Source: Pseudomonadota bacterium
GTDB lineage: Bacteria; Pseudomonadota; Alphaproteobacteria; Acetobacterales; Acetobacteraceae
DNA length: 64,000 nucleotides
Direction of reading: 5' to 3'
NCBI GenBank assembly: GCA_021816925.1
Contig: JAKAWQ010000011.1
Coordinates: 1 to 64,000, forward strand
A program made the position numbers and the translations under genes. How positions within the stretch are numbered: the stretch's first letter is position 1; the number at the start of each line of letters is the position of its first letter. The notes under the pieces were generated by a model. The model was not told the origin of the DNA. It saw nothing but the letters and a program-made list of their open reading frames with translations, and did not search any database. This document shows, piece by piece, positions 1 through 64,000 of the stretch.

Positions 1-256
1 AAGATCGCAGGAGGCGAGCTCCGATTGGGAACCGACTCGATATACATGGCGGATCACTGCCACAATGAGCCGCTGCGTACAAGTCTCAAGTTTTACATTA
101 CATGGCTACATATGAGAGCGATCTCGGACTATGATTCAAGTCCTTCCAACGGTTGATGGTAATCGGGAGAAGGAAGTTCGGAATAAGAAGCAATCTGATC
201 GGCAGCCCGGATTCCCCGATTCGGCCGGTCTGCCGCGGTCCGCCACGAGGAGAAGG

Positions 257-1369
257 TCAGTGCCTTCGGTGCACGGCGAAGTCCGTAAGCGCGGTGAGAC
301 CGGTCTTGATCGGGGACGAGGCGAAGATCTCGAGGGCTTGGTGTGCGGCGCGCGAGAACGCCTCCGCTCGTGCGAGCGTGGCGGCGATCGCGCCGTGGTT
401 CCCGAGCAGGTTCACCGCAGTCGAAAGATCATCCGCACCCTGCGTGCCGTCCTCGATGGCGCGGCGCCAGAACCCGCGCTCGACCGGATCGCCGGCAGCG
501 AAAGCGAGCAGCACGGGAAGCGTGACCTTGCCTTCGCGGAAATCGTCGCCGATGGTCTTGCCGAGGGATGACTGGTCTGCCGCATAGTCGAGTGCATCGT
601 CGGCAAGCTGAAAGGCCATGCCGAGATTGCGTCCATATTCGGCAAGCGCCTGCTCCTCGGCCGCCGGGCTGCCGCCGAGCACCGCCCCGACTTGGCAGGC
701 GGCGGCGAAGAGCGCGGCAGTCTTGCCCTTGATCACCTCGAGGTAGCGCGATTCCGGGGTGTCGAGGTCGTTTTGGATGACCAGTTGCAGAACCTCGCCC
801 TCGGCGATCGTAGCCGCGGCCTCGGAGAGGATGGCGAGCACGCGAAGCGAACCGTCCCGCACCATGATCTGAAAGGCGCGCGCGAAAAGAAAATCACCGA
901 CGAGCACGGCCGCGTGGTTGCCGAAGACGGCGTTGGCGCTGGCGAGGCCGCGCCGGAGCGCGCTTTCATCGACGACGTCGTCGTGCAGCAGAGTCGCGGT
1001 GTGGATGAATTCCACGCAGGCGGCGAGCTGGATGTGACGGTCGGCGTCGGGGTGGCGCACATCGGACGTGCCGGCCCCGCCCGGATACCCGCACAACCGG
1101 GCGGCGGCGAGCGTGAGCAGCGGGCGGATGCGCTTGCCGCCGGCGGCGACGAGGTGCGCGGCAAGGCGCGGGATGAGCGGCACGGGGCTTTCCATGCGCG
1201 CAACGATGGTGCGGTTGCAGCGCGCGAGATCGTCGGCAAGCAAGGCGGAGAGCGCGGCGAGCGCGTCCGGTTCCACCTGGTCGGAGGCCACGAGGCTCGA
1301 CGTGGCGAAGCTGGCCACGGCGCCAAAATCGCTTTCCCGGCTTGATTGTGGCAAACACATGGCCACCAT
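257..1369 (-). CDS. ispB: Polyprenyl (octaprenyl-type) diphosphate synthase
   Basis: Trans-prenyltransferase that lengthens farnesyl diphosphate with isopentenyl diphosphate to make the ubiquinone side chain; cytosolic. The first aspartate-rich motif is visible as LLHDDVVD and the second as QLADDALDYAAD, with the substrate-binding GGKRIRP near the start of the fold and KGKTAALF in between. From the chosen ATG the product is about 370 residues, slightly longer than the usual 320-340, so the true start may be a little downstream (an in-frame ATG lies at 1360). It is divergent from the DUF2007 gene, with about 70 bases between them, an arrangement common in alphaproteobacteria. Chain length (octa- versus deca- or solanesyl) cannot be told from sequence alone. 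Confidence 0.93.
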   Translation of the reverse strand: MVAMCLPQSSRESDFGAVASFATSSLVASDQVEPDALAALSALLADDLARCNRTIVARMESPVPLIPRLAAHLVAAGGKRIRPLLTLAAARLCGYPGGAGTSDVRHPDADRHIQLAACVEFIHTATLLHDDVVDESALRRGLASANAVFGNHAAVLVGDFLFARAFQIMVRDGSLRVLAILSEAAATIAEGEVLQLVIQNDLDTPESRYLEVIKGKTAALFAAACQVGAVLGGSPAAEEQALAEYGRNLGMAFQLADDALDYAADQSSLGKTIGDDFREGKVTLPVLLAFAAGDPVERGFWRRAIEDGTQGADDLSTAVNLLGNHGAIAATLARAEAFSRAAHQALEIFASSPIKTGLTALTDFAVHRRH

Positions 1370-1441
1370 ATCGGCGCGCCGGAAAAGGGGGTCAAGCGCG
1401 GGCGCATTGGTACTCGCCAAGCGGAGAACGAAGGTCAGGAC

Positions 1442-1648
1442 ATGCGCGTGGTGGCCCGTTGCACGGATCCGGTAAGGCTTTCCTTCCTTGAGGCGTTGCT
1501 TGCGGATGCGGGAATCCCCTCGCTCGTGCTCGACAGCTACATGAGCGCAGCCGAGGGGAGCATCGGCGTGTTCCCGCGCCGTCTGGCAGTGGCGGAGGAG
1601 GACGGAGTGCGCGCTCTCAGGGTGCTGCGCGAAGCCGGCGAGGCTTGA
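1442..1648 (+). CDS. DUF2007 small protein (putative signal-transducing domain)
   Basis: A 68-residue protein made almost wholly of one DUF2007 domain: it opens MRVVARCTDPVRLSFLEALL, followed by the typical 'AGIPSLVLD' strand and the conserved 'VFPRRLAVAEED' segment. The family is annotated as a putative prokaryotic signal-transducing fold related to the PII type, but no function is established. ATG at 1442 is preceded by a purine-rich AGGTCAGGA. Its stop overlaps the TTG start of the next gene by four bases (TTGA), so the two are probably translationally coupled. It is an alphaproteobacterial neighbour of ispB. Confidence 0.85.
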   Translation: MRVVARCTDPVRLSFLEALLADAGIPSLVLDSYMSAAEGSIGVFPRRLAVAEEDGVRALRVLREAGEA

Positions 1649-2373
1649 TCGAAGCGAGCGAAGGGTGGCTGCTCGGAGGGCGCCTGCGCTATCGCCAGCC
1701 GCGGGAGGGCTTCCGCAGCGGGATCGAACCGGTGCTGCTGGCAGCGGCCGTTCCAGCGGAGGTGGACAGCCACGTGCTCGAAGGCGGCACGGGTGCGGGA
1801 GCCGGCCTTCTCTGTCTGGCGGCGCGCGTGGCGGGCGTGCGCGGGTTGGGCGTGGAGCAGGACGCGGGGCTGGCGGCGCTGGCGCGCGAAAATCTTGCGG
1901 CGAACGGATTTGCGGGCATTTCCGTGGCGGTCGGCGATATCCGGGCACCACGGCTCGCAGCGGGGCGGCAATTCGATCACGCTTTCGCCAATCCGCCCTG
2001 GCATGCGGCCTCGGTCACGGCGCCAACGCATCCGGGACGGGTGGCAGCGAAGCAGGGAGGCGAGACGCTCGGGGCGTGGATAGTGGCACTCGCGCGGCGC
2101 CTCCGGCGGCGAGGCACGCTCGCGTTGATCCTCCCCGCGGCGCTTGTACCGACCGCGCTGGCGGCGGCTGGAGCGGCGGGCTGCGGGAGCACCCAGCTTT
2201 TTCCGTTGTGGCCCCGGGAAGGAAGGCCGGCAAAGCTGGTCTTGATGCGGGTGACCCGCGCTGGGCAGGGACCGCTCAGGTTGCTGGCGGGGCTAGTGCT
2301 GCAGGGGCCGGACGGACGGTCCACGACGGCGGCCGAGGCAGTGCTGCGCGGCGGGGCGGCGCTCGGTTTTTAG
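1645..2373 (+). CDS. TrmN6-like SAM-dependent N6-adenine methyltransferase
   Basis: Predicted class I SAM methyltransferase of the tRNA1(Val) A37 N6-methyltransferase type (TrmN6/YfiC). The sequence shows a glycine-rich SAM-binding motif (EGGTGAGAG), an acidic residue after strand 2 (GVEQD), and the NPPW catalytic motif (FANPPWHA) typical of enzymes that methylate an exocyclic amino group. Length 242 residues fits the family. It starts with TTG inside the stop of the DUF2007 gene. Target RNA is inferred from family only. The reading frame ends at TAG just before a 446-base gap without a recognisable gene. Confidence 0.85.
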   Translation: MIEASEGWLLGGRLRYRQPREGFRSGIEPVLLAAAVPAEVDSHVLEGGTGAGAGLLCLAARVAGVRGLGVEQDAGLAALARENLAANGFAGISVAVGDIRAPRLAAGRQFDHAFANPPWHAASVTAPTHPGRVAAKQGGETLGAWIVALARRLRRRGTLALILPAALVPTALAAAGAAGCGSTQLFPLWPREGRPAKLVLMRVTRAGQGPLRLLAGLVLQGPDGRSTTAAEAVLRGGAALGF

Positions 2374-2819
2374 TTGCGACGACTTCAACGGACAAACGTC
2401 AAACGGGCCAGTGCGCCTCCTGCCACCAGGTGGCCATTAGCTTCCCCCTGCCGAGACGATAGCACCCAGGAAGGCCTGTGCGGGGTCTTGCCGACTCGCC
2501 GCCGATCGACCACCCAAATGCCACCTCAAACAAATCAATGCGTTGCCACCAACCCAACGTCAAAAGCGGCCGATCACTGGCCAAGTTGGTCGGGAAATGT
2601 CAGGCTCACGTGCCTGTGATGCCCGGCCATGCCCAAAAACCGAAGCAAGAGTAGTGACCTGAAACAGAAACGCCTAACCTTACATGTCAGGTCCTGCCGA
2701 TAAACGCCGTCGCTTTGGCCGAATTGGTCGGGAGTCCGGGCCGGGCGGCGCGCATATTTCGGACGTCGCAACAAGCACCCGCTCGCTGAGGATTCGACGC
2801 AGCCGACGGGCTAACAGGG
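2374..2819. other. Gene-poor gap with a diverged 17-base direct repeat
   Basis: No reading frame here has the codon character of a gene, and no RNA gene was recognised. Two near-copies of a 17-base stretch (GGCCAAGTTGGTCGGGA at 2579-2595 and GGCCGAATTGGTCGGGA at 2717-2733, 15 of 17 identical) lie in the same orientation 138 bases apart. Composition is visibly less G+C-rich than the neighbouring genes. It may be the remains of a lost gene or a mobile element, but no transposase fragment could be identified. Confidence 0.4.
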
Positions 2820-3098
2820 ATGATGAGGACCAGATTGGCCGACGTCGAAACCGCCGATGCACCCGCTGCCGTCCCGCGTTATACGCGGCGGCTCTCGGAC
2901 AAGATTCTGGTTGCCTTCCATCAGGCCTGCGATCAGGGCGACCTCGAGGTTGCCGGGCATCTCCTGCGCGTCCTCGAGTTGATGCTGACCCGCCGCCCCC
3001 CTACACCCGACCAGCAGCGCCGGCGCAACATGGAGGGGCTGGTGGCGGCGCACGAGCGGCTCTGGAACCTCCGGCACGCCAGCATGACGCCCTCCTGA
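2820..3098 (+). CDS. Conserved small alphaproteobacterial protein of unknown function
   Basis: A 92-residue soluble protein. The core 'LSDKILVAFHQACDQGDLEV' followed by 'LLRVLELMLTRRPP' and 'ERLWNLRH' forms predicted amphipathic helices and resembles a small protein I have seen repeatedly in Rhodospirillales-type genomes; no function is assigned. Two ATG codons are adjacent (2820 and 2823). There is no signal peptide or membrane segment. It stands alone, with gene-free DNA upstream and a convergent sulfotransferase gene downstream. Confidence 0.75.
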   Translation: MMRTRLADVETADAPAAVPRYTRRLSDKILVAFHQACDQGDLEVAGHLLRVLELMLTRRPPTPDQQRRRNMEGLVAAHERLWNLRHASMTPS

Positions 3099-3205
3099 CA
3101 TGAGCGCTGGGATTCGTACGTGCGAAGTGGCTCGATCCCGGGATCCAATCCGGCATTCGGTGGCAGCCGTGCGTTTCCTCCGGGCAGGCCGCCGCGTCGC
3201 GCGCA

Positions 3206-4300
3206 TCAGCTCTTGCCGGGTGGCTGCCCCTGCAACTCGGCACGGAGCGCGCGCACAACCCGCCCCAGGTCATTCAAGCGCTGGTCCAGTTCGACCATCC
3301 GCTGATCGTAGCGGACAACGAGACCGCCGAAGAACGATATCACGTCCTCGAACGAGAGCGACGCCATGGCGATGGGGTCGGCCGGGCCATTGAAGGCAGG
3401 AATTTCGAACAGCTTGGAGCGGTGAAAGTATTCCTGTGCCATCTGGGCATTCTCGCTTCGGAAGAAGGACTCGATTTCCTCGAGGAGCCGCTGCGGCAAC
3501 AACCGATGCTCGATGCCGGCCGCCATCGTGCCGCTGGTGACCGCGTTCTCCACCACCAAATCGGAGAACTGCATACGCGGGTGGTAGCGGTTTATCATCA
3601 GCATGATCGCCACTTCCTTGGGCGAAAGGCTCGTATTGATGGCGGGGATGTCGGTGGAGAAGCCTGTCCCGTCGATGCCAAACGCGGAGAGGCAATCGAG
3701 GAAAAGGCCGCCCTCATCACGGATCGCGGTATCGTAGATACGGCAGAGAATGTTCCTGGCGCCGAAAATATCGGCGAGGGTGCGATAGAAGCTGTGGTAT
3801 TTGAGGAAAGGCGTGCTGCGGTACATCGTCCGCACGTAGGTTTCGGGATAGTCGGTATAACCGTGCCGCTTCACCTGCTGCATATAGGCCGAGGCCAGGA
3901 ACTGGTCGTGCCTGCGAATGTAGTAGAGTGCCTTGACCGTGATGCCGCTGTTCCGGATTGAGGCCAGCAGCCTCTCGAGATGCTCCCGCGCGGCGTCGAT
4001 AAAGAGTTCGCTCGAAACGATGCCGATGTCGGCAGTACTGTTCTCGACTGCGGTATGGAATTCGGTGTGATACTGCGCGCCGTCTGCGATACGCGCCGGT
4101 GCATTCGGAGGCAGGAGGGTACGGGCAAGAAAGGACCCATTACCTGAGGAAATGCTCCCCTTGAGGCCGAGGTTGAACTCGCCGATCTGGAAATAGTCGA
4201 TTGAGTGCGCTTTGAGCGCCGCATGGTTCCTGGCAAGGAACACCTGCAGGGCGGACGTGCCGGTCTTCGGCATTCCGATATGCAGGATGATCTCTTTCAT
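3206..4300 (-). CDS. PAPS-dependent sulfotransferase-family protein
   Basis: The N-terminus MKEIILHIGMPKTGTSALQ carries the 5'-phosphosulfate-binding loop (PKTGTSALQ) of the sulfotransferase superfamily, and 'YYIRRHDQFLASAYMQ' with a later Arg/Ser-containing strand fits the 3'-phosphate-binding region. About 364 residues from the ATG at 4300; an upstream in-frame start at 4372 is possible but would put 24 residues before the conserved fold start. The last 40 residues are predicted coiled coil. Acceptor is unknown; a cell-surface glycan is likely from the family. Rows of 60 bases sampled by hand are 55-60% G+C, against 68% in rows of the 15.7-19.2 kb gene, and it lies between two gene-poor gaps, so horizontal acquisition is plausible. 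Confidence 0.75.
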   Translation of the reverse strand: MKEIILHIGMPKTGTSALQVFLARNHAALKAHSIDYFQIGEFNLGLKGSISSGNGSFLARTLLPPNAPARIADGAQYHTEFHTAVENSTADIGIVSSELFIDAAREHLERLLASIRNSGITVKALYYIRRHDQFLASAYMQQVKRHGYTDYPETYVRTMYRSTPFLKYHSFYRTLADIFGARNILCRIYDTAIRDEGGLFLDCLSAFGIDGTGFSTDIPAINTSLSPKEVAIMLMINRYHPRMQFSDLVVENAVTSGTMAAGIEHRLLPQRLLEEIESFFRSENAQMAQEYFHRSKLFEIPAFNGPADPIAMASLSFEDVISFFGGLVVRYDQRMVELDQRLNDLGRVVRALRAELQGQPPGKS

Positions 4301-4916
4301 CCACTCAATCTCTTCTGGTTGATCACTTGGCCGTTCAGCTCCGACACCGTACGGACCCGTCGAGGCGCGCAATTACCGAAAGCATGCGAGTATCGTCCAT
4401 CCCCCTCGGTGTCCACGCGCGTCCCGGCTGAGCAGCATTCCGCTCCCCGTCGGAATGCTTCGCGCATTCGGATTGAGAATTCCCTCCTTGCCGTCATCCC
4501 CCGCGCGCTCCGGGCGGCAGATGCGAATCGGGTACAACCAGAGTTGGATCACGCTAGCACGCGCCTTCGCGGGAGGGGCGGCACGTCGAAAAGGCGCGGA
4601 TCGCGGTTCCGGGAGCTGCGTGGCCTTCGACGGTACCGACCGCCCGCGAAGCCGGCATCGAGCCGCAGATGGCAAATCACCACCGCCCTCCGGACACACC
4701 TCCGAACCCCCTGCTGGCCAGCCACGATTCCGGGTACCAGAAAATCTCTTCTCTCACGCTGGCCACGCCGTTCCTGCGTCTGCTCGCCCGGCTGCCTCTC
4801 GGATAGTGGCAGAACCGGCGATGCCGGACCATCCAGGCCGGCTAGCGCGGGTCGCGGCTGACTGGAATCACCGCAGGCGATCCGGAGCCGCGTTAATCCG
4901 CTCGGACAAACGAAGC
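4301..4916. other. Gene-poor gap upstream of the sulfotransferase gene
   Basis: About 600 bases with no convincing reading frame on either strand and no recognisable RNA gene. It should hold the promoter of the minus-strand sulfotransferase gene, but no clear -35/-10 pair was picked out. Short low-complexity arginine/alanine-coding frames here look like chance frames in G+C-rich DNA. Confidence 0.4.
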
Positions 4917-4947
4917 AGAGCGTTTTCAGCTTGGTTGAAAACGCTCT
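4917..4947 (-). terminator. Perfect 12-bp inverted repeat at the 3' end of the XRE gene
   Basis: AGAGCGTTTTCA (4917-4928) and TGAAAACGCTCT (4936-4947) are perfect reverse complements around a 7-base loop. The stop codon of the minus-strand XRE regulator (4946-4948) lies at the base of the stem. Read on the minus strand the hairpin is followed by a weak pyrimidine stretch (CTTCGTTTG), so it can serve as a terminator. The AGCGTTTTC core also resembles short dispersed repeats known from alphaproteobacterial genomes. Confidence 0.6.
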
Positions 4948-5431
4948 AGGGGCGGCGCTCAGCTGCGGCCTGCGCAGCCAGGACGCGCGCCATTTCACTC
5001 AAGGCTTCTTGGTGACGCTCGTTGCTGATCGCCGAAAAATTTCGGGCGAGTTCCAGGACACGTCTTTGGACGACCGTCAGACCGGGGCTCGGGGGTCCCT
5101 GATCGATCCCCTCGAAGAACCAGGAAATCGGCACCTGGAGAACCTGGGCTATTTCGAACAGGCGCCCCGCGGAAATACGGTTGAGGCCACGTTCATACTT
5201 GTGGGCCTGCTGATAGGTCACGCCGATCAACCTGGCGAGCTGCTGTTGCGACAGCCCGAGCATCAGGCGTCTCTCCCGGATTCGCATGCCGACGTGCCGA
5301 TCCGCGGCCACAGCGCGCCCCTGCGGGCGCCTGCTCTGCGATGGAGCCGCTCGCTCTTCCGTAACGGCCGCTTGCGCCGCGGCGGTCGAGGTTCCGTATT
5401 TCGGGTGGTCGATCACCCAAGCTCTCCCCAC
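4946..5431 (-). CDS. XRE-family helix-turn-helix transcriptional regulator
   Basis: A 161-residue DNA-binding protein. An XRE/Cro helix-turn-helix spans roughly residues 48-105: 'RIRERRLMLGLSQQQLARLI' with the recognition helix in 'VTYQQAHKYERG' and the supporting 'ISAGRLFEIAQVL'. This QQAHKYE version is a widespread alphaproteobacterial subtype. The first 45 residues are low-complexity, so the GTG start at 5431 is uncertain; the domain itself is not. The C-terminal 40 residues are helical and could dimerise. No target is known; it is transcribed in the same direction as phaR, whose 3' end lies 161 bases upstream, across an A+T-rich stretch. Confidence 0.85.
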   Translation of the reverse strand: MGRAWVIDHPKYGTSTAAAQAAVTEERAAPSQSRRPQGRAVAADRHVGMRIRERRLMLGLSQQQLARLIGVTYQQAHKYERGLNRISAGRLFEIAQVLQVPISWFFEGIDQGPPSPGLTVVQRRVLELARNFSAISNERHQEALSEMARVLAAQAAAERRP

Positions 5432-5592
5432 ACGAGGTCGTTCTCGCCAGAGAGAACATCCAGCGCAAGCGATATCCGCTGTGACCGCGAAAAATTGATC
5501 ACCGTCGCAAATTTCAGCCGCCGCATGGCGGGTCGCGACGCCGCCGCATAGTATGCAGATAATCGTTTAAGAGTAATTGGCTGATCTAATTA

Positions 5593-6249
5593 TCAAACAC
5601 CCCGATCGGCCTTGGACTCCGCTTTGCCCACGCTTCCCGCTCGCTCGGCACGTGCATCGGCGAGCTGGCGGCGCAACTCCGCTACCTCGGCCCGCAGTAT
5701 CCTCACCTCCTGGTCTGCCGAGTCCCCTTCGCGCGGGGCGTCCTGCGTGCCCGCCCCGGGCGGCCTGTAGAAGGGAGAAAAGAGGGTCATCGCGCGTTCC
5801 ATCTGGCGACCCATCTCCTCCATATTGAATGGAAAGAGGTTTCCCATCGTCTGTTGCATGGCCACCCGCATATCCTGCTGCTGGCGGGCAAAGCTCGCCA
5901 TTGCCTGCTCGAGGTAGCGTGGCACCAAGTTTTGCAGGGAGTCGCCATAAAAGGCGATGAGGTGCCGGAGGAAGCTCGTGGGCAGGAGCGCGCGACCCTT
6001 GTTTTCCTCTTCGACGATGATCTGGGTCAGGACGCTGCGCGTGATGTCCTCGCCGGTTTTCGCGTCGTAGACCACGAAATCCCGCCCGCCGCGCACCATT
6101 TCGGCCAGCGTGTCGAGAGTGATATAGCTCGAGCTTTCGGTATTGTACAAGCGCCGGTTGGCATACTTCTTCACCACCACGGGCGGCTCCGGCGCGCCTT
6201 CGGAAACGCTTGGTTCGTGCTCTGGGGTTTCTGGCATCTCTCTGTCCAT
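5593..6249 (-). CDS. phaR: Polyhydroxyalkanoate synthesis regulator PhaR
   Basis: DNA-binding repressor that also binds PHA granules and controls phasin and PHA genes. The N-terminal PHB/PHA accumulation regulator domain is clear (KKYANRRLYNTESSSYITL, then 'LAEMVRGGRDFVVYDAKTGE' and 'LTQIIVEEE', residues about 27-85), followed by the second accumulation-regulator domain (FLRHLIAFYGDSLQ...VPRYLEQAM) and a glutamine-rich helix. The C-terminal 35 residues form a charged coiled coil. 218 residues, a normal length. It is divergent from the phaC cluster, so it probably controls the shared 187-base promoter region and itself. Confidence 0.95.
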   Translation of the reverse strand: MDREMPETPEHEPSVSEGAPEPPVVVKKYANRRLYNTESSSYITLDTLAEMVRGGRDFVVYDAKTGEDITRSVLTQIIVEEENKGRALLPTSFLRHLIAFYGDSLQNLVPRYLEQAMASFARQQQDMRVAMQQTMGNLFPFNMEEMGRQMERAMTLFSPFYRPPGAGTQDAPREGDSADQEVRILRAEVAELRRQLADARAERAGSVGKAESKADRGV

Positions 6250-6436
6250 CCTCGACCTCGTCGGCGTGGTAGGGCCGATCCCGATCCGACGGGAGGGTAT
6301 CGGGTCATTCCATTAGCACGGGAATCGGCTCGTGGGTTCAGAACGGCGGTGCTTTTCGCGCCCGGCAGCCGAGCTCGATTGTTCCGCCGGCTGCCGCTTG
6401 CCGCTATGGTCTCGCCGCCCGGAGGAAGGATGACGA

Positions 6437-6889
6437 ATGACCGAGGCGTCGGCAGCGGACGCAGCGCCGTTCGCGGCCAGCGACGTCGAGGCGCTGGCGC
6501 GCGATTGGATCACTCTCTGGCAGAGCGAGTTGTCTTCGTTTGCCAGCGATCGAGAGGCCGCGGAGGCTTGGCTCCGGCTGCTCGCGCTTTGGGCCGGGGC
6601 GGCGACGAGCCTCCTCTCGGTCATTCCAGCCCCGCCTTCGCCCGATGCCCATGAACGGCCGGCCGGACGCACCGGGACCGCTCAGCCGCCGGGGGCCACG
6701 GCCGCTGCTTCTCCACCTGACGCTCGCGATGCTGCGCTCGAGCGCCTCGATCGCCGTCTCGCCCGGCTGGAGGAGCGGCTGGCAGCGCTCGAGCGAGCAA
6801 TTCACGGAGGCAGCCGCACGGCTGGCCGCGGCCTTGGGCCGGCCCGGCGGGCCGGACGAGGCGGCGTTCCGTCGCGCGGTCCAGGCTGA
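6437..6889 (+). CDS. Coiled-coil protein preceding phaC (possible PHA synthase partner)
   Basis: A 150-residue protein of unknown function. Its N-terminal third is an amphipathic helical region ('ARDWITLWQSELSSFASDRE...WLRLLALWAGAATSLLSVI'); a proline/alanine linker follows; then a strong heptad coiled coil ('LERLDRRLARLEERLAALER', about residues 100-120). The layout recalls small PhaE-like or PHA-synthase-associated proteins, which is an inference from form and position only. A good ribosome site (GGAGGAAGG at 6421-6429) precedes ATG 6437. The last 245 bases overlap phaC in another frame; the final 25 residues are glycine/arginine-rich and look like read-through over phaC codons. Confidence 0.65.
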   Translation: MTEASAADAAPFAASDVEALARDWITLWQSELSSFASDREAAEAWLRLLALWAGAATSLLSVIPAPPSPDAHERPAGRTGTAQPPGATAAASPPDARDAALERLDRRLARLEERLAALERAIHGGSRTAGRGLGPARRAGRGGVPSRGPG

Positions 6890-7886
6890 GGCACTGCAAC
6901 AGGACCGCGCCCTGATTGCCGGCATCGCCGCCTACCGGCGCCACCCCTTCAGACGCAATCTGCCCGATTCGCCCGCGCTTTGGGCGGAGGGCGAGACGCG
7001 CCTGCTCGATTACGGGACCGGCCGCAGGCGCGGCGCTCCGACGGTCCTGTTCGTACCAAGCCTCATCAACCGCGCATATGTATTGGATCTTACAGAACAA
7101 TCATCGATGTTGCGCTGGCTCGCCCGGGCTGGGATCCGCCCCCTCCTGCTCGACTGGGGCTGGCCCGGCAAGGCCGAGCGAAGCTTCACCCTCACGGACT
7201 ACGTCGCCGGCCGCCTCGAGCGTGCAATCGAGGCGGCGCCGCGCCGGCTGATACTCGCCGGCTACTGCATGGGCGGCCTGCTCGCATTGGCCGCGTCCCT
7301 GCGCCGGCCCGACCGCATCCGTGCGCTCGCCGTGCTCGCCGCACCTTGGGACTTCCACGCAAGCGGCGCCGAGACCGCAATCCTGCTCGGGCGCATGTTG
7401 CCGGCCCTCGAACCGGTGTTGGCCTTTAGCGCGAGCCTGCCGGTCGATCTCTTGCAGATGCTCTTTGCCGCCCTCGACCCGTTCGGAATCAGCGCCAAGT
7501 ATCGGGCTTTTGCCCGGCTCGATCCTTCCTCCGACCGCGCCCGCCTGTTCGTTGCGCTGGAAGACTGGCTGAATGACGGTATCCCCCTCGCGGCGCCCGT
7601 GGCGCGCGAGTGTCTCGGCGGCTGGTACGGCGCCAATACGCCCGGCCGTGCGGAATGGCGTATCGCCGGTCTGCCGGTCGATCCGCGCGACCTCCGCGTG
7701 CCCGCCTTCGTCGCGGTGCCGGGAAGGGACCGGATCGTACCGCCGCAAAGTGCCAGGCCGCTCGCGGATCTCATCCCGGCCGCAGTGCTGCATACGCCGG
7801 CCGCCGGCCATGTCGGCATGGTCGCCGGCTCCGGCGCCGAAACTGCGTTGTGGCGGCCGCTGCGCGACTGGGTGCTGAGCCTTTGA
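6645..7886 (+). CDS. phaC: PHA synthase (PhaC-like alpha/beta hydrolase)
   Basis: Polymerises 3-hydroxyacyl-CoA into polyhydroxyalkanoate at the granule surface. The PhaC lipase-like box is GYCMGG, with cysteine (about residue 208) as the nucleophile in place of serine; the catalytic Asp lies in PGRDRIVPP and the His in AAGHVGMV. 'PSLINRAYVLDL' and 'LLDWGWPGKAERSFTL' match the conserved PhaC core. At 413 residues from ATG 6645 it is shorter than class I synthases (about 590) and nearer class III. Start is uncertain: ATG 6645, 6651 or 6729 are in frame; the residues from 6645 on ('RPLLLHLTLAML') look like a genuine PhaC leader, so the first is preferred. phaA follows 57 bases later. Confidence 0.88.
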   Translation: MPMNGRPDAPGPLSRRGPRPLLLHLTLAMLRSSASIAVSPGWRSGWQRSSEQFTEAAARLAAALGRPGGPDEAAFRRAVQAEALQQDRALIAGIAAYRRHPFRRNLPDSPALWAEGETRLLDYGTGRRRGAPTVLFVPSLINRAYVLDLTEQSSMLRWLARAGIRPLLLDWGWPGKAERSFTLTDYVAGRLERAIEAAPRRLILAGYCMGGLLALAASLRRPDRIRALAVLAAPWDFHASGAETAILLGRMLPALEPVLAFSASLPVDLLQMLFAALDPFGISAKYRAFARLDPSSDRARLFVALEDWLNDGIPLAAPVARECLGGWYGANTPGRAEWRIAGLPVDPRDLRVPAFVAVPGRDRIVPPQSARPLADLIPAAVLHTPAAGHVGMVAGSGAETALWRPLRDWVLSL

Positions 7887-7943
7887 CCTCGCCCTCGCCG
7901 GCAGTAAGCTCATCTCCGCCACTCGGGAAGGGAGAGCCAAGCC

Positions 7944-9128
7944 ATGGTCGAACCCGGAGACGAGATCGTGATCGTCGGGGCCGCGCGCACGCCGGTCGGA
8001 AGCTTCAGCGGCGCCTTCGCCACCACACCCGCGCACCAGCTCGGAAGCATCGCGATCGGCGCGGCGCTGGAACGGGCGAAGCTCGAGCCGGGCGAGGCGG
8101 ACGAAGTGATCCTCGGGCAGATACTCACGGCAGGCCAGGGCATGAACCCGGTCCGCCAGGCTGCTCGCGCCGCCGGCATTCCGGATTCAAAGACGGCCTT
8201 CGGCATCAACCAGGTGTGCGGCTCGGGGCTGCGTGCGGTGGCGCTGGCGGCCCAGCAAATCGAGAGCGGGCAGAGCACGATCGTGATCGCCGGCGGACAA
8301 GAGAACATGACGCTCGCGCCGCACTGCGCTTACCTGCGCGCCTCCGTGAAGATGGGGGAGATGGCACTCACCGATACCATGTTGAAAGATGGCCTTTGGG
8401 ATGCCTTCCACGGCTACCACATGGGCACGACGGCCGATAACGTCGCCCGCGCCTATCAGATCACCCGCGAGGAGCAGGACAATTTCGCGCTCGCCTCGCA
8501 GCAGAAGGCATCGGCCGCCCAGAAGTCCGGCCGCTTCAAGGACGAGATTACGTCGGTGAGGGTGAAAACCCGCAAGGGGGACGTGGTCGTCGCCCATGAC
8601 GAGTACATTCGCCACGACGCGAACATCGATTCCATGGCGAAGCTCCGGCCTGCCTTCGGCAAGGAGGGCACGGTCACGGCCGGCAATGCCTCGGGGATCA
8701 ACGATGGGGCGGCGGCGCTGGTGATGATGAGCGCCAAGGAGGCTTCGCGGCGCGGCCTTGCGCCGCTCGCACGCATCGTTGCGTTCGCAACCGCCGGCGT
8801 CGATCCGGCCGTCATGGGCACCGGCCCGATTCCGGCCAGTCGCAAGGCGCTCGCCCGCGCCGGCTGGAAGATCACGGATCTCGACCTCATCGAGGCGAAC
8901 GAGGCGTTCGCCGCCCAGGCCTGCGCAGTCAACAAAGAGATGGGATGGGACACCGAAAAGGTGAATGTAAACGGCGGAGCGATCGCAATCGGCCATCCGA
9001 TCGGCGCGTCGGGGGCACGAATCCTGACCACGCTTCTCTTCGAGATGCAGCGCCGGAACGCCCATAAGGGATTGGCAACGCTCTGCATCGGCGGGGGCAT
9101 GGGCGTCGCCATGTGCGTCGAACGGTAG
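7944..9128 (+). CDS. phaA: Acetyl-CoA C-acetyltransferase (beta-ketothiolase)
   Basis: Condenses two acetyl-CoA to acetoacetyl-CoA, the first step of PHB synthesis, or runs the reverse thiolysis. All thiolase marks are present: the nucleophile cysteine in [12 protein letters not shown] (about residue 91), the [10 protein letters not shown] histidine motif, and the C-terminal [14 protein letters not shown] with the second catalytic cysteine. 394 residues is standard. Next to phaC on the same strand, preceded by GGGAAGGGAGAG, so probably co-transcribed. No phaB reductase gene is present in this window; it must lie elsewhere. Confidence 0.96.
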
Positions 9129-9228
9129 GGGATGGTTGGACAGTTTGGACACGACGGGGTGACTGTTGATTTGCGAGATGTAAATAAAAAGAGAATAGCC
9201 TAAATTATTAGCGGCAATTCGGGGGCTG

Positions 9229-9621
9229 CTACTCCTGCCGGAAGGCGTCCTTGATCCGCCGCACCGAACCCGTTCGGTCCACCACGATGACGTCGAAGCG
9301 GACGCCGCGGTGGCCCCATTCGGGGTGGGCCGCGAGCACGATCTCGGCTGCCTTCAGAAGCCGGACACGTTGCCTCAAGGAAAGCGCCGCCGCAGCCTCG
9401 GCGAGACCCGGGCGTGCTTTCACTTCGACAAACGCCAGCAGCCCCTCCTTCTCGGCGATGAGGTCGATCTCGCCGGCGGCGGTCCGTGCGCGCCTGGCCC
9501 AGATGGCCCAGCCGTCCGCCTCCAACGCGGCCGCGGCCCGGGCTTCCGCGATCATGCCGCGCGAGGCGGCCTTGCGGCCGCGGCGGCGGCGGATTTCAAC
9601 TCGCGAATCGGTACCGGACAC
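9229..9621 (-). CDS. yraN: YraN/UPF0102 family protein (predicted nuclease-like fold)
   Basis: Small protein of the UPF0102 family, which has a restriction-endonuclease-like fold and unproven function. The family signature is plain: 'GEIDLIAEKEGLLAFVEVKA' supplies the D-x-n-E-x-K residues of a PD-(D/E)XK centre, then 'RLLKAAEIVLAAHPEW' and 'VRFDVIVVD'. Homologues begin with a basic 'RRRGRKAA' stretch, which here lies upstream of the first ATG (9555), so a GTG start at 9621 (130 residues) is preferred. Divergent from pyrF with 39 bases between them, and convergent with phaA. Confidence 0.85.
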   Translation of the reverse strand: MSGTDSRVEIRRRRGRKAASRGMIAEARAAAALEADGWAIWARRARTAAGEIDLIAEKEGLLAFVEVKARPGLAEAAAALSLRQRVRLLKAAEIVLAAHPEWGHRGVRFDVIVVDRTGSVRRIKDAFRQE

Positions 9622-9660
9622 GCTCCAGTGATAGCTTCGCCCCGCCCCCTGCCGCCAACG

Positions 9661-10365
9661 ATGGCAGAACGGCTGATCGTTGCCCTCGACCTGCCGGACA
9701 TTCCGGCCGCCGAGGCGATGGTGGCCTCCCTCGAGGGCGTGGTCTCGTTCTTCAAGATCGGGCTGTGGCTTACCTTCGCCCGTGGCGTGGACGGGCTGAT
9801 CGAGCGCCTGATCGCACGCCGCCATCGGATCTTCCTCGATGCCAAGCTGCACGACATCGGCGAAACGGTGGCCGCCGGCACGGCGCGCGCCGCCGAACGC
9901 GGCGTCAGCTTCCTCACCGTCCATGGCGAGCCCGAGGTCATGCGCGCCGCCGTTCGTGGGCGCGGCACGGCACCAATGCGCATCCTCGCCGTCACCGTGC
10001 TTTCGAGCCTCGGCGACGCCGAGTTGGCGGCCATGGGCTACCGACATTCGGCGCGTGATCTGGTGGCGTTGCGCGCGCGCCAGGCCGCCGATTGCGGCGC
10101 CGACGGCATCATCGCCTCCGCGTCCGATGATCCCGACGCGCTCCGCCGTGCCGCGGGCGCGCCCGGGCTCCTGGTCGTCACGCCTGGCATCCGGCCCGCC
10201 GGATCGGCAACGAACGACCACCGCCGCAGCGCGACCCCGGCGGCGGCGATCGCGCGCGGCGCCGACTATCTGGTGGTCGGCCGGCCGATCATTGCATTTC
10301 CCGATCCGCGCGCCGGCGCGCTCGCCATCATCGCCGAGATGGAGTCCGTCGCTTCCGCCCGCTGA
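9661..10365 (+). CDS. pyrF: Orotidine 5'-phosphate decarboxylase
   Basis: Last step of de novo UMP synthesis: OMP to UMP plus CO2, cytosolic. The (beta/alpha)8 barrel shows the catalytic Lys/Asp set: 'VALDLPD', 'FFKIGLWL', and the signature 'FLDAKLHDIGET' (D-x-K-x-x-D). Phosphate-binding residues are in 'TPGIRPAG' and 'VVGRPI'. 234 residues, standard length. It ends nine bases before the stop of the convergent typA gene, with a G+C-rich hairpin between. Confidence 0.95.
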   Translation: MAERLIVALDLPDIPAAEAMVASLEGVVSFFKIGLWLTFARGVDGLIERLIARRHRIFLDAKLHDIGETVAAGTARAAERGVSFLTVHGEPEVMRAAVRGRGTAPMRILAVTVLSSLGDAELAAMGYRHSARDLVALRARQAADCGADGIIASASDDPDALRRAAGAPGLLVVTPGIRPAGSATNDHRRSATPAAAIARGADYLVVGRPIIAFPDPRAGALAIIAEMESVASAR

Positions 10366-10367
10366 TC

Positions 10368-10389
10368 GGCCGCGTCACGCCGCGCGGCC
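10368..10389. terminator. Hairpin between convergent pyrF and typA
   Basis: GGCCGCG (10368-10374) and CGCGGCC (10383-10389) can pair around an 8-base loop that contains the typA stop codon. No U-run follows on either side, so intrinsic termination is doubtful; it may only mark the 3' ends of the two genes. Confidence 0.35.
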
Positions 10390-12192
10390 GGCTCGCTTGC
10401 GCGCATGCGGGTCGAGCTCGCGCTTGCGCAGGCGAACGGCGCCCGGTGTTACCTCGACGAGCTCGTCGTCGGCGATATAGGCGATCGCCTGTTCGAGGGA
10501 GAGCCGGCGCGGTGGCGTGAGGATCAGGGCCTCGTCCTTGCCGGCGGCGCGGATGTTGGTGAGTTTCTTCTCCTTCAGCGGATTCACTTCGAGATCGTTC
10601 TCGCGGCTGTGCTCGCCGATAATCATGCCCGGATAGACGCGCTCTCCGGGCCCGATGAAGAGGCTGCCGCGATCCTGCAGGGAGAAGAGCGCATACTGAA
10701 CGGCCGTGCCTTCGCCGGTTGCGATCAGCGTGCCGTTGACGCGGCCGGCAATCGGCCCTTTCCACGGCCCGTAGCCGGCAAAGCTCCGGTTCATCACGCC
10801 GCTGCCGCGCGTGTCGGTGAGAAAGACGCCGTGATAGCCGATGAGGCCGCGGCTCGGGATGCGAAAGACGAGGCGGAGGCGGCCTCCGGGCAGCGGACGC
10901 ATCTCGGCGAGCTCGCCGCGCCGCCGCGAGAGCTTCTCCACAACCGCGCCGGCAAAGGGCTCATCCACGTCGGCGAGCACCTCCTCCATCGGCTCTTCGA
11001 GAGCGCCCGTTTCGGAATTCGTCCGGGTCAGCACGCGCGGGCGGCCGATCGTGAGCTCGAATCCCTCGCGGCGCATGGTTTCGATGAGCACGCCGAGCTG
11101 CAGCTCGCCGCGGCCGGCGACCTCGAAGGCCTCGGTCTCCAAGGAGTCGCGCACGCGGATCGCGATATTGCCTTCGGCCTCGCGGAAGAGCCGTTCGCGG
11201 ATCTGGCGCGAGGTGACCTTCTTGCCCTCGCGGCCGGCGAGCGGGCCGTCGTTGATCCGGAAGGTCATGGCGAGCGTCGGCGGATCGACCGGGATGGCCG
11301 GGAGCGCCCGCTCCCGCTCGACGGCGCCGATGGTGTCGGCAACCGTTGCCTCGGTCAGTCCTGCAAGGGCGACGATGTCTCCCGCGGCGGCTTCTTCCAC
11401 CGGAATGCGCTCGAGCCCGCGGAAAGAGAGCAGCCGGGTGAGGCGGCCCTCCTCGACCGGACCCGCGGCGCCCGGCCGCAGCACCTTGAGCGCCATGTTC
11501 CGCCGTGCCCGGCCGGCCTCGATCCGACCGGTGAGGATGCGGCCGAGGAAGGGATCGTACTCGAGGATGGCAGCCAACATGGCGAAAGGCTCCTCCGTCG
11601 GTTGCACCGGCGGGGGCACGTGGGAAAGGATGAGCGAAAAGAGAGGGGAAAGATCGCGCCTTGGCCCGTCGGCAACGGGGTCAGCCCAGCCCTGGCGGCC
11701 GGAGGCATAGAGCAGGGGGAAATCGAGCTGTGCCTCGGTGGCACCGAGGGCCGCGAACAGATCGAACACCTCGTTTGCGACGTCCTCGGCGCGCGCGTCG
11801 GGCCGGTCGAGCTTGTTCAGGACCACGATCGGGCAGAGCTTGCGCTGAAGCGCCTTGCCGAGCACGAACTTGGTCTGCGGCAGTACGCCTTCGGCGGCAT
11901 CCACCAGGAGGAGCGCGCCGTCCACCATGCCGAGGATGCGCTCCACCTCGGCGCCGAAATCGGCGTGCCCGGGCGTATCGACGATGTTGATGCGCGTGCC
12001 GTGCCAGATGACGGCAGTGCATTTGGCGAGGATGGTGATGCCCCGCTCGCGCTCGAGCTCGCCCGAATCGAGCGCGCGTTCGGCCACCGCCTGGTTGGGC
12101 CGGAAGGTTCCCGACTGGCGCAGGAGCTGGTCGACGAGGGTCGTTTTGCCATGATCGACATGCGCGATGATGGCGATATTGCGAAGGTCCAT
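10375..12192 (-). CDS. typA: Ribosome-associated translational GTPase TypA/BipA
   Basis: GTPase of the EF-G family that binds 70S ribosomes and acts in ribosome assembly and stress or low-temperature growth. Motifs in order: G1 AHVDHGKTT, effector region '[15 protein letters not shown]', G3 [10 protein letters not shown]4 NKLDRPDA. The TypA-specific C-terminus is present ('[20 protein letters not shown]', then '[12 protein letters not shown]' and the basic '[14 protein letters not shown]'). 605 residues, standard. Start ATG 12192 ([11 protein letters not shown]) matches homologues; a longer upstream frame is not supported. It follows the PfkB kinase by 11 bases on the same strand and is probably co-transcribed with it. 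Confidence 0.97.
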
Positions 12193-12203
12193 GGAGAGAG
12201 GGT

Positions 12204-13193
12204 TCACCCGAGCAAGCCGGCTGCGCGGGCGCCGAGACCCGCGCCCGGCCTGGCTCCGAGATGTGCAATCACCTCGGCCGCCGCAAGGCTGCCGAGGCGG
12301 CCGGCGAGGGCGAGATCGCGCCCGGCCATGTAGGCGTGCAGAAAGCCGGCCGCGTAGGCGTCTCCGGCTCCGGTGGTGTCCACGACCCGGGTGGGCCACG
12401 CGGCGATCGGGATCGTTTCGGTGCCGGCCACGATCACGCTGCCGGCCTCGCTTCGCGTGAGCGCGGCGAGGGGAACTTCGGCCCGCGCGCGCTCGGCCGC
12501 GGCTTCGAATGCTTCTTCCTCATAGAGGCTGCAGACCTCGGCCTCGTTCGCGAACAGGAGATCGACCGATTCGCGGACGAAGGCGCGGAAGGAAGCGCGG
12601 TGCCGGTCCACGCAGAACGGGTCCGAAAGCGAGAGCGCGACCTTCCGCCCCGCCTCCTTCGCAACCATTGCAGCGCGGTGAAAGGCGGCTTTGGCGGCGG
12701 GTGGATCGAACAGGTAGCCCTCGAGATAGACAATGCCCGACGCGGCGATGACCGCAGAGTCGAGATCCTCCGGCGCGAACGCGATCGAGGCGCCAAGAAA
12801 CGTATTCAGCGTGCGCTGGCCGTCCGGGGTCACCGCAACGATGCAGGTGGCGGTGGGCGTGCCGTTCAGGAGCGGCGCGGTCGGGAAGTGCACGCCGCCG
12901 GCGGTGATGTCCTCTCGGAAACGCCGTCCGAGCCGATCCTCAGCCACCTTGCCGAGAAAAGCGACGCGGCTGCCGAGAGCGGCTGCAACCGAGCACGTAT
13001 TTGCCGCTGAGCCGCCGCTGGTCTCGCGCGGCTCGGGTAGCGAGGCGGTGAGGCGTTCGGCGGTCGCTTCATCGCAAAGGCGCATCGCGCCCTTGTGCAT
13101 ATCGTGTCGTGACAAAAACGACTCCGGCACGCGCGCCAGTTGATCGACGATGGCGTTGCCGATGCCCAGGATTTCGAAGCGCGGTGGTGTCAT
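12204..13193 (-). CDS. PfkB-family sugar/adenosine kinase
   Basis: Ribokinase-superfamily kinase. The N-terminal signature 'GGSAANTCSVAAALG' and the C-terminal catalytic signature DTTGAGDAYAAGFLHA, whose Asp is the base and GAGD the anion hole, are both intact. The 'LGIGNAIVDQLARV' opening and 329-residue length are like alphaproteobacterial enzymes annotated as adenosine kinase; substrate cannot be fixed from sequence. Located 11 bases upstream of typA in the same direction. The start ATG at 13193 faces a 298-base divergent region shared with the bactofilin gene. Confidence 0.9.
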   Translation of the reverse strand: MTPPRFEILGIGNAIVDQLARVPESFLSRHDMHKGAMRLCDEATAERLTASLPEPRETSGGSAANTCSVAAALGSRVAFLGKVAEDRLGRRFREDITAGGVHFPTAPLLNGTPTATCIVAVTPDGQRTLNTFLGASIAFAPEDLDSAVIAASGIVYLEGYLFDPPAAKAAFHRAAMVAKEAGRKVALSLSDPFCVDRHRASFRAFVRESVDLLFANEAEVCSLYEEEAFEAAAERARAEVPLAALTRSEAGSVIVAGTETIPIAAWPTRVVDTTGAGDAYAAGFLHAYMAGRDLALAGRLGSLAAAEVIAHLGARPGAGLGARAAGLLG

Positions 13194-13491
13194 GGTGGCC
13201 TCGGACGACGGTTCGCACGACGGTTCTGATGCCGAAGCGCGGCGCAGGGGATTGGCGGCGAACGGGTCCCGGCATTCCGGCCGTCGGTGGCCTGCGGTCC
13301 CGCTCCGGTCGCTGCCGTCGGCGGCAAAGGAGGGGGAGAGGACACAAGGCGCCGCTTAGCATTCTGCGCGGGCAGGGGAAAGCGCTCCGGCGGATGCGTT
13401 CTTTGCGGGGGAAAACTCGTCGTGGCGGGTTGTTCCCGAACACAGGCCTGTGATAGGCCACCCGCCATCCCACGAATGGATGAGGGACGTC
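13194..13491. promoter_or_regulatory. Divergent promoter region, kinase/typA versus bactofilin
   Basis: About 300 bases with no gene. Two perfect copies of ACGACGGTTC (13205-13214 and 13217-13226, a 12-base period) sit just upstream of the kinase start and could be a regulator site, though two 10-mers are weak evidence. No convincing sigma-70 hexamers were picked out. Confidence 0.3.
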
Positions 13492-14154
13492 ATGTCCGTG
13501 TTCAAGCGCCGCCGACCCGAGGATGATGCGCCGCCGTCCGGCTCGGCCACCGCTATCGCCGCTGCGCAGCGCAACCCCTCCGCGCCGGAGGGCGCTCCGT
13601 CCGACAATGGTCTTGGAGTGCCGCCGTTCCGACCTGCTTCAGTCAAGGAGGCTCCACCCATGGGCAGAACGCCGTTTGCTTCCTCTCCCCCCGCCGCCGG
13701 AGGTCCGGCGTCCCGTCCGCTTGGGCTTGGCCGTGCGCCAGCGCGCGAGCCGGCGGAGCGGCGCACCCTGGTCGTCGGGCACGGGATCAGCGTGCAAGGC
13801 ACTGTGCAGGACGCCGAGCGACTGGTGGTCGAGGGCACGGTCGAGGCCAGCATGATCCATGCGACCGAGCTTGCGATCGCGCCGGGCGGCGTGTTCAAGG
13901 GCGAGGTTGAGGTTGAGGATGCCGAGATCGCCGGCACTATCGACGGCACGCTCACCGCTCGCGGCAACATGGTCGTACGCGCGAGCGGCCGCGTGCTCGG
14001 CACGGCGCGGTGCCGGCGCCTCCAGGTCGAGGATGGCGGGCATATCAGCGGCCGGATGGAGATGCTGACCGAGTCGGCCGGGGAGGTTCGTGCAGTCCCC
14101 CGCGAGGTGACGCGGGCCGAATCCGGGAGGGCCGCCTCCGAGCCTGCCGCCTAG
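13492..14154 (+). CDS. Bactofilin (polymer-forming cytoskeletal protein)
   Basis: Self-assembling beta-helix scaffold that recruits envelope enzymes in alphaproteobacteria. The bactofilin domain (about residues 95-200) shows the repeated G-x-hydrophobic pattern: 'LVVGHGISVQGTVQDAERLVVEGTVEASMI', 'GEVEVEDAEIAGTIDGTLTA', 'GRVLGTARCRRLQVEDGGHISGRMEM'. It is flanked by disordered proline/alanine-rich ends, as usual. ATG 13492 gives MSVFKRR; a basic start of this sort is common in the family. A lipoprotein gene follows 75 bases later. Confidence 0.9.
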   Translation: MSVFKRRRPEDDAPPSGSATAIAAAQRNPSAPEGAPSDNGLGVPPFRPASVKEAPPMGRTPFASSPPAAGGPASRPLGLGRAPAREPAERRTLVVGHGISVQGTVQDAERLVVEGTVEASMIHATELAIAPGGVFKGEVEVEDAEIAGTIDGTLTARGNMVVRASGRVLGTARCRRLQVEDGGHISGRMEMLTESAGEVRAVPREVTRAESGRAASEPAA

Positions 14155-14229
14155 GAGGCGACCGCGGAGGGGGACGGTTGCCAAGAACTCACGATTCGTC
14201 CTCTGAATCGGGGATTCGGACAAAGGGCG

Positions 14230-14667
14230 ATGCGCCACCCTCCAAGGAACGTTGGCTGGACGGCGTGGCGGGCAGTGGCCGAGCGGGTTCGGTTGGTTGG
14301 CGGGGTTTGGTGCCTGCTGGTGGTGGCGGTACTCGCCGGGTGTGCGCCGGGCCCTGCCCCGCTCGCGGAAGCCCGGCCGGGCGGCGGGGCTGATGGGTTG
14401 GTCGGCGCGACGCCCGCTTCCTTGCGGGCGAGGTTCGGCCCGCCGGGGTTGCTTCGCCGCGACGGGCCTGCGGAGGTGTGGGTCTATCGGTCATCGGTCT
14501 GCGCGGTTGACCTCATTCTCTATCCGGATCCGCGCACAGGAGTGCCGACGGTGGCGGTTGCGGACGTACGGGCGCTCGGAACGCCGGGCTCGGCCGCGGC
14601 GTGCCTGGCGGGCCTGACCGGCGCGCGGAACCCACCGGCGGGCCGGGTTACCGCCAGCGGACTCTGA
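14230..14667 (+). CDS. Small lipoprotein of unknown function
   Basis: 145 residues with a signal peptide ending in a lipobox: hydrophobic 'VWCLLVVAV' then L-A-G-C, the lipidated cysteine at about residue 38. The n-region is long, so a GTG start at residue 16 is possible. The mature part has 'GLVGATPASLRARFGPPGLLRRDGPAEVWVYR', a pattern like the SmpA/OmlA-type outer-membrane lipoproteins in which a loop sets protein stability, then two cysteines (S-S-V-C, A-A-A-C) that could form a disulfide. Likely periplasm-facing in the outer membrane, given the residue after Cys is Ala. Function not known. Confidence 0.75.
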   Translation: MRHPPRNVGWTAWRAVAERVRLVGGVWCLLVVAVLAGCAPGPAPLAEARPGGGADGLVGATPASLRARFGPPGLLRRDGPAEVWVYRSSVCAVDLILYPDPRTGVPTVAVADVRALGTPGSAAACLAGLTGARNPPAGRVTASGL

Positions 14668-14739
14668 TCGTCGACACGCTTCGCGACGCCGCTCCGCGCC
14701 GCTGCTACAGGAGCGCGGCAGGAACTGCGAGGAGTGCCT

Positions 14740-15642
14740 ATGGAGACCGCAGCCGTCGCCGCCGCAGACCGGGCAGCGCGCTTCTGGACCTTCGGGACGA
14801 AAGGTCCGTTGCGGCCGGGGGACGACGCCCACAAGGCGATGTTCAGCCGTATGCTCCTCGAAACCTTCAATCCCTACAAGCCGGCGGTGATCGACTGGCC
14901 CGACCTCGACCCGGAGGCCAAGGCCCGGCTGACCGGCCTTCCTATCTGGGACATTGCCGTGCAGACCGAGGGCCGGGCGCGGCTGCGCATGCTGAGCTAT
15001 GCCCGCACGGTCGCCGACCCGCTGGTACGCCAGGCGCTCGAGCTGAACGGCTGGGAGGAGGGCCGACACAAGGAGGTGCTGGCCCGGCTGGTTGCCTTCT
15101 ATGGCATCACGCTTGAGCCGGAGCCCGAATACGTGGAACCAAAGGATCCCGAGTGGTCCTACCTCGTCACGGCATACGGCGAGTGCATCGACAGCTTTTT
15201 CGCGTTCGGCCTGTTCGAGGCGGCGCGGCGTTCCGGGTTCTTTCCCCCCGAGCTGGTCGAGACCTTCGAACCGGTGATCCAGGAGGAGGCCCGGCATATC
15301 CTGTTCTTCGTGAACTGGCTGGCCTGGCATAAGCAGATGATGCCACTCTGGCGACGACCCTGGTTCTTCTTCCGCACGATCGGGGTGTGGGCACTCCTGA
15401 TCGGCGAGCGGTTCAACATCGCCAAGGACGTGAGTTCGGGCGAGACCGGTTCGAAGCAGGACGCGAATTTCACGCTGACCGGCGCCGACACTCTCGGCAG
15501 GAATATGGGCACGCGGGAGCTGCTGGAGATCTGCCTCGCCGAGAACGACCGGCGCATGGCGGGATATGATCCGCGCCTCTTGCGTCCGACGACGGTGCCG
15601 CGCCTGGCGCGGTTCGCCCGCCGTTTCCTCCGCCGCGGCTGA
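14740..15642 (+). CDS. Ferritin-like di-iron protein
   Basis: A 300-residue, mostly helical cytosolic protein. It has a full four-helix di-iron ligand pattern: E77, then E107-x-x-H110 (in EEGRHKE), E148 (in YGECID), and E183-x-x-H186 (in QEEARHIL), with 30- and 35-residue spacings as in ferritin-like oxidases and oxygenases. It is too long for a storage ferritin. Substrate is unknown. AGGAG at 14729-14733 points to ATG 14740; a GTG six bases earlier is less likely. It lies 73 bases upstream of a giant flavin/iron-sulfur reductase, which may supply its electrons. Confidence 0.8.
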   Translation: METAAVAAADRAARFWTFGTKGPLRPGDDAHKAMFSRMLLETFNPYKPAVIDWPDLDPEAKARLTGLPIWDIAVQTEGRARLRMLSYARTVADPLVRQALELNGWEEGRHKEVLARLVAFYGITLEPEPEYVEPKDPEWSYLVTAYGECIDSFFAFGLFEAARRSGFFPPELVETFEPVIQEEARHILFFVNWLAWHKQMMPLWRRPWFFFRTIGVWALLIGERFNIAKDVSSGETGSKQDANFTLTGADTLGRNMGTRELLEICLAENDRRMAGYDPRLLRPTTVPRLARFARRFLRRG

Positions 15643-15715
15643 TCGGAACCGCTGCCGCGGAGGGTTGCGGCATGTGCATGGCCGTGGCATCCGCTCGGCA
15701 CCATCTGCTGGCGTG

Positions 15716-18700
15716 ATGACCCGTATGGATGCTTTGCCCCTGGGCTTCGGATTCGGTTTTGCCGATCTCTCGGAGAGCGAGGGGCTAGTCCGGCTCGACC
15801 GGCAATTCCTGCTCGCTCTTGCCGCGGCCGCCCCCGAGGTGCACGCGGCGCTGCTCAAGGCGCGGGCGGCACCGGAGAGGCTCGCGGCCCGGGAAGAAAG
15901 CGAACTCCTGATCGGGCTCGGCCCGCATCTCGAGGTTTTCCTCGGCCGGCTCTTCGGCATCCAGGCGGAGCTTGCGGGCATTGCCGCGGCCACGCGGGCG
16001 CTCGATCCCGTTCATGCGTGCCGCCGGCTGTTCGTGCAGCGCCAGGCAGTGAGAAAATACCCGGAACCCAAGGATTTCGACGGGCCGGAGCTTCGCCGCC
16101 GGCTCGAAGAGGTGATGGGGGAGGATTTCGGCGAGGCTGCCTTCGCCCTGCATGTGGCACGCTGGGAGGAAGCGGGCGCGGCCGAGCCGCTTGACCTTGC
16201 GCTGCGCTATGCCGCCTGGGCGAGCCTCACCGAAGAGGGCCGGGCTCAGCACCACGGGGGGATCCTGTTCCGTGTGCCGGCCCGGGTCGAGCCCACGCAC
16301 CTTCTTCCGCTCGAAACGGTCGAGCGCGACGGGGTGACCATGCTGGCGCTGCCCGATGCGCTGCATCGCCTGCGCGAGGGCTTCTCTCTCACCGACGCCG
16401 GAATGTCGAGCGCCGAAGCGCTGGCCGAGATGCACTACTGCATCTGGTGCCATCACCAGGGCAAGGACAGTTGCAGCAAGGGCCTTGCCGATCGCAAGGC
16501 GGGCGGATTCCAGCGCTCCGCACTCGGCGTCACGCTCGCCGGCTGCCCGCTCGAGGAGCGGGTCAGCGAGATGCACGAGCTGCGTGCCGAAGGCTGCCTG
16601 CTCGGCGCCTTTGCCACGATCATCGTCGATAATCCGATGCTGGCGGCGACCGGGCATCGCATCTGCAACGACTGCATGAAGGCGTGCATCTACCAGAAGC
16701 AGCAGCCGGTCGATATTCCGCAGGCCGAGACCTCGATCCTGCGCGATGTTCTGGCGCTCCCGTGGGGTTTTGAGATTTACGACCTTTTGGTGCGCTGGAA
16801 TCCGCTCGACGTTCGCCGGCCGCTACCGAGGCCGGAGAGCGGGCGGAGCGTGCTCGTGGTCGGGCTCGGTCCGGCCGGGTTCACGCTCGCACATCACCTG
16901 CTGAACGAGGGCCATGCGGTCGTGGCGATCGACGGGCTCAAGATCGAGCCGCTCGGCTTCGACCCGCGCCAGCCGGTGCGCGAGGCAGCGCGCCTGTTCG
17001 AGGATCTCGACGATCGCGTGATGGCCGGCTTCGGCGGTGTGGCCGAGTACGGGATCACCGTCCGGTGGAACAAGAACTACCTCAAGCTCATCCGCCTGCT
17101 GCTCGAGCGGCGCGCCGGGTTCGCGACCTTCGGCGGCGTGCGCTTCGGCGGCGGCGGCACGCTCGACATCGACCGCGCGCTGGCGATGGGGTTCGACCAC
17201 GTGGCACTTTGTCTCGGCGCCGGCCGGCCGACCGTACTCGACATACCGGGCGGTCTGGCGCGCGGCGTGCGCGAGGCATCCGACTTCCTGATGGCGCTGC
17301 AGCTCACGGGGGCGGCGAAGAGATCCTCGATCGCCAATCTTGAGCTGCGCCTGCCGGTGGTGGTGATCGGCGGTGGCCTGACTGCGATCGACACCGCGAC
17401 CGAGAGTCTTGCCTACTATGTCCGGCAGGTGGAGAAATTTGCCGCACGCTGGCGGACACTTGCGGGCGAACGGGGCGAGGCGATGCTCCGCGCGCAGCTC
17501 GGCGAGGAGGAGAGAGCTCTCGCCTTGGAGTTCCTCAGCCATGCTGCGGCGATCGAGGATGAGCGCCGAACGGCCTTGCGCGAGAACCGGCCGGCGCGAT
17601 TGGGTCCGCTGCTCGATCGCTGGGGCGGAGCCACCATCGCCTACCGCCGCCGGCTGATCGATTCGCCCTCGTACACCCTGAACCATGAGGAGGTGGGCAA
17701 GGCGCTCGAGGAAGGCGTGAGGTTTGCAGAGAACCTCGTGCCGCTGGCGATCGAGACCGACCACTTCGGCCACGCCGAATCGGTTCGCTTCCGCAATGCG
17801 GAGGGCGGCGAGACGAGGCTTGCCGCCGGCGCGGTGCTGGTGGCGGCGGGCACCTCTCCGAACACGGTGCTGGCGAGGGAGGATGCACGAATCCGGCTCG
17901 ACGGCCGCTTCTTCCAGGCGATCGACGAGAGGGGAGAGAGGATCGCGCTTCGGCGCGGAGAGACCAAGCCCGAGCGCGCGCGCGTGCTGATGCACCGCGC
18001 CGCGGACGGCCGGTTTCTCAGCTTCTTCGGGGATCTGCATCCCAACTTCGCGGGCAATGTCGTCAAGGCAATGGCCAGCGCCAAGCGCGGCTACCCGGTA
18101 ATTTCCGCCTGCCTTACGGCGCGGGAGGCGGCGTCCTCGCCGGCGGCGATTCTCGCTGCTGCGCGGCGGGATCTCAGCGCGACTGTGCACGCGGTCCAGC
18201 GGCTCGCGCCGCGCATCGTCGAGGTGATCGTGCACGCCCCGGCAGCGGCGCTTGCCTTCCGGCCGGGGCAATTCTTCCGCCTCCAGAATTATGAGCGGCA
18301 CGCAGCGCGCCTGAACGAGCCCGGGCACGGGCTGACCGTGCTGGCGATGGAGGGGCTCGCGATGACCGGCGCCGCGGCGGATCCCGAGGCCGGGCTGGTT
18401 TCGGTGATCGTGCTCGAGATGGGTGGCAGCTCCGATCTCGCGGCGCTGCTCAGGCCGGGCGAACCGGTGGTGCTGATGGGTCCGACGGGCACACCGACGG
18501 AAATCCCCGCCGGGCGGACCCTTGCGCTTGCCGGCGGCGGGCTCGGCAACGCAGTGCTGTTCTCGATCGGGCGCGCAGCACGGGCGGCCGGAACGCGCGT
18601 GCTCTATTTCGCCGGCTACCGCGAACGTGCCGATCGCTACAAGGCGGCGGAGATCGAGCGGGCGGCCGATGTTGTCGTCTGGTGCTGCGAGGAGGCACCC

Positions 18701-19183
18701 GGATTTCCGACCAACCCGGAGCGGGCGCAGGATCGGAGCTTCGTCGGCACCATCACCGCCGGCATGGCGGCCTACGCAGAGGGAACGCTCGGCCCGCAGG
18801 CGATCCGCCTCGACGAGGTGGATCATCTGATCGCGATCGGCTCGGATCGTATGATGCAGGCGGTGGCCGAAGCGCGGCGTGGCAACCTCGCGCGACTCTT
18901 CAAGCCCGACCATACCGCGATCGGCTCGATCAACAGCCCGATGCAATGCATGATGAAGGAAGTCTGCGCGCAGTGCCTGCAGCCGCAACGGGACCCGGTC
19001 AGCGGCGAACGAAGTGTCGTGTTCAGCTGCTTCAATCAGGACCAGTGTCTTGAGCAGGTGGATTTCGACGCCTTGGCCGAACGCCTGGGACAGAACAGCC
19101 TGGCCGAAAAGACGAGCGCGCTCTGGATCGATCGCGCGCTGCAGCGGTTGAACGCGCGCGCGATGTCGCAGGCGCGGCGCTGA
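15716..19183 (+). CDS. Large multidomain FAD/Fe-S oxidoreductase (GltD-like plus PyrK/FNR-like)
   Basis: A 1155-residue electron-transfer enzyme. Residues 1-235: helical region without recognised domain. Cysteine clusters C242-x2-C245-x6-C252 and C317-x2-C320-x3-C324 probably hold Fe-S centres. About 379-790: glutamate-synthase-small-subunit-like two-dinucleotide-binding fold, with FAD site 'VLVVGLGPAGFTLAHHL' and NAD(P) site 'VVVIGGGLTAIDTATES'. About 815-1120: ferredoxin-reductase-like domain ('FRPGQFFRLQNYE', 'LALAGGGLGNAV') ending in a PyrK-type cysteine set C1078, C1084, C1087, C1105. It likely passes electrons between NAD(P)H and a protein partner; neighbour di-iron protein is the natural candidate. 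Start ATG 15716 is the first in-frame ATG after the upstream stop; no strong ribosome site seen. Confidence 0.85.
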   Translation: MTRMDALPLGFGFGFADLSESEGLVRLDRQFLLALAAAAPEVHAALLKARAAPERLAAREESELLIGLGPHLEVFLGRLFGIQAELAGIAAATRALDPVHACRRLFVQRQAVRKYPEPKDFDGPELRRRLEEVMGEDFGEAAFALHVARWEEAGAAEPLDLALRYAAWASLTEEGRAQHHGGILFRVPARVEPTHLLPLETVERDGVTMLALPDALHRLREGFSLTDAGMSSAEALAEMHYCIWCHHQGKDSCSKGLADRKAGGFQRSALGVTLAGCPLEERVSEMHELRAEGCLLGAFATIIVDNPMLAATGHRICNDCMKACIYQKQQPVDIPQAETSILRDVLALPWGFEIYDLLVRWNPLDVRRPLPRPESGRSVLVVGLGPAGFTLAHHLLNEGHAVVAIDGLKIEPLGFDPRQPVREAARLFEDLDDRVMAGFGGVAEYGITVRWNKNYLKLIRLLLERRAGFATFGGVRFGGGGTLDIDRALAMGFDHVALCLGAGRPTVLDIPGGLARGVREASDFLMALQLTGAAKRSSIANLELRLPVVVIGGGLTAIDTATESLAYYVRQVEKFAARWRTLAGERGEAMLRAQLGEEERALALEFLSHAAAIEDERRTALRENRPARLGPLLDRWGGATIAYRRRLIDSPSYTLNHEEVGKALEEGVRFAENLVPLAIETDHFGHAESVRFRNAEGGETRLAAGAVLVAAGTSPNTVLAREDARIRLDGRFFQAIDERGERIALRRGETKPERARVLMHRAADGRFLSFFGDLHPNFAGNVVKAMASAKRGYPVISACLTAREAASSPAAILAAARRDLSATVHAVQRLAPRIVEVIVHAPAAALAFRPGQFFRLQNYERHAARLNEPGHGLTVLAMEGLAMTGAAADPEAGLVSVIVLEMGGSSDLAALLRPGEPVVLMGPTGTPTEIPAGRTLALAGGGLGNAVLFSIGRAARAAGTRVLYFAGYRERADRYKAAEIERAADVVVWCCEEAPGFPTNPERAQDRSFVGTITAGMAAYAEGTLGPQAIRLDEVDHLIAIGSDRMMQAVAEARRGNLARLFKPDHTAIGSINSPMQCMMKEVCAQCLQPQRDPVSGERSVVFSCFNQDQCLEQVDFDALAERLGQNSLAEKTSALWIDRALQRLNARAMSQARR

Positions 19184-19236
19184 GGGCGGCGCCGCGCTCC
19201 CTTGGCCGGCACCGAGGCGGGTGCGATAAGACCGGG

Positions 19237-19905
19237 ATGCGGCTTCTCTATCACCTTCCGCTTTCCCCCTTTTCACGCAAAGTACGTCTCGTGCTGGCCG
19301 AGAAGCGCCTGCCGTTCGAATTGAGGCTGGAGAGGGCCTGGGAACGGCGCGCCGAGTATCTCGATCTCAATCCGACCGGGCTTGTGCCGACGCTTGTCGA
19401 GGAAGGCGGGTTCGTGATCCCGGATTCGGGCGTGATCTGCGAGTATCTTGAGGAGGCCTATCCGGACACGCGGCTCTTGGGCAAGACGCCGGCCGAGCGG
19501 GTCGAGGTGCGGCGGCTGGTCGCTTGGTTCGACGGCAAGTTCGCCGCAGAGGTGACGCGCAACCTGCTCGGCGAGAAATTCATGAAACAACTGGCGGGCC
19601 GGGGTCAGCCGGATGCCAGCGCGATCAGGGTCGGCTATGCCCAGCTTCGCGAGCATCTGAAGTATCTCGGCTGGCTTGCCGAGAACCGGAAATGGCTGGC
19701 CGGTCCGATGCTTTCGCTCGCCGACTTCGCCGCGGCGGGGCACCTTTCCGCGCTCGATTTCGCGGGCGACGTTGATTGGTCGGTCGCGCCGGCCGCGCGG
19801 GAGTGGTACGCACGCATGAAGTCGCGCCCGAGTTTCCGCGGCGTGCTGGCGGATCGCGTGCCGGGGGTGACCCCGCCGCCGCATTACGCGGACCTCGATT
19901 TCTAA
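19237..19905 (+). CDS. Glutathione S-transferase family protein
   Basis: 222-residue soluble GST. The N-terminal thioredoxin fold carries 'LPLSPFSRKVRLVLAEKRL' with the catalytic-region Ser/Pro, the cis-proline in 'TGLVPTLVEE' and the glutathione gamma-glutamyl site 'PDSGVICEYLEE'. The helical C-terminal domain has the 'LADFAAAGHLSALDF' motif. Substrate not predictable. It follows the large oxidoreductase by 53 bases and abuts the TTG start of the next gene, so an operon is likely. Confidence 0.93.
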   Translation: MRLLYHLPLSPFSRKVRLVLAEKRLPFELRLERAWERRAEYLDLNPTGLVPTLVEEGGFVIPDSGVICEYLEEAYPDTRLLGKTPAERVEVRRLVAWFDGKFAAEVTRNLLGEKFMKQLAGRGQPDASAIRVGYAQLREHLKYLGWLAENRKWLAGPMLSLADFAAAGHLSALDFAGDVDWSVAPAAREWYARMKSRPSFRGVLADRVPGVTPPPHYADLDF

Positions 19906-20778
19906 TTGGTTTCGCGGCTTCTTCTGTTCGGGCCCGGTTATTGCGGAGCGGCGGTGGCTAAGGCCGCCGCAGCGGCCGGCTTCACGGTCGTCGCGGCGAG
20001 CCGCGAATCGGCGCGGCTTGCCCCGAGGGCAAGCCTCGGGGCGCGCATTCGGGTCGTTGGGTTCGAAGGAGCCGGCCAGGAGTTGGCCCAGGCGACGCAT
20101 CTTCTTGCAACCGCGCCACCGGGTCCCGCCGGCGATCCGGTGCTGGATCGCTACACCGAGGCGATCGCCGGGGCGCCGCGGCTTGGCTGGATCGGCTATC
20201 TTTCCTCGACCAGCGTCTATGGGGATTGCGCTGGCAGAGCGGTGGACGAGGAGACCGCGCCGGCACCGACGTCGGAACGCGGGCGCGCACGGCTTGCGGC
20301 CGAGCGGGCCTGGCTGAGGGCGGCGGGCGGGCGGCCGTTCGACCTCTTTCGCTTGGCGGGCATCTACGGGCCGGGCCGGTCGGCCTTCGACCAGCTTCGG
20401 GCCGGCAGCGCCCGGCGCATTCTCGCCCCCGGGCACCTCTTTGCACGCATCCATCGCGACGATGTTGTGCAGGCGGTGCTGGCGGCGATGCGCTCGCCGG
20501 ACGGGTGCGGGCGCGTGCTCAACCTGGCGGACGAGGCGCCGGCGGAGAGCGCGGCGGTAATGGAAGAGGCGGCGCGGCTTTCGGGCGCGCCTCCCCCGCC
20601 GGTGATCGGGCTGGCCGAGGCGTGGCCGGACATGAGCGCGATGGCGCGGGGCTTCTGGCAGGAGCGGCGGCGTGTCTTGAGCGAGCGGACGCGCGCCACG
20701 CTCGGGCTTGCTTGGCGTTATCCGAGCTACCGGGAAGGGTTAGCCGCGATCCGGGCCGAGGAGGTCGGCGAGGGTTGA
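19906..20778 (+). CDS. NAD-dependent epimerase/dehydratase-like (YeeZ-type) SDR protein
   Basis: 290-residue extended SDR-like protein. A glycine-rich NAD(P) site opens the gene ('LLLFGPGYCGAAVAKAA', a GxGYxG variant), and 'YLSSTSVYGDCAGRAVDE' matches the epimerase active-site strand, but the usual Tyr-x3-Lys pair is not in the normal place, as in YeeZ-like family members. Reaction unknown. TTG start directly after the GST stop (TAA TTG). Its last 39 bases overlap the 3' end of the convergent hydrolase gene. Confidence 0.8.
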   Translation: MVSRLLLFGPGYCGAAVAKAAAAAGFTVVAASRESARLAPRASLGARIRVVGFEGAGQELAQATHLLATAPPGPAGDPVLDRYTEAIAGAPRLGWIGYLSSTSVYGDCAGRAVDEETAPAPTSERGRARLAAERAWLRAAGGRPFDLFRLAGIYGPGRSAFDQLRAGSARRILAPGHLFARIHRDDVVQAVLAAMRSPDGCGRVLNLADEAPAESAAVMEEAARLSGAPPPPVIGLAEAWPDMSAMARGFWQERRRVLSERTRATLGLAWRYPSYREGLAAIRAEEVGEG

Positions 20779-21495
20779 AGAGAGGAGAGCCAGGTCCTGC
20801 GGCCGGGAGAGGCGATGCTCGCCGTCCTTGATCAGGGTCACCCGGACATCCTCCCCGGCGATCCGTTCGGCGGTGAGAAGCGCCGTTTCCCACGGCACAT
20901 CGTGGTCGCGCTGGCCGTGCAAGAGACGCACCGGGCAGGAAATCGGGATCGGCCCGCCGAGCAGGAGGTGGCGCCTGCCCTCCTCGATGAGGAGGCGGGT
21001 GATGACGAGCGGGGGCTCGTAGGTGCTCTCGACGGCAAGCGAACCCTCGGCCAGGAGGCTCGTCTGTTGGGTCGGCGTCATGGCCTGCCACATCAGGGCT
21101 TCCGTGAAGTCGGGCGCGGCGGCGATGCCGAGCAGGCCGGCCAGCCGTTCGGGCCGGCGCACGGCCGCGAGAAGGGCGATCCATCCGCCCATCGAGGAGC
21201 CGACCAGGACGAGGCTTCCTTCCGTCCGGTGATCGATGACCGCGAGCGCATCCTCGGCCCAACGGCCGATCGACCCCTCGACGAACTGCCCATCGCTTGC
21301 TCCGTGGCCCGAGTAATCGAAGCGGAGGAAGGCCACTTTGCGCTCTCTGCAGAAGGCGGCTAGATAAGTGGCTTTTTCGCCCTGCATGTCGCTGCGGAAA
21401 CCGGGCAGGAAAACCACCGTGGGGCCCAGCCCCGGCTGGCTGATCCACGCAAGCTCGACGCCGTCGCCGCGATCCAGCCGGCCACGTTCTTCCAT
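20740..21495 (-). CDS. Alpha/beta hydrolase (ABHD10-like serine hydrolase)
   Basis: 251-residue serine hydrolase. Nucleophile elbow is VGSSMGGW (GxSxG); catalytic Asp in 'GQRDHDVPW', His in 'KDGEHRLSRP'. The opening 'LPGFRSDMQGEKA' and 'RFDYSGHGASDGQFVEGSIG' are close to mitochondrial ABHD10 and its alphaproteobacterial relatives, which cleave thioesters or acyl-glucuronides. ATG at 21495 is chosen because the conserved fold begins there. Convergent with and overlapping the SDR gene by 39 bases; divergent from the GT9 gene with 67 bases between. Confidence 0.9.
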   Translation of the reverse strand: MEERGRLDRGDGVELAWISQPGLGPTVVFLPGFRSDMQGEKATYLAAFCRERKVAFLRFDYSGHGASDGQFVEGSIGRWAEDALAVIDHRTEGSLVLVGSSMGGWIALLAAVRRPERLAGLLGIAAAPDFTEALMWQAMTPTQQTSLLAEGSLAVESTYEPPLVITRLLIEEGRRHLLLGGPIPISCPVRLLHGQRDHDVPWETALLTAERIAGEDVRVTLIKDGEHRLSRPQDLALLSSTLADLLGPDRG

Positions 21496-21562
21496 TCCGG
21501 TCCTCCTGGGTATGACGGGAATCTGGTATAGCGCCGCGGATGCCGGGGGTCGTCTGGCCTTG

Positions 21563-22561
21563 ATGCGTATCTTGATCATCAAGCTCGGCGCGCTCGGCGA
21601 TTTTTTCCTGGCCTTCGGACCGTTCGCGGCGATCCGCGCGGCGCATCCCGAGGCCGAGATCACGCTCTTGACGACGGCGCCGCTTGCCGGGCTTGCCGAG
21701 CGGGCGCCCTGGTTCGACCGGGTCGAAGCCGATCGGCGCCGGCCGTGGTGGGACCTCCGGCAGACTTGGCGCCTGGCGCGGCAGCTCAAGGGCTTCGACT
21801 TCGTTTACGATTTGCAGACCTCGGTCCGCTCGGCTCAGTATTTCCGCCTGGCGGGCCGGCCACGCTGGTCGGGGATTGCGCGCGGCGCCTCCCATCCGCA
21901 CGCGAATCCGGCGCGCAACCGCATGCACACCTTCGAACGCCAGCGTGAGCAGCTCGGCCTCGCGGGAATTCGGGAATTTCCGGCTCCTGAGCTTGGCTGG
22001 CTCGCGGGCGGGAAGGGCCGTTTTGATCTCGCGCGGCCATACGCGCTCGTCGTTCCCGGCGCCGCTGCTCACCGGTCAGCGAAGCGCTGGCCGGCGGAGC
22101 GGTTCGCGGCGCTTGCCCGGCATCTCGCAGGCGTCGGCTGCACGCCGGTGCTGATCGGGGGGCGGGGCGAGCAGACATTGGGACGGGTGATCCGGGCGAT
22201 GGCGCCCGCGGCGATTGACCTGACCGGCAGGACGGAGCTCACGGATCTCGGGCCGCTCACCGCAGGCGCGGCTCTGGCCGTAGGCAATGACACCGGACCG
22301 ATGCATTTGGCGGCGCTGCTTGGCATTCCGGCACTGGTGCTGTTCTCGGCCGCGAGCGACCCGGCGCTGACGGCGCCGCGCGGGCCGGCGGGCGAGCGGG
22401 TGTTGGTGATCGCCGCGGGCGAACTTGCCGATCTTCCCGTGGAGCGGGTTGTCGCCGCGCTTCCGGGCCTGCATAGACCACCGCCGCATCCGGAGAGCCC
22501 GCACCCATGTCTGCCATCCGCCTTCCCGACGGCTCCGTCCGCCGCTTCGACGCGCCTGTGA
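21563..22561 (+). CDS. Glycosyltransferase family 9 (heptosyltransferase-like)
   Basis: Predicted ADP-heptose:LPS heptosyltransferase-type enzyme of lipopolysaccharide core synthesis; cytosolic face of the inner membrane. GT9 marks: N-terminal '[19 protein letters not shown]', donor-site '[15 protein letters not shown]' and the signature '[17 protein letters not shown]'. 332 residues. Its final 18 codons (proline/serine-rich tail) lie inside the start of thrS, a 55-base overlap, so the original stop may have been lost. Confidence 0.88.
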
Positions 22562-24441
22562 CCGGCGATGACCTCGCGCGGGCAATCGGGCCCGGACTTG
22601 CCCGTGCGGCGGTCGCAATGGTGGTCTCGGGCCGGGTGGTGGATCTGTCGAGCGCGATCGACGCCGATGCCGAGGTGCGGTTCATCACGCGAGAGGATCC
22701 GGAGGTGCTCGGCCTGATCCGCCATGATGCGGCGCACGTTCTGGCCGAGGCAGTGCAGGAGCTTTATCCGGGCACGGAGGTGACGATCGGGCCGGCCATC
22801 GAGAACGGGTTCTATTACGACTTCGCGCACGAGCCGCCGTTCACGCCTGAGGATTTTCCGCCGATCGAGGCGAAGATGCGGGAGATCGTCGCCGCTCGCG
22901 CTCCCTTCGTCCGCGAGGTCTGGGAGCGGGCGGAGGCGATCGCCTTCTTCGAGGCTAAGGGGGAGAAATACAAGGCGGACATCATTCGCGACCTGCCGGA
23001 AGACGAGACGATCACGCTCTACCGGCAGGGCGGGTGGGTGGATCTCTGCCGCGGCCCACATATGCGCACAACCGGCGATGTCGGCACCGCGTTCAAGCTG
23101 ATGCGGACGGCCGGCGCCTATTGGCGCGGCGATCACCGCAACCCGATGCTCTCGCGCATCTACGGTACCGCCTGGCGAAACCAGAAGGAGCTCGATTCCT
23201 ATCTGGCCATGCTTGCCGAAGTTGAGCGACGCGACCATCGCCGGATCAGCCGGGAGATGGATCTCTTTCATTTGCAGGACGAGGCAGTGGGCAGCGTGTT
23301 CTGGCATCCGCTCGGCTGGCGGCTCTACCGGGCGATCGAATCCTATCTGCGGCGCCGGCTTGACGCGGACGGCTATCAGGAGGTGCGTACGCCGCAACTG
23401 GTGGATCGGAGCCTTTGGGAAAAATCCGGGCACTGGGAGAAGTTCGGCGCGCACATGTTCACGGCGGAGGTTGCGGACGAGCACCGGACGCTTGCACTCA
23501 AGCCGATGAACTGTCCGTGCCATGTGCAGATCTTCACCCGGCGCCTGCGCTCCTATCGGGAGTTGCCGCTGCGGCTTGCCGAGTTCGGCTCCTGCCACCG
23601 CTACGAGCCCTCGGGCGCGCTGCACGGGATCATGCGTGTGCGTGCCTTCACCCAGGACGATGCGCACATCTTCTGCACCGAAGAGCAGATTGCGGCGGAG
23701 ACGATCCGGTTCATGGCGCTGCTTTCCACGGTTTATCGCGACCTTGGCTTCCCCGCCTTCGAGGTGAAGTTCGCCGACCGGCCGGACGTACGCGCAGGAT
23801 CGGACGAGACCTGGGACCGCGCGGAGGCGGCGCTCAGGGAGGCGTGCGCGGCCGCTTCCGTTGCCTATACGCTCAATCCGGGCGAGGGCGCGTTCTACGG
23901 CCCGAAGCTCGAGTTCGTGCTCAAGGACGCGATCGGGCGCGACTGGCAGTGCGGCACCTTGCAGGTGGATTTTGTGATGCCGGAGCGGCTGGATGCCGAA
24001 TACGTGGCCGAAGATGGTACGCGCCGCCGTCCCGTGATGCTGCACCGCGCAATTCTCGGCAGCTTCGAGCGTTTCATCGGCATCCTGATCGAGCAGTATG
24101 CGGGCCGCTTGCCGCTCTGGCTTGCGCCATTACAGGTGGTGGTGACGACCATCGTGTCGGACGCCGATGCTTATGCCGCCCTGGTGGCGCGGGCCTGCGA
24201 GGCGGCCGGCCTCTCTGTGCAGCAGGACAATCGGAACGAAAAGATCAACGCCAAGGTCCGTGAGTGGAGCCTTCGCCACGTGCCGGTTCTGCTCGTCGTG
24301 GGAAGGCGGGAGGCCGAGGCGGGTACGGTGGCGGTGCGGCGGCTCGGCGCTGCGGAGCAAGAGGTTCTGCCGCTCGGCAAGGCGGTGGGGCGGCTTGCGG
24401 CGGAGGCCCGATCACCCGATCTTCGACCCGCCGCTGCTTGA
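22507..24441 (+). CDS. thrS: Threonyl-tRNA synthetase
   Basis: Class II synthetase charging tRNA-Thr; 644 residues, full length. Domains in order: TGS domain (residues 1-60), the editing domain with '[16 protein letters not shown]' and '[11 protein letters not shown]', the catalytic core with zinc-binding '[10 protein letters not shown]' and motif 2 '[23 protein letters not shown]', motif 3 '[15 protein letters not shown]', and the anticodon-binding domain. ATG 22507 yields the normal TGS start. infC follows after 81 bases, as in many bacteria. Confidence 0.97.
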
Positions 24442-24522
24442 TTGCGACCGGCGGCTGCGGCAAAAGTTGAAGGGCTGCATTTCGTTCCGCAGCTCTGATG
24501 GCAACTACGACAGGAGAGCATC

Positions 24523-25059
24523 ATCCCCAGACCCCCATTGCCCGCCCCACCCACGCGCGAGGGCCCGCGTGTCAATGACGAGATTCGCGCCGAGAAGGTT
24601 CGCCTGATCGACGAAGCCGGTGAGATGCAGGGTGTCGTCAACCTGCGCGAGGCGCTCAACCGGGCCTATGCGGTAGGCCTCGACCTGCTTGAGATCAGCC
24701 CGAACGCCGATCCGCCGGTTGTGAAGATTCTCGATTTCGGAAAGTTCAAATACGATCAGCAGAAGAAGCGGGCGGAGGCAAGGAAGAAGCAGAAGATCAT
24801 CGAGATCAAGGAGGTCAAGGTTCGTCCCAACATCGACGAGAATGATTACCAGGTGAAGCTGCGCGCCATGAAGTTGTTCATCGAGGAGGGCGACAAGGTC
24901 AAGGTGACGCTGCGCTTCCGCGGGCGCGAGATGGCACATCAGGAACTTGGCGTGAAGGTGCTCGAGCGGATCCGCTCCGACATGGAGACCGATACGAAGG
25001 TGGAGCAGATGCCGCGCATGGAGAACCGGCAGATGGTGATGGTGCTGAGCCCGCGATGA
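24523..25059 (+). CDS. infC: Translation initiation factor IF-3, with an ATC start codon
   Basis: Binds the 30S subunit and rejects non-initiator tRNA and non-standard start codons. The family body is complete: '[18 protein letters not shown]', '[21 protein letters not shown]', linker '[13 protein letters not shown]', and the C-terminal domain '[12 protein letters not shown]'. There is no in-frame ATG before the conserved part. The only strong ribosome site, AGGAG at 24512-24516, places the start at ATC 24523 (or ATC 24520); the next usable codon, TTG 24538, has no ribosome site. A non-AUG start lets IF-3 repress its own translation. The ATGA stop overlaps the start of the next gene. Confidence 0.93.
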
Positions 25060-25475
25060 GCGGGCCGGCAAGCGGAAAGCCCGGTCGCGATAACGCGAGA
25101 CTTGCGGCGCTGGCCGAAGCGGCCGGATTGGCCGGCGTGCTGGCTGCATTTCCGGAAGATGTCGCTGCGGCCGCCCGGGAGGCAGAATGTTTCCGTATCG
25201 GTATGACTCCCCCGCTGATCCCGCCCTGGAACCGTGGCCGGCGATGCGCGTGCGCGACCCGGGATGGCCGAGGCGTTGCATTTTTGCTCCGTGGAGACAC
25301 TGGGCCGTGCATTTCGTTCCGGAGAGTTTTCTCCGCTGGAGCTGACGAGGGCGCTGCTGGCGCGGATCGAGCGGCTCGATCCCGGTCTCAACGCGTTCAT
25401 ACTCTGCGATGCGAACGCTGCGCTGGCGGCCGCGCGTGCCGCCGGGGAAGAGCTTGCCGGTGGGCGCGACCGTAG
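25056..25475 (+). CDS. Small unknown protein coupled to infC (C-terminus possibly frameshifted)
   Basis: Starts in an ATGA overlap with the infC stop, which supports translation. The first 45 residues are alanine-rich and helical ('[20 protein letters not shown]') with no known domain. After the run of five C at 25209-25213 the frame becomes cysteine/arginine-rich and lies over the amidase gene, whereas another frame there reads as ordinary protein ([13 protein letters not shown]). One missing C would join the two. It may be a small partner of the amidase; function unknown. Confidence 0.45.
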
Positions 25476-26663
25476 CCCGCTGCACGGCGTCCCGGTCGGC
25501 ATCAAGGACATCATCAATGTGGCCGGGCTCCCGACAACCTGCCACCCGATGATCCTGAACGGGCGTGGGCCGGCCGCAGCAGACTCGGCTGTGGTCGGGC
25601 GACTCCGTGCACAAGGCACTGTCGTCCTCGGCAAGCTTGCGACACACGAGTTCGCGATCGGCGGCCCGAGCTTCGATCTGCCCTTTCCGCCGGCGCGCGA
25701 TCCGTGGAACCGCGAGCATCATCCGGGCGGTTCCTCCTCGGGATCCGGCGCAGTGCTTGCGGCCGGCTTCTTCCCGGCGGCACTCGGAACGGACACCGGC
25801 GGGTCGGTGCGCAACCCGGCAAGCTGTTGCGGCATCGTCGGGCTCAAACCGACTTACGGCCTTGTTTCCCGCCGCGGGGTCTTTCCGCTTGCGTTCACGC
25901 TCGATCATGTAGGGCCGATGACGCGAACCGTTGCCGACAATGCGCTGCTGCTCGATGCCATCACGGCGTTCGATCCGGAAGATCCCGGGAGCATCCCGGC
26001 GCGTCGGGCGGCGTTCGGGCGGGATATCGGACGCGGCGTGCACGGGCAACGCATCGGCTTCGTGCGGCACTTCCACGAGGAGGACGTGCCGGCGGATCCC
26101 GAGGTGGCGGCCGCGCTCGAGGAGGCCGCGCGCGTGCTCCAGGCCGAAGGCGCGGTGGTGCGGCAGGTACGGCTGCCGAGCCTCAACGAATTCGGCGCGG
26201 TCAATCGCGTAATCATGAGTGCCGAGGCGTGGGCAATGCATGCGCCCTGGCTCCGCACGCGGGCCGGCGATTACGGGGCGCTGGCACGGCGGCGGCTGCT
26301 GGCGGGCGCGTTCCTCTCCGCCGGCGATTACGTGCAGGCCATGCAGCGGCGGCGGGAGATGATAGCGGCGGTCGATGGGGTTTTCGCGAGGTGGACGTGC
26401 TGCTGGCGGCGAGCAATATGGATCCGGCGTGCCGCATCGACGATGCGGAGGCGATCGCGCGCACCTATCCGCGCCAGGCACGCACGCCCTTCAACGTGAC
26501 CGGGCAGCCGGCGCTGGCCATGATGGCCGGGCTTTCCTCGAAGGGTCTGCCGCTCCCGCTGCAGCTTGTGGCGCGCAACTTCGAGGAGGCAACGCTCTAT
26601 CGCGTCGCCGCGGCGTACGAGCGCGCAACCGTCTGGAACACGTTGCACCCGACGCTGCATTGA
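25264..26663 (+). pseudogene. Amidase (amidase signature family), broken by one-base frameshift
   Basis: Amidase-signature hydrolase (C-N bond cleavage of an amide). The catalytic triad is present: Lys in 'GIKDIINVAG', cis-Ser in the GGSSSGSGAV region, nucleophile Ser in 'GTDTGGSVRNPA'. The frame that starts at ATG 25264 runs intact to about 26385 and then turns into arginine-rich nonsense; the amidase C-terminus ('REVDVLLAASNMDPACRIDD...FNVTGQPALAMMAGL...LPLPLQLVARN') continues in the next frame to the stop at 26663. Restoring one C after TTC at 26383-26385 rebuilds a normal 466-residue enzyme. Whether this is mutation or a sequence error cannot be told here. Confidence 0.8.
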
Positions 26664-26817
26664 CCTCCGCCGATGGAGGCGGCGGTGCGCGGGAGGGAGG
26701 AGCCGCTGCTTTGCGGTGATGGCGGGAGGGGGGTTTTGCGTGCCATTTTCCAAGAGAGCGGCCGGTTCGCACGGCGGTCGGCGGAGATCGAGACAGTGGA
26801 GGAGAGAGAACGCCATT

Positions 26818-27795
26818 ATGACGAAGCTTCCGATCACGCTGACCTCTGCGGATTATGCGCGGGTCATGCCGCTCGCCATCGGCGCGGTGAAGCCCGACGG
26901 AATCGACCTGACGCTGCTGCTCGGCGAAGGCGGATCGTGGGCGGCCAGGGCGGAGATGCTGCGGCGCGCGCTGCACGATCCGGCGGTTGAGGGCGGCGAG
27001 CAGTCGATGGCGGGGCACCTGATCCGGATCGACAAGGGCGATCGCAGCCACGTCGGGCTGCCCGTTTTCCCTTTGCGGAACTTCACGGCGCGCGATCTTT
27101 ACATCGCCAAGGACGGGCCGATCCGATCCGTGCGGGATCTCGCCGGCGGGCGGATCGGGATGTACGGCTGGGCCAACAGCGGCAGCGTCTGGTACCGGCA
27201 TTTTCTTAGCTATGTGGGGCTGGATATCGGAAAGCTCCGGTGGTGGATCGGGGCGATCGATCAGCCGCTTGCGGGCATCGGCGCGATCGGCCTGCCGGAG
27301 GGGGTCAGCCAGCCGGCGCCCGGCCGTTCGCTTTCCGAAATGCTGCTCGCGGGCGAGCTCGACGCCATCTACAGCCCGCCGCGGCCGGTTGCGTACCATC
27401 CCGGAAAAGGGCCGATCGTGCGCTTGTTTCCCGAATTTCGCTGCCTGGAGCAGACCTATTTCCGGGAGACCGGCGCGTTTCCTCCGCAGCATCTGATCGT
27501 CATCCGCCGCGCCACATGGGAGGCGAACAAATGGATCGCCCGGAGCATCACCGAGGCGTTTGTGCGATGCAACGACGAGTTTACCGCCGCGCAACGAGGG
27601 TTCCCATACGCGACACCGTGGCTCGAGGCGGAGCTCGAGGAGATCACGGCCCTGATGGGCGACAATTTCCATTCCTATGGGATCGAGCCCAACCGCCGGC
27701 AGATGGAGATTTTTTGCCGCACCGCATTCGAGGCCGGGCTCACGCGCCGTCTCATCACGGTCGAGGAATATTTCCAGGAATATCTCGACTCATAG
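26818..27795 (+). CDS. Substrate-binding-like protein, 4,5-dihydroxyphthalate decarboxylase family
   Basis: 325-residue protein of the periplasmic-binding-like fold annotated either as ABC-type substrate-binding protein or as 4,5-dihydroxyphthalate decarboxylase (Pht5-like). Seen: 'LTSADYARVMPL' opening, 'PVFPLRNFTARDLYI', 'LAGGRIGMYGWANSGSVW' and 'LVARRATW'-like segments (here 'VIRRATWEANKW'). There is no signal peptide, so it is probably a cytosolic enzyme rather than a transporter component. ATG 26818 follows GGAGGAGAG. It sits between an amidase and the ferredoxin oxidoreductase gene in what looks like an aromatic-compound breakdown block. Confidence 0.7.
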   Translation: MTKLPITLTSADYARVMPLAIGAVKPDGIDLTLLLGEGGSWAARAEMLRRALHDPAVEGGEQSMAGHLIRIDKGDRSHVGLPVFPLRNFTARDLYIAKDGPIRSVRDLAGGRIGMYGWANSGSVWYRHFLSYVGLDIGKLRWWIGAIDQPLAGIGAIGLPEGVSQPAPGRSLSEMLLAGELDAIYSPPRPVAYHPGKGPIVRLFPEFRCLEQTYFRETGAFPPQHLIVIRRATWEANKWIARSITEAFVRCNDEFTAAQRGFPYATPWLEAELEEITALMGDNFHSYGIEPNRRQMEIFCRTAFEAGLTRRLITVEEYFQEYLDS

Positions 27796-28012
27796 CAGGA
27801 GCAGGATTGCTGCAATGCAGCGATGCGCTCTGGCTTCTGGAGCGGAAAGAAAACGCCGAGGGCGTCAGGGCCCGCGCAACGGCATTGCCGAGGCAGATTC
27901 CCCGTGGCCCGGAAACTGCGAATTTCGGGCCGCCGTCCTATTCGTCTGGAAGCCGGGGACGGGCTTCACCATAATCCATCGGAAGGGCTGACCTCATCCC
28001 GGGGAGGAGAGG

Positions 28013-31000
28013 ATGGATTCCGGCGTCGGAACCGCGGACCTCGGTCTCGAGGGCCGGTTTGTCGATCTGGACGTGCCGGTACTGTTATCCGGCATTCAGG
28101 CGCTGGTGCGTGTGCTGCTCGAAGTGGCGCGTCTCGATCGGGCGGCCGGACACAACACGGCGGGGCTCGTTTCCGGCTATCGCGGCTCGCCGCTCGGCGG
28201 GGTTGATCTCGAGCTCTGGCACCAGGCGAAGCTGCTCAAGGCGAATGGCATCCGCTTTCAGCCCGGGCTGAACGAGGATCTCGCGGCAACGATGCTGTGG
28301 GGCACGCAGCAGATCGACGTGTTTCCGGGCAAGCGCGTCGATGGCGTGTTCGGCATGTGGTACGGCAAGGGACCGGGCGTGGAGCGCAGCGGCGATGCCC
28401 TGCATGCGGCCAATATGCTCGGCACGTCGCGGCTCGGCGGCGTGCTCGCGGTCTCTGGTGACGATCATGCCGCGCATTCCTCGACCTATCCCCACCAGAC
28501 CGAGCCGGTATTTCACTCGGCGATGATCCCGGTGCTGGTGCCGGCCGATGTCGGGGAGATCCTCGATTTCGGCTTGGCCGGGCTCGCGCTCTCGCGCTTC
28601 GCTGGCTGCTGGGCGGCAATGAAGACGATCGCCGAGACGGCGGAGCAGTCGGCGACGCTGATCGTGCCGGCCGAGCGACGGTTCGCGACGCCGGATTTTC
28701 CGCTCCCACCGCACGGCCTCAACTTCGATGTGCGTCTGCCTTGGCCGGAGAGACGCGCCGAACTCGAGCGGCGCGTGGTCGAGGAGCGGCTGCCGGCGGC
28801 GGTGGCTTTCGCGGCCGCCAACCGGCTCGACCGGCTGATGGCGGGCGGTGCCGACGCGCCGATCGGGCTCGTCACCGTTGGCAAGGCGCATCACGATGCC
28901 ATGCGCGCGCTCAGGCTGCTCGGGCTTGCCGGCAGTCCTCTGATCGCCGTTTACAAGCTCGGGCTTGCCTGGCCGATCGAGGCGGGAGGACTCCGGCGGT
29001 TTGCAGCCGGCAAGCGGGGAATCCTCGTGATCGAGGAAAAGCGCGGCCTGGTCGAGGTCGAGGTGCGCGATGCGCTTTACAATCTGCCGGCTGATCGCCG
29101 GCCGGTGGTCGCCGGTAAGCGGGATTCGGATGATTCGCCGCTGCTGCCGGCGGTGATGGAGCTTTCACCAGAGATCATTGCCCCGCCGCTGGCACGCTTC
29201 CTTCGCCGGCTCGGCATTGCAGTGGCCGATCCCGCATTGCCGCTGCCGCTCGAGCGGCCGGCGGGGCTTTTGTTCCGTCTGCCGACCTTTTGCGCGGGCT
29301 GCCCGCACAACACCTCGACCCGGGTGCTAGAGGGAAGCTTTGCCGCCGCCGGCATCGGCTGCCATACGATGGCGATCGAGAACCCGGGGCCGACGCGGAC
29401 TTTCACGCACATGGGCGGCGAGGGCGTGACCTGGGCCGGTCTTTCGCCCTTTGTCAGCACGCCGCATCTGTTCGCCAACATGGGTGACGGCACGTACCAG
29501 CATTCGGGGATTCTCGCGATCCGCCAAGCGGTCGCCGCAGGAACCTCCATCACGTACAAGATTCTTTACAATGACGCGGTGGCAATGACGGGCGGCCAGC
29601 CCGTGGAGGGCGCACCGACGGTTGCGCAGATTGCGCAACAGCTTGCCGCGGAGGGCGTGCGCACCATTGCCGTGGTGGCGGACGATCGGGCGCGGCTGCC
29701 ACCGGCAAGGGCGCTGCCGCCCGGCACCAAGCGCGAGGGGCGGGAACGGTTGGACGCGGTGCAGCGCGCGCTGCGCGGCGCGCCCGGCGTCAGCGTGCTT
29801 ATCTACGATCAGGTCTGCGCGACCGAGAAGCGCCGGCGGCGCAAGCGCGGGCGGCTTGCCGAGGCCGGGCGAAACGTGCTGATCAACCCCGAGGTATGCG
29901 AGAACTGCGGCGACTGCACCGCGCGGTCCCACTGCATCGCGATCGAGCCGGTGGAGACACCGCTCGGGCGCAAGCGGCGCATCTCGCCCACCGCCTGCAA
30001 TGCGGACTTCTCCTGCCTCAAGGGATTCTGCCCGAGTTTCGTGACGATTGCGGGCGCGCACCCGGAACCCGAGCCGGTGCCGATCCTGGCGCGCGAGACG
30101 GAATTGGGCGCGAGGCTCGGCGAGGCGGTGCCAGCCGGCGTGGCTTTGCCCTGGCGCGCCCTCTTTGCCGGGATCGGCGGCGGTGGCGTCGTGACCACCG
30201 GTGCGATCGTCGCAATGGCAGCCCACCTCGAAGGCCGCGCGGTGCGGACGCTCTCGTTCACAGGGCTCGCGCAGAAGAATGGCCCGGTCATTTCGCATGT
30301 GCAGATTTCGGACGAGGAGAAAAAACTCGACGTGGTGCGAATACCGCTCGCGGGGGCCGATTTCATGCTCGCAGCCGATCTTGCGGTGGCGGCGAGCGGC
30401 GGCGTGCTCGATCGCTGCCGGAAGGATGCCGCGGTGATCGGCAATCTCGACCTTGCAGCCACCGTTGCTTTCCTTGCGGAGCGCGACCTTTCGATCGACG
30501 CGGAACGCCACCGGCGGGTGATTGCAGGCATGACCGATGCCGGGCGGTCCTGTTATCTGCACGCGGGCGCGCTCGCGGAGCGGCTGTTCGGCACGGCGCA
30601 GGCGCTCAACACGCTCCTGCTTGGCATGGCCTGGCAACGCGGCCTGGTACCGGTGGGGCGGGCGGCGCTCGAACGGGCGATCGAATTGAACGGGGCGGCC
30701 GTGGCCATGAACCGGCGCGCCTTTCTTTGGGGGCGCATCCTGGGCGAACGGCCGGAGCTGGGCGCCGAGATACTCGAGGGCGGTGCGGTCGTTCCGCCGC
30801 CGCAGGACCTTGATGCCCTGGTTTCGGCGCGGGCGGCTGCACTCGAGGCGTATCAGGACGCATCCTTGGCCCAGCATTACCGCACGCGTGTGGCGGCCAT
30901 CGCCGCCCGCGAGGCCGAGATTGCCGGCGTGCCCGGCGGGCTGGCACGAGCGGTCGTCACCAATCTCTATCGCGTGCTGGCGTACAAGGACGAGTACGAA

Positions 31001-31432
31001 GTTGCGCGCCTGCTTGCCGCGGCGCGGTACGGGCGGCGGCCGGTTTTCCATCTCTCCCCGCCGCTGCCGCTTGGCCGCGATCCGGCAACCGGACAGCGGC
31101 GCAAAATCGCGCTGCCGGGATGGGCGGCCTTGCCGCTCTTCCGTGCGCTCCGCCATGGCAAGCGCCTGCGCGGAAGCGTGTTCGATCCGTTTGGTTGGCA
31201 GAAGGAACGGCGGATGGAACGGCAGATGATCCACGATTACGAGGCAGACCTTGCGCGTATCCTGGAGAGCCTCTCGCCGGAGACGCGCGCCGCTGCCCAA
31301 TCGCTTGCCGGCTGGCCGGATGCGGTACGCGGGTTCGGCCCGGTGAAGCGGGAGGCGTGGGTCGGGGCGATGGGGGAGCGAAGGCGCCTCTTGGCCGAAC
31401 TCGCGGCCCCGCCTGTTCGCGTCGCGGCCTGA
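28013..31432 (+). CDS. Indolepyruvate ferredoxin oxidoreductase, alpha and beta parts fused
   Basis: Oxidatively decarboxylates aryl-pyruvates (indolepyruvate, phenylpyruvate) to aryl-acetyl-CoA with ferredoxin; cytosolic. 1139 residues combine the IorA and IorB portions, as in many proteobacteria. Seen: N-terminal 'GLVSGYRGSPLGGVDLELW', thiamine-PP region with 'MGDGTYQHSG' and 'NDAVAMTGGQP', Fe-S ligands in 'CENCGDCTARSHC' and 'CNADFSCLKGFCPSF', then the beta part 'GIGGGGVVTTGAIVAMAAH' and 'GLAQKNGPVISHVQ'. A strong GGGGAGGAGAGG lies before ATG 28013. Its acyl-CoA product would suit the acyl-CoA dehydrogenase that follows. Confidence 0.95.
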   Translation: MDSGVGTADLGLEGRFVDLDVPVLLSGIQALVRVLLEVARLDRAAGHNTAGLVSGYRGSPLGGVDLELWHQAKLLKANGIRFQPGLNEDLAATMLWGTQQIDVFPGKRVDGVFGMWYGKGPGVERSGDALHAANMLGTSRLGGVLAVSGDDHAAHSSTYPHQTEPVFHSAMIPVLVPADVGEILDFGLAGLALSRFAGCWAAMKTIAETAEQSATLIVPAERRFATPDFPLPPHGLNFDVRLPWPERRAELERRVVEERLPAAVAFAAANRLDRLMAGGADAPIGLVTVGKAHHDAMRALRLLGLAGSPLIAVYKLGLAWPIEAGGLRRFAAGKRGILVIEEKRGLVEVEVRDALYNLPADRRPVVAGKRDSDDSPLLPAVMELSPEIIAPPLARFLRRLGIAVADPALPLPLERPAGLLFRLPTFCAGCPHNTSTRVLEGSFAAAGIGCHTMAIENPGPTRTFTHMGGEGVTWAGLSPFVSTPHLFANMGDGTYQHSGILAIRQAVAAGTSITYKILYNDAVAMTGGQPVEGAPTVAQIAQQLAAEGVRTIAVVADDRARLPPARALPPGTKREGRERLDAVQRALRGAPGVSVLIYDQVCATEKRRRRKRGRLAEAGRNVLINPEVCENCGDCTARSHCIAIEPVETPLGRKRRISPTACNADFSCLKGFCPSFVTIAGAHPEPEPVPILARETELGARLGEAVPAGVALPWRALFAGIGGGGVVTTGAIVAMAAHLEGRAVRTLSFTGLAQKNGPVISHVQISDEEKKLDVVRIPLAGADFMLAADLAVAASGGVLDRCRKDAAVIGNLDLAATVAFLAERDLSIDAERHRRVIAGMTDAGRSCYLHAGALAERLFGTAQALNTLLLGMAWQRGLVPVGRAALERAIELNGAAVAMNRRAFLWGRILGERPELGAEILEGGAVVPPPQDLDALVSARAAALEAYQDASLAQHYRTRVAAIAAREAEIAGVPGGLARAVVTNLYRVLAYKDEYEVARLLAAARYGRRPVFHLSPPLPLGRDPATGQRRKIALPGWAALPLFRALRHGKRLRGSVFDPFGWQKERRMERQMIHDYEADLARILESLSPETRAAAQSLAGWPDAVRGFGPVKREAWVGAMGERRRLLAELAAPPVRVAA

Positions 31433-31515
31433 GCGGGATGCGGCCGCTCTCCGCTTGCTCCGCGGATGCCGCGAGCCCAGTGTTCCCTGCGAGATGGTAC
31501 CAGAGGAGGCGGTGG

Positions 31516-32652
31516 ATGCTTGAGCGCGCTCCGGCAGAGGCCGATCTCGCGATCGTCGAGACGGTGCGTCGGTTTGCAGTCGAACGGCTGGCGCCCGGCG
31601 CGGCCGCGCGCGAGAAGGCGGGAGCGATCGAACCCGAGCTGATCCGCGAGCTTGCCGAGCTCGGGCTGTTCGGTGCCACCACGGACCCCGATTGGGGTGG
31701 AGCGGGGCTTGATGCGGTCACCTATGCGTTGGCGCTCGAGGAAATCGCCGCCGGAGATGGCGCCGTCTCCACGATGATCAGCGTGCACAATGCGCCGACC
31801 TGCCTGGTGCTGGAACGGTTCGGGGACGAAACGCAGAAGGAGCGCTGGCTGCGCCCGCTCGCCACCGGCGCGATGGTCGGCTCGTTCGCACTCACCGAGC
31901 CCGGCGCGGGTTCGGACGCTGCGGCGATCCGCACGCGCGCAAGGCGGCGGGGTGGGTGCTACGTGATCGACGGCAGCAAGCAGTTCATCTCGAACGCGCG
32001 CATCGCCAGCGCCGTGGTGCTGTTCGCCGTCACCGATCCGGAGGCGGGCAAGCACGGCATCTCGTGCTTCGTGGTGAGCCCCGATACGCCGGGTTTCACG
32101 GTGGCGAAGCTCGAGGAGAAGCTGGGGCAGAAGGCGTCCGACACGTGCCAGCTCGCCTTCGCGGCGATGGAAATTCCCGAGGAGCAGAGAATCGGCGGCG
32201 AAGGCGAAGGCTATCGGATCGCGCTTTCCACGCTCGAGGCGGGCCGTATCGCCATCGGGGCGCAGAGCGTCGGCTTGGCGCGCGCCGCGCTCGATTACGC
32301 GATCGGCTATGCGAAGGAGAGGCGCGCCTTCGGGAAGCCGATCATCGAACATCAGGCAGTGGGGTTTCGGCTCGTGGACGCGAAGACGCGTCTGGAGGCG
32401 GCGCGCCAGCTCACGCTTGCGGCGGCGCGGCTGAAGCAGAATGGAAAGCCCGCCCTGGAGGCGGCCTGCATGGCCAAGCTCTTTGCCTCCGAGTCGGCAG
32501 AGACGATCTGCAGCGCCGCACTGCAAACGCTCGGCGGCTATGGCTATCTTGCCGATTATCCGGTGGAACGCATCTGGCGCGACGTGCGCGTGTGCCAGAT
32601 CTACGAGGGCACTTCGGACGTGCAGAAACTCATTCTGCAACGCCTGCTCTGA
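31516..32652 (+). CDS. Acyl-CoA dehydrogenase
   Basis: FAD enzyme oxidising acyl-CoA to enoyl-CoA; 378 residues. Both family signatures are intact: 'FALTEPGAGSDAAAI' and 'QTLGGYGYLADYPVERIWRD', with the catalytic Glu in 'IYEGTSDVQKL' at the C-terminus as in short/branched-chain members. Start ATG 31516 is set by AGAGGAGGCGG at 31502-31512. Co-directional with, and 83 bases after, the indolepyruvate oxidoreductase. Its stop codon lies in the base of a strong hairpin. Confidence 0.95.
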   Translation: MLERAPAEADLAIVETVRRFAVERLAPGAAAREKAGAIEPELIRELAELGLFGATTDPDWGGAGLDAVTYALALEEIAAGDGAVSTMISVHNAPTCLVLERFGDETQKERWLRPLATGAMVGSFALTEPGAGSDAAAIRTRARRRGGCYVIDGSKQFISNARIASAVVLFAVTDPEAGKHGISCFVVSPDTPGFTVAKLEEKLGQKASDTCQLAFAAMEIPEEQRIGGEGEGYRIALSTLEAGRIAIGAQSVGLARAALDYAIGYAKERRAFGKPIIEHQAVGFRLVDAKTRLEAARQLTLAAARLKQNGKPALEAACMAKLFASESAETICSAALQTLGGYGYLADYPVERIWRDVRVCQIYEGTSDVQKLILQRLL

Positions 32653-32682
32653 TACCGGCGGCCCAAAGGGCCGACCGGTATC
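32651..32682. terminator. Long hairpin at the acyl-CoA dehydrogenase stop codon
   Basis: GATACCGGCGGCCC (32651-32664) pairs with GGGCCGACCGGTATC (32668-32682), 14 base pairs with a single bulged base and an AAA loop. It overlaps the last two bases of the stop codon. No U-run follows, so it would work as a transcript end stabiliser or a terminator without U-tract. A second, weaker stem (32697-32703 with 32731-32737) lies just beyond. Confidence 0.6.
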
Positions 32683-32777
32683 GCGCGTGGTCGGGCCCCC
32701 ACCGCGCACGCGCGATAGGACCCTGCGGCTGGTGGGGCGGCCACGCGCCAAATCAACGAGATACCACCGGCCTCACC

Positions 32778-32803
32778 CTCGTTCGAAGAGCTCGTTCGAA
32801 GAG
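32778..32803. repeat. Perfect tandem duplication of a 13-mer
   Basis: CTCGTTCGAAGAG occurs twice in direct head-to-tail contact (32778-32790, 32791-32803), 22 bases beyond the flhG stop. Each copy is itself nearly palindromic around TTCGAA, so the pair can also fold. It is in the tail-to-tail gap between the acyl-CoA dehydrogenase and flagellar operons. Confidence 0.7.
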
Positions 32804-32825
32804 CCAAGAATTGAGGCCGCGGGTA

Positions 32826-33665
32826 TCAGAAGGAAACGCTGGCCACGCTCGCAGCCCGCCGGCCGGCCCTTGATTCGGGGTCCGCCGCGATCGGGTCGAG
32901 GAGCGCGGGGACCATGGCCTCGACATCTGCACCCGCCTGTGAATTCGGATGGCGCGTGAGCAGCAGGCATTGCCGGCGGATCGCCTCGCGCACGCGCTCG
33001 TCGCGGCGGATCACGCCGGCAAGCGGCGGCTCGAGGCCGAGGAAATTACGGCAGGCGCCGGCGAGCGTCGCATAGGTTCGCTCCCCTGCCGCGCGCGAGG
33101 GCGCCTGATTGATGACGACGCGGGCATCCGCCGTGCCGCGGTCGGCGGCGTTGAGCTTGAGCACGGCATAGGCGTCGGTGAGACTGGCCGGCTCCTCGGT
33201 TGCGAGTACGAGGAGGGTGTCTGCCGAGGCCGCCATCCGGCGGGTGCTGCGATCGAGACCGGCGCCGAGATCGAGAAGGACGATATCGTAACGATCTCCG
33301 AGCCCGATCAGGGCGGCCAGCACGCGCTCGAAGGTGGTGGGCGGGAGGGCGGCGAGCGCGCCCGAGCCGGAGCGGCCCGGCAGGATGTCGAAGCCACCCG
33401 GGGGATAAGGCCGCGCGGCTGCGGCGAGCGGCAGGCTGCCGGAGACCACCAGGGAAAGATCGGAGCCTGGCAGCAATCCGAGCTGAATATCGACGTTGGC
33501 GAGCCCGAGATCGCCGTCGAACAGCAGAACGCGCCGTCCGGCACGGGAGAGCGCATGGGCAAGGGTGATGGCGAACCACGTCTTGCCGACGCCACCTTTG
33601 CCGGAAGCGATTGCGATCAGGCGGGCCGGAGCGGAGTCCGGGCGGGCCGGGCTGGCGTGGCTCAT
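32826..33665 (-). CDS. flhG: Flagellar number/placement ATPase FlhG (MinD-like)
   Basis: MinD/ParA-type ATPase that, with FlhF, sets the number of polar flagella. The deviant Walker A is 'SGKGGVGKTWFAITLAHAL', switch I region 'DGDLGLANVDIQLGLLPG' is the FlhG/FleN signature, and 'YDIVLLDLGAG' is the Walker B strand. 279 residues, normal. Starts four bases inside flhF and is the last gene of the flagellar operon. The C-terminus is basic but lacks an obvious amphipathic MinD membrane helix. Confidence 0.92.
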   Translation of the reverse strand: MSHASPARPDSAPARLIAIASGKGGVGKTWFAITLAHALSRAGRRVLLFDGDLGLANVDIQLGLLPGSDLSLVVSGSLPLAAAARPYPPGGFDILPGRSGSGALAALPPTTFERVLAALIGLGDRYDIVLLDLGAGLDRSTRRMAASADTLLVLATEEPASLTDAYAVLKLNAADRGTADARVVINQAPSRAAGERTYATLAGACRNFLGLEPPLAGVIRRDERVREAIRRQCLLLTRHPNSQAGADVEAMVPALLDPIAADPESRAGRRAASVASVSF

Positions 33666-34555
33666 AGGTGGGATTCTCCATTGCGGCCCGCGCGCAGCAG
33701 GCGTTCGGCAAGGAATGCCGGGGTAAGCGGGGCGAGACCGTCCGCGGCACCTGGGCCGATACCGGCCTCCGTAAGGGCGAGCGGGCCAGCGTGCGCGGCG
33801 GCCAGGACCCCGCCGAGCCGCCGCACGATATCGAGGCGGGTCGGCAGCAGGAGAGAGGCGCCGGTAGCCGTGAAGGCGGTCGCGAGGTCAGCCGCCTCGG
33901 CTGGATCGAGGCCGGCCGGCAGCACGAGCACGACCGTGGCGCCCGCGGTCGCGGCGAGTGCGGCCAGTTCGTCCTGCTGGATGGGGTCGAAAGGATCGGA
34001 GCCCGGCGAGTCGATGAGGACAGGCGCGCCGCCCGCGCGCTCGGCGAGCGCGCGGCCGAGGGTCAGAGGATGGCCGGCGACGATGAGCCGGAGGCCGAGC
34101 AGGCGCGTGAAGGCCGCCAACTGCTCGGCGGCACCGGCGCGTCGGGTATCGGTGGTGAGCACCATCGGCGAAACGCCGGCCATGACAAGGCGCGTGGCGA
34201 GGCGGGCGACGGTGAGCGTTTTGCCGGCGCCCGGGGGGCCGACGAGCAGGAGCGGCTCGGAGCCGGCGGTGAGCGGTATCGGGGCGAACGGCAGGCAGCG
34301 CTGGAGCGCTGCTTCGAGCGGTCCTTCGGCAAGAAGCCGGTCGAGCGGCGGCGGCACGCGATGCCAGGCCAGCGCCGCCTCGCGCCTGAGCGTGGGTTCG
34401 GGCAGGGCCTCGAACGCCGGCTCGAGGCCCGCGGAAATCTCGATGCCGCCGCCGATGCGACGGCTGCCAAGGATCAAAGCTTCCGGGCCGAGATCGGCGC
34501 GGATCGAAGCCATCGCCTCGGCCATGCTGGCGGCGCGGTAGAGCTTCAGCCGCAT
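33662..34555 (-). CDS. flhF: Flagellar placement GTPase FlhF (SRP family)
   Basis: SRP-type GTPase that marks the pole for flagellar assembly. 'MRLKLYRAASMAEAM' and 'GPEALILGSRRI' are the FlhF N-terminus; the NG domain shows 'LLLVGPPGAGKTLTVARLA' (G1), 'TTDTRRAGAAEQLAAFTRLL' and 'VLIDSPGSDPFD' (G3, with Ser for Ala), 'LPTRLDIVRRLGGVL' (G4, Arg for Lys). At 297 residues it is short: the usual long B domain between N-terminus and NG is almost absent. Start ATG 34555; a TTG at 34561 is also in frame. Confidence 0.88.
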   Translation of the reverse strand: MRLKLYRAASMAEAMASIRADLGPEALILGSRRIGGGIEISAGLEPAFEALPEPTLRREAALAWHRVPPPLDRLLAEGPLEAALQRCLPFAPIPLTAGSEPLLLVGPPGAGKTLTVARLATRLVMAGVSPMVLTTDTRRAGAAEQLAAFTRLLGLRLIVAGHPLTLGRALAERAGGAPVLIDSPGSDPFDPIQQDELAALAATAGATVVLVLPAGLDPAEAADLATAFTATGASLLLPTRLDIVRRLGGVLAAAHAGPLALTEAGIGPGAADGLAPLTPAFLAERLLRAGRNGESHL

Positions 34556-34594
34556 GCCCAAGGCCCCCGAGGGTGCATCTCAAGGGGGCGCATC

Positions 34595-36688
34595 TCAAAT
34601 GGTGCCGACGGTGCGGATGCGCGCACGCGCGTAGATCTCGTTCTGGGCAAGCACCGGAGTTGCGGGGCGCATGCGCTCGACGACGGCGCGGACGTGCAAG
34701 CGGATCTGCCCGGAGGTGAGCAGCACCGGCTGCTCGCCGCCCGCCGAGGCCGCATCGAAGGCGCTCCGCAGCTTCTGCATGAATTCGGCCAGTCGCGCCG
34801 GCTGAATGGCAAGCTGGCGGTCCTCCGGCGGGCCGGTGAGCGCCTGCGAGAAGCCCTCCTCCCATTCTGGCGAGAGGCTGATGAGCGGGAGGTAGCCGGA
34901 GGGACCGGTGTAGCTGTCGCAAAGCTGGCGGGCGAGGCGGGTGCGCACGTGGGCAACCAGGATCGGGAGCGAGCGGGCGCCACCGCCGGCGGCTTCGTGA
35001 ATGCCCTCGAGAATCGTTGGCAGGTCGCGGATCGACACCCGTTCGGCAAGCAGCGCCTGCAGGACACGCTGCACGCCGCCCACGGTGACCTGGCTCGGGA
35101 TCAGATCGGCGACGAGCTTTTGCTGCTCGCGCGGCAGCTCGTCGAGGAGCTTCTGCGTTTCGCTGTAGGAAAGAAGCTCCGCCATAGTCTGCTTCACGAC
35201 CTCGGTCAGGTGCGTAATGAGAACGCTCGGCGGATCGACCACCGTCGCGCCGCGGAAGAGCGCCTCCTCCTTACGGGTGGGCTCGATCCAGAGAGCGGGC
35301 AGGCCGAAGGCGGGCTCCCGGGTCAGCTCGCCGGGCACGTCCGGCACGTTGCCCTTCGGGTCCATGGCCAGCAACATGGTCGGGCGCAGTTCGCCGCGAC
35401 CGGCCTCGATCTCCTTGATGCGGATCACATAGCTGTCCGGCCCGAGCTGCATGTTGTCCTGGATGCGCACGGGCGGCAGGACGAAGCCCATCTCCGCTGC
35501 GATGCTCCGCCGAAGACTCTTGATCTGTTCGGTCAGGCGCGGGGAATCGCCCCCGGCGAGCGCGAGCAGCCCGTATCCGAGCTCAAGCCGGATCATGTCG
35601 ATGCGCAGCGCCTCGCTGATCGGCGGTTCCGTGGGCTGGGCCGGCTGGGTCGGCGGGGCCGGGTGGTCAGAGGGCGGGGGATTGCGATGGCGGAAGAAGG
35701 CTGCGCTGCCCGAAAGCCCGGCCAGGGCAAGGAACGGAAAGGCGGGGAGGCCCGGCATCAGGGCGAGCACGCCGGCGGCGCCGGCGGCGAGTGCCAGCGG
35801 CTTCGAGCTGCCGCCGAGCTGGCGGATGAGGGCGCGATCGGTTGTGCCTTCGGTGCCGCCCTTGGTGATGACGATGCCGGCGGCGACCGAAACGAGCAGA
35901 GCGGGGATCTGAGAGACCAGTCCTTCGCCGACCGTCAGGCGCGTGAAGGTGTGTGCGGCCTCCGCGAACGGCATGCCGTGCTGGACGATGCCGATGGCGA
36001 GGCCACCGACGATGTTGATGCCGGTGATGATGACGGCGGCCACTGCATCGCCGCGGACGAACTTGGCCGCCCCGTCCATGGCGCCGAAGAAGCCGCTCTC
36101 CTGCTCGAGCTCGGCGCGGCGGCGGCGCGCGATTTTCTCGTCGATGTGGCCAGCGGAAAGCTCGGCGTCGATCGCCATCTGCTTGCCGGGGATCGAATCG
36201 AGGCTGAAACGTGCGGCGACCTCGGCGATGCGGCCGGACCCCTTGGTGATGACCATGAAGTTCACGACCAGCAGGATCGAGAACACGATCAGGCCGATCA
36301 CCACGTCCCCGCCCATCAGGAATCCGCCGAAGGCGGCGATGACTTGGCCGGCCGCGTCCGTGCCCTGGCTGCCGTGCGAGAGGATGAGACGGGTGGCTGC
36401 GATGTCGAGCGAGAGCCTGAGCAGCGTGGTGAGGAGGAGCAGTGTCGGGAAGCTCGTGAAGTCGAGCGGACGGCGGAGGAACAGCGCCACCATCAGCACC
36501 AGCACGGAGGTGGTGATCGAGAGTGCAAGCCCGAGGTCGATGAGCAGCGTCGGCAGCGGCAGGATCAGGACCGCGAGCAGAGCGACGACGCCGATCGCAA
36601 GGGCTACGTCGGAGCCGGGCGTGAAGCGGCGGAGCCGCTCGGCGAGGCCGGCGGGGATCAGGCCGGCAGGAAGTGTAAGGGCGGCCAT
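34595..36688 (-). CDS. flhA: Flagellar type III export protein FlhA
   Basis: Core membrane protein of the flagellar export gate. 697 residues: about eight transmembrane segments in the first 330 residues, with the conserved 'DFTSFPTLLLLTTLLRLSLDIAATRLIL' start of the FHIPEP region, 'FMVITKGSGRIAEVAARFSLD' and 'KQMAIDAELSAG', then a proline-rich linker and the cytosolic domain that binds chaperone-substrate pairs. ATG 36688. It lies between flbD and flhF in the same direction. Confidence 0.97.
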   Translation of the reverse strand: MAALTLPAGLIPAGLAERLRRFTPGSDVALAIGVVALLAVLILPLPTLLIDLGLALSITTSVLVLMVALFLRRPLDFTSFPTLLLLTTLLRLSLDIAATRLILSHGSQGTDAAGQVIAAFGGFLMGGDVVIGLIVFSILLVVNFMVITKGSGRIAEVAARFSLDSIPGKQMAIDAELSAGHIDEKIARRRRAELEQESGFFGAMDGAAKFVRGDAVAAVIITGINIVGGLAIGIVQHGMPFAEAAHTFTRLTVGEGLVSQIPALLVSVAAGIVITKGGTEGTTDRALIRQLGGSSKPLALAAGAAGVLALMPGLPAFPFLALAGLSGSAAFFRHRNPPPSDHPAPPTQPAQPTEPPISEALRIDMIRLELGYGLLALAGGDSPRLTEQIKSLRRSIAAEMGFVLPPVRIQDNMQLGPDSYVIRIKEIEAGRGELRPTMLLAMDPKGNVPDVPGELTREPAFGLPALWIEPTRKEEALFRGATVVDPPSVLITHLTEVVKQTMAELLSYSETQKLLDELPREQQKLVADLIPSQVTVGGVQRVLQALLAERVSIRDLPTILEGIHEAAGGGARSLPILVAHVRTRLARQLCDSYTGPSGYLPLISLSPEWEEGFSQALTGPPEDRQLAIQPARLAEFMQKLRSAFDAASAGGEQPVLLTSGQIRLHVRAVVERMRPATPVLAQNEIYARARIRTVGTI

Positions 36689-36697
36689 GCGCGGAGA

Positions 36698-38113
36698 TCA
36701 GGCGACCGGGACCGGGACGGCGGTGCCGGGCGGCGGCGGCACGGCCAAGCCTTCCTTTGCGTAATCGCGCAACTTGTTGCGAAGCGCGCGGATCGAGATG
36801 CCGAGAATGGTGGCTGCGTGGGTGCGATTGCCCAGCGTGTGGGCGAGCGTTTGCAGGATCAGCGCGCGTTCGACCTCGTCCATGCTGTGCCCGACCAGCG
36901 CGGCGACGGCGCCGCCCGTGGGCACCTCGGGAGAGGCCGGAGCCTGCACAACGGGCCGATGAGAGCCTTGGATTTGCGTCCTCGTGGCGGCCGCCGGGCC
37001 GACGCAGGCGGCTGATGGCGGGCCGAGCTCGATTGCAGCCGAGGTGATGGTTTCGCCGTCGGCCAGCAGGACGGCGCGGTGCATCGCATTCTCGAGCTCG
37101 CGCACATTGCCCCGCCATGGATGGGCAAGGAGCGAGCGGATCGCATCGTCGGAGAGCGTGCGATCTGGCAGGCCGTTCACCTGTGCATAGTGGTGCGCGA
37201 AGTGGCGGGCGAGGGCCGGGATGTCCGCCGGCCGCTCGGCGAGGGCAGGCACCGTCAGGGCGACGACATTGAGGCGGAAATAGAGGTCTTCGCGGAAGCG
37301 TCCGGCGACGGTCTCTGCCATAAGGTCGCGATTCGTCGTGGCGATGATGCGCACATCGACCTTGATCGGAGCGGCGCCGCCGAGCCGGTCGATTTCGCGT
37401 TCCTGCAAGGCGCGCAGGAGCTTGGCCTGCAGACGGATGTCCATCTCGCTGATCTCGTCGAGCAGGAGGGTCCCGCCGCAGGCGGCCTCGAACCTGCCGA
37501 TCCGTCGGGCAATGGCACCGCTGAACGCTCCCTTCTCGTGTCCGAACAGTTCCGATTCGAGCAGGCTGTCGGGAATCGCCGCGCAGTTGAGTGCGACGAA
37601 CGGGCCGGCCGAGCGGCGTGAGCGCCGATGGATATGGCGGGCGAGCACCTCCTTGCCGGTTCCGGACTCGCCGCTGACCAGCACCGAAGCTTCGGATGCG
37701 GCAACCTGCTCGGCCCGGCGTACGCAGGCCGCCATCAGGGGGTCACGCACGATCAGGGCGTGCGTATCGCCGGAGGCCGCTTCGAGAATCGCTGCGATCA
37801 GATCGGGATCCGGAGGCAACGGAAGGAACTCCCGCGCGCCGGCGCGGATCGCGGCGACCGCGGCTCCCGCATCGTTGTTGCTGCCGCACGCGACCACCGG
37901 AACGGCGATGCGTTCGCTTCCGAGCGCCTGCACGAAGGCCGCGATATCGTGCCCGATCTCCATGAGGACGAGGTCGACACCGGGAGCCCCACGCAGTCGC
38001 TCGAGCCCGTCCTCCGGATCGTCGGCCTGATCGAGCCGCGCGCCGCGGGCGATGGCGATTTGGGCGGCCTGGCCGAGCTCGCCGGCGAGCGAACCGATGA
38101 TCAGGACGCGCAT
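36698..38113 (-). CDS. flbD: Sigma-54-dependent flagellar regulator FlbD
   Basis: Activates late flagellar promoters with RNA polymerase-sigma-54. 471 residues: a receiver-like N-terminal domain with weakly conserved acidic residues, then the AAA+ domain with Walker A 'SGESGTGKEVLARHIH', sigma-54 contact loop GAFSGA (the usual form is GAFTGA), Walker B 'GGTLLLDEIS', and a C-terminal Fis-type helix-turn-helix 'HAATILGISIRALRNKLRDY'. The place between flhA and fliN matches other alphaproteobacteria. It is probably controlled with the rest of the fliF operon. Confidence 0.93.
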   Translation of the reverse strand: MRVLIIGSLAGELGQAAQIAIARGARLDQADDPEDGLERLRGAPGVDLVLMEIGHDIAAFVQALGSERIAVPVVACGSNNDAGAAVAAIRAGAREFLPLPPDPDLIAAILEAASGDTHALIVRDPLMAACVRRAEQVAASEASVLVSGESGTGKEVLARHIHRRSRRSAGPFVALNCAAIPDSLLESELFGHEKGAFSGAIARRIGRFEAACGGTLLLDEISEMDIRLQAKLLRALQEREIDRLGGAAPIKVDVRIIATTNRDLMAETVAGRFREDLYFRLNVVALTVPALAERPADIPALARHFAHHYAQVNGLPDRTLSDDAIRSLLAHPWRGNVRELENAMHRAVLLADGETITSAAIELGPPSAACVGPAAATRTQIQGSHRPVVQAPASPEVPTGGAVAALVGHSMDEVERALILQTLAHTLGNRTHAATILGISIRALRNKLRDYAKEGLAVPPPPGTAVPVPVA

Positions 38114-38122
38114 TGTATCGCC

Positions 38123-38455
38123 TCAGGTACTGCGCTCGGTCTTGACGATTTCGGTCATCGTCACACCGAGCCTCGTCTCGTCAATCATGACGACCTCGCC
38201 GCGTGCGACCAGGCGATTGTTGACATAGATCTCGATCGCCTCGCCGAGCTTGCGATCGAGCTCGATCACGGCGCCGCGGGCGAGCTTGAGGAGCTGATTG
38301 ACCTGCATGGTCGTTCGGCCCAGCACGGCGCTCACCGTCACGGGGATATCGTAAACCGCCTCGAGGTCGCGCGCGGTGCGGCCGGTCGCGCCTCCGGACT
38401 GGCGGTCGGCGGGCGCAGTTCCGCTCAGTTCGTCAAGCGGCATCTCAGCCGGCAT
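38123..38455 (-). CDS. fliN: Flagellar motor switch protein FliN
   Basis: C-ring switch component. The last 75 residues form the FliN/SpoA fold: 'YDIPVTVSAVLGRTTMQVNQLLKL', 'GAVIELDRKLGEAIEIYVNNRLVARGEVVMID', 'RLGVTMTEIV'. The first 30 residues are a disordered linker. 110 residues, standard. It begins 42 bases after the fliG stop; fliH, usually found between, is not there. Confidence 0.95.
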   Translation of the reverse strand: MPAEMPLDELSGTAPADRQSGGATGRTARDLEAVYDIPVTVSAVLGRTTMQVNQLLKLARGAVIELDRKLGEAIEIYVNNRLVARGEVVMIDETRLGVTMTEIVKTERST

Positions 38456-38497
38456 GCAGAGCCTCCTTCATCGGTGCAATGCGTGGAGGATGGTCGG

Positions 38498-39511
38498 TCA
38501 ATACACCATCTCCTCGTCCTTGCTGTTGCCGAGTTCGATATCGCCCTGCTGGGCAAGCTCCTTCGCGGTGGCGACCACCACTGCCTGGGCCTCGTCCACG
38601 TCGCGCAGGCGCACGGGCCCGAGGGCGTCGATCTCCTCGCGCAGGATCTTGCCGGCGCGCTCGGAGAGGTTCTTGAAGAAGAGGCTCCGTACCGCCTCGG
38701 AGGCGCCCTTGAGTGCGAGCGGCAGGCGATCCTTCGGCACCGCGCGGAGCAGCGCCTGGATTGCTTGCGGCGTCAGGCGTTGCAGGTCGTCGAAGGTGAA
38801 CATCAGCGCTTTGACGCGTTCCGCCGATTCGCGGTTGCGTTCCTCGAGCGCGGTCAGGAAGCGTGCCTCGGATTGACGATCGAGGCTGTTGAAGATCTCG
38901 GCCATGACCTCGTGCGGGTCCTGCCGTGTGCTGCGAGCGAGGTTGGACATGAACTCGGCGCGAAGGGTACGCTCGACTCCGTCGAGGACATCCTTCTGCA
39001 CGCTTTCCATGCGCAGCATGCGCATGACGACCTCGATCGAGAAGGACTCCGGAAGCAATGCGAGCACCCGGGCAGCATGCTCCGGGCGGATGCGCGAAAG
39101 TACCACCGCCACGGTTTGCGGGTATTCGTTCTTGAGGTAGTTGGCGAGTACGGCCTCGTTGACGTTTCCGAGCTTGTCCCACATGGTCCGTCCGGCGGGG
39201 CCGCGGATCTCCTCCATGATCTGGCCGACGCGGTCGGGGGCCAGTGCCTTTCCGAGGATACGCTCGATGGCCTCCTGGGAACCGACCAGCGTTCCCGCGG
39301 TGCCGAGGGTTTCGGCGAACTCGTGGCAAAGCTGCTCGACCGCCTCGGCGGAGACGGGCCCGAGATTTGCAATTGCTGCGGAAATTTCCTTGATTTCCTC
39401 GTCTTCCATCAGGCCGAAGAGGTGCGTCGATTGTTCCTGGCCGAGAGCGAGCATCAGCACGGCGGCCTTCTGCGCTCCGGAGAGCGTACGGAACTCGGCG
39501 TTACGCTCCAT
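38498..39511 (-). CDS. fliG: Flagellar motor switch protein FliG
   Basis: C-ring protein that meets the stator. Helical armadillo-like repeats through 337 residues; the middle '[29 protein letters not shown]' and the C-terminal torque helix '[17 protein letters not shown]' with alternating charges are clear, as is 'KILREEID'. Start ATG 39511 abuts the fliF stop. An overlapping 294-residue frame on the same strand (38445-39329) is arginine-rich and is a chance frame. Confidence 0.96.
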
Positions 39512-41152
39512 TCAACCCGCTCCCTTGGCCATCCAGCCTCGCACGATGGAAAGCGTTTCCTCCGGGTGCTTCTGAGCGAGATCGGTGACGCGGCGGACGG
39601 AGGAGACGCGGAGCTGGCCCTCGACATTGGCAAGATCGATCATGCGCTCGTCCTCGAGAAGGCGGACAGGGCTGGATTGGGCCACCTGGCCGGCGGGCGC
39701 CCCGCTCGCGGGAAGCGCGGGCATGGCCGGCGATGCCAACGCGTTACCGTCGGCGGGTGCGGCACCGATGGAACTCAACCGGAACACCATCGGGCGGAGA
39801 ACGAGGAGGAGTGCGAGCACGGCGATCACGCCGATGAGCAGCGTCTGCACCAACTGCATCACGTCGGCGCGGCTCAGGTGGATGCCGAGCCAGGCAGCGC
39901 GGCGCGGCGCGACGGTCTGTCCGTTGCCGGCGAAGCGCATCGTGGCGACCTCGACCTGGTCGCCGCGCTTGGCGTCGAAGCCGATGGCACTTTTGACGAG
40001 CGCGGTGATGGCGGCAAGCTCCGCCGGCGAGCGCGGCCGCCAGACCGCTTTGCCCTTCGGGCCCACAACCTTCTTCCAGTCCACCAGGACTGCAATGCTG
40101 ATCCGTTTGATGTCCGGCTGATTGTGCGTGAGCGTCCGCACGGTGCGGCTGATCTCATAGTTGGTGGTATGCTCCCGCCGCTTCTGCACGGTGCCGGTCT
40201 TGGGACCGGCGGCGGCTGCGGCGCCGGGCAGGTTGTTTTGCACGGTGACGGCGGCGGGGCCCTTGGTGCTGCTGCTCGACGTGCTGATGCTCTGCTCGGA
40301 GCGCGCCACCTGCCCGTTCGGATCGTATTGCTCGGTGGTCTGGTGGATGCGGTCGAAGTTCATGGCAACGGTGGCCTCGGCGCGCGTCTCGCCGGGTCCG
40401 AGGGTCCGGTCCAGCATCGTTTCGACCGCGTGCGAGAGGCGCATGGCGGCCGCTTCCTGGACCGCCTCGGCGCTTTGCGCCACGCCGATGGAACTGACGG
40501 GTGCCCCGGCGCGCGCCAAAAGCTCGCCGCGGTTATCGACGATCGCGATATTGTCGGGCTTGAGCCCGGGCACGGCGGCGGCGACGAGGTTGAGGATGGC
40601 CTGCACGCCTTCGCGGTCGAGTGTGGCCGCGCCCTGCATGGTGAGGAGGATGCTTGCGCGGGCCGGCTGCTCGTTCTGGGCGAAGGGCGCGCGATGCGGC
40701 AGGACGAGGTTGACGCGCACGGCCCGGACGCCGTCGATCGCCGCGATCGTGCGTTCGAGCTCGCCTTCGAGCGCGCGGGTCTCGTCGATGGTTTCGATGA
40801 ACTGGCTGGTGGTGAGACTGTTGAGGTGGTCGAAGATCCCGTAGCCGACCGAGCCGCTGCTCGGCAGGCCCTTGGCGGCGAGCAGGATGCGCACGCGCGG
40901 CACCTCGTCGGCGGCGACGTAGATCGCGTGGCCGTCGGCGCCGAGACGGTAGCGGATATGCCGGGTGTCGAGCTCTCCGGTCATCCGGGCGGCTTCGGAG
41001 AGGCTGACGCCACTGTAGAGGAGCGCCATCGGGCCGCCGCCGCGGCTCAATGCCAGGAGCGAGAAGAGTGCCAGCATTCCGACGGCAACGGCGCCGAGCG
41101 CGGCAAGCCGCACGGGGCCGAGGGACCTGAACCCGGCGAGGAGGGCGTTCAC
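39512..41152 (-). CDS. fliF: Flagellar MS-ring protein FliF
   Basis: Inner-membrane ring on which the basal body is built. 546 residues: N-terminal membrane helix ('LAALGAVAVGMLALFSLLAL'), the secretin-like ring domains with 'RYRLGADGHAIYVAADEVP' and 'LVLPHRAPFAQNEQPARASI', the periplasmic 'PGLKPDNIAIVDNRGELL', a second membrane helix ('LIGVIAVLALLLVLRPMVF') and a C-terminal FliG-binding tail. GTG start. First gene of the minus-strand flagellar operon; its stop touches the fliG start. Confidence 0.95.
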   Translation of the reverse strand: MNALLAGFRSLGPVRLAALGAVAVGMLALFSLLALSRGGGPMALLYSGVSLSEAARMTGELDTRHIRYRLGADGHAIYVAADEVPRVRILLAAKGLPSSGSVGYGIFDHLNSLTTSQFIETIDETRALEGELERTIAAIDGVRAVRVNLVLPHRAPFAQNEQPARASILLTMQGAATLDREGVQAILNLVAAAVPGLKPDNIAIVDNRGELLARAGAPVSSIGVAQSAEAVQEAAAMRLSHAVETMLDRTLGPGETRAEATVAMNFDRIHQTTEQYDPNGQVARSEQSISTSSSSTKGPAAVTVQNNLPGAAAAAGPKTGTVQKRREHTTNYEISRTVRTLTHNQPDIKRISIAVLVDWKKVVGPKGKAVWRPRSPAELAAITALVKSAIGFDAKRGDQVEVATMRFAGNGQTVAPRRAAWLGIHLSRADVMQLVQTLLIGVIAVLALLLVLRPMVFRLSSIGAAPADGNALASPAMPALPASGAPAGQVAQSSPVRLLEDERMIDLANVEGQLRVSSVRRVTDLAQKHPEETLSIVRGWMAKGAG

Positions 41153-41304
41153 GGCAGCGAGCGAGCCCGCCCGTGGGTGAGGCCCCTCAGATGCATTGTC
41201 GTTGCGCGCATTTCACCCCCGGCCTTCTGCCGCGCCGGAAGGGTGCGGGAGGTGGATTACCGCGCAGTAAATGCGCCGGCAGGAATTGCCGGGCTTTGGC
41301 CGGG

Positions 41305-42081
41305 TCAGTCGGCGGCCGCCGGAAGGCCCGATCCGGTTTCCTTCGTGCGGATCGCCTCGCCGAAGGCGAGGAAGATGCGGCGGGAGAGCGGGTCCCACTC
41401 GAAATCGTATTCGGGGTGCCATTGCACGCCATAGGCGAAGCCGGGTGCGGCAGCGACTCGAACGGCCTCGATCGTTCCGTCCGGCGCGGTGCCCTCGGCG
41501 ACCAGGCCGGGCGCGAGGGTGTCGATTCCTTGGTTATGGAGGGAATTGACGGCGATCTCCGACCTACCGGCAAGACGATGGAGGAAGCTGCCCGGCACCA
41601 CCCGAACCGCATGGGCCTTCGCGATGCGCAGCCGGGCAAAGGGTTGCAGCGCCGCCGAGTGGTCGAAGCGGCCGGGCAGGTCCTGGATGCGTTGGTGAAG
41701 GCTGCCGCCGAGCGCCACGTTCAGTTCCTGCAAGCCACGGCAGATTGCCAACAGCGGGACTCCGGCCGCAATGGCAGCGCGAATGAGGGGCAGGGTGACG
41801 GCGTCTCGCGCCTCGTCCTCTGGCGTTCCCTCCGCGTGCGGCGGACCGCCATAGCGCCCAGGCTGCACGTTGGACCGGCTTCCGGTAAGGATGATGCCAT
41901 CGAGGTGGTGGAGCAGGGAGGCGATGTCTGCGGCCTCGCCGTTCGCAGGGATCAGGACCGAGACAGCCCCGACCGCCCGATCGACCGCCCGGACGTAGGT
42001 GTCGGAGGCAGCATGGTTCGGCATGCCAAAGCTACCAAACAGCTTTCGGCAACAACTGATGCCGACGAGAGGCTTTATCAT
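41305..42081 (-). CDS. Class I glutamine amidotransferase (gamma-glutamyl-GABA hydrolase-like)
   Basis: Gamma-glutamyl hydrolase-type protein, PuuD-like. Nucleophile Cys in 'LLAICRGLQELNVALGG', His/Glu in 'GVQWHPEYDFEW', and the N-terminal 'DGIILTGSRSNVQPGRYGG' typical of the family. 258 residues from ATG 42081 (MIKPLVGISCC). Likely works in polyamine or glutamyl-compound breakdown. It precedes the flagellar operon by 152 bases in the same direction, but functional linkage is not implied. Confidence 0.92.
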   Translation of the reverse strand: MIKPLVGISCCRKLFGSFGMPNHAASDTYVRAVDRAVGAVSVLIPANGEAADIASLLHHLDGIILTGSRSNVQPGRYGGPPHAEGTPEDEARDAVTLPLIRAAIAAGVPLLAICRGLQELNVALGGSLHQRIQDLPGRFDHSAALQPFARLRIAKAHAVRVVPGSFLHRLAGRSEIAVNSLHNQGIDTLAPGLVAEGTAPDGTIEAVRVAAAPGFAYGVQWHPEYDFEWDPLSRRIFLAFGEAIRTKETGSGLPAAAD

Positions 42082-42212
42082 GACGTGCGGCGGTGTTGGT
42101 ATTTCGTGGAAGTCTAACCCGTGGCCGGACCATACGGCTAGTGGCCAAGATCGCGCCGCAAGTCTCACACGCACGTTTGACGCCACCCGGCCGCCGCGCG
42201 CGCCCCTCGGCG

Positions 42213-44686
42213 TCAGCTCCCCGAAGGAGGCGGCCGGTGGGAAGTGGCGGAGGCCCGGTAGTTGGCATCGAGCTCGGGCCCCATCAGTAAGAGCGCGGCA
42301 AGCCGGCGCGCCGTGTCACGGACATGCCGAATCTCCGCCGGTGTGAGCGCGCGCCCGAGCAGCGGTCGCTCGCGGTACGCGAGATACTTCTTCACAACCT
42401 GATACCCACCGATGGTGAAATTCCAGACCCGCTCGGGAACGTTGCGCCAGTAGGCAACGTCGTTGAGATAGACGTCGAGGGTGCGCGTGCCAAGCAGCGC
42501 CGCGTGCGCCTGGGTGGTGGCTTCATCCGCCGCATAGGTGCGGGCGATCGCTCGGCCCCGCCCCGGCATCACGGCGCCCGACTTGCCGGCGTGGCCCCAG
42601 CCGGCGGTCAACGCGTAGTCCGGCTCGGTCAAGGGTCCCCTGCCCTGCCTGCTCGGCACGGCGATGGCGGCAAACGTGGCTGCGATCTCTCCCGCCGTCA
42701 CGCCCGGCACCGGGGCATCCGGATCGAGCAGGGCCGCGATGCGCGCGCCGAGAGCGCCCGAGGCGTGCAGCAGATCGGCGCTGCCAGGCAACGGAATGCG
42801 GGGCCAGTCCTGCCGGATGCCGTTCGCGTGTTCGGCAAGCCAGGCGGGCGCGTAGCCGATGGCGAGCGCATGGTGCCAAGGCAGCACGGCGATCGCAGGA
42901 TCGGTATCCGGATCCGGGAGCCCGAGCGCCGCAAGCCAGGCCCGGGCCGTCGGCGAGAGATTGGCACGGGCTGCGCCCGCGTCACGGCGATAAACCGACA
43001 TGTAGTAGGCATGTCCCCGCAACGCGTCATTGTCGCCAAGCAACGGGGTCCGGATCAGCGGCACGCCCTCGGGGCGCGCGACGCCTTGCGGGCGCGAGGC
43101 AGGAATCCACCGGCCACGGGAAGCGTACGCAGCAGCTCGGGGCGCGGCTCATTCCAGATCGGACGGTCCGGCGTCGTATAGGTCCAACGCAAATCGAACG
43201 GCCGGAGAAAATACCGAACGATCTGACGCTCCGAGAACACCCCCTTTCTCCTGGCGTTCTCCCGGGTCCTCTTCGCAGGAAATCGCCCAGCATCATTCGC
43301 CAGCCCGCCGATTTCCGCCCGCACCGACTCCCAATCCCGCGCGGGATCGAAATAGGTCCGCATGCGCTGCTCAAGGCGAGCTCGATCATCGTCGATCAGC
43401 GCTCCGCCCCGTTTCTCCATCAGGCCGTTGAGCGGCTGGATCGCCGCGAGATCGGGAAGCTTCGGCCACGCCGCATACGCATCGGCGACGACGCTCGGAC
43501 GAAGCGAGAAGCGATTGGCCGCTGACGGCGCCACGACGACGTACGTGACGTCACCATCTCCCGGGTCGAGAGTCGCAAGCAGGAGCGCACGCTTTCCGGT
43601 TCCCCAAAAATCGCGATAGAATTGTTTAGTTTTGCGCGGGGTCACGCTCTTCCGAACGAGGAGCGCGATCGCCGTCCCAACCTGGATGCCCTCTCGGTTT
43701 GCGTCGGTGCTGAACACCGACGGATCCGGGCTTCCATCCGGCGCGACCTTCCCCGTTTCGAACTTCGAGCCGTTCAGATTATCGATCCAGATGCAATCGA
43801 ATTCCTGCACCAGCCGTTCCCGCATCACGACATACGATTGCATCGAAAGCCAGGAATGGTTGCTGATGAAGCACACCACCCCGCGCCCGGTTTCCTCTGC
43901 GATCCGGCCCTCCGCCACGCGGAAGAACCGCACGTAGAGATCGTCGAGATTGAACTTCCTGATCCCCCATTTGGCCCGCAATCCCTCCTTGTAGGGCGCG
44001 ACCAGGCCCGATTCCTCTGCCGGCGAGGTCCCGGCAAAGGCGTTGTACGGAGGATTCCCGAGCACCACCAGAATCGGCCGCTCGCGGATGAGCGCGCCAG
44101 CGCGTCGCGCGCATAGGAAGAACGCCACATCCTCGGGCCGCCCAAGCGGGGCTTGGTGCAGCAGCACACGTTCGAGGAACTCGGCGAAACGGGTCCCGAG
44201 GCCAGCCGGGCGCCGGGCACTGCGGGCCAGCGCGAAAAAGGAGCCGGGGTCGGGGCAACCGAGATCGAAACGCTCCCGCACTTCGCGCCCACCGTTCGCG
44301 TCCCGGCCCAGCAGCACGAACTCGCGAAAATTGGTGACCAGCACAAGGCCGTAGGCCGCGAGGTAGCGTACTACCTGCTCGCTTTCGAGCTTCACCTGGA
44401 GGGGCGCCTCGATATCGTCCACCTCGACGACGCCGCGCTCCGGCGGGCGGCCTTCCGGCCAGGCATCCGGCGCAGACACATCGCCGGCAAAGAGCCCCAT
44501 GTCAGGAAAGCCGGCGCCGCGATTGCCGAGATTCGGCACGCAGAAGACGCGCGGCTTCAACCCCGCCCCGATCACATCGAACGCACGGACGAGCGCGCCG
44601 TAGTAGCTCACCTCCCCGGTTCCGGCGCGCGTTGCATGGATGCGCTCGATCTCGGCCAGGTAGCGTGAGAGAATCTCTCGCGTCAT
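42213..44686 (-). pseudogene. Type-ISP-like N6-adenine DNA methyltransferase, split by a frameshift
   Basis: A stand-alone type ISP restriction/modification-type protein. N-terminal part: 'SYYGALVRAFDVIGAGLKPRV', 'NRGAGFPDMGLFAGD' and 'YGLVLVTNFREFVLLG' resemble the nuclease-like module, where the expected E-V-K reads E-V-D. The methyltransferase has NPPY in 'VVLGNPPYNAFAG' and 'VCFISNHSWLSM'. The first frame ends at 43055; the C-terminal segment ('IRQDWPRIPLPGSADLL', 'VWNFTIGGYQVVKKYLAYRERP', 'LLMGPELDANYR') runs on to 42213 in another frame. Adding one G to the GG run near 43086 joins them as R-K-G-V-A-R-P-E-G-V. Restored length about 825 residues. Likely accessory DNA modification or defence gene. 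Confidence 0.8.
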
Positions 44687-44751
44687 CGAACAATCCTGGG
44701 CGCAGGCCGGCGGGCTCGGCAACCGGGGTCGGGGCGTGTCAGAATGGCCGA

Positions 44752-45009
44752 ATGTCGCGAGTCGCCCCTCACCCCGACCTCTTCACCAAGCCCGAGCCCG
44801 AGACCCTGCCACCCGACCCGATCGGCGAACTGAGGGTGCTGCTCACCCGCCTCAGCGCCCTCTCCGCGCCCCCGTGGCCCACGCCCACGGCGGCGATGGA
44901 GGACGAGTACCGGGCTCTCCACCTCGCCCGCGAGGCAGGCCCGGAAGGCACCGAACTGACCAACGCAATCCTCCGAGAGACCGAGCGCCTGCTGGCAATG
45001 ACGGACTGA
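44752..45009 (+). CDS. Small conserved protein of unknown function
   Basis: 85 residues, mostly helical and acidic ('TNAILRETERLLAMTD'), with 'DLFTKPEPETLPPDPIGELR' like a small family found across alphaproteobacteria. No known domain. ATG 44752 is the first methionine after the divergent methyltransferase start; stop is 9 bases from the convergent dnaE stop. Longer frames upstream are not supported. Confidence 0.6.
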   Translation: MSRVAPHPDLFTKPEPETLPPDPIGELRVLLTRLSALSAPPWPTPTAAMEDEYRALHLAREAGPEGTELTNAILRETERLLAMTD

Positions 45010-45017
45010 TACCCCCT

Positions 45018-48428
<3,411 letters not shown>

Positions 48429-48448
48429 GGCTTGTCCTCGACTCTCTA

Positions 48449-49129
48449 TCAGGCGAAATTCGCGATCCTACCCTCTTCGAGCGTCACCTGGCGATCCATC
48501 CGCGCGGCCAGATCAGGATTGTGTGTCGCGATCAGCGCGGCGAGGCCGTGCTCGCGTGCGCGCGCCAGCAGCTCCTCGAACACCACCCCCGCCGTCGCCA
48601 CGTCGAGGTTGCCGGTCGGCTCGTCGGCCAGCAGTACCGCCGGCCGGTTGGCCAGCGCGCGCGCGATCGCCACCCGCTGTTGCTCGCCGCCCGAGAGCGC
48701 GCCCGGCAGATGCCTCGCGCGCGCCGCCAAACCGAAGGAGGACAGGAGCGCCATCGCCCGTTCCTCCGCCACCCGCCGCGGTACCGCGGCGATCATCTGC
48801 GGAAGCATCACGTTCTCCACCGCGCTGAACTCGGAGAGAAGATGATGCATCTGATAGACGAACCCGATGCGCCGGAGCCGAAGCTCGGTGCGGCCGGCAT
48901 CCGCGAGCTTCGCCGCATCCTGCCCCTCGAGCACGACCGCTCCGCCGTCCGGCGTATCGAGCAGACCGGCCAGGTGCAGGAGCGTGGACTTCCCCGCCCC
49001 GGAGGGTGCCACCAGCGCCACGATCTCGCCCGCCGCGAGCGCGAGATCGACGCCGCGCAGCACCGCCAGCCCGCCCGCCCCGGTGCGATAGATGCGCTTG
49101 AGGCCCCTGAGCGCCAGCACCTCATTCAT
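48449..49129 (-). CDS. lolD: Lipoprotein-releasing ABC transporter ATPase LolD
   Basis: ATPase that powers release of lipoproteins from the inner membrane to LolA. Walker A 'APSGAGKSTLLH' (first Gly replaced by Ala), Q-loop 'IGFVYQMHHLLSEFSAVENVMLP' typical of LolD, signature 'LSGGEQQRVAIARAL', Walker B 'VLLADEPTGNLD'. 226 residues. Starts eight bases inside lolC and is coupled with it. Confidence 0.95.
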   Translation of the reverse strand: MNEVLALRGLKRIYRTGAGGLAVLRGVDLALAAGEIVALVAPSGAGKSTLLHLAGLLDTPDGGAVVLEGQDAAKLADAGRTELRLRRIGFVYQMHHLLSEFSAVENVMLPQMIAAVPRRVAEERAMALLSSFGLAARARHLPGALSGGEQQRVAIARALANRPAVLLADEPTGNLDVATAGVVFEELLARAREHGLAALIATHNPDLAARMDRQVTLEEGRIANFA

Positions 49130-50372
49130 GCCGGAGCGCTTCCACCGGATCCGTGCGCGCCGCCCGCCAGCTCGGATAGATCGTCGCCAGGAACGAAAGC
49201 GCCAGCGCCATCAGGATCACCCGCGCCACCTCGCCCCAATCGAGCACGGCGGGAAGCTGTTCGAGATAATAGACCTCGGGATTGAAGAGGTTGGTGCCGG
49301 TGAGTGACTGCAACCATTGCCGGATCGTCTCGATGTTGCGGCAGAACACCACGCCGAGGAGCGTGCCGGCGAGCGTTCCCACCACGCCCACCGATGCGCC
49401 GCACATCAGGAAGATGCGCATCACCGCCCCGCGGCTCGCACCGATGGTACGCAGCACCGCGATATCGCCGGTCTTGTCCTTTACCATCATGATGAGCGAG
49501 GAGATGATGTTGAAGGCGGCGACCAGGATGATCAGCGTCAGGATCAGGAACATCACGTTCCGTTCCACGGTGACGGCGGCGAAGAAGCTGTTGTTCGCCT
49601 GCTGCCAGTCGATGAGCCTGAGGGGCTGGCCCTTGAGCGCACGCGCGATGGTTGCCTCCGCCGCGCCCACCGCGTCGGGGCTTTTCAGCGTCACCTGGAT
49701 CTGCGTCGCCTCTCCCTGCTTGCGGAAGAAAAGCTGCGCAGCCTCGAGCGGCATGAACATGAAGCTCGAATCGTATTCGTTCATCCCCACCTGGAAGATC
49801 GCCACCACCTTGTAGGAGCGGATGCGCGGGATGGTGCCGAAGACCGTCGCCGCTCCTTGCGGGGAGAGGAGCGTGATGCGGCTGCCAATCGTGAGGCCGA
49901 GTTGCGCGGCCACGCCGCTCCCGATTGCCGCCGCATCCTGGCCCGTGAAATCCTTGAGGCTGCCGGCTACGATATGCCGGCTAACCGACCTCAGCCGCTC
50001 GAGATCGCTCCGGCTGATGCCGCGGATGAGCCCGCCGATCGCGCCACCATGATCGTTGGTGAGCAGTGCCTGGCCTTCGACGATCGGCACCGCGGAGGTC
50101 ACGCCGGGCAGGCCGCGGATCGTCTTCGCGATGGCGCCGTAATCCGCGATCGCCACACCCGCTCCGTACACGCCGAGATCACCGTTCAGCCCGAGGATCC
50201 GTGCCAGGAGTTCCTGGCGGAAGCCGTTCATCACGCTCATGACGATGATCAGCGTGGCCACGCCGAGCGCGATGCCGAGGAGCGAGAAGCCGGCGATCAC
50301 CGAGACGAAGCGCTCGCCGCGCCGCGACCTCAGATAGCGGAATGCGACCTTCCGCTCGAAGGCGCCGAACAT
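49122..50372 (-). CDS. lolC: Lipoprotein-releasing ABC transporter permease LolC/LolE
   Basis: Inner-membrane permease partner of LolD. 416 residues, with one N-terminal membrane helix ('FVSVIAGFSLLGIALGVATLIIVMSV'), a large periplasmic domain, and three C-terminal helices in the FtsX-like region ('LIILVAAFNIISSLIMMV', 'LMCGASVGVVGTLAGTLLGVV', 'VILMALALSFLATIYPSW'). Only one permease gene is present, so it probably works as a homodimer. ATG 50372 chosen; an in-frame TTG at 50378 overlaps the proS stop. Confidence 0.93.
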   Translation of the reverse strand: MFGAFERKVAFRYLRSRRGERFVSVIAGFSLLGIALGVATLIIVMSVMNGFRQELLARILGLNGDLGVYGAGVAIADYGAIAKTIRGLPGVTSAVPIVEGQALLTNDHGGAIGGLIRGISRSDLERLRSVSRHIVAGSLKDFTGQDAAAIGSGVAAQLGLTIGSRITLLSPQGAATVFGTIPRIRSYKVVAIFQVGMNEYDSSFMFMPLEAAQLFFRKQGEATQIQVTLKSPDAVGAAEATIARALKGQPLRLIDWQQANNSFFAAVTVERNVMFLILTLIILVAAFNIISSLIMMVKDKTGDIAVLRTIGASRGAVMRIFLMCGASVGVVGTLAGTLLGVVFCRNIETIRQWLQSLTGTNLFNPEVYYLEQLPAVLDWGEVARVILMALALSFLATIYPSWRAARTDPVEALRHE

Positions 50373-50374
50373 GC

Positions 50375-51685
50375 TCAAATAATGCGCGCGAGCGCTGACT
50401 CGGTCCCGACCTCCTCGCGTTCCCCGCTCGCCCGGCGCTTCAGCTCCACCCGCCCTGCGGCGGCTCCGCGCGGCCCGACCACAATCTGCCAGGGATGGCC
50501 CATCAGGTCGGCGTCGGCGAACTTGACCCCTGCCCGCTCGTCGCGGTCATCGTAGAGCGCCGAGGGCGCCAGCTTCTCGTAGAGTCCTTCAGCTATCCGG
50601 TCGCACGCCGCGTCGCCCGGCTTGAGGTTCAGGATCGCGGTGCGGAACGGCGCCACCGCGTCCGGCCAGATGATCCCCGCCTCGTCGTGGAACGCCTCGA
50701 TCAAGGCCCCCACCAGCCGGCTCACGCCGATGCCGTAGCTGCCCATCTCGGGCGCGACCGGTCGCCCGTCCGGCCCGGCCACGGAGAAACCCATCGCCGC
50801 GCTGTATTTGGTGCCGAAATAGAACACGTGGCCCACCTCTATGCCGCGCCCCTCGCGCTTGCGCCCGAGGGTGAGCTCCGCCCACGCCGCGGCGTCGTGC
50901 TTCTCGTCGGTCGCCGCGTAGTGCGTCGTCATCAGGGTGAAGAAGTGTTCGAGATCGGCATCGGAGAAGATGTTGAACCCGCTTGCCGAATAATCGATCT
51001 CCTCGAATGCGGCGTCGTAATAGACGGCGCTCTCCCCGGTCGGGGCGAGGATGATGAATTCGTGGCTCATGTTACCGCCGATCGGCCCCGATTCGGCCCG
51101 CATCGGAATGGCCTTGAGTCCCATGCGCCGGAAGGTGCGCATATAGGCGAGCATCATCCGCCGGTAGCTCACCACCGCGCCTGCATAGTCGATGTCGAAG
51201 CTGTAGGCGTCCTTCATCAGGAACTCGCGCCCACGCATCACGCCGAAACGCGGCCTGACCTCGTCGCGGAACTTCCACTGGATGTGGTAGAGGATCTGCG
51301 GCAGCGCGCGGTAGGAATGGACCGACTGGCGGAAGAGGTCGGTGATCATCTCCTCGTTGGTCGGCCCATAGACGAGATCCCGCTCGTGCCGGTCCTTGAG
51401 CCGCAGCATTTCCTTGCCGTAATCCTCGTAGCGCCCGCTCTCGCGCCAAAGCTCGGCCGGCTGGATGGTCGGCATCAGAAGCTCCTGTGCGCCGGCTGCG
51501 TCCTGTTCGGCACGCACGATCGCCGCCACGTTCTGCAGCACGCGGAGACCGGCCGGAAGCCAAGCGTAAATGCCGGCCGCCGTCTGCCGCACCAGTCCCG
51601 CGCGCAGCATCAGCCGGTGCGAGACGATCTGCGCCTCGGCCGGCGTTTCCTTCAAGGTGGGCACAAGACTGCGGGAAAGGCGCAT
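50375..51685 (-). CDS. proS: Prolyl-tRNA synthetase, short alphaproteobacterial type
   Basis: Charges tRNA-Pro. Class II motifs: '[23 protein letters not shown]', motif 2 '[30 protein letters not shown]'-like segment, motif 3 '[18 protein letters not shown]', then the anticodon-binding domain. 436 residues: the editing INS domain (about 180 residues) is absent, as is normal in alphaproteobacteria. First gene of the proS-lolC-lolD-dnaE run on the minus strand. Start ATG 51685. Confidence 0.96.
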
Positions 51686-52038
51686 CGCGCGGTTGGTCCT
51701 TCGTTCACGGCGGGCCGCACGCTACAGGCCCTGCCCGTGCACGGCCAGATAGCCTTGCCCGGCGCGGCCAAACCGAGTGGCTATGCAATTTTTGTGCGCT
51801 GCACAACAACGCTACGCAATAGGTTCGGGAAATTTCTGCTGGCGCCGGCATGAAAATGCGTGACACGGGAATGCCGAACGGCTAACAGAGGGTGGGGCTT
51901 GGACCAAGCTGACCGGGCCAAGTTTAGGGAGAGAACGCAGCTTCGCTTGGCAGGATGAGGAAGCGTTCCTCGTCCTGCCATGCTTGTTGCGTCAACCCTG
52001 GCCCGCTTCTCCGACAAACCTCCCTGCAAGCGCTTCCG
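51686..52038. promoter_or_regulatory. Divergent promoter region of proS and kdsB, with a dyad and a hairpin
   Basis: 353 gene-free bases. A perfect dyad TTGTGC-GCT-GCACAA lies at 51792-51806, about 105 bases before proS. A 14-pair hairpin (TGGCAGGATGAGGA 51948-51961, TCCTCGTCCTGCCA 51967-51980, one G-U pair, 5-base loop) lies in the kdsB leader 58 bases before its start. Either could be a regulator site; no riboswitch class is recognised. Confidence 0.45.
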
Positions 52039-52791
52039 GTGCATCCCGTCGTCGTCATCCCGACCCGCCTCGGTTCCACTCGCCTGCCCGGCAAAGCGCT
52101 CACCGACATCGCCGGCGAGCCGATGATCGTGCATGTGTGGCGCCGCGGCTTGGAGGCCGACATCGGCCCGGTGCTGGTTGCCTGCGGCGATACCCCGATC
52201 ATGGATGCCGTCCGCGCCGTGGGCGGCGAGGCGGTGCTCACCGATCCCGGGCTTCCCACCGGCTCGGACCGCGTGCAGGCGGCGCTGGCCCTGACCGATC
52301 CCGATCGCCGCCACGACGTCGTGGTCGTGCTGCAGGGTGATCTCCCGACCATCGATCCCGCGGTCCTCCGTGTTACGCTACGCCCGCTCGACGATCCCGA
52401 GGTGAGCATTTCGACGCTCGCCACCGTCATCGCCGATCCGCTCGAATCGCAGGCCCCTCAGGTGGTGAAAATCGCGCTCTCGATCGCGCCCGGCGCCATG
52501 ACCGGGCGCGCCGTCTATTTCAGCCGAGCAATCATCCCCGGCGGCGCCGGCCCGCACTATCATCACGTCGGGCTCTACACCTATCACCGTGCCGCACTCG
52601 AGCGTTTCGTCGCGCTCCCGCGCGGCGTTCTCGAACAGCGCGAGAACCTCGAGCAGCTCCGCGCCCTCGAACACGGCATGCGCATCGACGCCACGCTGAT
52701 CGAGGCCGAGCCGCTCGGCGTCGATACGCTCGCCGACCTCGAGCGCGCCCGCGCCCTCCTCACCCGCGCGCCCCGCGGCGCCTCCGGCTGA
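52039..52791 (+). CDS. kdsB: 3-deoxy-manno-octulosonate cytidylyltransferase (CMP-KDO synthetase)
   Basis: Activates KDO with CTP for lipopolysaccharide core synthesis. 'VVVIPTRLGSTRLPGKALTDI' is the nucleotide-binding signature, followed by 'VLVACGDTPIMDAV', 'VVVVLQGDLPTIDP' and 'HVGLYTYHRAALERF' of the family. GTG at 52039 is preferred: homologues begin within three residues of 'HPVVVIPTR', and the longer frame upstream reads across the hairpin. 250 residues, standard. A small unknown gene follows after 7 bases. Confidence 0.93.
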   Translation: MHPVVVIPTRLGSTRLPGKALTDIAGEPMIVHVWRRGLEADIGPVLVACGDTPIMDAVRAVGGEAVLTDPGLPTGSDRVQAALALTDPDRRHDVVVVLQGDLPTIDPAVLRVTLRPLDDPEVSISTLATVIADPLESQAPQVVKIALSIAPGAMTGRAVYFSRAIIPGGAGPHYHHVGLYTYHRAALERFVALPRGVLEQRENLEQLRALEHGMRIDATLIEAEPLGVDTLADLERARALLTRAPRGASG

Positions 52792-52798
52792 GCCGGCG

Positions 52799-53404
52799 AT
52801 GCCCGCAAAGGAAAGCATCGTCGCCCGGGAACCTCGCGCCGCCGTCCCCGATCCCCATCGCTTCAGCCGGAGATTGTCGATGTTCCTGCTGCCCTCCCAT
52901 TGCCCGTATGCGCTCTCGGATCGGATTCCCTCGGACGAAATTGCGACCATCCCGTGCTGTCGTGCAGAGCGAACCGTGTCATTCTATTCTCGAACCGATG
53001 AACCGCCGCTCTGCGCCTGTCCGGGCGAGGAGGTCTATCGTTTCGCGTGGCTGAGCTCGTTCGACGGTTTCGCCTACGTGCGGATCACCCGCGAAGGCGA
53101 GGAGATCACGTTGAAGCGGAAATATTTCCGACTGGGTGCGAACCCTCGGCCTGTCTCCCTCGCGCTCTCCACCGCCGAGTGGCAACGCTTCAAGAGCGCT
53201 CTGGAGGTCGCCTCTTTCTGGTTGCTCGACCCGATCGACCGCAGGCTGCTGCTCGATGGCGCGCAATGGACAATCGAAGGGCGCATCGCGGACCTCTACC
53301 ACGCGGTGGAGCAGCAGAGCCCCGAAAAAGGCACGCTCCACGATCTTGGTCGCCTGTTCTTCGACTTCGCCGGGCCGCCTCTCTCCTCGGTCCGGCTTTA
53401 CTGA
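52799..53404 (+). CDS. Hypothetical protein following kdsB
   Basis: 201-residue protein with no domain I recognise. The central part ('YRFAWLSSFDGFAYVRITREG', 'ITLKRKYFRLG', 'WQRFKSALEVASFWLLDP') reads as an ordered beta/alpha domain; the first 28 residues look poorly conserved, and ATG at residue 28 (MFLLPSHCPYAL) may be the true start. Two cysteines (C-A-C-P) are near the middle. It starts 7 bases after kdsB, so co-transcription is likely. Confidence 0.6.
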   Translation: MPAKESIVAREPRAAVPDPHRFSRRLSMFLLPSHCPYALSDRIPSDEIATIPCCRAERTVSFYSRTDEPPLCACPGEEVYRFAWLSSFDGFAYVRITREGEEITLKRKYFRLGANPRPVSLALSTAEWQRFKSALEVASFWLLDPIDRRLLLDGAQWTIEGRIADLYHAVEQQSPEKGTLHDLGRLFFDFAGPPLSSVRLY

Positions 53405-53480
53405 CGAGCCGAGGCAGCGCGCGCGTGCGCGGCCGCTTTCGGTCGCGCTGCGGGCACGCCCCGCCCGAGCCGCCCGGACA

Positions 53481-55469
53481 TCAGACGGAGCAGTCGATCG
53501 CCTCCGCCACCTCTGCGATCGCAGCCTCGATCGCCGCGCCCTCGTAGGGTCCCGGCCCGCCTGCGTGCAACGCGCGATAGACCGCGCCTTCGGCAAAGCG
53601 GCGGACACCTGCGGGAAGCGTGGGCAGCCAGGCGGAAATGCGTTCCGCCGCCTCGCCGTGCACGCGCTCCCACTCGCTGCGCGCGAGGCCGAGATCGAAT
53701 CCCTTCCCCCGCGCGGGCATTTGCGCGCGCAAGGCGGCCGTTGCCACTTCGTCCACGTCATCGCCGGCGAGCACGACGCCATAGATCTCGCGCGCACGGG
53801 CCGGAGAAATCAGCCCGGCCGCGACGTCGGCAGCAACGAGCAGAGCATCGCGCGCTGTGGGATCGCCATAGCCCCCTCCCCCGCCGCTCCAGAGGCGGAT
53901 CACCTCACCGAGCTCCGGCCTATAAACCGTCTGCTTGCCGATCTCGTGCGGCGCCAATCCCGGGCGCAGTCCCGTGTTGCCGCTGACCGCGGCGGCGCCG
54001 CCGCCGGCTGCGCCCCAGGCCGCCATGCGATGGCGATCCTTGCCGCGCATCACGACGACCGCACTCGGATGGCGTATCTCCAGTTCGTATTGTACGCCGA
54101 AGCCGCCGCGCAATTTCCCTGGCCCCTCACTGTCCGGATTGAGGTCGAAGCGGCGCACGACAACCGGCGCCTCGGTTTCCAGCACCTCGACCGGCACGTT
54201 GCGCAGGAACGCAACCGTAAGATCGGTGCCGGAGACGCCATCGCGCTCGGCACTTCCGCCGGAGCCGCCCGAGACCGGGTTCGCGACAACGACGCGGCCG
54301 CGCTCGCCGAGCTCGGACGTAGAGATGTATGTCACCACGAGATTGCTCGCCCCGCTCACCGGCACGCGGTCGGGCATCGCCTGCGTCAGTGCGCCGAGCA
54401 CAAGATCGTGGATGCGCATCGCCGTCGTGTAGCGCATGCCGCAGGCGGCGGGGAACGCGGCATTCACGACCGAGGCGTCCGGGAGCACGAGGTCAATGCA
54501 GCGCAAGATGCCGGCGTTGATGTGGATCGCCTCAGAGTGTGTGACGACGAAATTGATAAGCGCGATGGAAAGGAACGGATGGTGGCGCATGCCGCCTGTG
54601 GGAAGATTGAGGGCGGCACGCACCTGCGGATCGGAGCCGCGGAAATCGAGTTCGACGCTGCCGTTCTCCCCGGGCGTCACGGCAACCGCGAGGCGGACGG
54701 GCAGATCGCTCACGTAGTCGTCTTCGAAGTACTCGATGAACCGCCAGGTGCCGCGCGGAATCGTGCCGAGCACGCCGCGGGCGATCCGCTCGGTCCGGTC
54801 GAGCGTGGCCCCGATCGCAGCCGTAACGGCCGCAAACCCGTAACGCTCTGCGAGTCTCGCAAGCCTCTGCTCGGCGCGCGCGAGCGCCGCTGTGCAGGCA
54901 CTGATATCGCCCCAATTCAGCGCGGGAATGCGACAATTGTCGGCGAAGATCGTCCAGAGCTCCTGGTTGAGCTCGCCCTTGCGGTAAAGCCGGACGGGGC
55001 GAAGGCGCAGGCCCTCCTGGAACACCTCGTTGTTCTGCATGTCGATGCTGCCGGGTGCGTAGCCCCCGACATCGGTGCAGTGGATGAAGGTCCAGGCGAA
55101 GCAGAGCAGCCGCGCACCCGCGAAGACGGGGCGGAAGAGGTAGATGTCGTTGAGGTGCATCACCATCCCGCCCGTGCTGTAGGGGTCGTTGGTGATCAGC
55201 ACGTCGCCCGGCGCCCAGTCCCTGACCGCTTTCGTTCCCGCGTGCATGGGCACGCCCATCAGCGGCGTCGCCCCGCTGCCATAGGGATAGGCGAACACCT
55301 CGCCTTCGAGCGAGACGAGCGAGACGCCGAAATCCTGCGTCTCCTTGACAAACGTGGTGTGCGAGGAGCGCAGCACGATCCACGCCATTTCGTCCGCCAC
55401 TGCCTTGAAGAGATTGGCGAAGATCTCGACCTCAACGGCCTCCTTCGCGGCCGGCTCACGCTCCAGCAT
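53481..55469 (-). CDS. Hydantoinase/oxoprolinase subunit B (first copy)
   Basis: HyuB-type subunit of an ATP-dependent hydantoinase, oxoprolinase or acetophenone-carboxylase-like enzyme. 662 residues from ATG 55469. Family marks: 'VEIFANLFKAVADEMAWIVLRSS', 'GDVLITNDPYSTGGMVMHLNDI', 'FAWTFIHCTDVGGYAPGSID', and the glycine-rich end 'GSGGSAERDG', 'LWSGGGGGYGDP'. Its ATG overlaps the stop of the partner hyuA by one base (TGATG). Substrate cannot be predicted. Confidence 0.92.
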   Translation of the reverse strand: MLEREPAAKEAVEVEIFANLFKAVADEMAWIVLRSSHTTFVKETQDFGVSLVSLEGEVFAYPYGSGATPLMGVPMHAGTKAVRDWAPGDVLITNDPYSTGGMVMHLNDIYLFRPVFAGARLLCFAWTFIHCTDVGGYAPGSIDMQNNEVFQEGLRLRPVRLYRKGELNQELWTIFADNCRIPALNWGDISACTAALARAEQRLARLAERYGFAAVTAAIGATLDRTERIARGVLGTIPRGTWRFIEYFEDDYVSDLPVRLAVAVTPGENGSVELDFRGSDPQVRAALNLPTGGMRHHPFLSIALINFVVTHSEAIHINAGILRCIDLVLPDASVVNAAFPAACGMRYTTAMRIHDLVLGALTQAMPDRVPVSGASNLVVTYISTSELGERGRVVVANPVSGGSGGSAERDGVSGTDLTVAFLRNVPVEVLETEAPVVVRRFDLNPDSEGPGKLRGGFGVQYELEIRHPSAVVVMRGKDRHRMAAWGAAGGGAAAVSGNTGLRPGLAPHEIGKQTVYRPELGEVIRLWSGGGGGYGDPTARDALLVAADVAAGLISPARAREIYGVVLAGDDVDEVATAALRAQMPARGKGFDLGLARSEWERVHGEAAERISAWLPTLPAGVRRFAEGAVYRALHAGGPGPYEGAAIEAAIAEVAEAIDCSV

Positions 55470-57556
55470 CAGCCTCTTTCCCCTGTTCTTTCCAGCGCCA
55501 GCGCGCCTGAGATGAGGACGTGCGCCTGCCAGTCGGGCGGGATCAGCGTCGTGGTGTCGAGCTGATCGACGATCGCGGGGCCGGCGAGGATTGTATCGAG
55601 GGTCAATGCTTCGCGTTCGTGCACCGAGGCCGTTATTTCGTGACCGTTCAACCGAAGCGTTCGGCGACCCGGCGGGGGCGCGGCCGCGGCGGTGGCGGGC
55701 GGAACGGATTCCGGAGGTTTCGGAACGCGGCCGGTGACGTGCGCGCGCAGTTCCTTGAGCCAAGCCTTCGCCTCTTCGTTCGCATGACCGTAGGCAGTGC
55801 GATGCGCGGCGGCGAAGGCCCCGAGGATCGCCGCGTTGTCCCCCTTTTCGAGCCAAGCGGCGTCGAGCGGCACGGTAACGTCGTAGCCCTGCCCGTCGTA
55901 GCGCATCTCGGCGGATAGCAGGATCTCGCTGCGATCAACCGTGATGCCGCGCGCCTGCTCGGCGATCCAGGCGCGTGCCTCGGCGCTCAGGTCGTGGTGC
56001 AGGCGCGCGAGTTCGCCAACGTCGAGGCTGTCGGCGCGTCGATAGACGGGCGTCACGATATCGCCCTCGAGATCCGCGCGCGCGGCGCCGAGCGCGGAGA
56101 GCCCGCCCGGGAACCGCGGGATCAGGATCTGATCGATCGCGATCTCCTCGGCGAGGAGTGCGGCGACAAGCGGGCCGGCGCCGCCGAAGGCGACCATGCG
56201 GAAGCGCGGCGCATCGACGCCGCGGCGTGCGAGCACGTTCGAGGCCTCGGCCGCCATCAGGGCGACGGCGACGCGGATCGCGCCGTCCGCCACTTCTTCG
56301 GCCGTCCAGCCGAGCCGTGCGCCGATCGTGTCGAGCGCGCGCCGCGCAGGTTCTGGCTGGAGCGGCAGTTTGCCTCCGAGCTTCTGGCCAGGGGCGAGGA
56401 AGCCCGCGACCAGGAAGGCATCCGTGAGCGCCGGCACGAGCGAACCGCGCGTGCCGTAGCAGGCCGGCCCGGGATCCGCACCGACGCTGCGCGGCCCCAC
56501 CTTCAACGTACCGGCGGAATCGAGCCAGAGGATCGAACCGCCGCCCGCGCCGATCGAGGAGACGGCGATGGTCGGGATCAGGACGGGAAATTCCGCGATG
56601 TGCTCTTCGGAGCTCAGGATCGGCTTGCCCTCGCGGATGACGCCGATATCGGCGCTTGTGCCGCCGACATCAAGCGTCATGAGGTCGGCCGCCTGCCACC
56701 CGGCGTCCGCCGCCTCCGCGGCCGCCCCGCTTACGCCGGCGGCAGGCCCGGAGAGCAGTGCCACCACCGGATGGCGACGCATGCTGAATGCGAGTTCGGC
56801 GCCGCCGTTCGAGCGCGCGATCATCGGCTGGGTGGCAATGCCGCGCCCGGCGAGACCGCCGGCGAGGCGATCAAGGTAGGATTCGACGATGCCGCGCACG
56901 CTCGCGTTGATCGCACCGAGGACGCCGCGTTCGTACTCGCGTGCCTGTGGCCAGACCTCGCTCGAAAGCTCGACGCGGAGCGGCAGGCCCGCCGCCTCGA
57001 TCGCCAAGCGCGCGGCGCGTTCGTGCGCGGGATTGCGATAGCTGTGCAGCAGCACGAGCACCAAAATCTCGACGCCCCTGGCAGCGAGTGCCCGTCCCGC
57101 TTCCACCGCGCCTGCTTCATCGAGCGGCTCGAGCTCGTGCCCGTCCGCGCCGAGCCGACCGCGGACCTCACGCACCAGCGCGCGCGGCACGAGCGGGAGG
57201 GGCCGGCGCGAGTCCGAGCGCATCGGGTGCGGCACCGCAAGTCGCTGCAACTCGAAGAGATCACGGAACCCGGCAGTGACGATGAGCCCGACGCGGGCGC
57301 CCTTGCGCTCGATCAGCGCGTTGGTCGCGACGGTGGAGCTGTGCGCGTGCAGGATCGTGCGCCAGGAAACGCGGTTCGCCGCGGGTGCTGCGCCGGACGC
57401 AGCGAGCAGCTCGTCGATGCCTGCGAGCACCCCGGCACCGGGCTCGGCCGGCACGCTCGGCACTTTGATGCAACGCATTCCGCCTGCTGCGTCGATATGG
57501 ACGAGATCGGTGAATGTGCCGCCCACGTCGGTGCCGAGGCTCGAAACCTGCGTCAC
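55469..57556 (-). CDS. Hydantoinase/oxoprolinase subunit A (first copy)
   Basis: HyuA-type subunit with an ASKHA-like ATPase fold: 'GTDVGGTFTDLVHIDAAGG' near the N-terminus, 'AHSSTVATNALIERKGARVG', 'LLSGPAAGVSGAA', 'TLDVGGTSADIGVIREG' and 'GAGGGSILWLDSAG'. Works with the downstream subunit B in the same operon to open a cyclic amide or carboxylate a substrate with ATP. 695 residues, normal; GTG start. Paralogue of the plus-strand copy at 58.5 kb. Confidence 0.93.
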   Translation of the reverse strand: MTQVSSLGTDVGGTFTDLVHIDAAGGMRCIKVPSVPAEPGAGVLAGIDELLAASGAAPAANRVSWRTILHAHSSTVATNALIERKGARVGLIVTAGFRDLFELQRLAVPHPMRSDSRRPLPLVPRALVREVRGRLGADGHELEPLDEAGAVEAGRALAARGVEILVLVLLHSYRNPAHERAARLAIEAAGLPLRVELSSEVWPQAREYERGVLGAINASVRGIVESYLDRLAGGLAGRGIATQPMIARSNGGAELAFSMRRHPVVALLSGPAAGVSGAAAEAADAGWQAADLMTLDVGGTSADIGVIREGKPILSSEEHIAEFPVLIPTIAVSSIGAGGGSILWLDSAGTLKVGPRSVGADPGPACYGTRGSLVPALTDAFLVAGFLAPGQKLGGKLPLQPEPARRALDTIGARLGWTAEEVADGAIRVAVALMAAEASNVLARRGVDAPRFRMVAFGGAGPLVAALLAEEIAIDQILIPRFPGGLSALGAARADLEGDIVTPVYRRADSLDVGELARLHHDLSAEARAWIAEQARGITVDRSEILLSAEMRYDGQGYDVTVPLDAAWLEKGDNAAILGAFAAAHRTAYGHANEEAKAWLKELRAHVTGRVPKPPESVPPATAAAAPPPGRRTLRLNGHEITASVHEREALTLDTILAGPAIVDQLDTTTLIPPDWQAHVLISGALALERTGERG

Positions 57557-57640
57557 GCCTCTTCCTTTCCGCTCTGCAAGGAGGGCTGGAGCCTGCGGTG
57601 GCTCAGCGGTGCTGTCAAACCCGCGGGGCCGGAGAGCGCG

Positions 57641-58360
57641 TCAGATCGCGGAGACGAGCGCGCCGTCCACCAGCAGGTTCTGGCCGGTGATGTAGGAGGC
57701 CTCGTCGGAGAGCAGGAAGGCGATCGCCGACGCAAGCTCGTCCACGCGACCGTAGCGGCCGGCAGGGATGCGGGCGATGTTCTCTGCGGTGGGCGGGAAA
57801 TTGTCGAAGAAGCCGGGCAGCACCGCGTTGACCCGGATGTTCTCCCGCGCGTGCTCGCGGGCGAGCAGCCTGACGGCGGCAGAGAGGCCGGCGCGGAAGA
57901 CCGAGGAGAGTGGAAAAGCGGGATCCGGCTCCTTCGCGCCGTAAGCCGAGACGGCGACGATCGCCCCGCCGGCGGCGGCGCGGAAGGCCGGCAAGAGGAG
58001 GCGCGCGAGTCGGAGCGTGGGCAGGAGGAGGAGGTCGAGCGCGGCGTGCCAGTCCGCATCCGCAATCGCGGTGATGGCGCCCTTCGCCGGATGCCCGGTG
58101 CTGATGACCGCGCCGTCTATGCGACCGTACGCGGCGAGCGCGCGCTCCACGAGGCGCTGGAGATCCTCGGGCACGGCGGCGTCGCCCGTGAGAGCGATCG
58201 CCCCCAACTCGCCCGCAACCTCCTCCACCCGGGTGGAGCGCGCGAGAAGGGCGAGCTTCCAGCCGCGTGCGGCAAGCCCGCGGGCGGCGGCGGCACCCAG
58301 CCCGGCGCTCGCGGCGGTGATGATCGCAACCCTTGGGGCGACCTTCGTTGTTGCCGGCAT
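57641..58360 (-). CDS. SDR-family protein lacking the canonical Tyr-Lys pair
   Basis: 239-residue short-chain dehydrogenase-like protein. The cofactor site 'IITAASAGLGAAAARGLAARG' and the C-terminal 'VLPGFFDNFPPT...LASAIAFLLSDEASYITGQNLLVDGG'-like end are typical. Where Y-x-x-x-K should follow the active-site strand, the sequence is 'PLSSVFRAGLSAAV', so Tyr and Lys are absent. It may be a non-catalytic or atypical member, as in SDR subgroups with an 'L-S-N-x-x-R-A-G' motif. Upstream of the minus-strand hyu pair by 84 bases, probably in the same transcript. Confidence 0.82.
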   Translation of the reverse strand: MPATTKVAPRVAIITAASAGLGAAAARGLAARGWKLALLARSTRVEEVAGELGAIALTGDAAVPEDLQRLVERALAAYGRIDGAVISTGHPAKGAITAIADADWHAALDLLLLPTLRLARLLLPAFRAAAGGAIVAVSAYGAKEPDPAFPLSSVFRAGLSAAVRLLAREHARENIRVNAVLPGFFDNFPPTAENIARIPAGRYGRVDELASAIAFLLSDEASYITGQNLLVDGALVSAI

Positions 58361-58458
58361 TGCATGCTCCCGCTTCAGAGGTGGCGAGCCTCTCACCGAT
58401 CTGCCGGCACGGCCAGATCCACTCCCCCTCTGTCCGCCGCCAAGCCCTCGGGATAGAC

Positions 58459-58472
58459 TTGCGCGAGCGCAA
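58459..58472. promoter_or_regulatory. Perfect dyad in the divergent SDR-hyu / hyu promoter
   Basis: TTGCGC-GA-GCGCAA is a perfect 6+2+6 dyad lying 20 bases before the hyuA2 ATG and 98 bases before the SDR start, in the 132-base region that must hold promoters for both hyu transcripts. The position suits an operator for a dimeric regulator; the regulator gene is not in the window. Confidence 0.45.
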
Positions 58473-58492
58473 ACGGACTCTCCCTCCTTGCA

Positions 58493-60577
58493 ATGACCCA
58501 GCCGGAGCCTGCGCCGGGCGCCCTGCCCTGCGCTCCTATCGCCGCCGGTGTCGATATCGGCGGCACGTTCACCGACATCGTCTGCGATCGTCCCGGAGCA
58601 CCGCCCTTCATCCTGAAGCTGCCGACGACCCGGGAGGATCCTGCGCGGGCCGTGATCGAGGCGGTTGAACGTCTCGAGCGCGAGGCCGAGGTCACGCCCG
58701 GCACGATCACGCGCTTCCTGCATGGAACGACGATCGCGACCAATGCGATTCTCGAGCGCAAGGGCGCGAAGATCGGGCTGATCACGAGCGCAGGGTTTCG
58801 CGACGTGCTGGAGATCGGCGCGCAGCTTCGCCCCGCGCTCTATCGCGTCATCCTCGAGCCCGTCACGCCGGGCTTCCTCGCGCCCGGGCATCTCCGGCGC
58901 GAGGTCACGGAACAACGCGGTGCAGACGGCCGCGTGATCGTTCCGCTGGACGAGGAAGGGGTGGCGCGCGCTGCCGATGATCTTGCCGCGTTCGGCGTCG
59001 CCGCGATCGCAGTCGTGTTCCTGTTCTCCTTTCTCGATCCGGCGCACGAGCGGCGCGCGCGAGAGATCATTCTTGCACGGCATCCCGACCTCATGGTCTC
59101 GCTCTCCTCGGATGTTGACCGCGCCTTCCGTGAGTACGAGCGCACCGTCGCGACCGCGTTCGATGCCACCATGAAGCCGGTGGTCGATCGGTATCTCGGA
59201 CGCCTGGAGGATGGCCTTGCCGCTGCCGGTATCGGTGCGCCGCTCATGGTCATGCAGTCGCGCGGCGGGCTTGCCGGTGCCACGGTCGCACGGCGACGGC
59301 CGGTCCGGCTCTTTCTCTCCGGCCCGGCCGCCGGGGTGATCGGCGCAGCCGCCGTAGGCCGTTCCGCCGGCGAGATGGATCTGATCAGCATCGACGTCGG
59401 CGGCACTTCGAGCGACATCGCGCTGATCGAAGGCGGCGAGCCGGTGATCCGCGCCGAGGGTACGATCGCCGGCTTTCCCGTTCGCGCGCCGATGGTGGAC
59501 CTGAACACGATCGGCGCAGGCGGAGGCAGCATCGCCTGGATCGACGAGGCGGGCGGCCTGCGCGTCGGGCCGCACTCCGCCGGCGCGGAACCCGGTCCGG
59601 CGGCCTACGGGCGCGGCGGGCAGGAGGCGACGGTGACGGACGCCTCGATCGTGCTCGGTTATCTCGATCCCAGGTTCTTCGCCGGCGGGCTCTTGCCGCT
59701 TGACCCTGGCCGCGCGGAGGCGGCAATCGAGCAGCGGATCGCCCGCCCGCTCGGGCTTTCGGTCGAGGAAGCGGCGCTTGGCATTCATCGCGTGGTGAAT
59801 GCGGCGATGGTCGAGGGGATCCGGCTCGTCTCGATCCGCCGCGGCTTCGATCCGCGCCGCTTCACGCTCGTGGCGTTGGGCGGCGCCGGGCCGATCCACG
59901 CGGCGGCACTGGCAGCGGAGCTTGGCATCGGCAAGATTCTGGTTCCGCGGCATCCGGGCGTACTCTCGGCGGCGGGGCTGCTGGCGGCACCTGTCGAGCA
60001 CGAGGTCTCCGCCGCGTTTCATCGCCCGCGCGTCGAGGCGTCGCAGAGGGAGGTGCGGGACGCGCTTGCCGATCTTGACCGCACCGCGGCCGCACTGATG
60101 GCGCTCGAGAAGATCGATCCCGCCACGGTCGTCATCCGCTACTTCGCCGACATGTGGTATATTGGCCAGTCGTACTCCATCGCCGTGCCGCTCGATCCGG
60201 ACGGCGCGGATCCTCTGGCGCGGCTGCACGCGGATTTTCTTGCGCTGCATGACCGCATTTACGGCCATTGCATGGAGGCGCGGGTTGCGATCGTCAATCT
60301 GCGCGCCGTGCACCGCGCGGGCGGGAGCGCGATACCACAGGGGAATTCGGTCTTGGCGGAAGCGCCGGCCTTGGCAGAGCGCGTGGCGCGATTCGAGTCC
60401 GGCGCCGCGATGACGGCGATCCATCTTCGCGATGCGCTCGCTCCCGGAATGCTGCTCGCGGGTGCGGCGATTGTCGAGCAGGCGGATACGACGACGCTCA
60501 TTCCGCCCGGATGGCAGGCAGAGGTGCGGGCGGATGCGAGCCTGATGCTGCGGCCGGCGATGGGAGCAGGCACATGA
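58493..60577 (+). CDS. Hydantoinase/oxoprolinase subunit A (second copy)
   Basis: HyuA-type ATPase subunit, 694 residues. 'AGVDIGGTFTDIVCDRPG', 'HGTTIATNAILERKGAKIGLIT', 'LFLSGPAAGVIGAAAVG', 'SIDVGGTSSDIALIEGG' and 'TIGAGGGSIAWIDEAGG' are the family motifs. It is clearly a distant paralogue, not a recent duplicate, of the copy at 55.5-57.6 kb. The stop overlaps the subunit B start (ATGA). Preceded by a candidate operator dyad. Confidence 0.94.
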   Translation: MTQPEPAPGALPCAPIAAGVDIGGTFTDIVCDRPGAPPFILKLPTTREDPARAVIEAVERLEREAEVTPGTITRFLHGTTIATNAILERKGAKIGLITSAGFRDVLEIGAQLRPALYRVILEPVTPGFLAPGHLRREVTEQRGADGRVIVPLDEEGVARAADDLAAFGVAAIAVVFLFSFLDPAHERRAREIILARHPDLMVSLSSDVDRAFREYERTVATAFDATMKPVVDRYLGRLEDGLAAAGIGAPLMVMQSRGGLAGATVARRRPVRLFLSGPAAGVIGAAAVGRSAGEMDLISIDVGGTSSDIALIEGGEPVIRAEGTIAGFPVRAPMVDLNTIGAGGGSIAWIDEAGGLRVGPHSAGAEPGPAAYGRGGQEATVTDASIVLGYLDPRFFAGGLLPLDPGRAEAAIEQRIARPLGLSVEEAALGIHRVVNAAMVEGIRLVSIRRGFDPRRFTLVALGGAGPIHAAALAAELGIGKILVPRHPGVLSAAGLLAAPVEHEVSAAFHRPRVEASQREVRDALADLDRTAAALMALEKIDPATVVIRYFADMWYIGQSYSIAVPLDPDGADPLARLHADFLALHDRIYGHCMEARVAIVNLRAVHRAGGSAIPQGNSVLAEAPALAERVARFESGAAMTAIHLRDALAPGMLLAGAAIVEQADTTTLIPPGWQAEVRADASLMLRPAMGAGT

Positions 60578-62259
60578 CGCGGGTTGATCCGGTGACTCTC
60601 GAGGTGGTGCGCAACAAGCTTGACGGCATCGCCAACGAGATGCAGCTCACGCTGGTCAGAAGCGCCTTCTCGGCGATCGTCAAGGAAGGGCTCGATGCCT
60701 CGGCGAGCCTCTTCACGATCAGGGGCGAAACGCTCGCACAGGCGCTGGCTGTGCCGATCCATCTCGGCGCGCTCGTGCCCATGGTCGGTCACCTGCTGCA
60801 GAGCGTGCCCATCTCGTCGATGCGCGAGGGCGACATCTTCATCCTGAACGACACCTATCAGGGCGGCACGCACCTGCCCGACATCGCCGTCATGATGCCG
60901 GTATTCACCGGCGGACAAGTGCTCGCGATCAGTGCGGCGATGACGCACCACCAGGACGTGGGCGGAATGGCACCGGGTTCCACACCAACCAACGCGACGG
61001 AGATTTTCCAGGAAGGCCTGCGTATCCCTCTGCTCCGCCTCTACGACGCGGGCACGCCCAACGAAACGCTGCTCGCGCTCCTGCGCCGCAACGTGCGCCT
61101 GCCGGAGATTCTGATGGGCGATCTCAATGCGGAGATCGCCGCTTGCACGATCGGCGCGCGGCGGCTCGCGGCACTCGCCCCGACCTACGGGGAGGAGTTC
61201 CTCGCCGGCCTTTTCGCCGAGCTTCTGGACCGCTCCGAGCTGATGACGCGCCGCGCGCTCGCGGCCCTTCCGCAGGGCACCTGGCGCTATCACGATTTTC
61301 TCGACAATGACGGCGTCGATCTGGACAGGCTGGTCAGGATCGAGGTTGCGGTCACTCTCGGCAACGGCACGATGATCTGCGATTTCACCGGCACTTCGGC
61401 GCAAGTGCGTGGCCCGTTCAACGCGGTTCCCTCAGGCTCTTACGCGGCGGCGTGCTTCGGGCTGCGCGCGGTAACCGACCCGAAGGGCCTCATCCCCAAC
61501 AACGGCGGCTGCTTCCGGCCGATCGCGCTCGCGCTCCCCGAAGGCAGCCTCGTCAATCCGCGCGAGCCGGCGCCGACCGGCTGCCGGACTTCGACGATCA
61601 AGCGCATCACGGGCTGCATCCTCGGCGCCTTGCGCCAAGCAGCGCCCGAGCGCGTGCCGGCGGATTCGGCAAGCGAAATCCTGATCCTGCATTTCGGCGG
61701 AGTGCGCGCTGACGGCGGGCGTTACGTCACCTCGCAACTTCTGGTAGCCGGCAGCGGCGCGGGGCCCGCTTCGGACGGCGTGGACGTGATCGAAACGGAT
61801 GCCAGCAATTGCCTCAACGTGCCCGCCGAGGCGCTTATGATGGAAGCGCCGATTCGCGTGCACCGCGCGGCACTCAATCGGGATTCGGGGGGCGCCGGCC
61901 GGCAGCGCGGCGGCTTAGGCGGCATCTACGAATACGAAATTCTCGATGGCGAAGCGACCGTGACATACCGGGCGGAGCGGCATTTCTGCCAGGCCGCGGG
62001 CTATGCCGGCGGCGGCCCGGGCGGTTTCGCCGGCGCGATCATCCGCCGCGCCTCGGGCGAGGAGGAAGAGATCCCCTCGAAGATCGTGGCGCGGCTGGTG
62101 AAGGGCGATCGGCTCTTGATCCGCACCGCCGGCGGCGGCGGGCGCGGCGAGCCCGCGCTGCGCGACCGCGCGGCGATCGCGGCCGATGTCGCAAACGGCA
62201 AGGTTTCGCCCGAGGCGGCGCGGGAACTCTATCGGTTCGTTGCGGAACCGGCCGGCTGA
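60574..62259 (+). CDS. Hydantoinase/oxoprolinase subunit B (second copy)
   Basis: HyuB-type subunit, 561 residues. 'VTLEVVRNKLDGIANEMQLTLVRSAFSAIVKEG' opening, 'GDIFILNDTYQGGTHLPDIAVMMPVF', 'TPTNATEIFQEGLRIPLLRLYD' and 'NNGGCFRPI' follow the family. About 100 residues shorter than the minus-strand copy, mostly at the C-terminal end, which suggests a different substrate. ATG 60574 overlaps the subunit A stop. A hairpin closes the transcript at its stop. Confidence 0.93.
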   Translation: MTRVDPVTLEVVRNKLDGIANEMQLTLVRSAFSAIVKEGLDASASLFTIRGETLAQALAVPIHLGALVPMVGHLLQSVPISSMREGDIFILNDTYQGGTHLPDIAVMMPVFTGGQVLAISAAMTHHQDVGGMAPGSTPTNATEIFQEGLRIPLLRLYDAGTPNETLLALLRRNVRLPEILMGDLNAEIAACTIGARRLAALAPTYGEEFLAGLFAELLDRSELMTRRALAALPQGTWRYHDFLDNDGVDLDRLVRIEVAVTLGNGTMICDFTGTSAQVRGPFNAVPSGSYAAACFGLRAVTDPKGLIPNNGGCFRPIALALPEGSLVNPREPAPTGCRTSTIKRITGCILGALRQAAPERVPADSASEILILHFGGVRADGGRYVTSQLLVAGSGAGPASDGVDVIETDASNCLNVPAEALMMEAPIRVHRAALNRDSGGAGRQRGGLGGIYEYEILDGEATVTYRAERHFCQAAGYAGGGPGGFAGAIIRRASGEEEEIPSKIVARLVKGDRLLIRTAGGGGRGEPALRDRAAIAADVANGKVSPEAARELYRFVAEPAG

Positions 62260-62300
62260 GCCGCGGCGGGCACGGGCCTTGGTCCCTGCCCGCCCCTCAG
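62256..62300. terminator. Hairpin closing convergent hyuB2 and oxygenase genes
   Basis: Inner stem GCGGGCACGGG (62266-62276) with CCCTGCCCGC (62284-62293), one bulge, 7-base loop CCTTGGT; an outer 5-pair stem CTGAG (62256-62260) with CTCAG (62296-62300) holds the stop codons of both genes (TGA on plus, TCA on minus). The symmetric layout suits a two-way terminator, although there is no U-run. Confidence 0.55.
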
Positions 62301-64000
62301 CCGTCGAGCCGCGCCAGATCCGCAAGATCCTGCGCGCGCTGCCGCACTCGCCGCTCGTAGCTCGCCTGGTTCTTCATGCACACCAGGCTGTAGGGGCGGC
62401 CGCGCCTGTCGGTCACCGTATCGACATCGGCCTCTGCGCGACGGATCGTCTCCGCGACGTGTCGGCGCACACTCTCGGCGGCACGAAGCGTCCAGCTTTT
62501 CTCGAAAGGATCGGCAAGAAAGCGCGCGAGCGCGATGCAGTGGGTGCAACGGCAGCCGACAGTGCTCTCCCGGCGCCCGTCAGCCGGCGGTTGCAGCGGC
62601 TCGGCGATGCGTCGCGCGAGATGTGCGCGGCAGGCAGCGATGAGCGGCGCGCTCGCTGGTCCCTCGCGCCGTATGTCGCCCTCCGTAAGCGCCCGCAAGG
62701 CAGGAACGAGAACCAGATCCATATCGTAGGTCTTAGGCCAGGCGAGGAGATGCTCGACCGCGGCAGCAGCGATCTCCTGATCGATCGCAGCGAGGCCGGC
62801 CAACAGATCGACGACGAAGCTCGGTCTGACGCGAGGTTCGGGTCCCCACGAATGGCGTGCCGGCGCGCGTGCCGGATCGCCGGGCAGGGCCGCCAGCAGG
62901 TGCTTCGCGGCATCGTTCAGACCTGTCATACCTACCTTGGCCGCCATGGCGAGGAGGCGGCCCGCGGTCTCAAGGTGTTCGTCTGCCATGCCGCGCACGA
63001 TGCGCTCGATGAGCCGCGGACGCTGCGGGGGCGACAATGGCTCGAGAGAAGCAACGATCGCCTCGGCATCGCCGGGCACAAAGCCTCGGTCGGCGAGGCC
63101 CCTTTCCAGCAGCCGCGCAATCCCCGCCGCGTCCTCGAGCCGAGTGAGGAGACCGAGCATGCGCGCCGTCTCGGTAGGATGGTCGGGGTCGTTCCATCCT
63201 TGCACCATATTCGGCCAGGCTGCCACAATTTCGGTTGCAAGTTTCTGGGCGCGCTGCCGGAGCGCTGTCCAGTCCTCGCCGGGGCTTGCTTCGAGCGCGG
63301 CTATCTCGGCTTCGAGAAACGGCAGCGTCACCGCAAGCCCGGCCTGCACAAGAACCGCAAAGAGCCGACCTTCCGGCCAGAGCACCAGTGCTGCGCGCCG
63401 GTAGGTGCGCTCGTAGCTCGCTCCTTCGTTGCCTGTCGCCTCCTGGAAGTGCTCCTCGTCCGGATCGAGGTCTTCCAATGCGTCGGGGGGTGAAAGTTCG
63501 TCTTCCTTGACAGGAATTTCTCCGAGGACGGTCGTGCCGCCGTCGCTCCGCCGCCAATCCGAGAGTGTGACGCTGCGATCGAAAAGCTCGCCTGCCTCGA
63601 ATTCGTCCTCTTCGCCGCGCCGCCAGCCGGAGCGTTCCACGTACTCCGCCGCGCCGCTCTCCTCGACCGTCAGCGCGGCAAGGTAAAGATCGGTCATGGA
63701 TCGCTGTGCAGCCGCCGCGAGCACACCGGCGACCGCCCGATCTGCCCCCTTGAGCGCCGCGAAGCCGAACTCGGCCGGCGTGTACGCATGCTCGAGCGGA
63801 AAAACGAGCTTCACCGGTCGGTCCTCGTCCTTGCGCCATTCCTCGAAGAGCGTGGCAACCTGGTCCTGCTCCTTCGCATAGTCTGGCGGTTCCGGCGGGT
63901 TCTTCTTGCCGACACGCAGCAGGTTATAGACGAGCACCAGCCGGCACCCTTCGGCTACCGGCAATACCTCGTGCAGACAGTCGGCATAGAAGGCGGCGAA
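62297..64000 (-). CDS. 2OG-Fe(II) oxygenase-like large protein, C-terminal part (5' end outside window)
   Basis: The frame is open to the right edge, so about 567 C-terminal residues are seen. Closest to the edge, 'FYADCLHEVLPVAEGCRLVLVYNLL' is the end of a prolyl-4-hydroxylase-type 2OG-Fe(II) fold: the His of H-E-V is the distal iron ligand and the Arg of 'GCRLVL' would bind 2-oxoglutarate. Beyond it lies a helical 450-residue region of unknown fold containing a cysteine cluster, 'GCRCTHCIALARFLADP', and ending 'YSLVCMKNQASYERRVRQRA'. Substrate unknown. Convergent with hyuB2. Confidence 0.7.
   Translation of the reverse strand, partial: FAAFYADCLHEVLPVAEGCRLVLVYNLLRVGKKNPPEPPDYAKEQDQVATLFEEWRKDEDRPVKLVFPLEHAYTPAEFGFAALKGADRAVAGVLAAAAQRSMTDLYLAALTVEESGAAEYVERSGWRRGEEDEFEAGELFDRSVTLSDWRRSDGGTTVLGEIPVKEDELSPPDALEDLDPDEEHFQEATGNEGASYERTYRRAALVLWPEGRLFAVLVQAGLAVTLPFLEAEIAALEASPGEDWTALRQRAQKLATEIVAAWPNMVQGWNDPDHPTETARMLGLLTRLEDAAGIARLLERGLADRGFVPGDAEAIVASLEPLSPPQRPRLIERIVRGMADEHLETAGRLLAMAAKVGMTGLNDAAKHLLAALPGDPARAPARHSWGPEPRVRPSFVVDLLAGLAAIDQEIAAAAVEHLLAWPKTYDMDLVLVPALRALTEGDIRREGPASAPLIAACRAHLARRIAEPLQPPADGRRESTVGCRCTHCIALARFLADPFEKSWTLRAAESVRRHVAETIRRAEADVDTVTDRRGRPYSLVCMKNQASYERRVRQRAQDLADLARLDG

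Follow-up and report, generated by a model that had tools for sequence, protein, structure and literature searches.

A predicted di-iron-carboxylate protein family tied to hopanoid genes is a candidate hopanoid-modifying enzyme

We found that P0001, a predicted di-iron protein encoded in a 64,000-nucleotide stretch of Acetobacteraceae DNA (the window), belongs to an unnamed protein family that is almost confined to bacteria able to make hopanoids. This near-restriction, together with the location of some members inside hopanoid (hpn) gene clusters, marks P0001 out as a possible missing enzyme of hopanoid modification, and a hopanoid role for the family is likely. The reading that we favor, with somewhat more than even confidence, is that P0001 is an O2-dependent di-iron hydroxylase of the hopanoid side chain that yields pentols and hexols, and that P0002, the giant reductase encoded next door, is a redox protein in its own right.

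Hopanoids are bacterial lipids that resemble sterols, and in soils, lakes and rocks they are traces of bacteria and their conditions. In its discussion of biosynthesis, a 2025 survey states that the genes for bacteriohopanepentol and bacteriohopanehexol, and likewise those for ring-unsaturated hopanoids, are unknown; its authors looked for pentol genes in the vicinity of hpn clusters, and that part of the survey reports no candidate (PMC12583986). Our searches of open-licence papers listed none that names a di-iron or ferritin-like hopanoid gene. A family whose distribution tracks hopanoid synthesis across several lineages of proteobacteria offers one gene for both the pentol/hexol and the ring-double-bond questions.

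Table 1 Features of the P0001-P0002 locus in the window
Feature	Coordinates	Strand	Description
P0001, predicted di-iron-carboxylate protein	14740..15642	+	300 aa; A type of unnamed family; ferritin-like; ligands E77, E107, H110, E148, E183, H186
P0002, NfnL-NfnS-like Fe-S flavoprotein	15716..19183	+	1155 aa, single chain; related to NCBIfam PRK06567
P0002 residues 1-180, helical N-terminal domain	15716..16255	+	Common to PRK06567 relatives
P0002 residues 187-805, NfnL/GltD/DPD-like	16274..18130	+	7 invariant Cys (C242 to C324), FAD + NAD(P)H folds, helical insert ~555-635
P0002 residues 816-1141, NfnS/PyrK-like FNR part	18161..19138	+	4 invariant Cys

Results

P0001 has an invariant ligand set and a predicted ferritin-like fold

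The initial annotation had read metal ligands at E77, E107xxH110, E148 and E183xxH186 in a 300-residue protein, and had made its proposal of an oxygenase system depend on their conservation among homologues. All of the ligands are present as listed, and all six are invariant, being identical in 21/21 aligned family members and in 115/115 homologous segments of more than 150 residues (97 loci, among the matches listed). At the level of sequence, such a conserved ligand set is more than chance. The AlphaFold2 model of P0001 (pLDDT 87.8) is a helical bundle of the R2/ferritin type, and its best structural neighbors are R2-type and R2lox proteins (NrdB/NrdF and the R2-like ligand-binding oxidase; VIA-align Z 14.8, rmsd 3.5, 225 aligned; Z 14.6, rmsd 3.9, 211 aligned). 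These proteins share the ferritin-like fold and the E, ExxH, E, ExxH ligands with P0001 but only 6-18% sequence identity, and because a Z of 14-15 is near the background for helical bundles, the evidence from fold is moderate.

The di-iron N-oxygenase VlmB is among the structural neighbors (Z 13.6, near the helical-bundle background), and Pfam AurF gives weak, sub-threshold matches in 9/21 family members (best E 0.0074); the AurF/VlmB group differs from the P0001 family in that the latter is tied to hopanoid genes. Weak matches to Rubrerythrin and Ferritin_2 occur in 10 and 6 of the 21 members, respectively (E up to 0.1). No Pfam or NCBIfam model reached its cut-off with P0001 in the profile search, and the family as a whole reached no NCBIfam model, those for hpn genes included. 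For P0001 itself, phmmer against PDB sequences gave two matches only, both non-significant (E 1.5 and 2.3), and the best Foldseek match to the model, at E 7e-3, fell short of 0.001. Judged by its ligand set and predicted fold, the P0001 family is one of ferritin-like di-iron-carboxylate proteins. P0001 has no membrane-spanning stretch (best 19-residue hydropathy 1.14). A B paralogue stands in tandem with the A type or is fused to it in some genomes, and Gluconacetobacter loci carry both.

The P0001 family co-occurs with hopanoid biosynthesis genes

Co-occurrence was assessed in overlapping samples from the class Alphaproteobacteria (n = 289), the phylum (n = 259), the window's family (n = 140) and named genomes (28 of them P0001-bearing), with statistics that ignore relatedness among genomes. 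Squalene-hopene cyclase was present in 17/18 class genomes with a strong P0001 match, against a background of 76/289 (Fisher 4.6e-10). A nineteenth match (E 8.7e-4), in a genome without the cyclase, was left out as weak; when it is counted, the result is 17/19 (p 3.5e-9). The cyclase likewise accompanied P0001 in 7/7 genomes of the phylum sample (background 34/259) and in 27/28 named genomes among the matches listed. Within the window's family, it was found in 72/73 genomes with P0001 vs 52/67 without (one-sided p 6e-5). A cyclase match was absent from two P0001-bearing genomes that are 74% and 87% complete (G127 and G571) and from Acidisphaera rubrifaciens.

HpnJ showed the same association in the window's family, where it was present in 69/73 genomes with P0001 vs 39/67 without (p 1.8e-7). 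The association held among the cyclase-bearing genomes of the family (68/72 vs 38/52, p 0.001).

P0001 homologues are located in hpn clusters of several lineages

We found hpn genes in the flanks of 27/80 named P0001 loci (among the matches listed) and of 4/16 loci of the class sample; control loci around P0002 homologues had them in 0/20. This location recurs in several families of bacteria. Within the hpnA-hpnR set of hopanoid genes, the place of the family in Dyella and a sphingomonad is next to HpnL, with HpnA or HpnJ on the other side: in Dyella kyungheensis the order is HpnI-HpnJ-HpnK-HpnL-P0001 on one strand, with P0001 20 bases after HpnL, and in the sphingomonad (G498) P0001 is between HpnL and HpnJ. 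A homologue is also present in the hpn region of Roseomonas (Muricoccus) pecuniae DSM 25622. The reactions of HpnI, HpnJ and HpnK are on the hopanoid side chain. In the window's own genome, P0001 is on one contig (C126) and the cyclase and HpnJ are on others (C106 and C108).

G498 was the sole genome placed as a sphingomonad, on the basis of SecA (74.3% to Sphingomonas parapaucimobilis, whereas the next genus reached 51.1%). A 16S rRNA match was obtained for 4/26 genomes and did not help with this question, and near-DNA search gave no genus-level placement for the hpn region of G140 or for G323. Neighboring genes were called with a codon-usage gene caller written for this analysis, and key identities were checked with NCBIfam; the caller missed some window genes (e.g., a sugar-kinase-like ORF at 12204-13193), so the neighbor lists are incomplete.

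P0001 is a candidate hopanoid side-chain hydroxylase

We infer an oxygenase that hydroxylates the side chain and draws its electrons from some general or local reductase; in Burkholderia, a flavin reductase is encoded next to P0001. At the membrane surface, P0001 would bind a hopanoid carrying an extended side chain of the polyol type, activate O2 at its predicted di-iron site, and hydroxylate the CH2 group of the side chain that adjoins the polyol, converting bacteriohopanetetrol types to pentols; hexols would perhaps be made with the B paralogue. The absence of a membrane-spanning stretch fits a surface enzyme acting on a polar side chain. If P0001 uses O2, pentol-type or unsaturated lipids would be tied to oxygen. 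A more far-reaching claim, to which we give a little less than an even chance, is that this family is the missing O2-dependent C-H hydroxylase, with A yielding pentols and A plus B yielding hexols, that its members are the first di-iron-carboxylate hopanoid enzymes, and that they mark producers of the pentol biomarkers.

Other described or proposed hopanoid-modifying enzymes are of different kinds. HpnP and HpnR are described as radical-SAM methylases in the survey (PMC12583986), whereas P0001 is a predicted di-iron protein. Candidates from the 'sterol desaturase' (fatty acid hydroxylase) family, hpnX among them, resemble P0001 in that an O2-dependent hopanoid modification is proposed for them (PMC12583986, PMC6460317). 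As described in the latter source, however, they are integral membrane proteins of ca. 260 residues with His-rich motifs, while P0001 is a predicted ferritin-like carboxylate protein.

The presence or absence of P0001 fits pentol production in one sphingomonad, Acetobacteraceae, Burkholderia cenocepacia and Methylobacterium, and misfits R. pecuniae. In Table 3 of the survey (PMC12583986), which covers 54 genomes, pentol plus hexol account for 15-90% in 6/8 hopanoid-making Sphingomonadales, pentols occur in 9/10 Acetobacteraceae, and Methylobacterium has 0 pentol+hexol and 0 unsaturated hopanoids; a genome that matches Methylobacterium bullatum at 96.1% across 99% of 15 kb (G283) has the cyclase and lacks P0001. 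B. cenocepacia carries P0001 and is reported to contain a cyclitol ether of pentol type (PMC8560942). Other observations run counter to a hydroxylase. The P0001-bearing genomes that lack a cyclase match, the separate contigs in the window's genome and the survey authors' search near hpn clusters all count against it. R. pecuniae carries P0001 in an hpn region, yet the same table gives it 0% pentol (and 0% unsaturated, with a single hopanoid at 0.1 mg/g). Gluconacetobacter has both A and B, yet G. diazotrophicus is listed there with 49% unsaturated hopanoids and only 6% pentol plus hexol. Finally, P0001 is found in only 72/124 cyclase-bearing genomes of the window's family, while pentols are entered for nearly all of the Acetobacteraceae in that table.

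P0001 could instead be a ring desaturase, in which a di-iron oxidant would remove two ring hydrogens to give delta-6 hopanoids (delta-11 for the B paralogue), although we consider this unlikely. A desaturase would account for the hopanoid link as a hydroxylase does, but the neighbors HpnI-J-K, identified by family name, act on the side chain. The genes for ring desaturation are also unassigned in the survey (PMC12583986), and Gluconacetobacter (A and B) and B. cenocepacia are known for unsaturated hopanoids (PMC12583986, PMC8560942); however, B. cenocepacia makes both pentol-type and unsaturated hopanoids (PMC8560942) and so is not decisive between the two activities. Against a desaturase, the hpn cluster of the sphingomonad includes P0001, while unsaturated hopanoids are 0% in seven of the same eight Sphingomonadales and 1% in the other (PMC12583986, Table 3). 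In addition, P0001 lacks the membrane-spanning stretches of the published desaturase candidates, which are integral membrane proteins (PMC6460317). We prefer a side-chain hydroxylase because sphingomonads make pentols and hardly any unsaturated hopanoids.

The association with HpnJ beyond the cyclase and the location beside HpnI-J-K-L would also suit a protein that acts on hopanoids in some other way (by a different oxidation, by isomerisation, or within the formation of cyclitol-ether or other composite hopanoids). This too seems improbable to us, as four family genomes have P0001 without an HpnJ match (G535, G539, G632 and G637) and P0001 is missing from 39/108 HpnJ-bearing genomes of the family.

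P0001 and P0002 are neighbors in one lineage

The initial annotation had placed a reductase gene 73 bases downstream of P0001, which is correct (gap 15643-15715), and had inferred that the two proteins act together as an oxygenase system, which neither co-occurrence nor adjacency supports. P0001 (strong matches) was present in 18/289 and P0002 in 68/289 class genomes; both were present in 7/289, and they were adjacent only in the window. P0002 was no more frequent in P0001-bearing genomes than chance would allow (7/18 vs 68/289 overall, one-sided p 0.10). The annotation had named a reductase occurring mostly without the di-iron gene as counting against its proposal, and this is what we found, with 61/68 P0002-bearing class genomes lacking a strong P0001 match. 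In the window's family, 22/140 genomes had both genes, which were neighbors in just 3, members of a single genus; P0002 was found in 22/73 genomes with P0001 vs 30/67 without (two-sided p 0.08), a tendency that is negative if anything, and the same comparison among cyclase-bearing family genomes gave a two-sided p of 0.02. The only adjacent pairs observed are those of the window, of two congeneric genomes (G589 and G663) and of a syntenic Acetobacteraceae MAG (L092), and P0002 adjoined P0001 in 1/96 P0001 loci read (among the matches listed). On these counts, we rejected pairing as a general rule.

A single oxygenase-reductase system would explain why the genes share a strand at close spacing, in an order that the MAG and three genomes of a single genus preserve, and P0002 does have the parts of an electron supplier. 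We nonetheless hold it to be very unlikely, given the lack of positive co-occurrence in class or family, the rarity of adjacency, and the other genes that stand upstream of P0002 homologues. P0002 neighbors P0001 in one lineage only, most likely as an accident of gene order, and there may be a local, recently acquired partnership within that lineage.

Even less credible is a non-catalytic role with respect to lipids, in which P0001 would handle iron or defend against peroxide and the same aerobic lineages would retain both traits, since the weak Rubrerythrin and Ferritin_2 matches that suit it stand against a location inside hpn clusters in several lineages that no control locus shares.

P0002 is a single-chain protein with NfnL-like and NfnS-like parts

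The Fe-S cysteine clusters, GltD-like part and PyrK-type FNR part first read in P0002 were borne out by conserved cysteines and by the finding of both parts. Eleven cysteines are invariant in 20 aligned homologues (C242, C245, C253, C277, C317, C320, C324, C1078, C1084, C1087 and C1105). In the GltD/NfnL-like part, Pyr_redox_2 passes its cut-off (1e-12) and Fer4_20 falls under its own (2e-4). The best structural matches are to NfnAB/NfnSL (NADH-dependent ferredoxin:NADP oxidoreductase), with 5jfc_L for the NfnL-like part (Z 24.6, rmsd 2.6, 432 aligned) and 4yry_C for the NfnS-like part (Z 14.0, rmsd 2.5, 259 aligned). P0002 appears to hold both subunit folds, with 7 + 4 invariant cysteines that may carry the Nfn set of two [4Fe-4S] clusters and one [2Fe-2S] cluster. 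It differs from NfnAB/NfnSL in being one chain with an added N-terminal helical domain and helical insert.

NCBIfam PRK06567 (NF005128), 'putative bifunctional glutamate synthase subunit beta/2-polyprenylphenol hydroxylase', aligns with P0002 residues 9-950 (E 3.8e-224), and the score of 746.8 bits is below the curated equivalog cut-off of 1072. We rejected both readings of P0002 that this name suggests, glutamate synthase subunit and polyprenylphenol hydroxylase, since the name of the model is only an annotation. The first 235 residues had been described as having no recognized domain. Relatives of this region do exist, as it is covered by PRK06567 and conserved in homologues; the description stands for residues 1-180, for which the profile search gave no domain name or function and which the structure searches barely touched.

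P0002 probably delivers electrons to ferredoxin or to sulfite reductase. We found no paper linking PRK06567 with sulfite reductase in the open-licence literature. P0002 belongs elsewhere than with P0001, and the best lead is sulfate assimilation: sulfate-assimilation (cys) genes are upstream of its homologues in 11/59 loci, a set that excludes the window and eight further P0002-bearing genomes of the class sample (fragments or very short contigs). CtaA is upstream in 20/59 of the same loci.

A ferritin-like protein with invariant di-iron ligands

P0001, the 300-residue ferritin-like di-iron-carboxylate protein of the window, carries six di-iron ligands at the positions claimed in the initial annotation. 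We found these ligands to be invariant in all 21 aligned family members and in 115 of 115 homologous segments. No Pfam family reached its cut-off with P0001 (the best was Rubrerythrin, E 0.17, at 12.7 bits against the 22.8 needed), and no NCBIfam family matched at E up to 1. Weak Pfam matches (E up to 0.1) among the 21 members were to Rubrerythrin (10), AurF (9) and Ferritin_2 (6). A good AlphaFold2 model (pLDDT 87.8, pTM 0.86) resembled R2 and R2lox proteins at the superfamily level only (best Foldseek E 7e-3; VIA-align to an R2/R2lox-type neighbour, Z 14.8, rmsd 3.5, 225 aligned). Because the Z values of these fold matches are close to the helical-bundle background, the ligand pattern bears most weight.

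Features of the window and a P0001 homologue with an in-frame stop
Feature	Position	Observation
P0001	14740-15642	real gene by codon usage and homology
P0002	15716-19183	real gene by codon usage and homology
FzlA-like FtsZ-binding protein	19237-19905	NF050814, 297.4 bits, just below the cut-off of 300; Pfam annotation GST only
Polyhydroxybutyrate-like group	5593-9128	PhaR-like regulator and thiolase, by eye
Two divergent gene pairs	53484-57556 and 58493-62256	resemble hydantoinase HyuA/HyuB subunits, by eye from translations
P0001 homologue of family genome G655	G655:C1:1480861-1481727	one in-frame TGA; stops also in the HpnJ match of this genome, whose hopanoid pathway is possibly decaying

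P0001 and P0002 are rarely paired

It had been proposed that P0001 and P0002, a 1155-residue Fe-S flavoprotein encoded 73 bases downstream, form one oxygenase system. Among 289 alphaproteobacterial genomes, P0002 (E up to 1e-60) was found in 68, P0001 (strong matches) in 18, and both in seven (G000, G037, G066, G076, G127, G165 and G263), with the two genes side by side in the window alone. In the window's family, the Acetobacteraceae (140 genomes), P0001 was present in 73, P0002 in 52 and both in 22; the genes were adjacent in three genomes of genus g1 (that of the window, G589 and G663), and in G593 they share one contig but are 1.35 Mb apart. Of 96 P0001 loci read, many with short flanks, a single one also contained P0002: L092, from a MAG of the Acetobacteraceae that shares the gene order of the window. 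P0002 homologues thus occur mostly without P0001, and as a rule the proposed system is wrong. The di-iron protein is of more interest than the pair.

P0001 follows hopanoid synthesis

Of the 289 class genomes, 76 had squalene-hopene cyclase (TIGR01507), as did 17 of the 18 with strong P0001 matches (Fisher 4.6e-10). The cyclase was also found in 34/259 genomes of the phylum sample and 7/7 P0001 bearers, in 124/140 family genomes and 72/73 P0001 bearers (one-sided p 6e-5), and in 27 of 28 named P0001-bearing genomes; these samples overlap, and related genomes are non-independent. P0001 lacked a cyclase match in G127 (74% complete), G571 (87% complete), Acidisphaera rubrifaciens and G230, where the P0001 match is itself weak. 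HpnJ was likewise present in 69/73 P0001-bearing family genomes vs 39/67 others (p 1.8e-7), and, among cyclase-bearing ones, in 68/72 vs 38/52 (p 0.001). From the co-occurrence counts, the cyclase is nearly necessary, though not sufficient, for P0001, and this distribution is the pattern expected for an optional tailoring gene.

Named genomes contained at least 571 stretches encoding P0001 relatives, and the best 80 of these came from Acetobacteraceae, Burkholderia and relatives, Dyella, Nevskia, Inquilinus and MAGs. The fetched flanks contained hopanoid biosynthesis (hpn) genes at 27 of these best 80, at 4/16 class loci and at 0/20 control loci. In Dyella kyungheensis, a single strand carries HpnI, HpnJ, HpnK, HpnL and P0001 in this order, and HpnA is among the genes beyond them; in genome G498, P0001 sits between HpnL and HpnJ. 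The Burkholderia homologues lie outside the hpn cluster and follow a gene resembling flavin reductases (13 loci; FMN_red, 1.8e-24, at the one locus checked). Such a gene and a 72-residue unknown protein stand just upstream at L105, L114, L122, L135, L150, L157 and other Burkholderia loci, and this reductase is a possible electron donor there. The record titled 'Mycobacterium sp. KBS0706' (L156) has a P0001 gene that matches Inquilinus limosus at 86.7% identity across 896 bases; its assembly is probably mislabelled or mixed.

Side-chain hydroxylation is the best reading

In PMC12583986, the genes for pentols and hexols are given as unknown, with no candidate from inspection near hpn clusters, and those for desaturation likewise, a 'sterol desaturase' being an imperfect candidate. 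In its Table 3 the two traits come apart: Sphingomonadales have pentols in 6/8 hopanoid makers and unsaturation of 0-1%, Acetobacteraceae have pentols in 9/10 and unsaturation in 8/10, and Hyphomicrobiales have neither, except for 1% values in one species and an unsaturated Afipia. We found P0001 inside the hpn cluster of G498, which its SecA places among the sphingomonads (74.3% identical to that of Sphingomonas parapaucimobilis, against 51.1% for the next genus), and did not find it in four cyclase-bearing Methylobacterium genomes (G283, placed by 96.1% identity over 99% of 15 kb, and G421, G429 and G444), which favours pentol/hexol formation. Against it, R. pecuniae carries P0001 despite 0% pentol (and one trace hopanoid) in that source, and Gluconacetobacter has both P0001 and its second copy, yet G. 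diazotrophicus is listed there with 6% pentol+hexol vs 49% unsaturated products. B. cenocepacia, which has a P0001 homologue, is reported in PMC8560942 with both product types. That P0001 is instead a hopanoid ring desaturase is improbable. Weighing this distribution for and against, we consider it likely that P0001 works in hopanoid synthesis; hydroxylation of the hopanoid side chain is the best reading, a statement that we hold as a whole with moderate confidence. The family is conserved, unnamed and tied to hopanoid synthesis, and it provides a concrete candidate reaction.

A diverged second copy

A diverged copy, B, which shares 31-37% identity with P0001, was found at 18/97 loci, downstream of the P0001-type gene (A) on the same strand at 16, in reversed order at one and 13 kb away at one. 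At six of the 16, A and B occupy a single frame without a stop; L095, L097, L101, L103 and L160 are close fusions as single ORFs, and L166 is in frame yet has a 133-base gap between the copies. Such fusions suggest joint action of the two proteins. Within the family sample, 19 of the 73 P0001-bearing genomes carried B, which was always accompanied by A.

P0002 resembles NfnL/NfnS-type electron-transfer proteins

PRK06567 matched residues 9-950 of P0002 with a score under the model cut-off. In the predicted structure (pLDDT 85.2), residues 187-802 form an NfnL/GltD/DPD-like part (5jfc_L, Z 24.6, rmsd 2.6, 432 aligned) and residues 816-1141 an NfnS/PyrK-like part (4yry_C, Z 14.0, rmsd 2.5, 259 aligned). 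Eleven cysteines are invariant across 20 homologues, including the short protein of L075. Sulfate-assimilation genes (sulfite/nitrite reductase type hemoproteins, CysG, CysH, CysD, CysN/C) accompanied P0002 at 11 of its 59 class loci, always upstream on the same strand (for example L064, L071, L074, L192 and L209), and 48/59 had no cys gene. The heme A synthase gene ctaA was near 20/59, upstream and divergent in 19, and lay beyond the cys genes at five loci. We infer that ctaA / cys / P0002 is an ancestral gene order and that P0002 is a putative electron supplier, for example a candidate donor to sulfite reductase. P0002 is also retained in relatives with small genomes in which sulfate reduction may be absent. 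The L075 homologue (genome G111, 1.4 Mb) is diverged and shorter (1023 residues, 40% identical), and in the alignment its FNR part is missing a large portion of the NAD-binding end.
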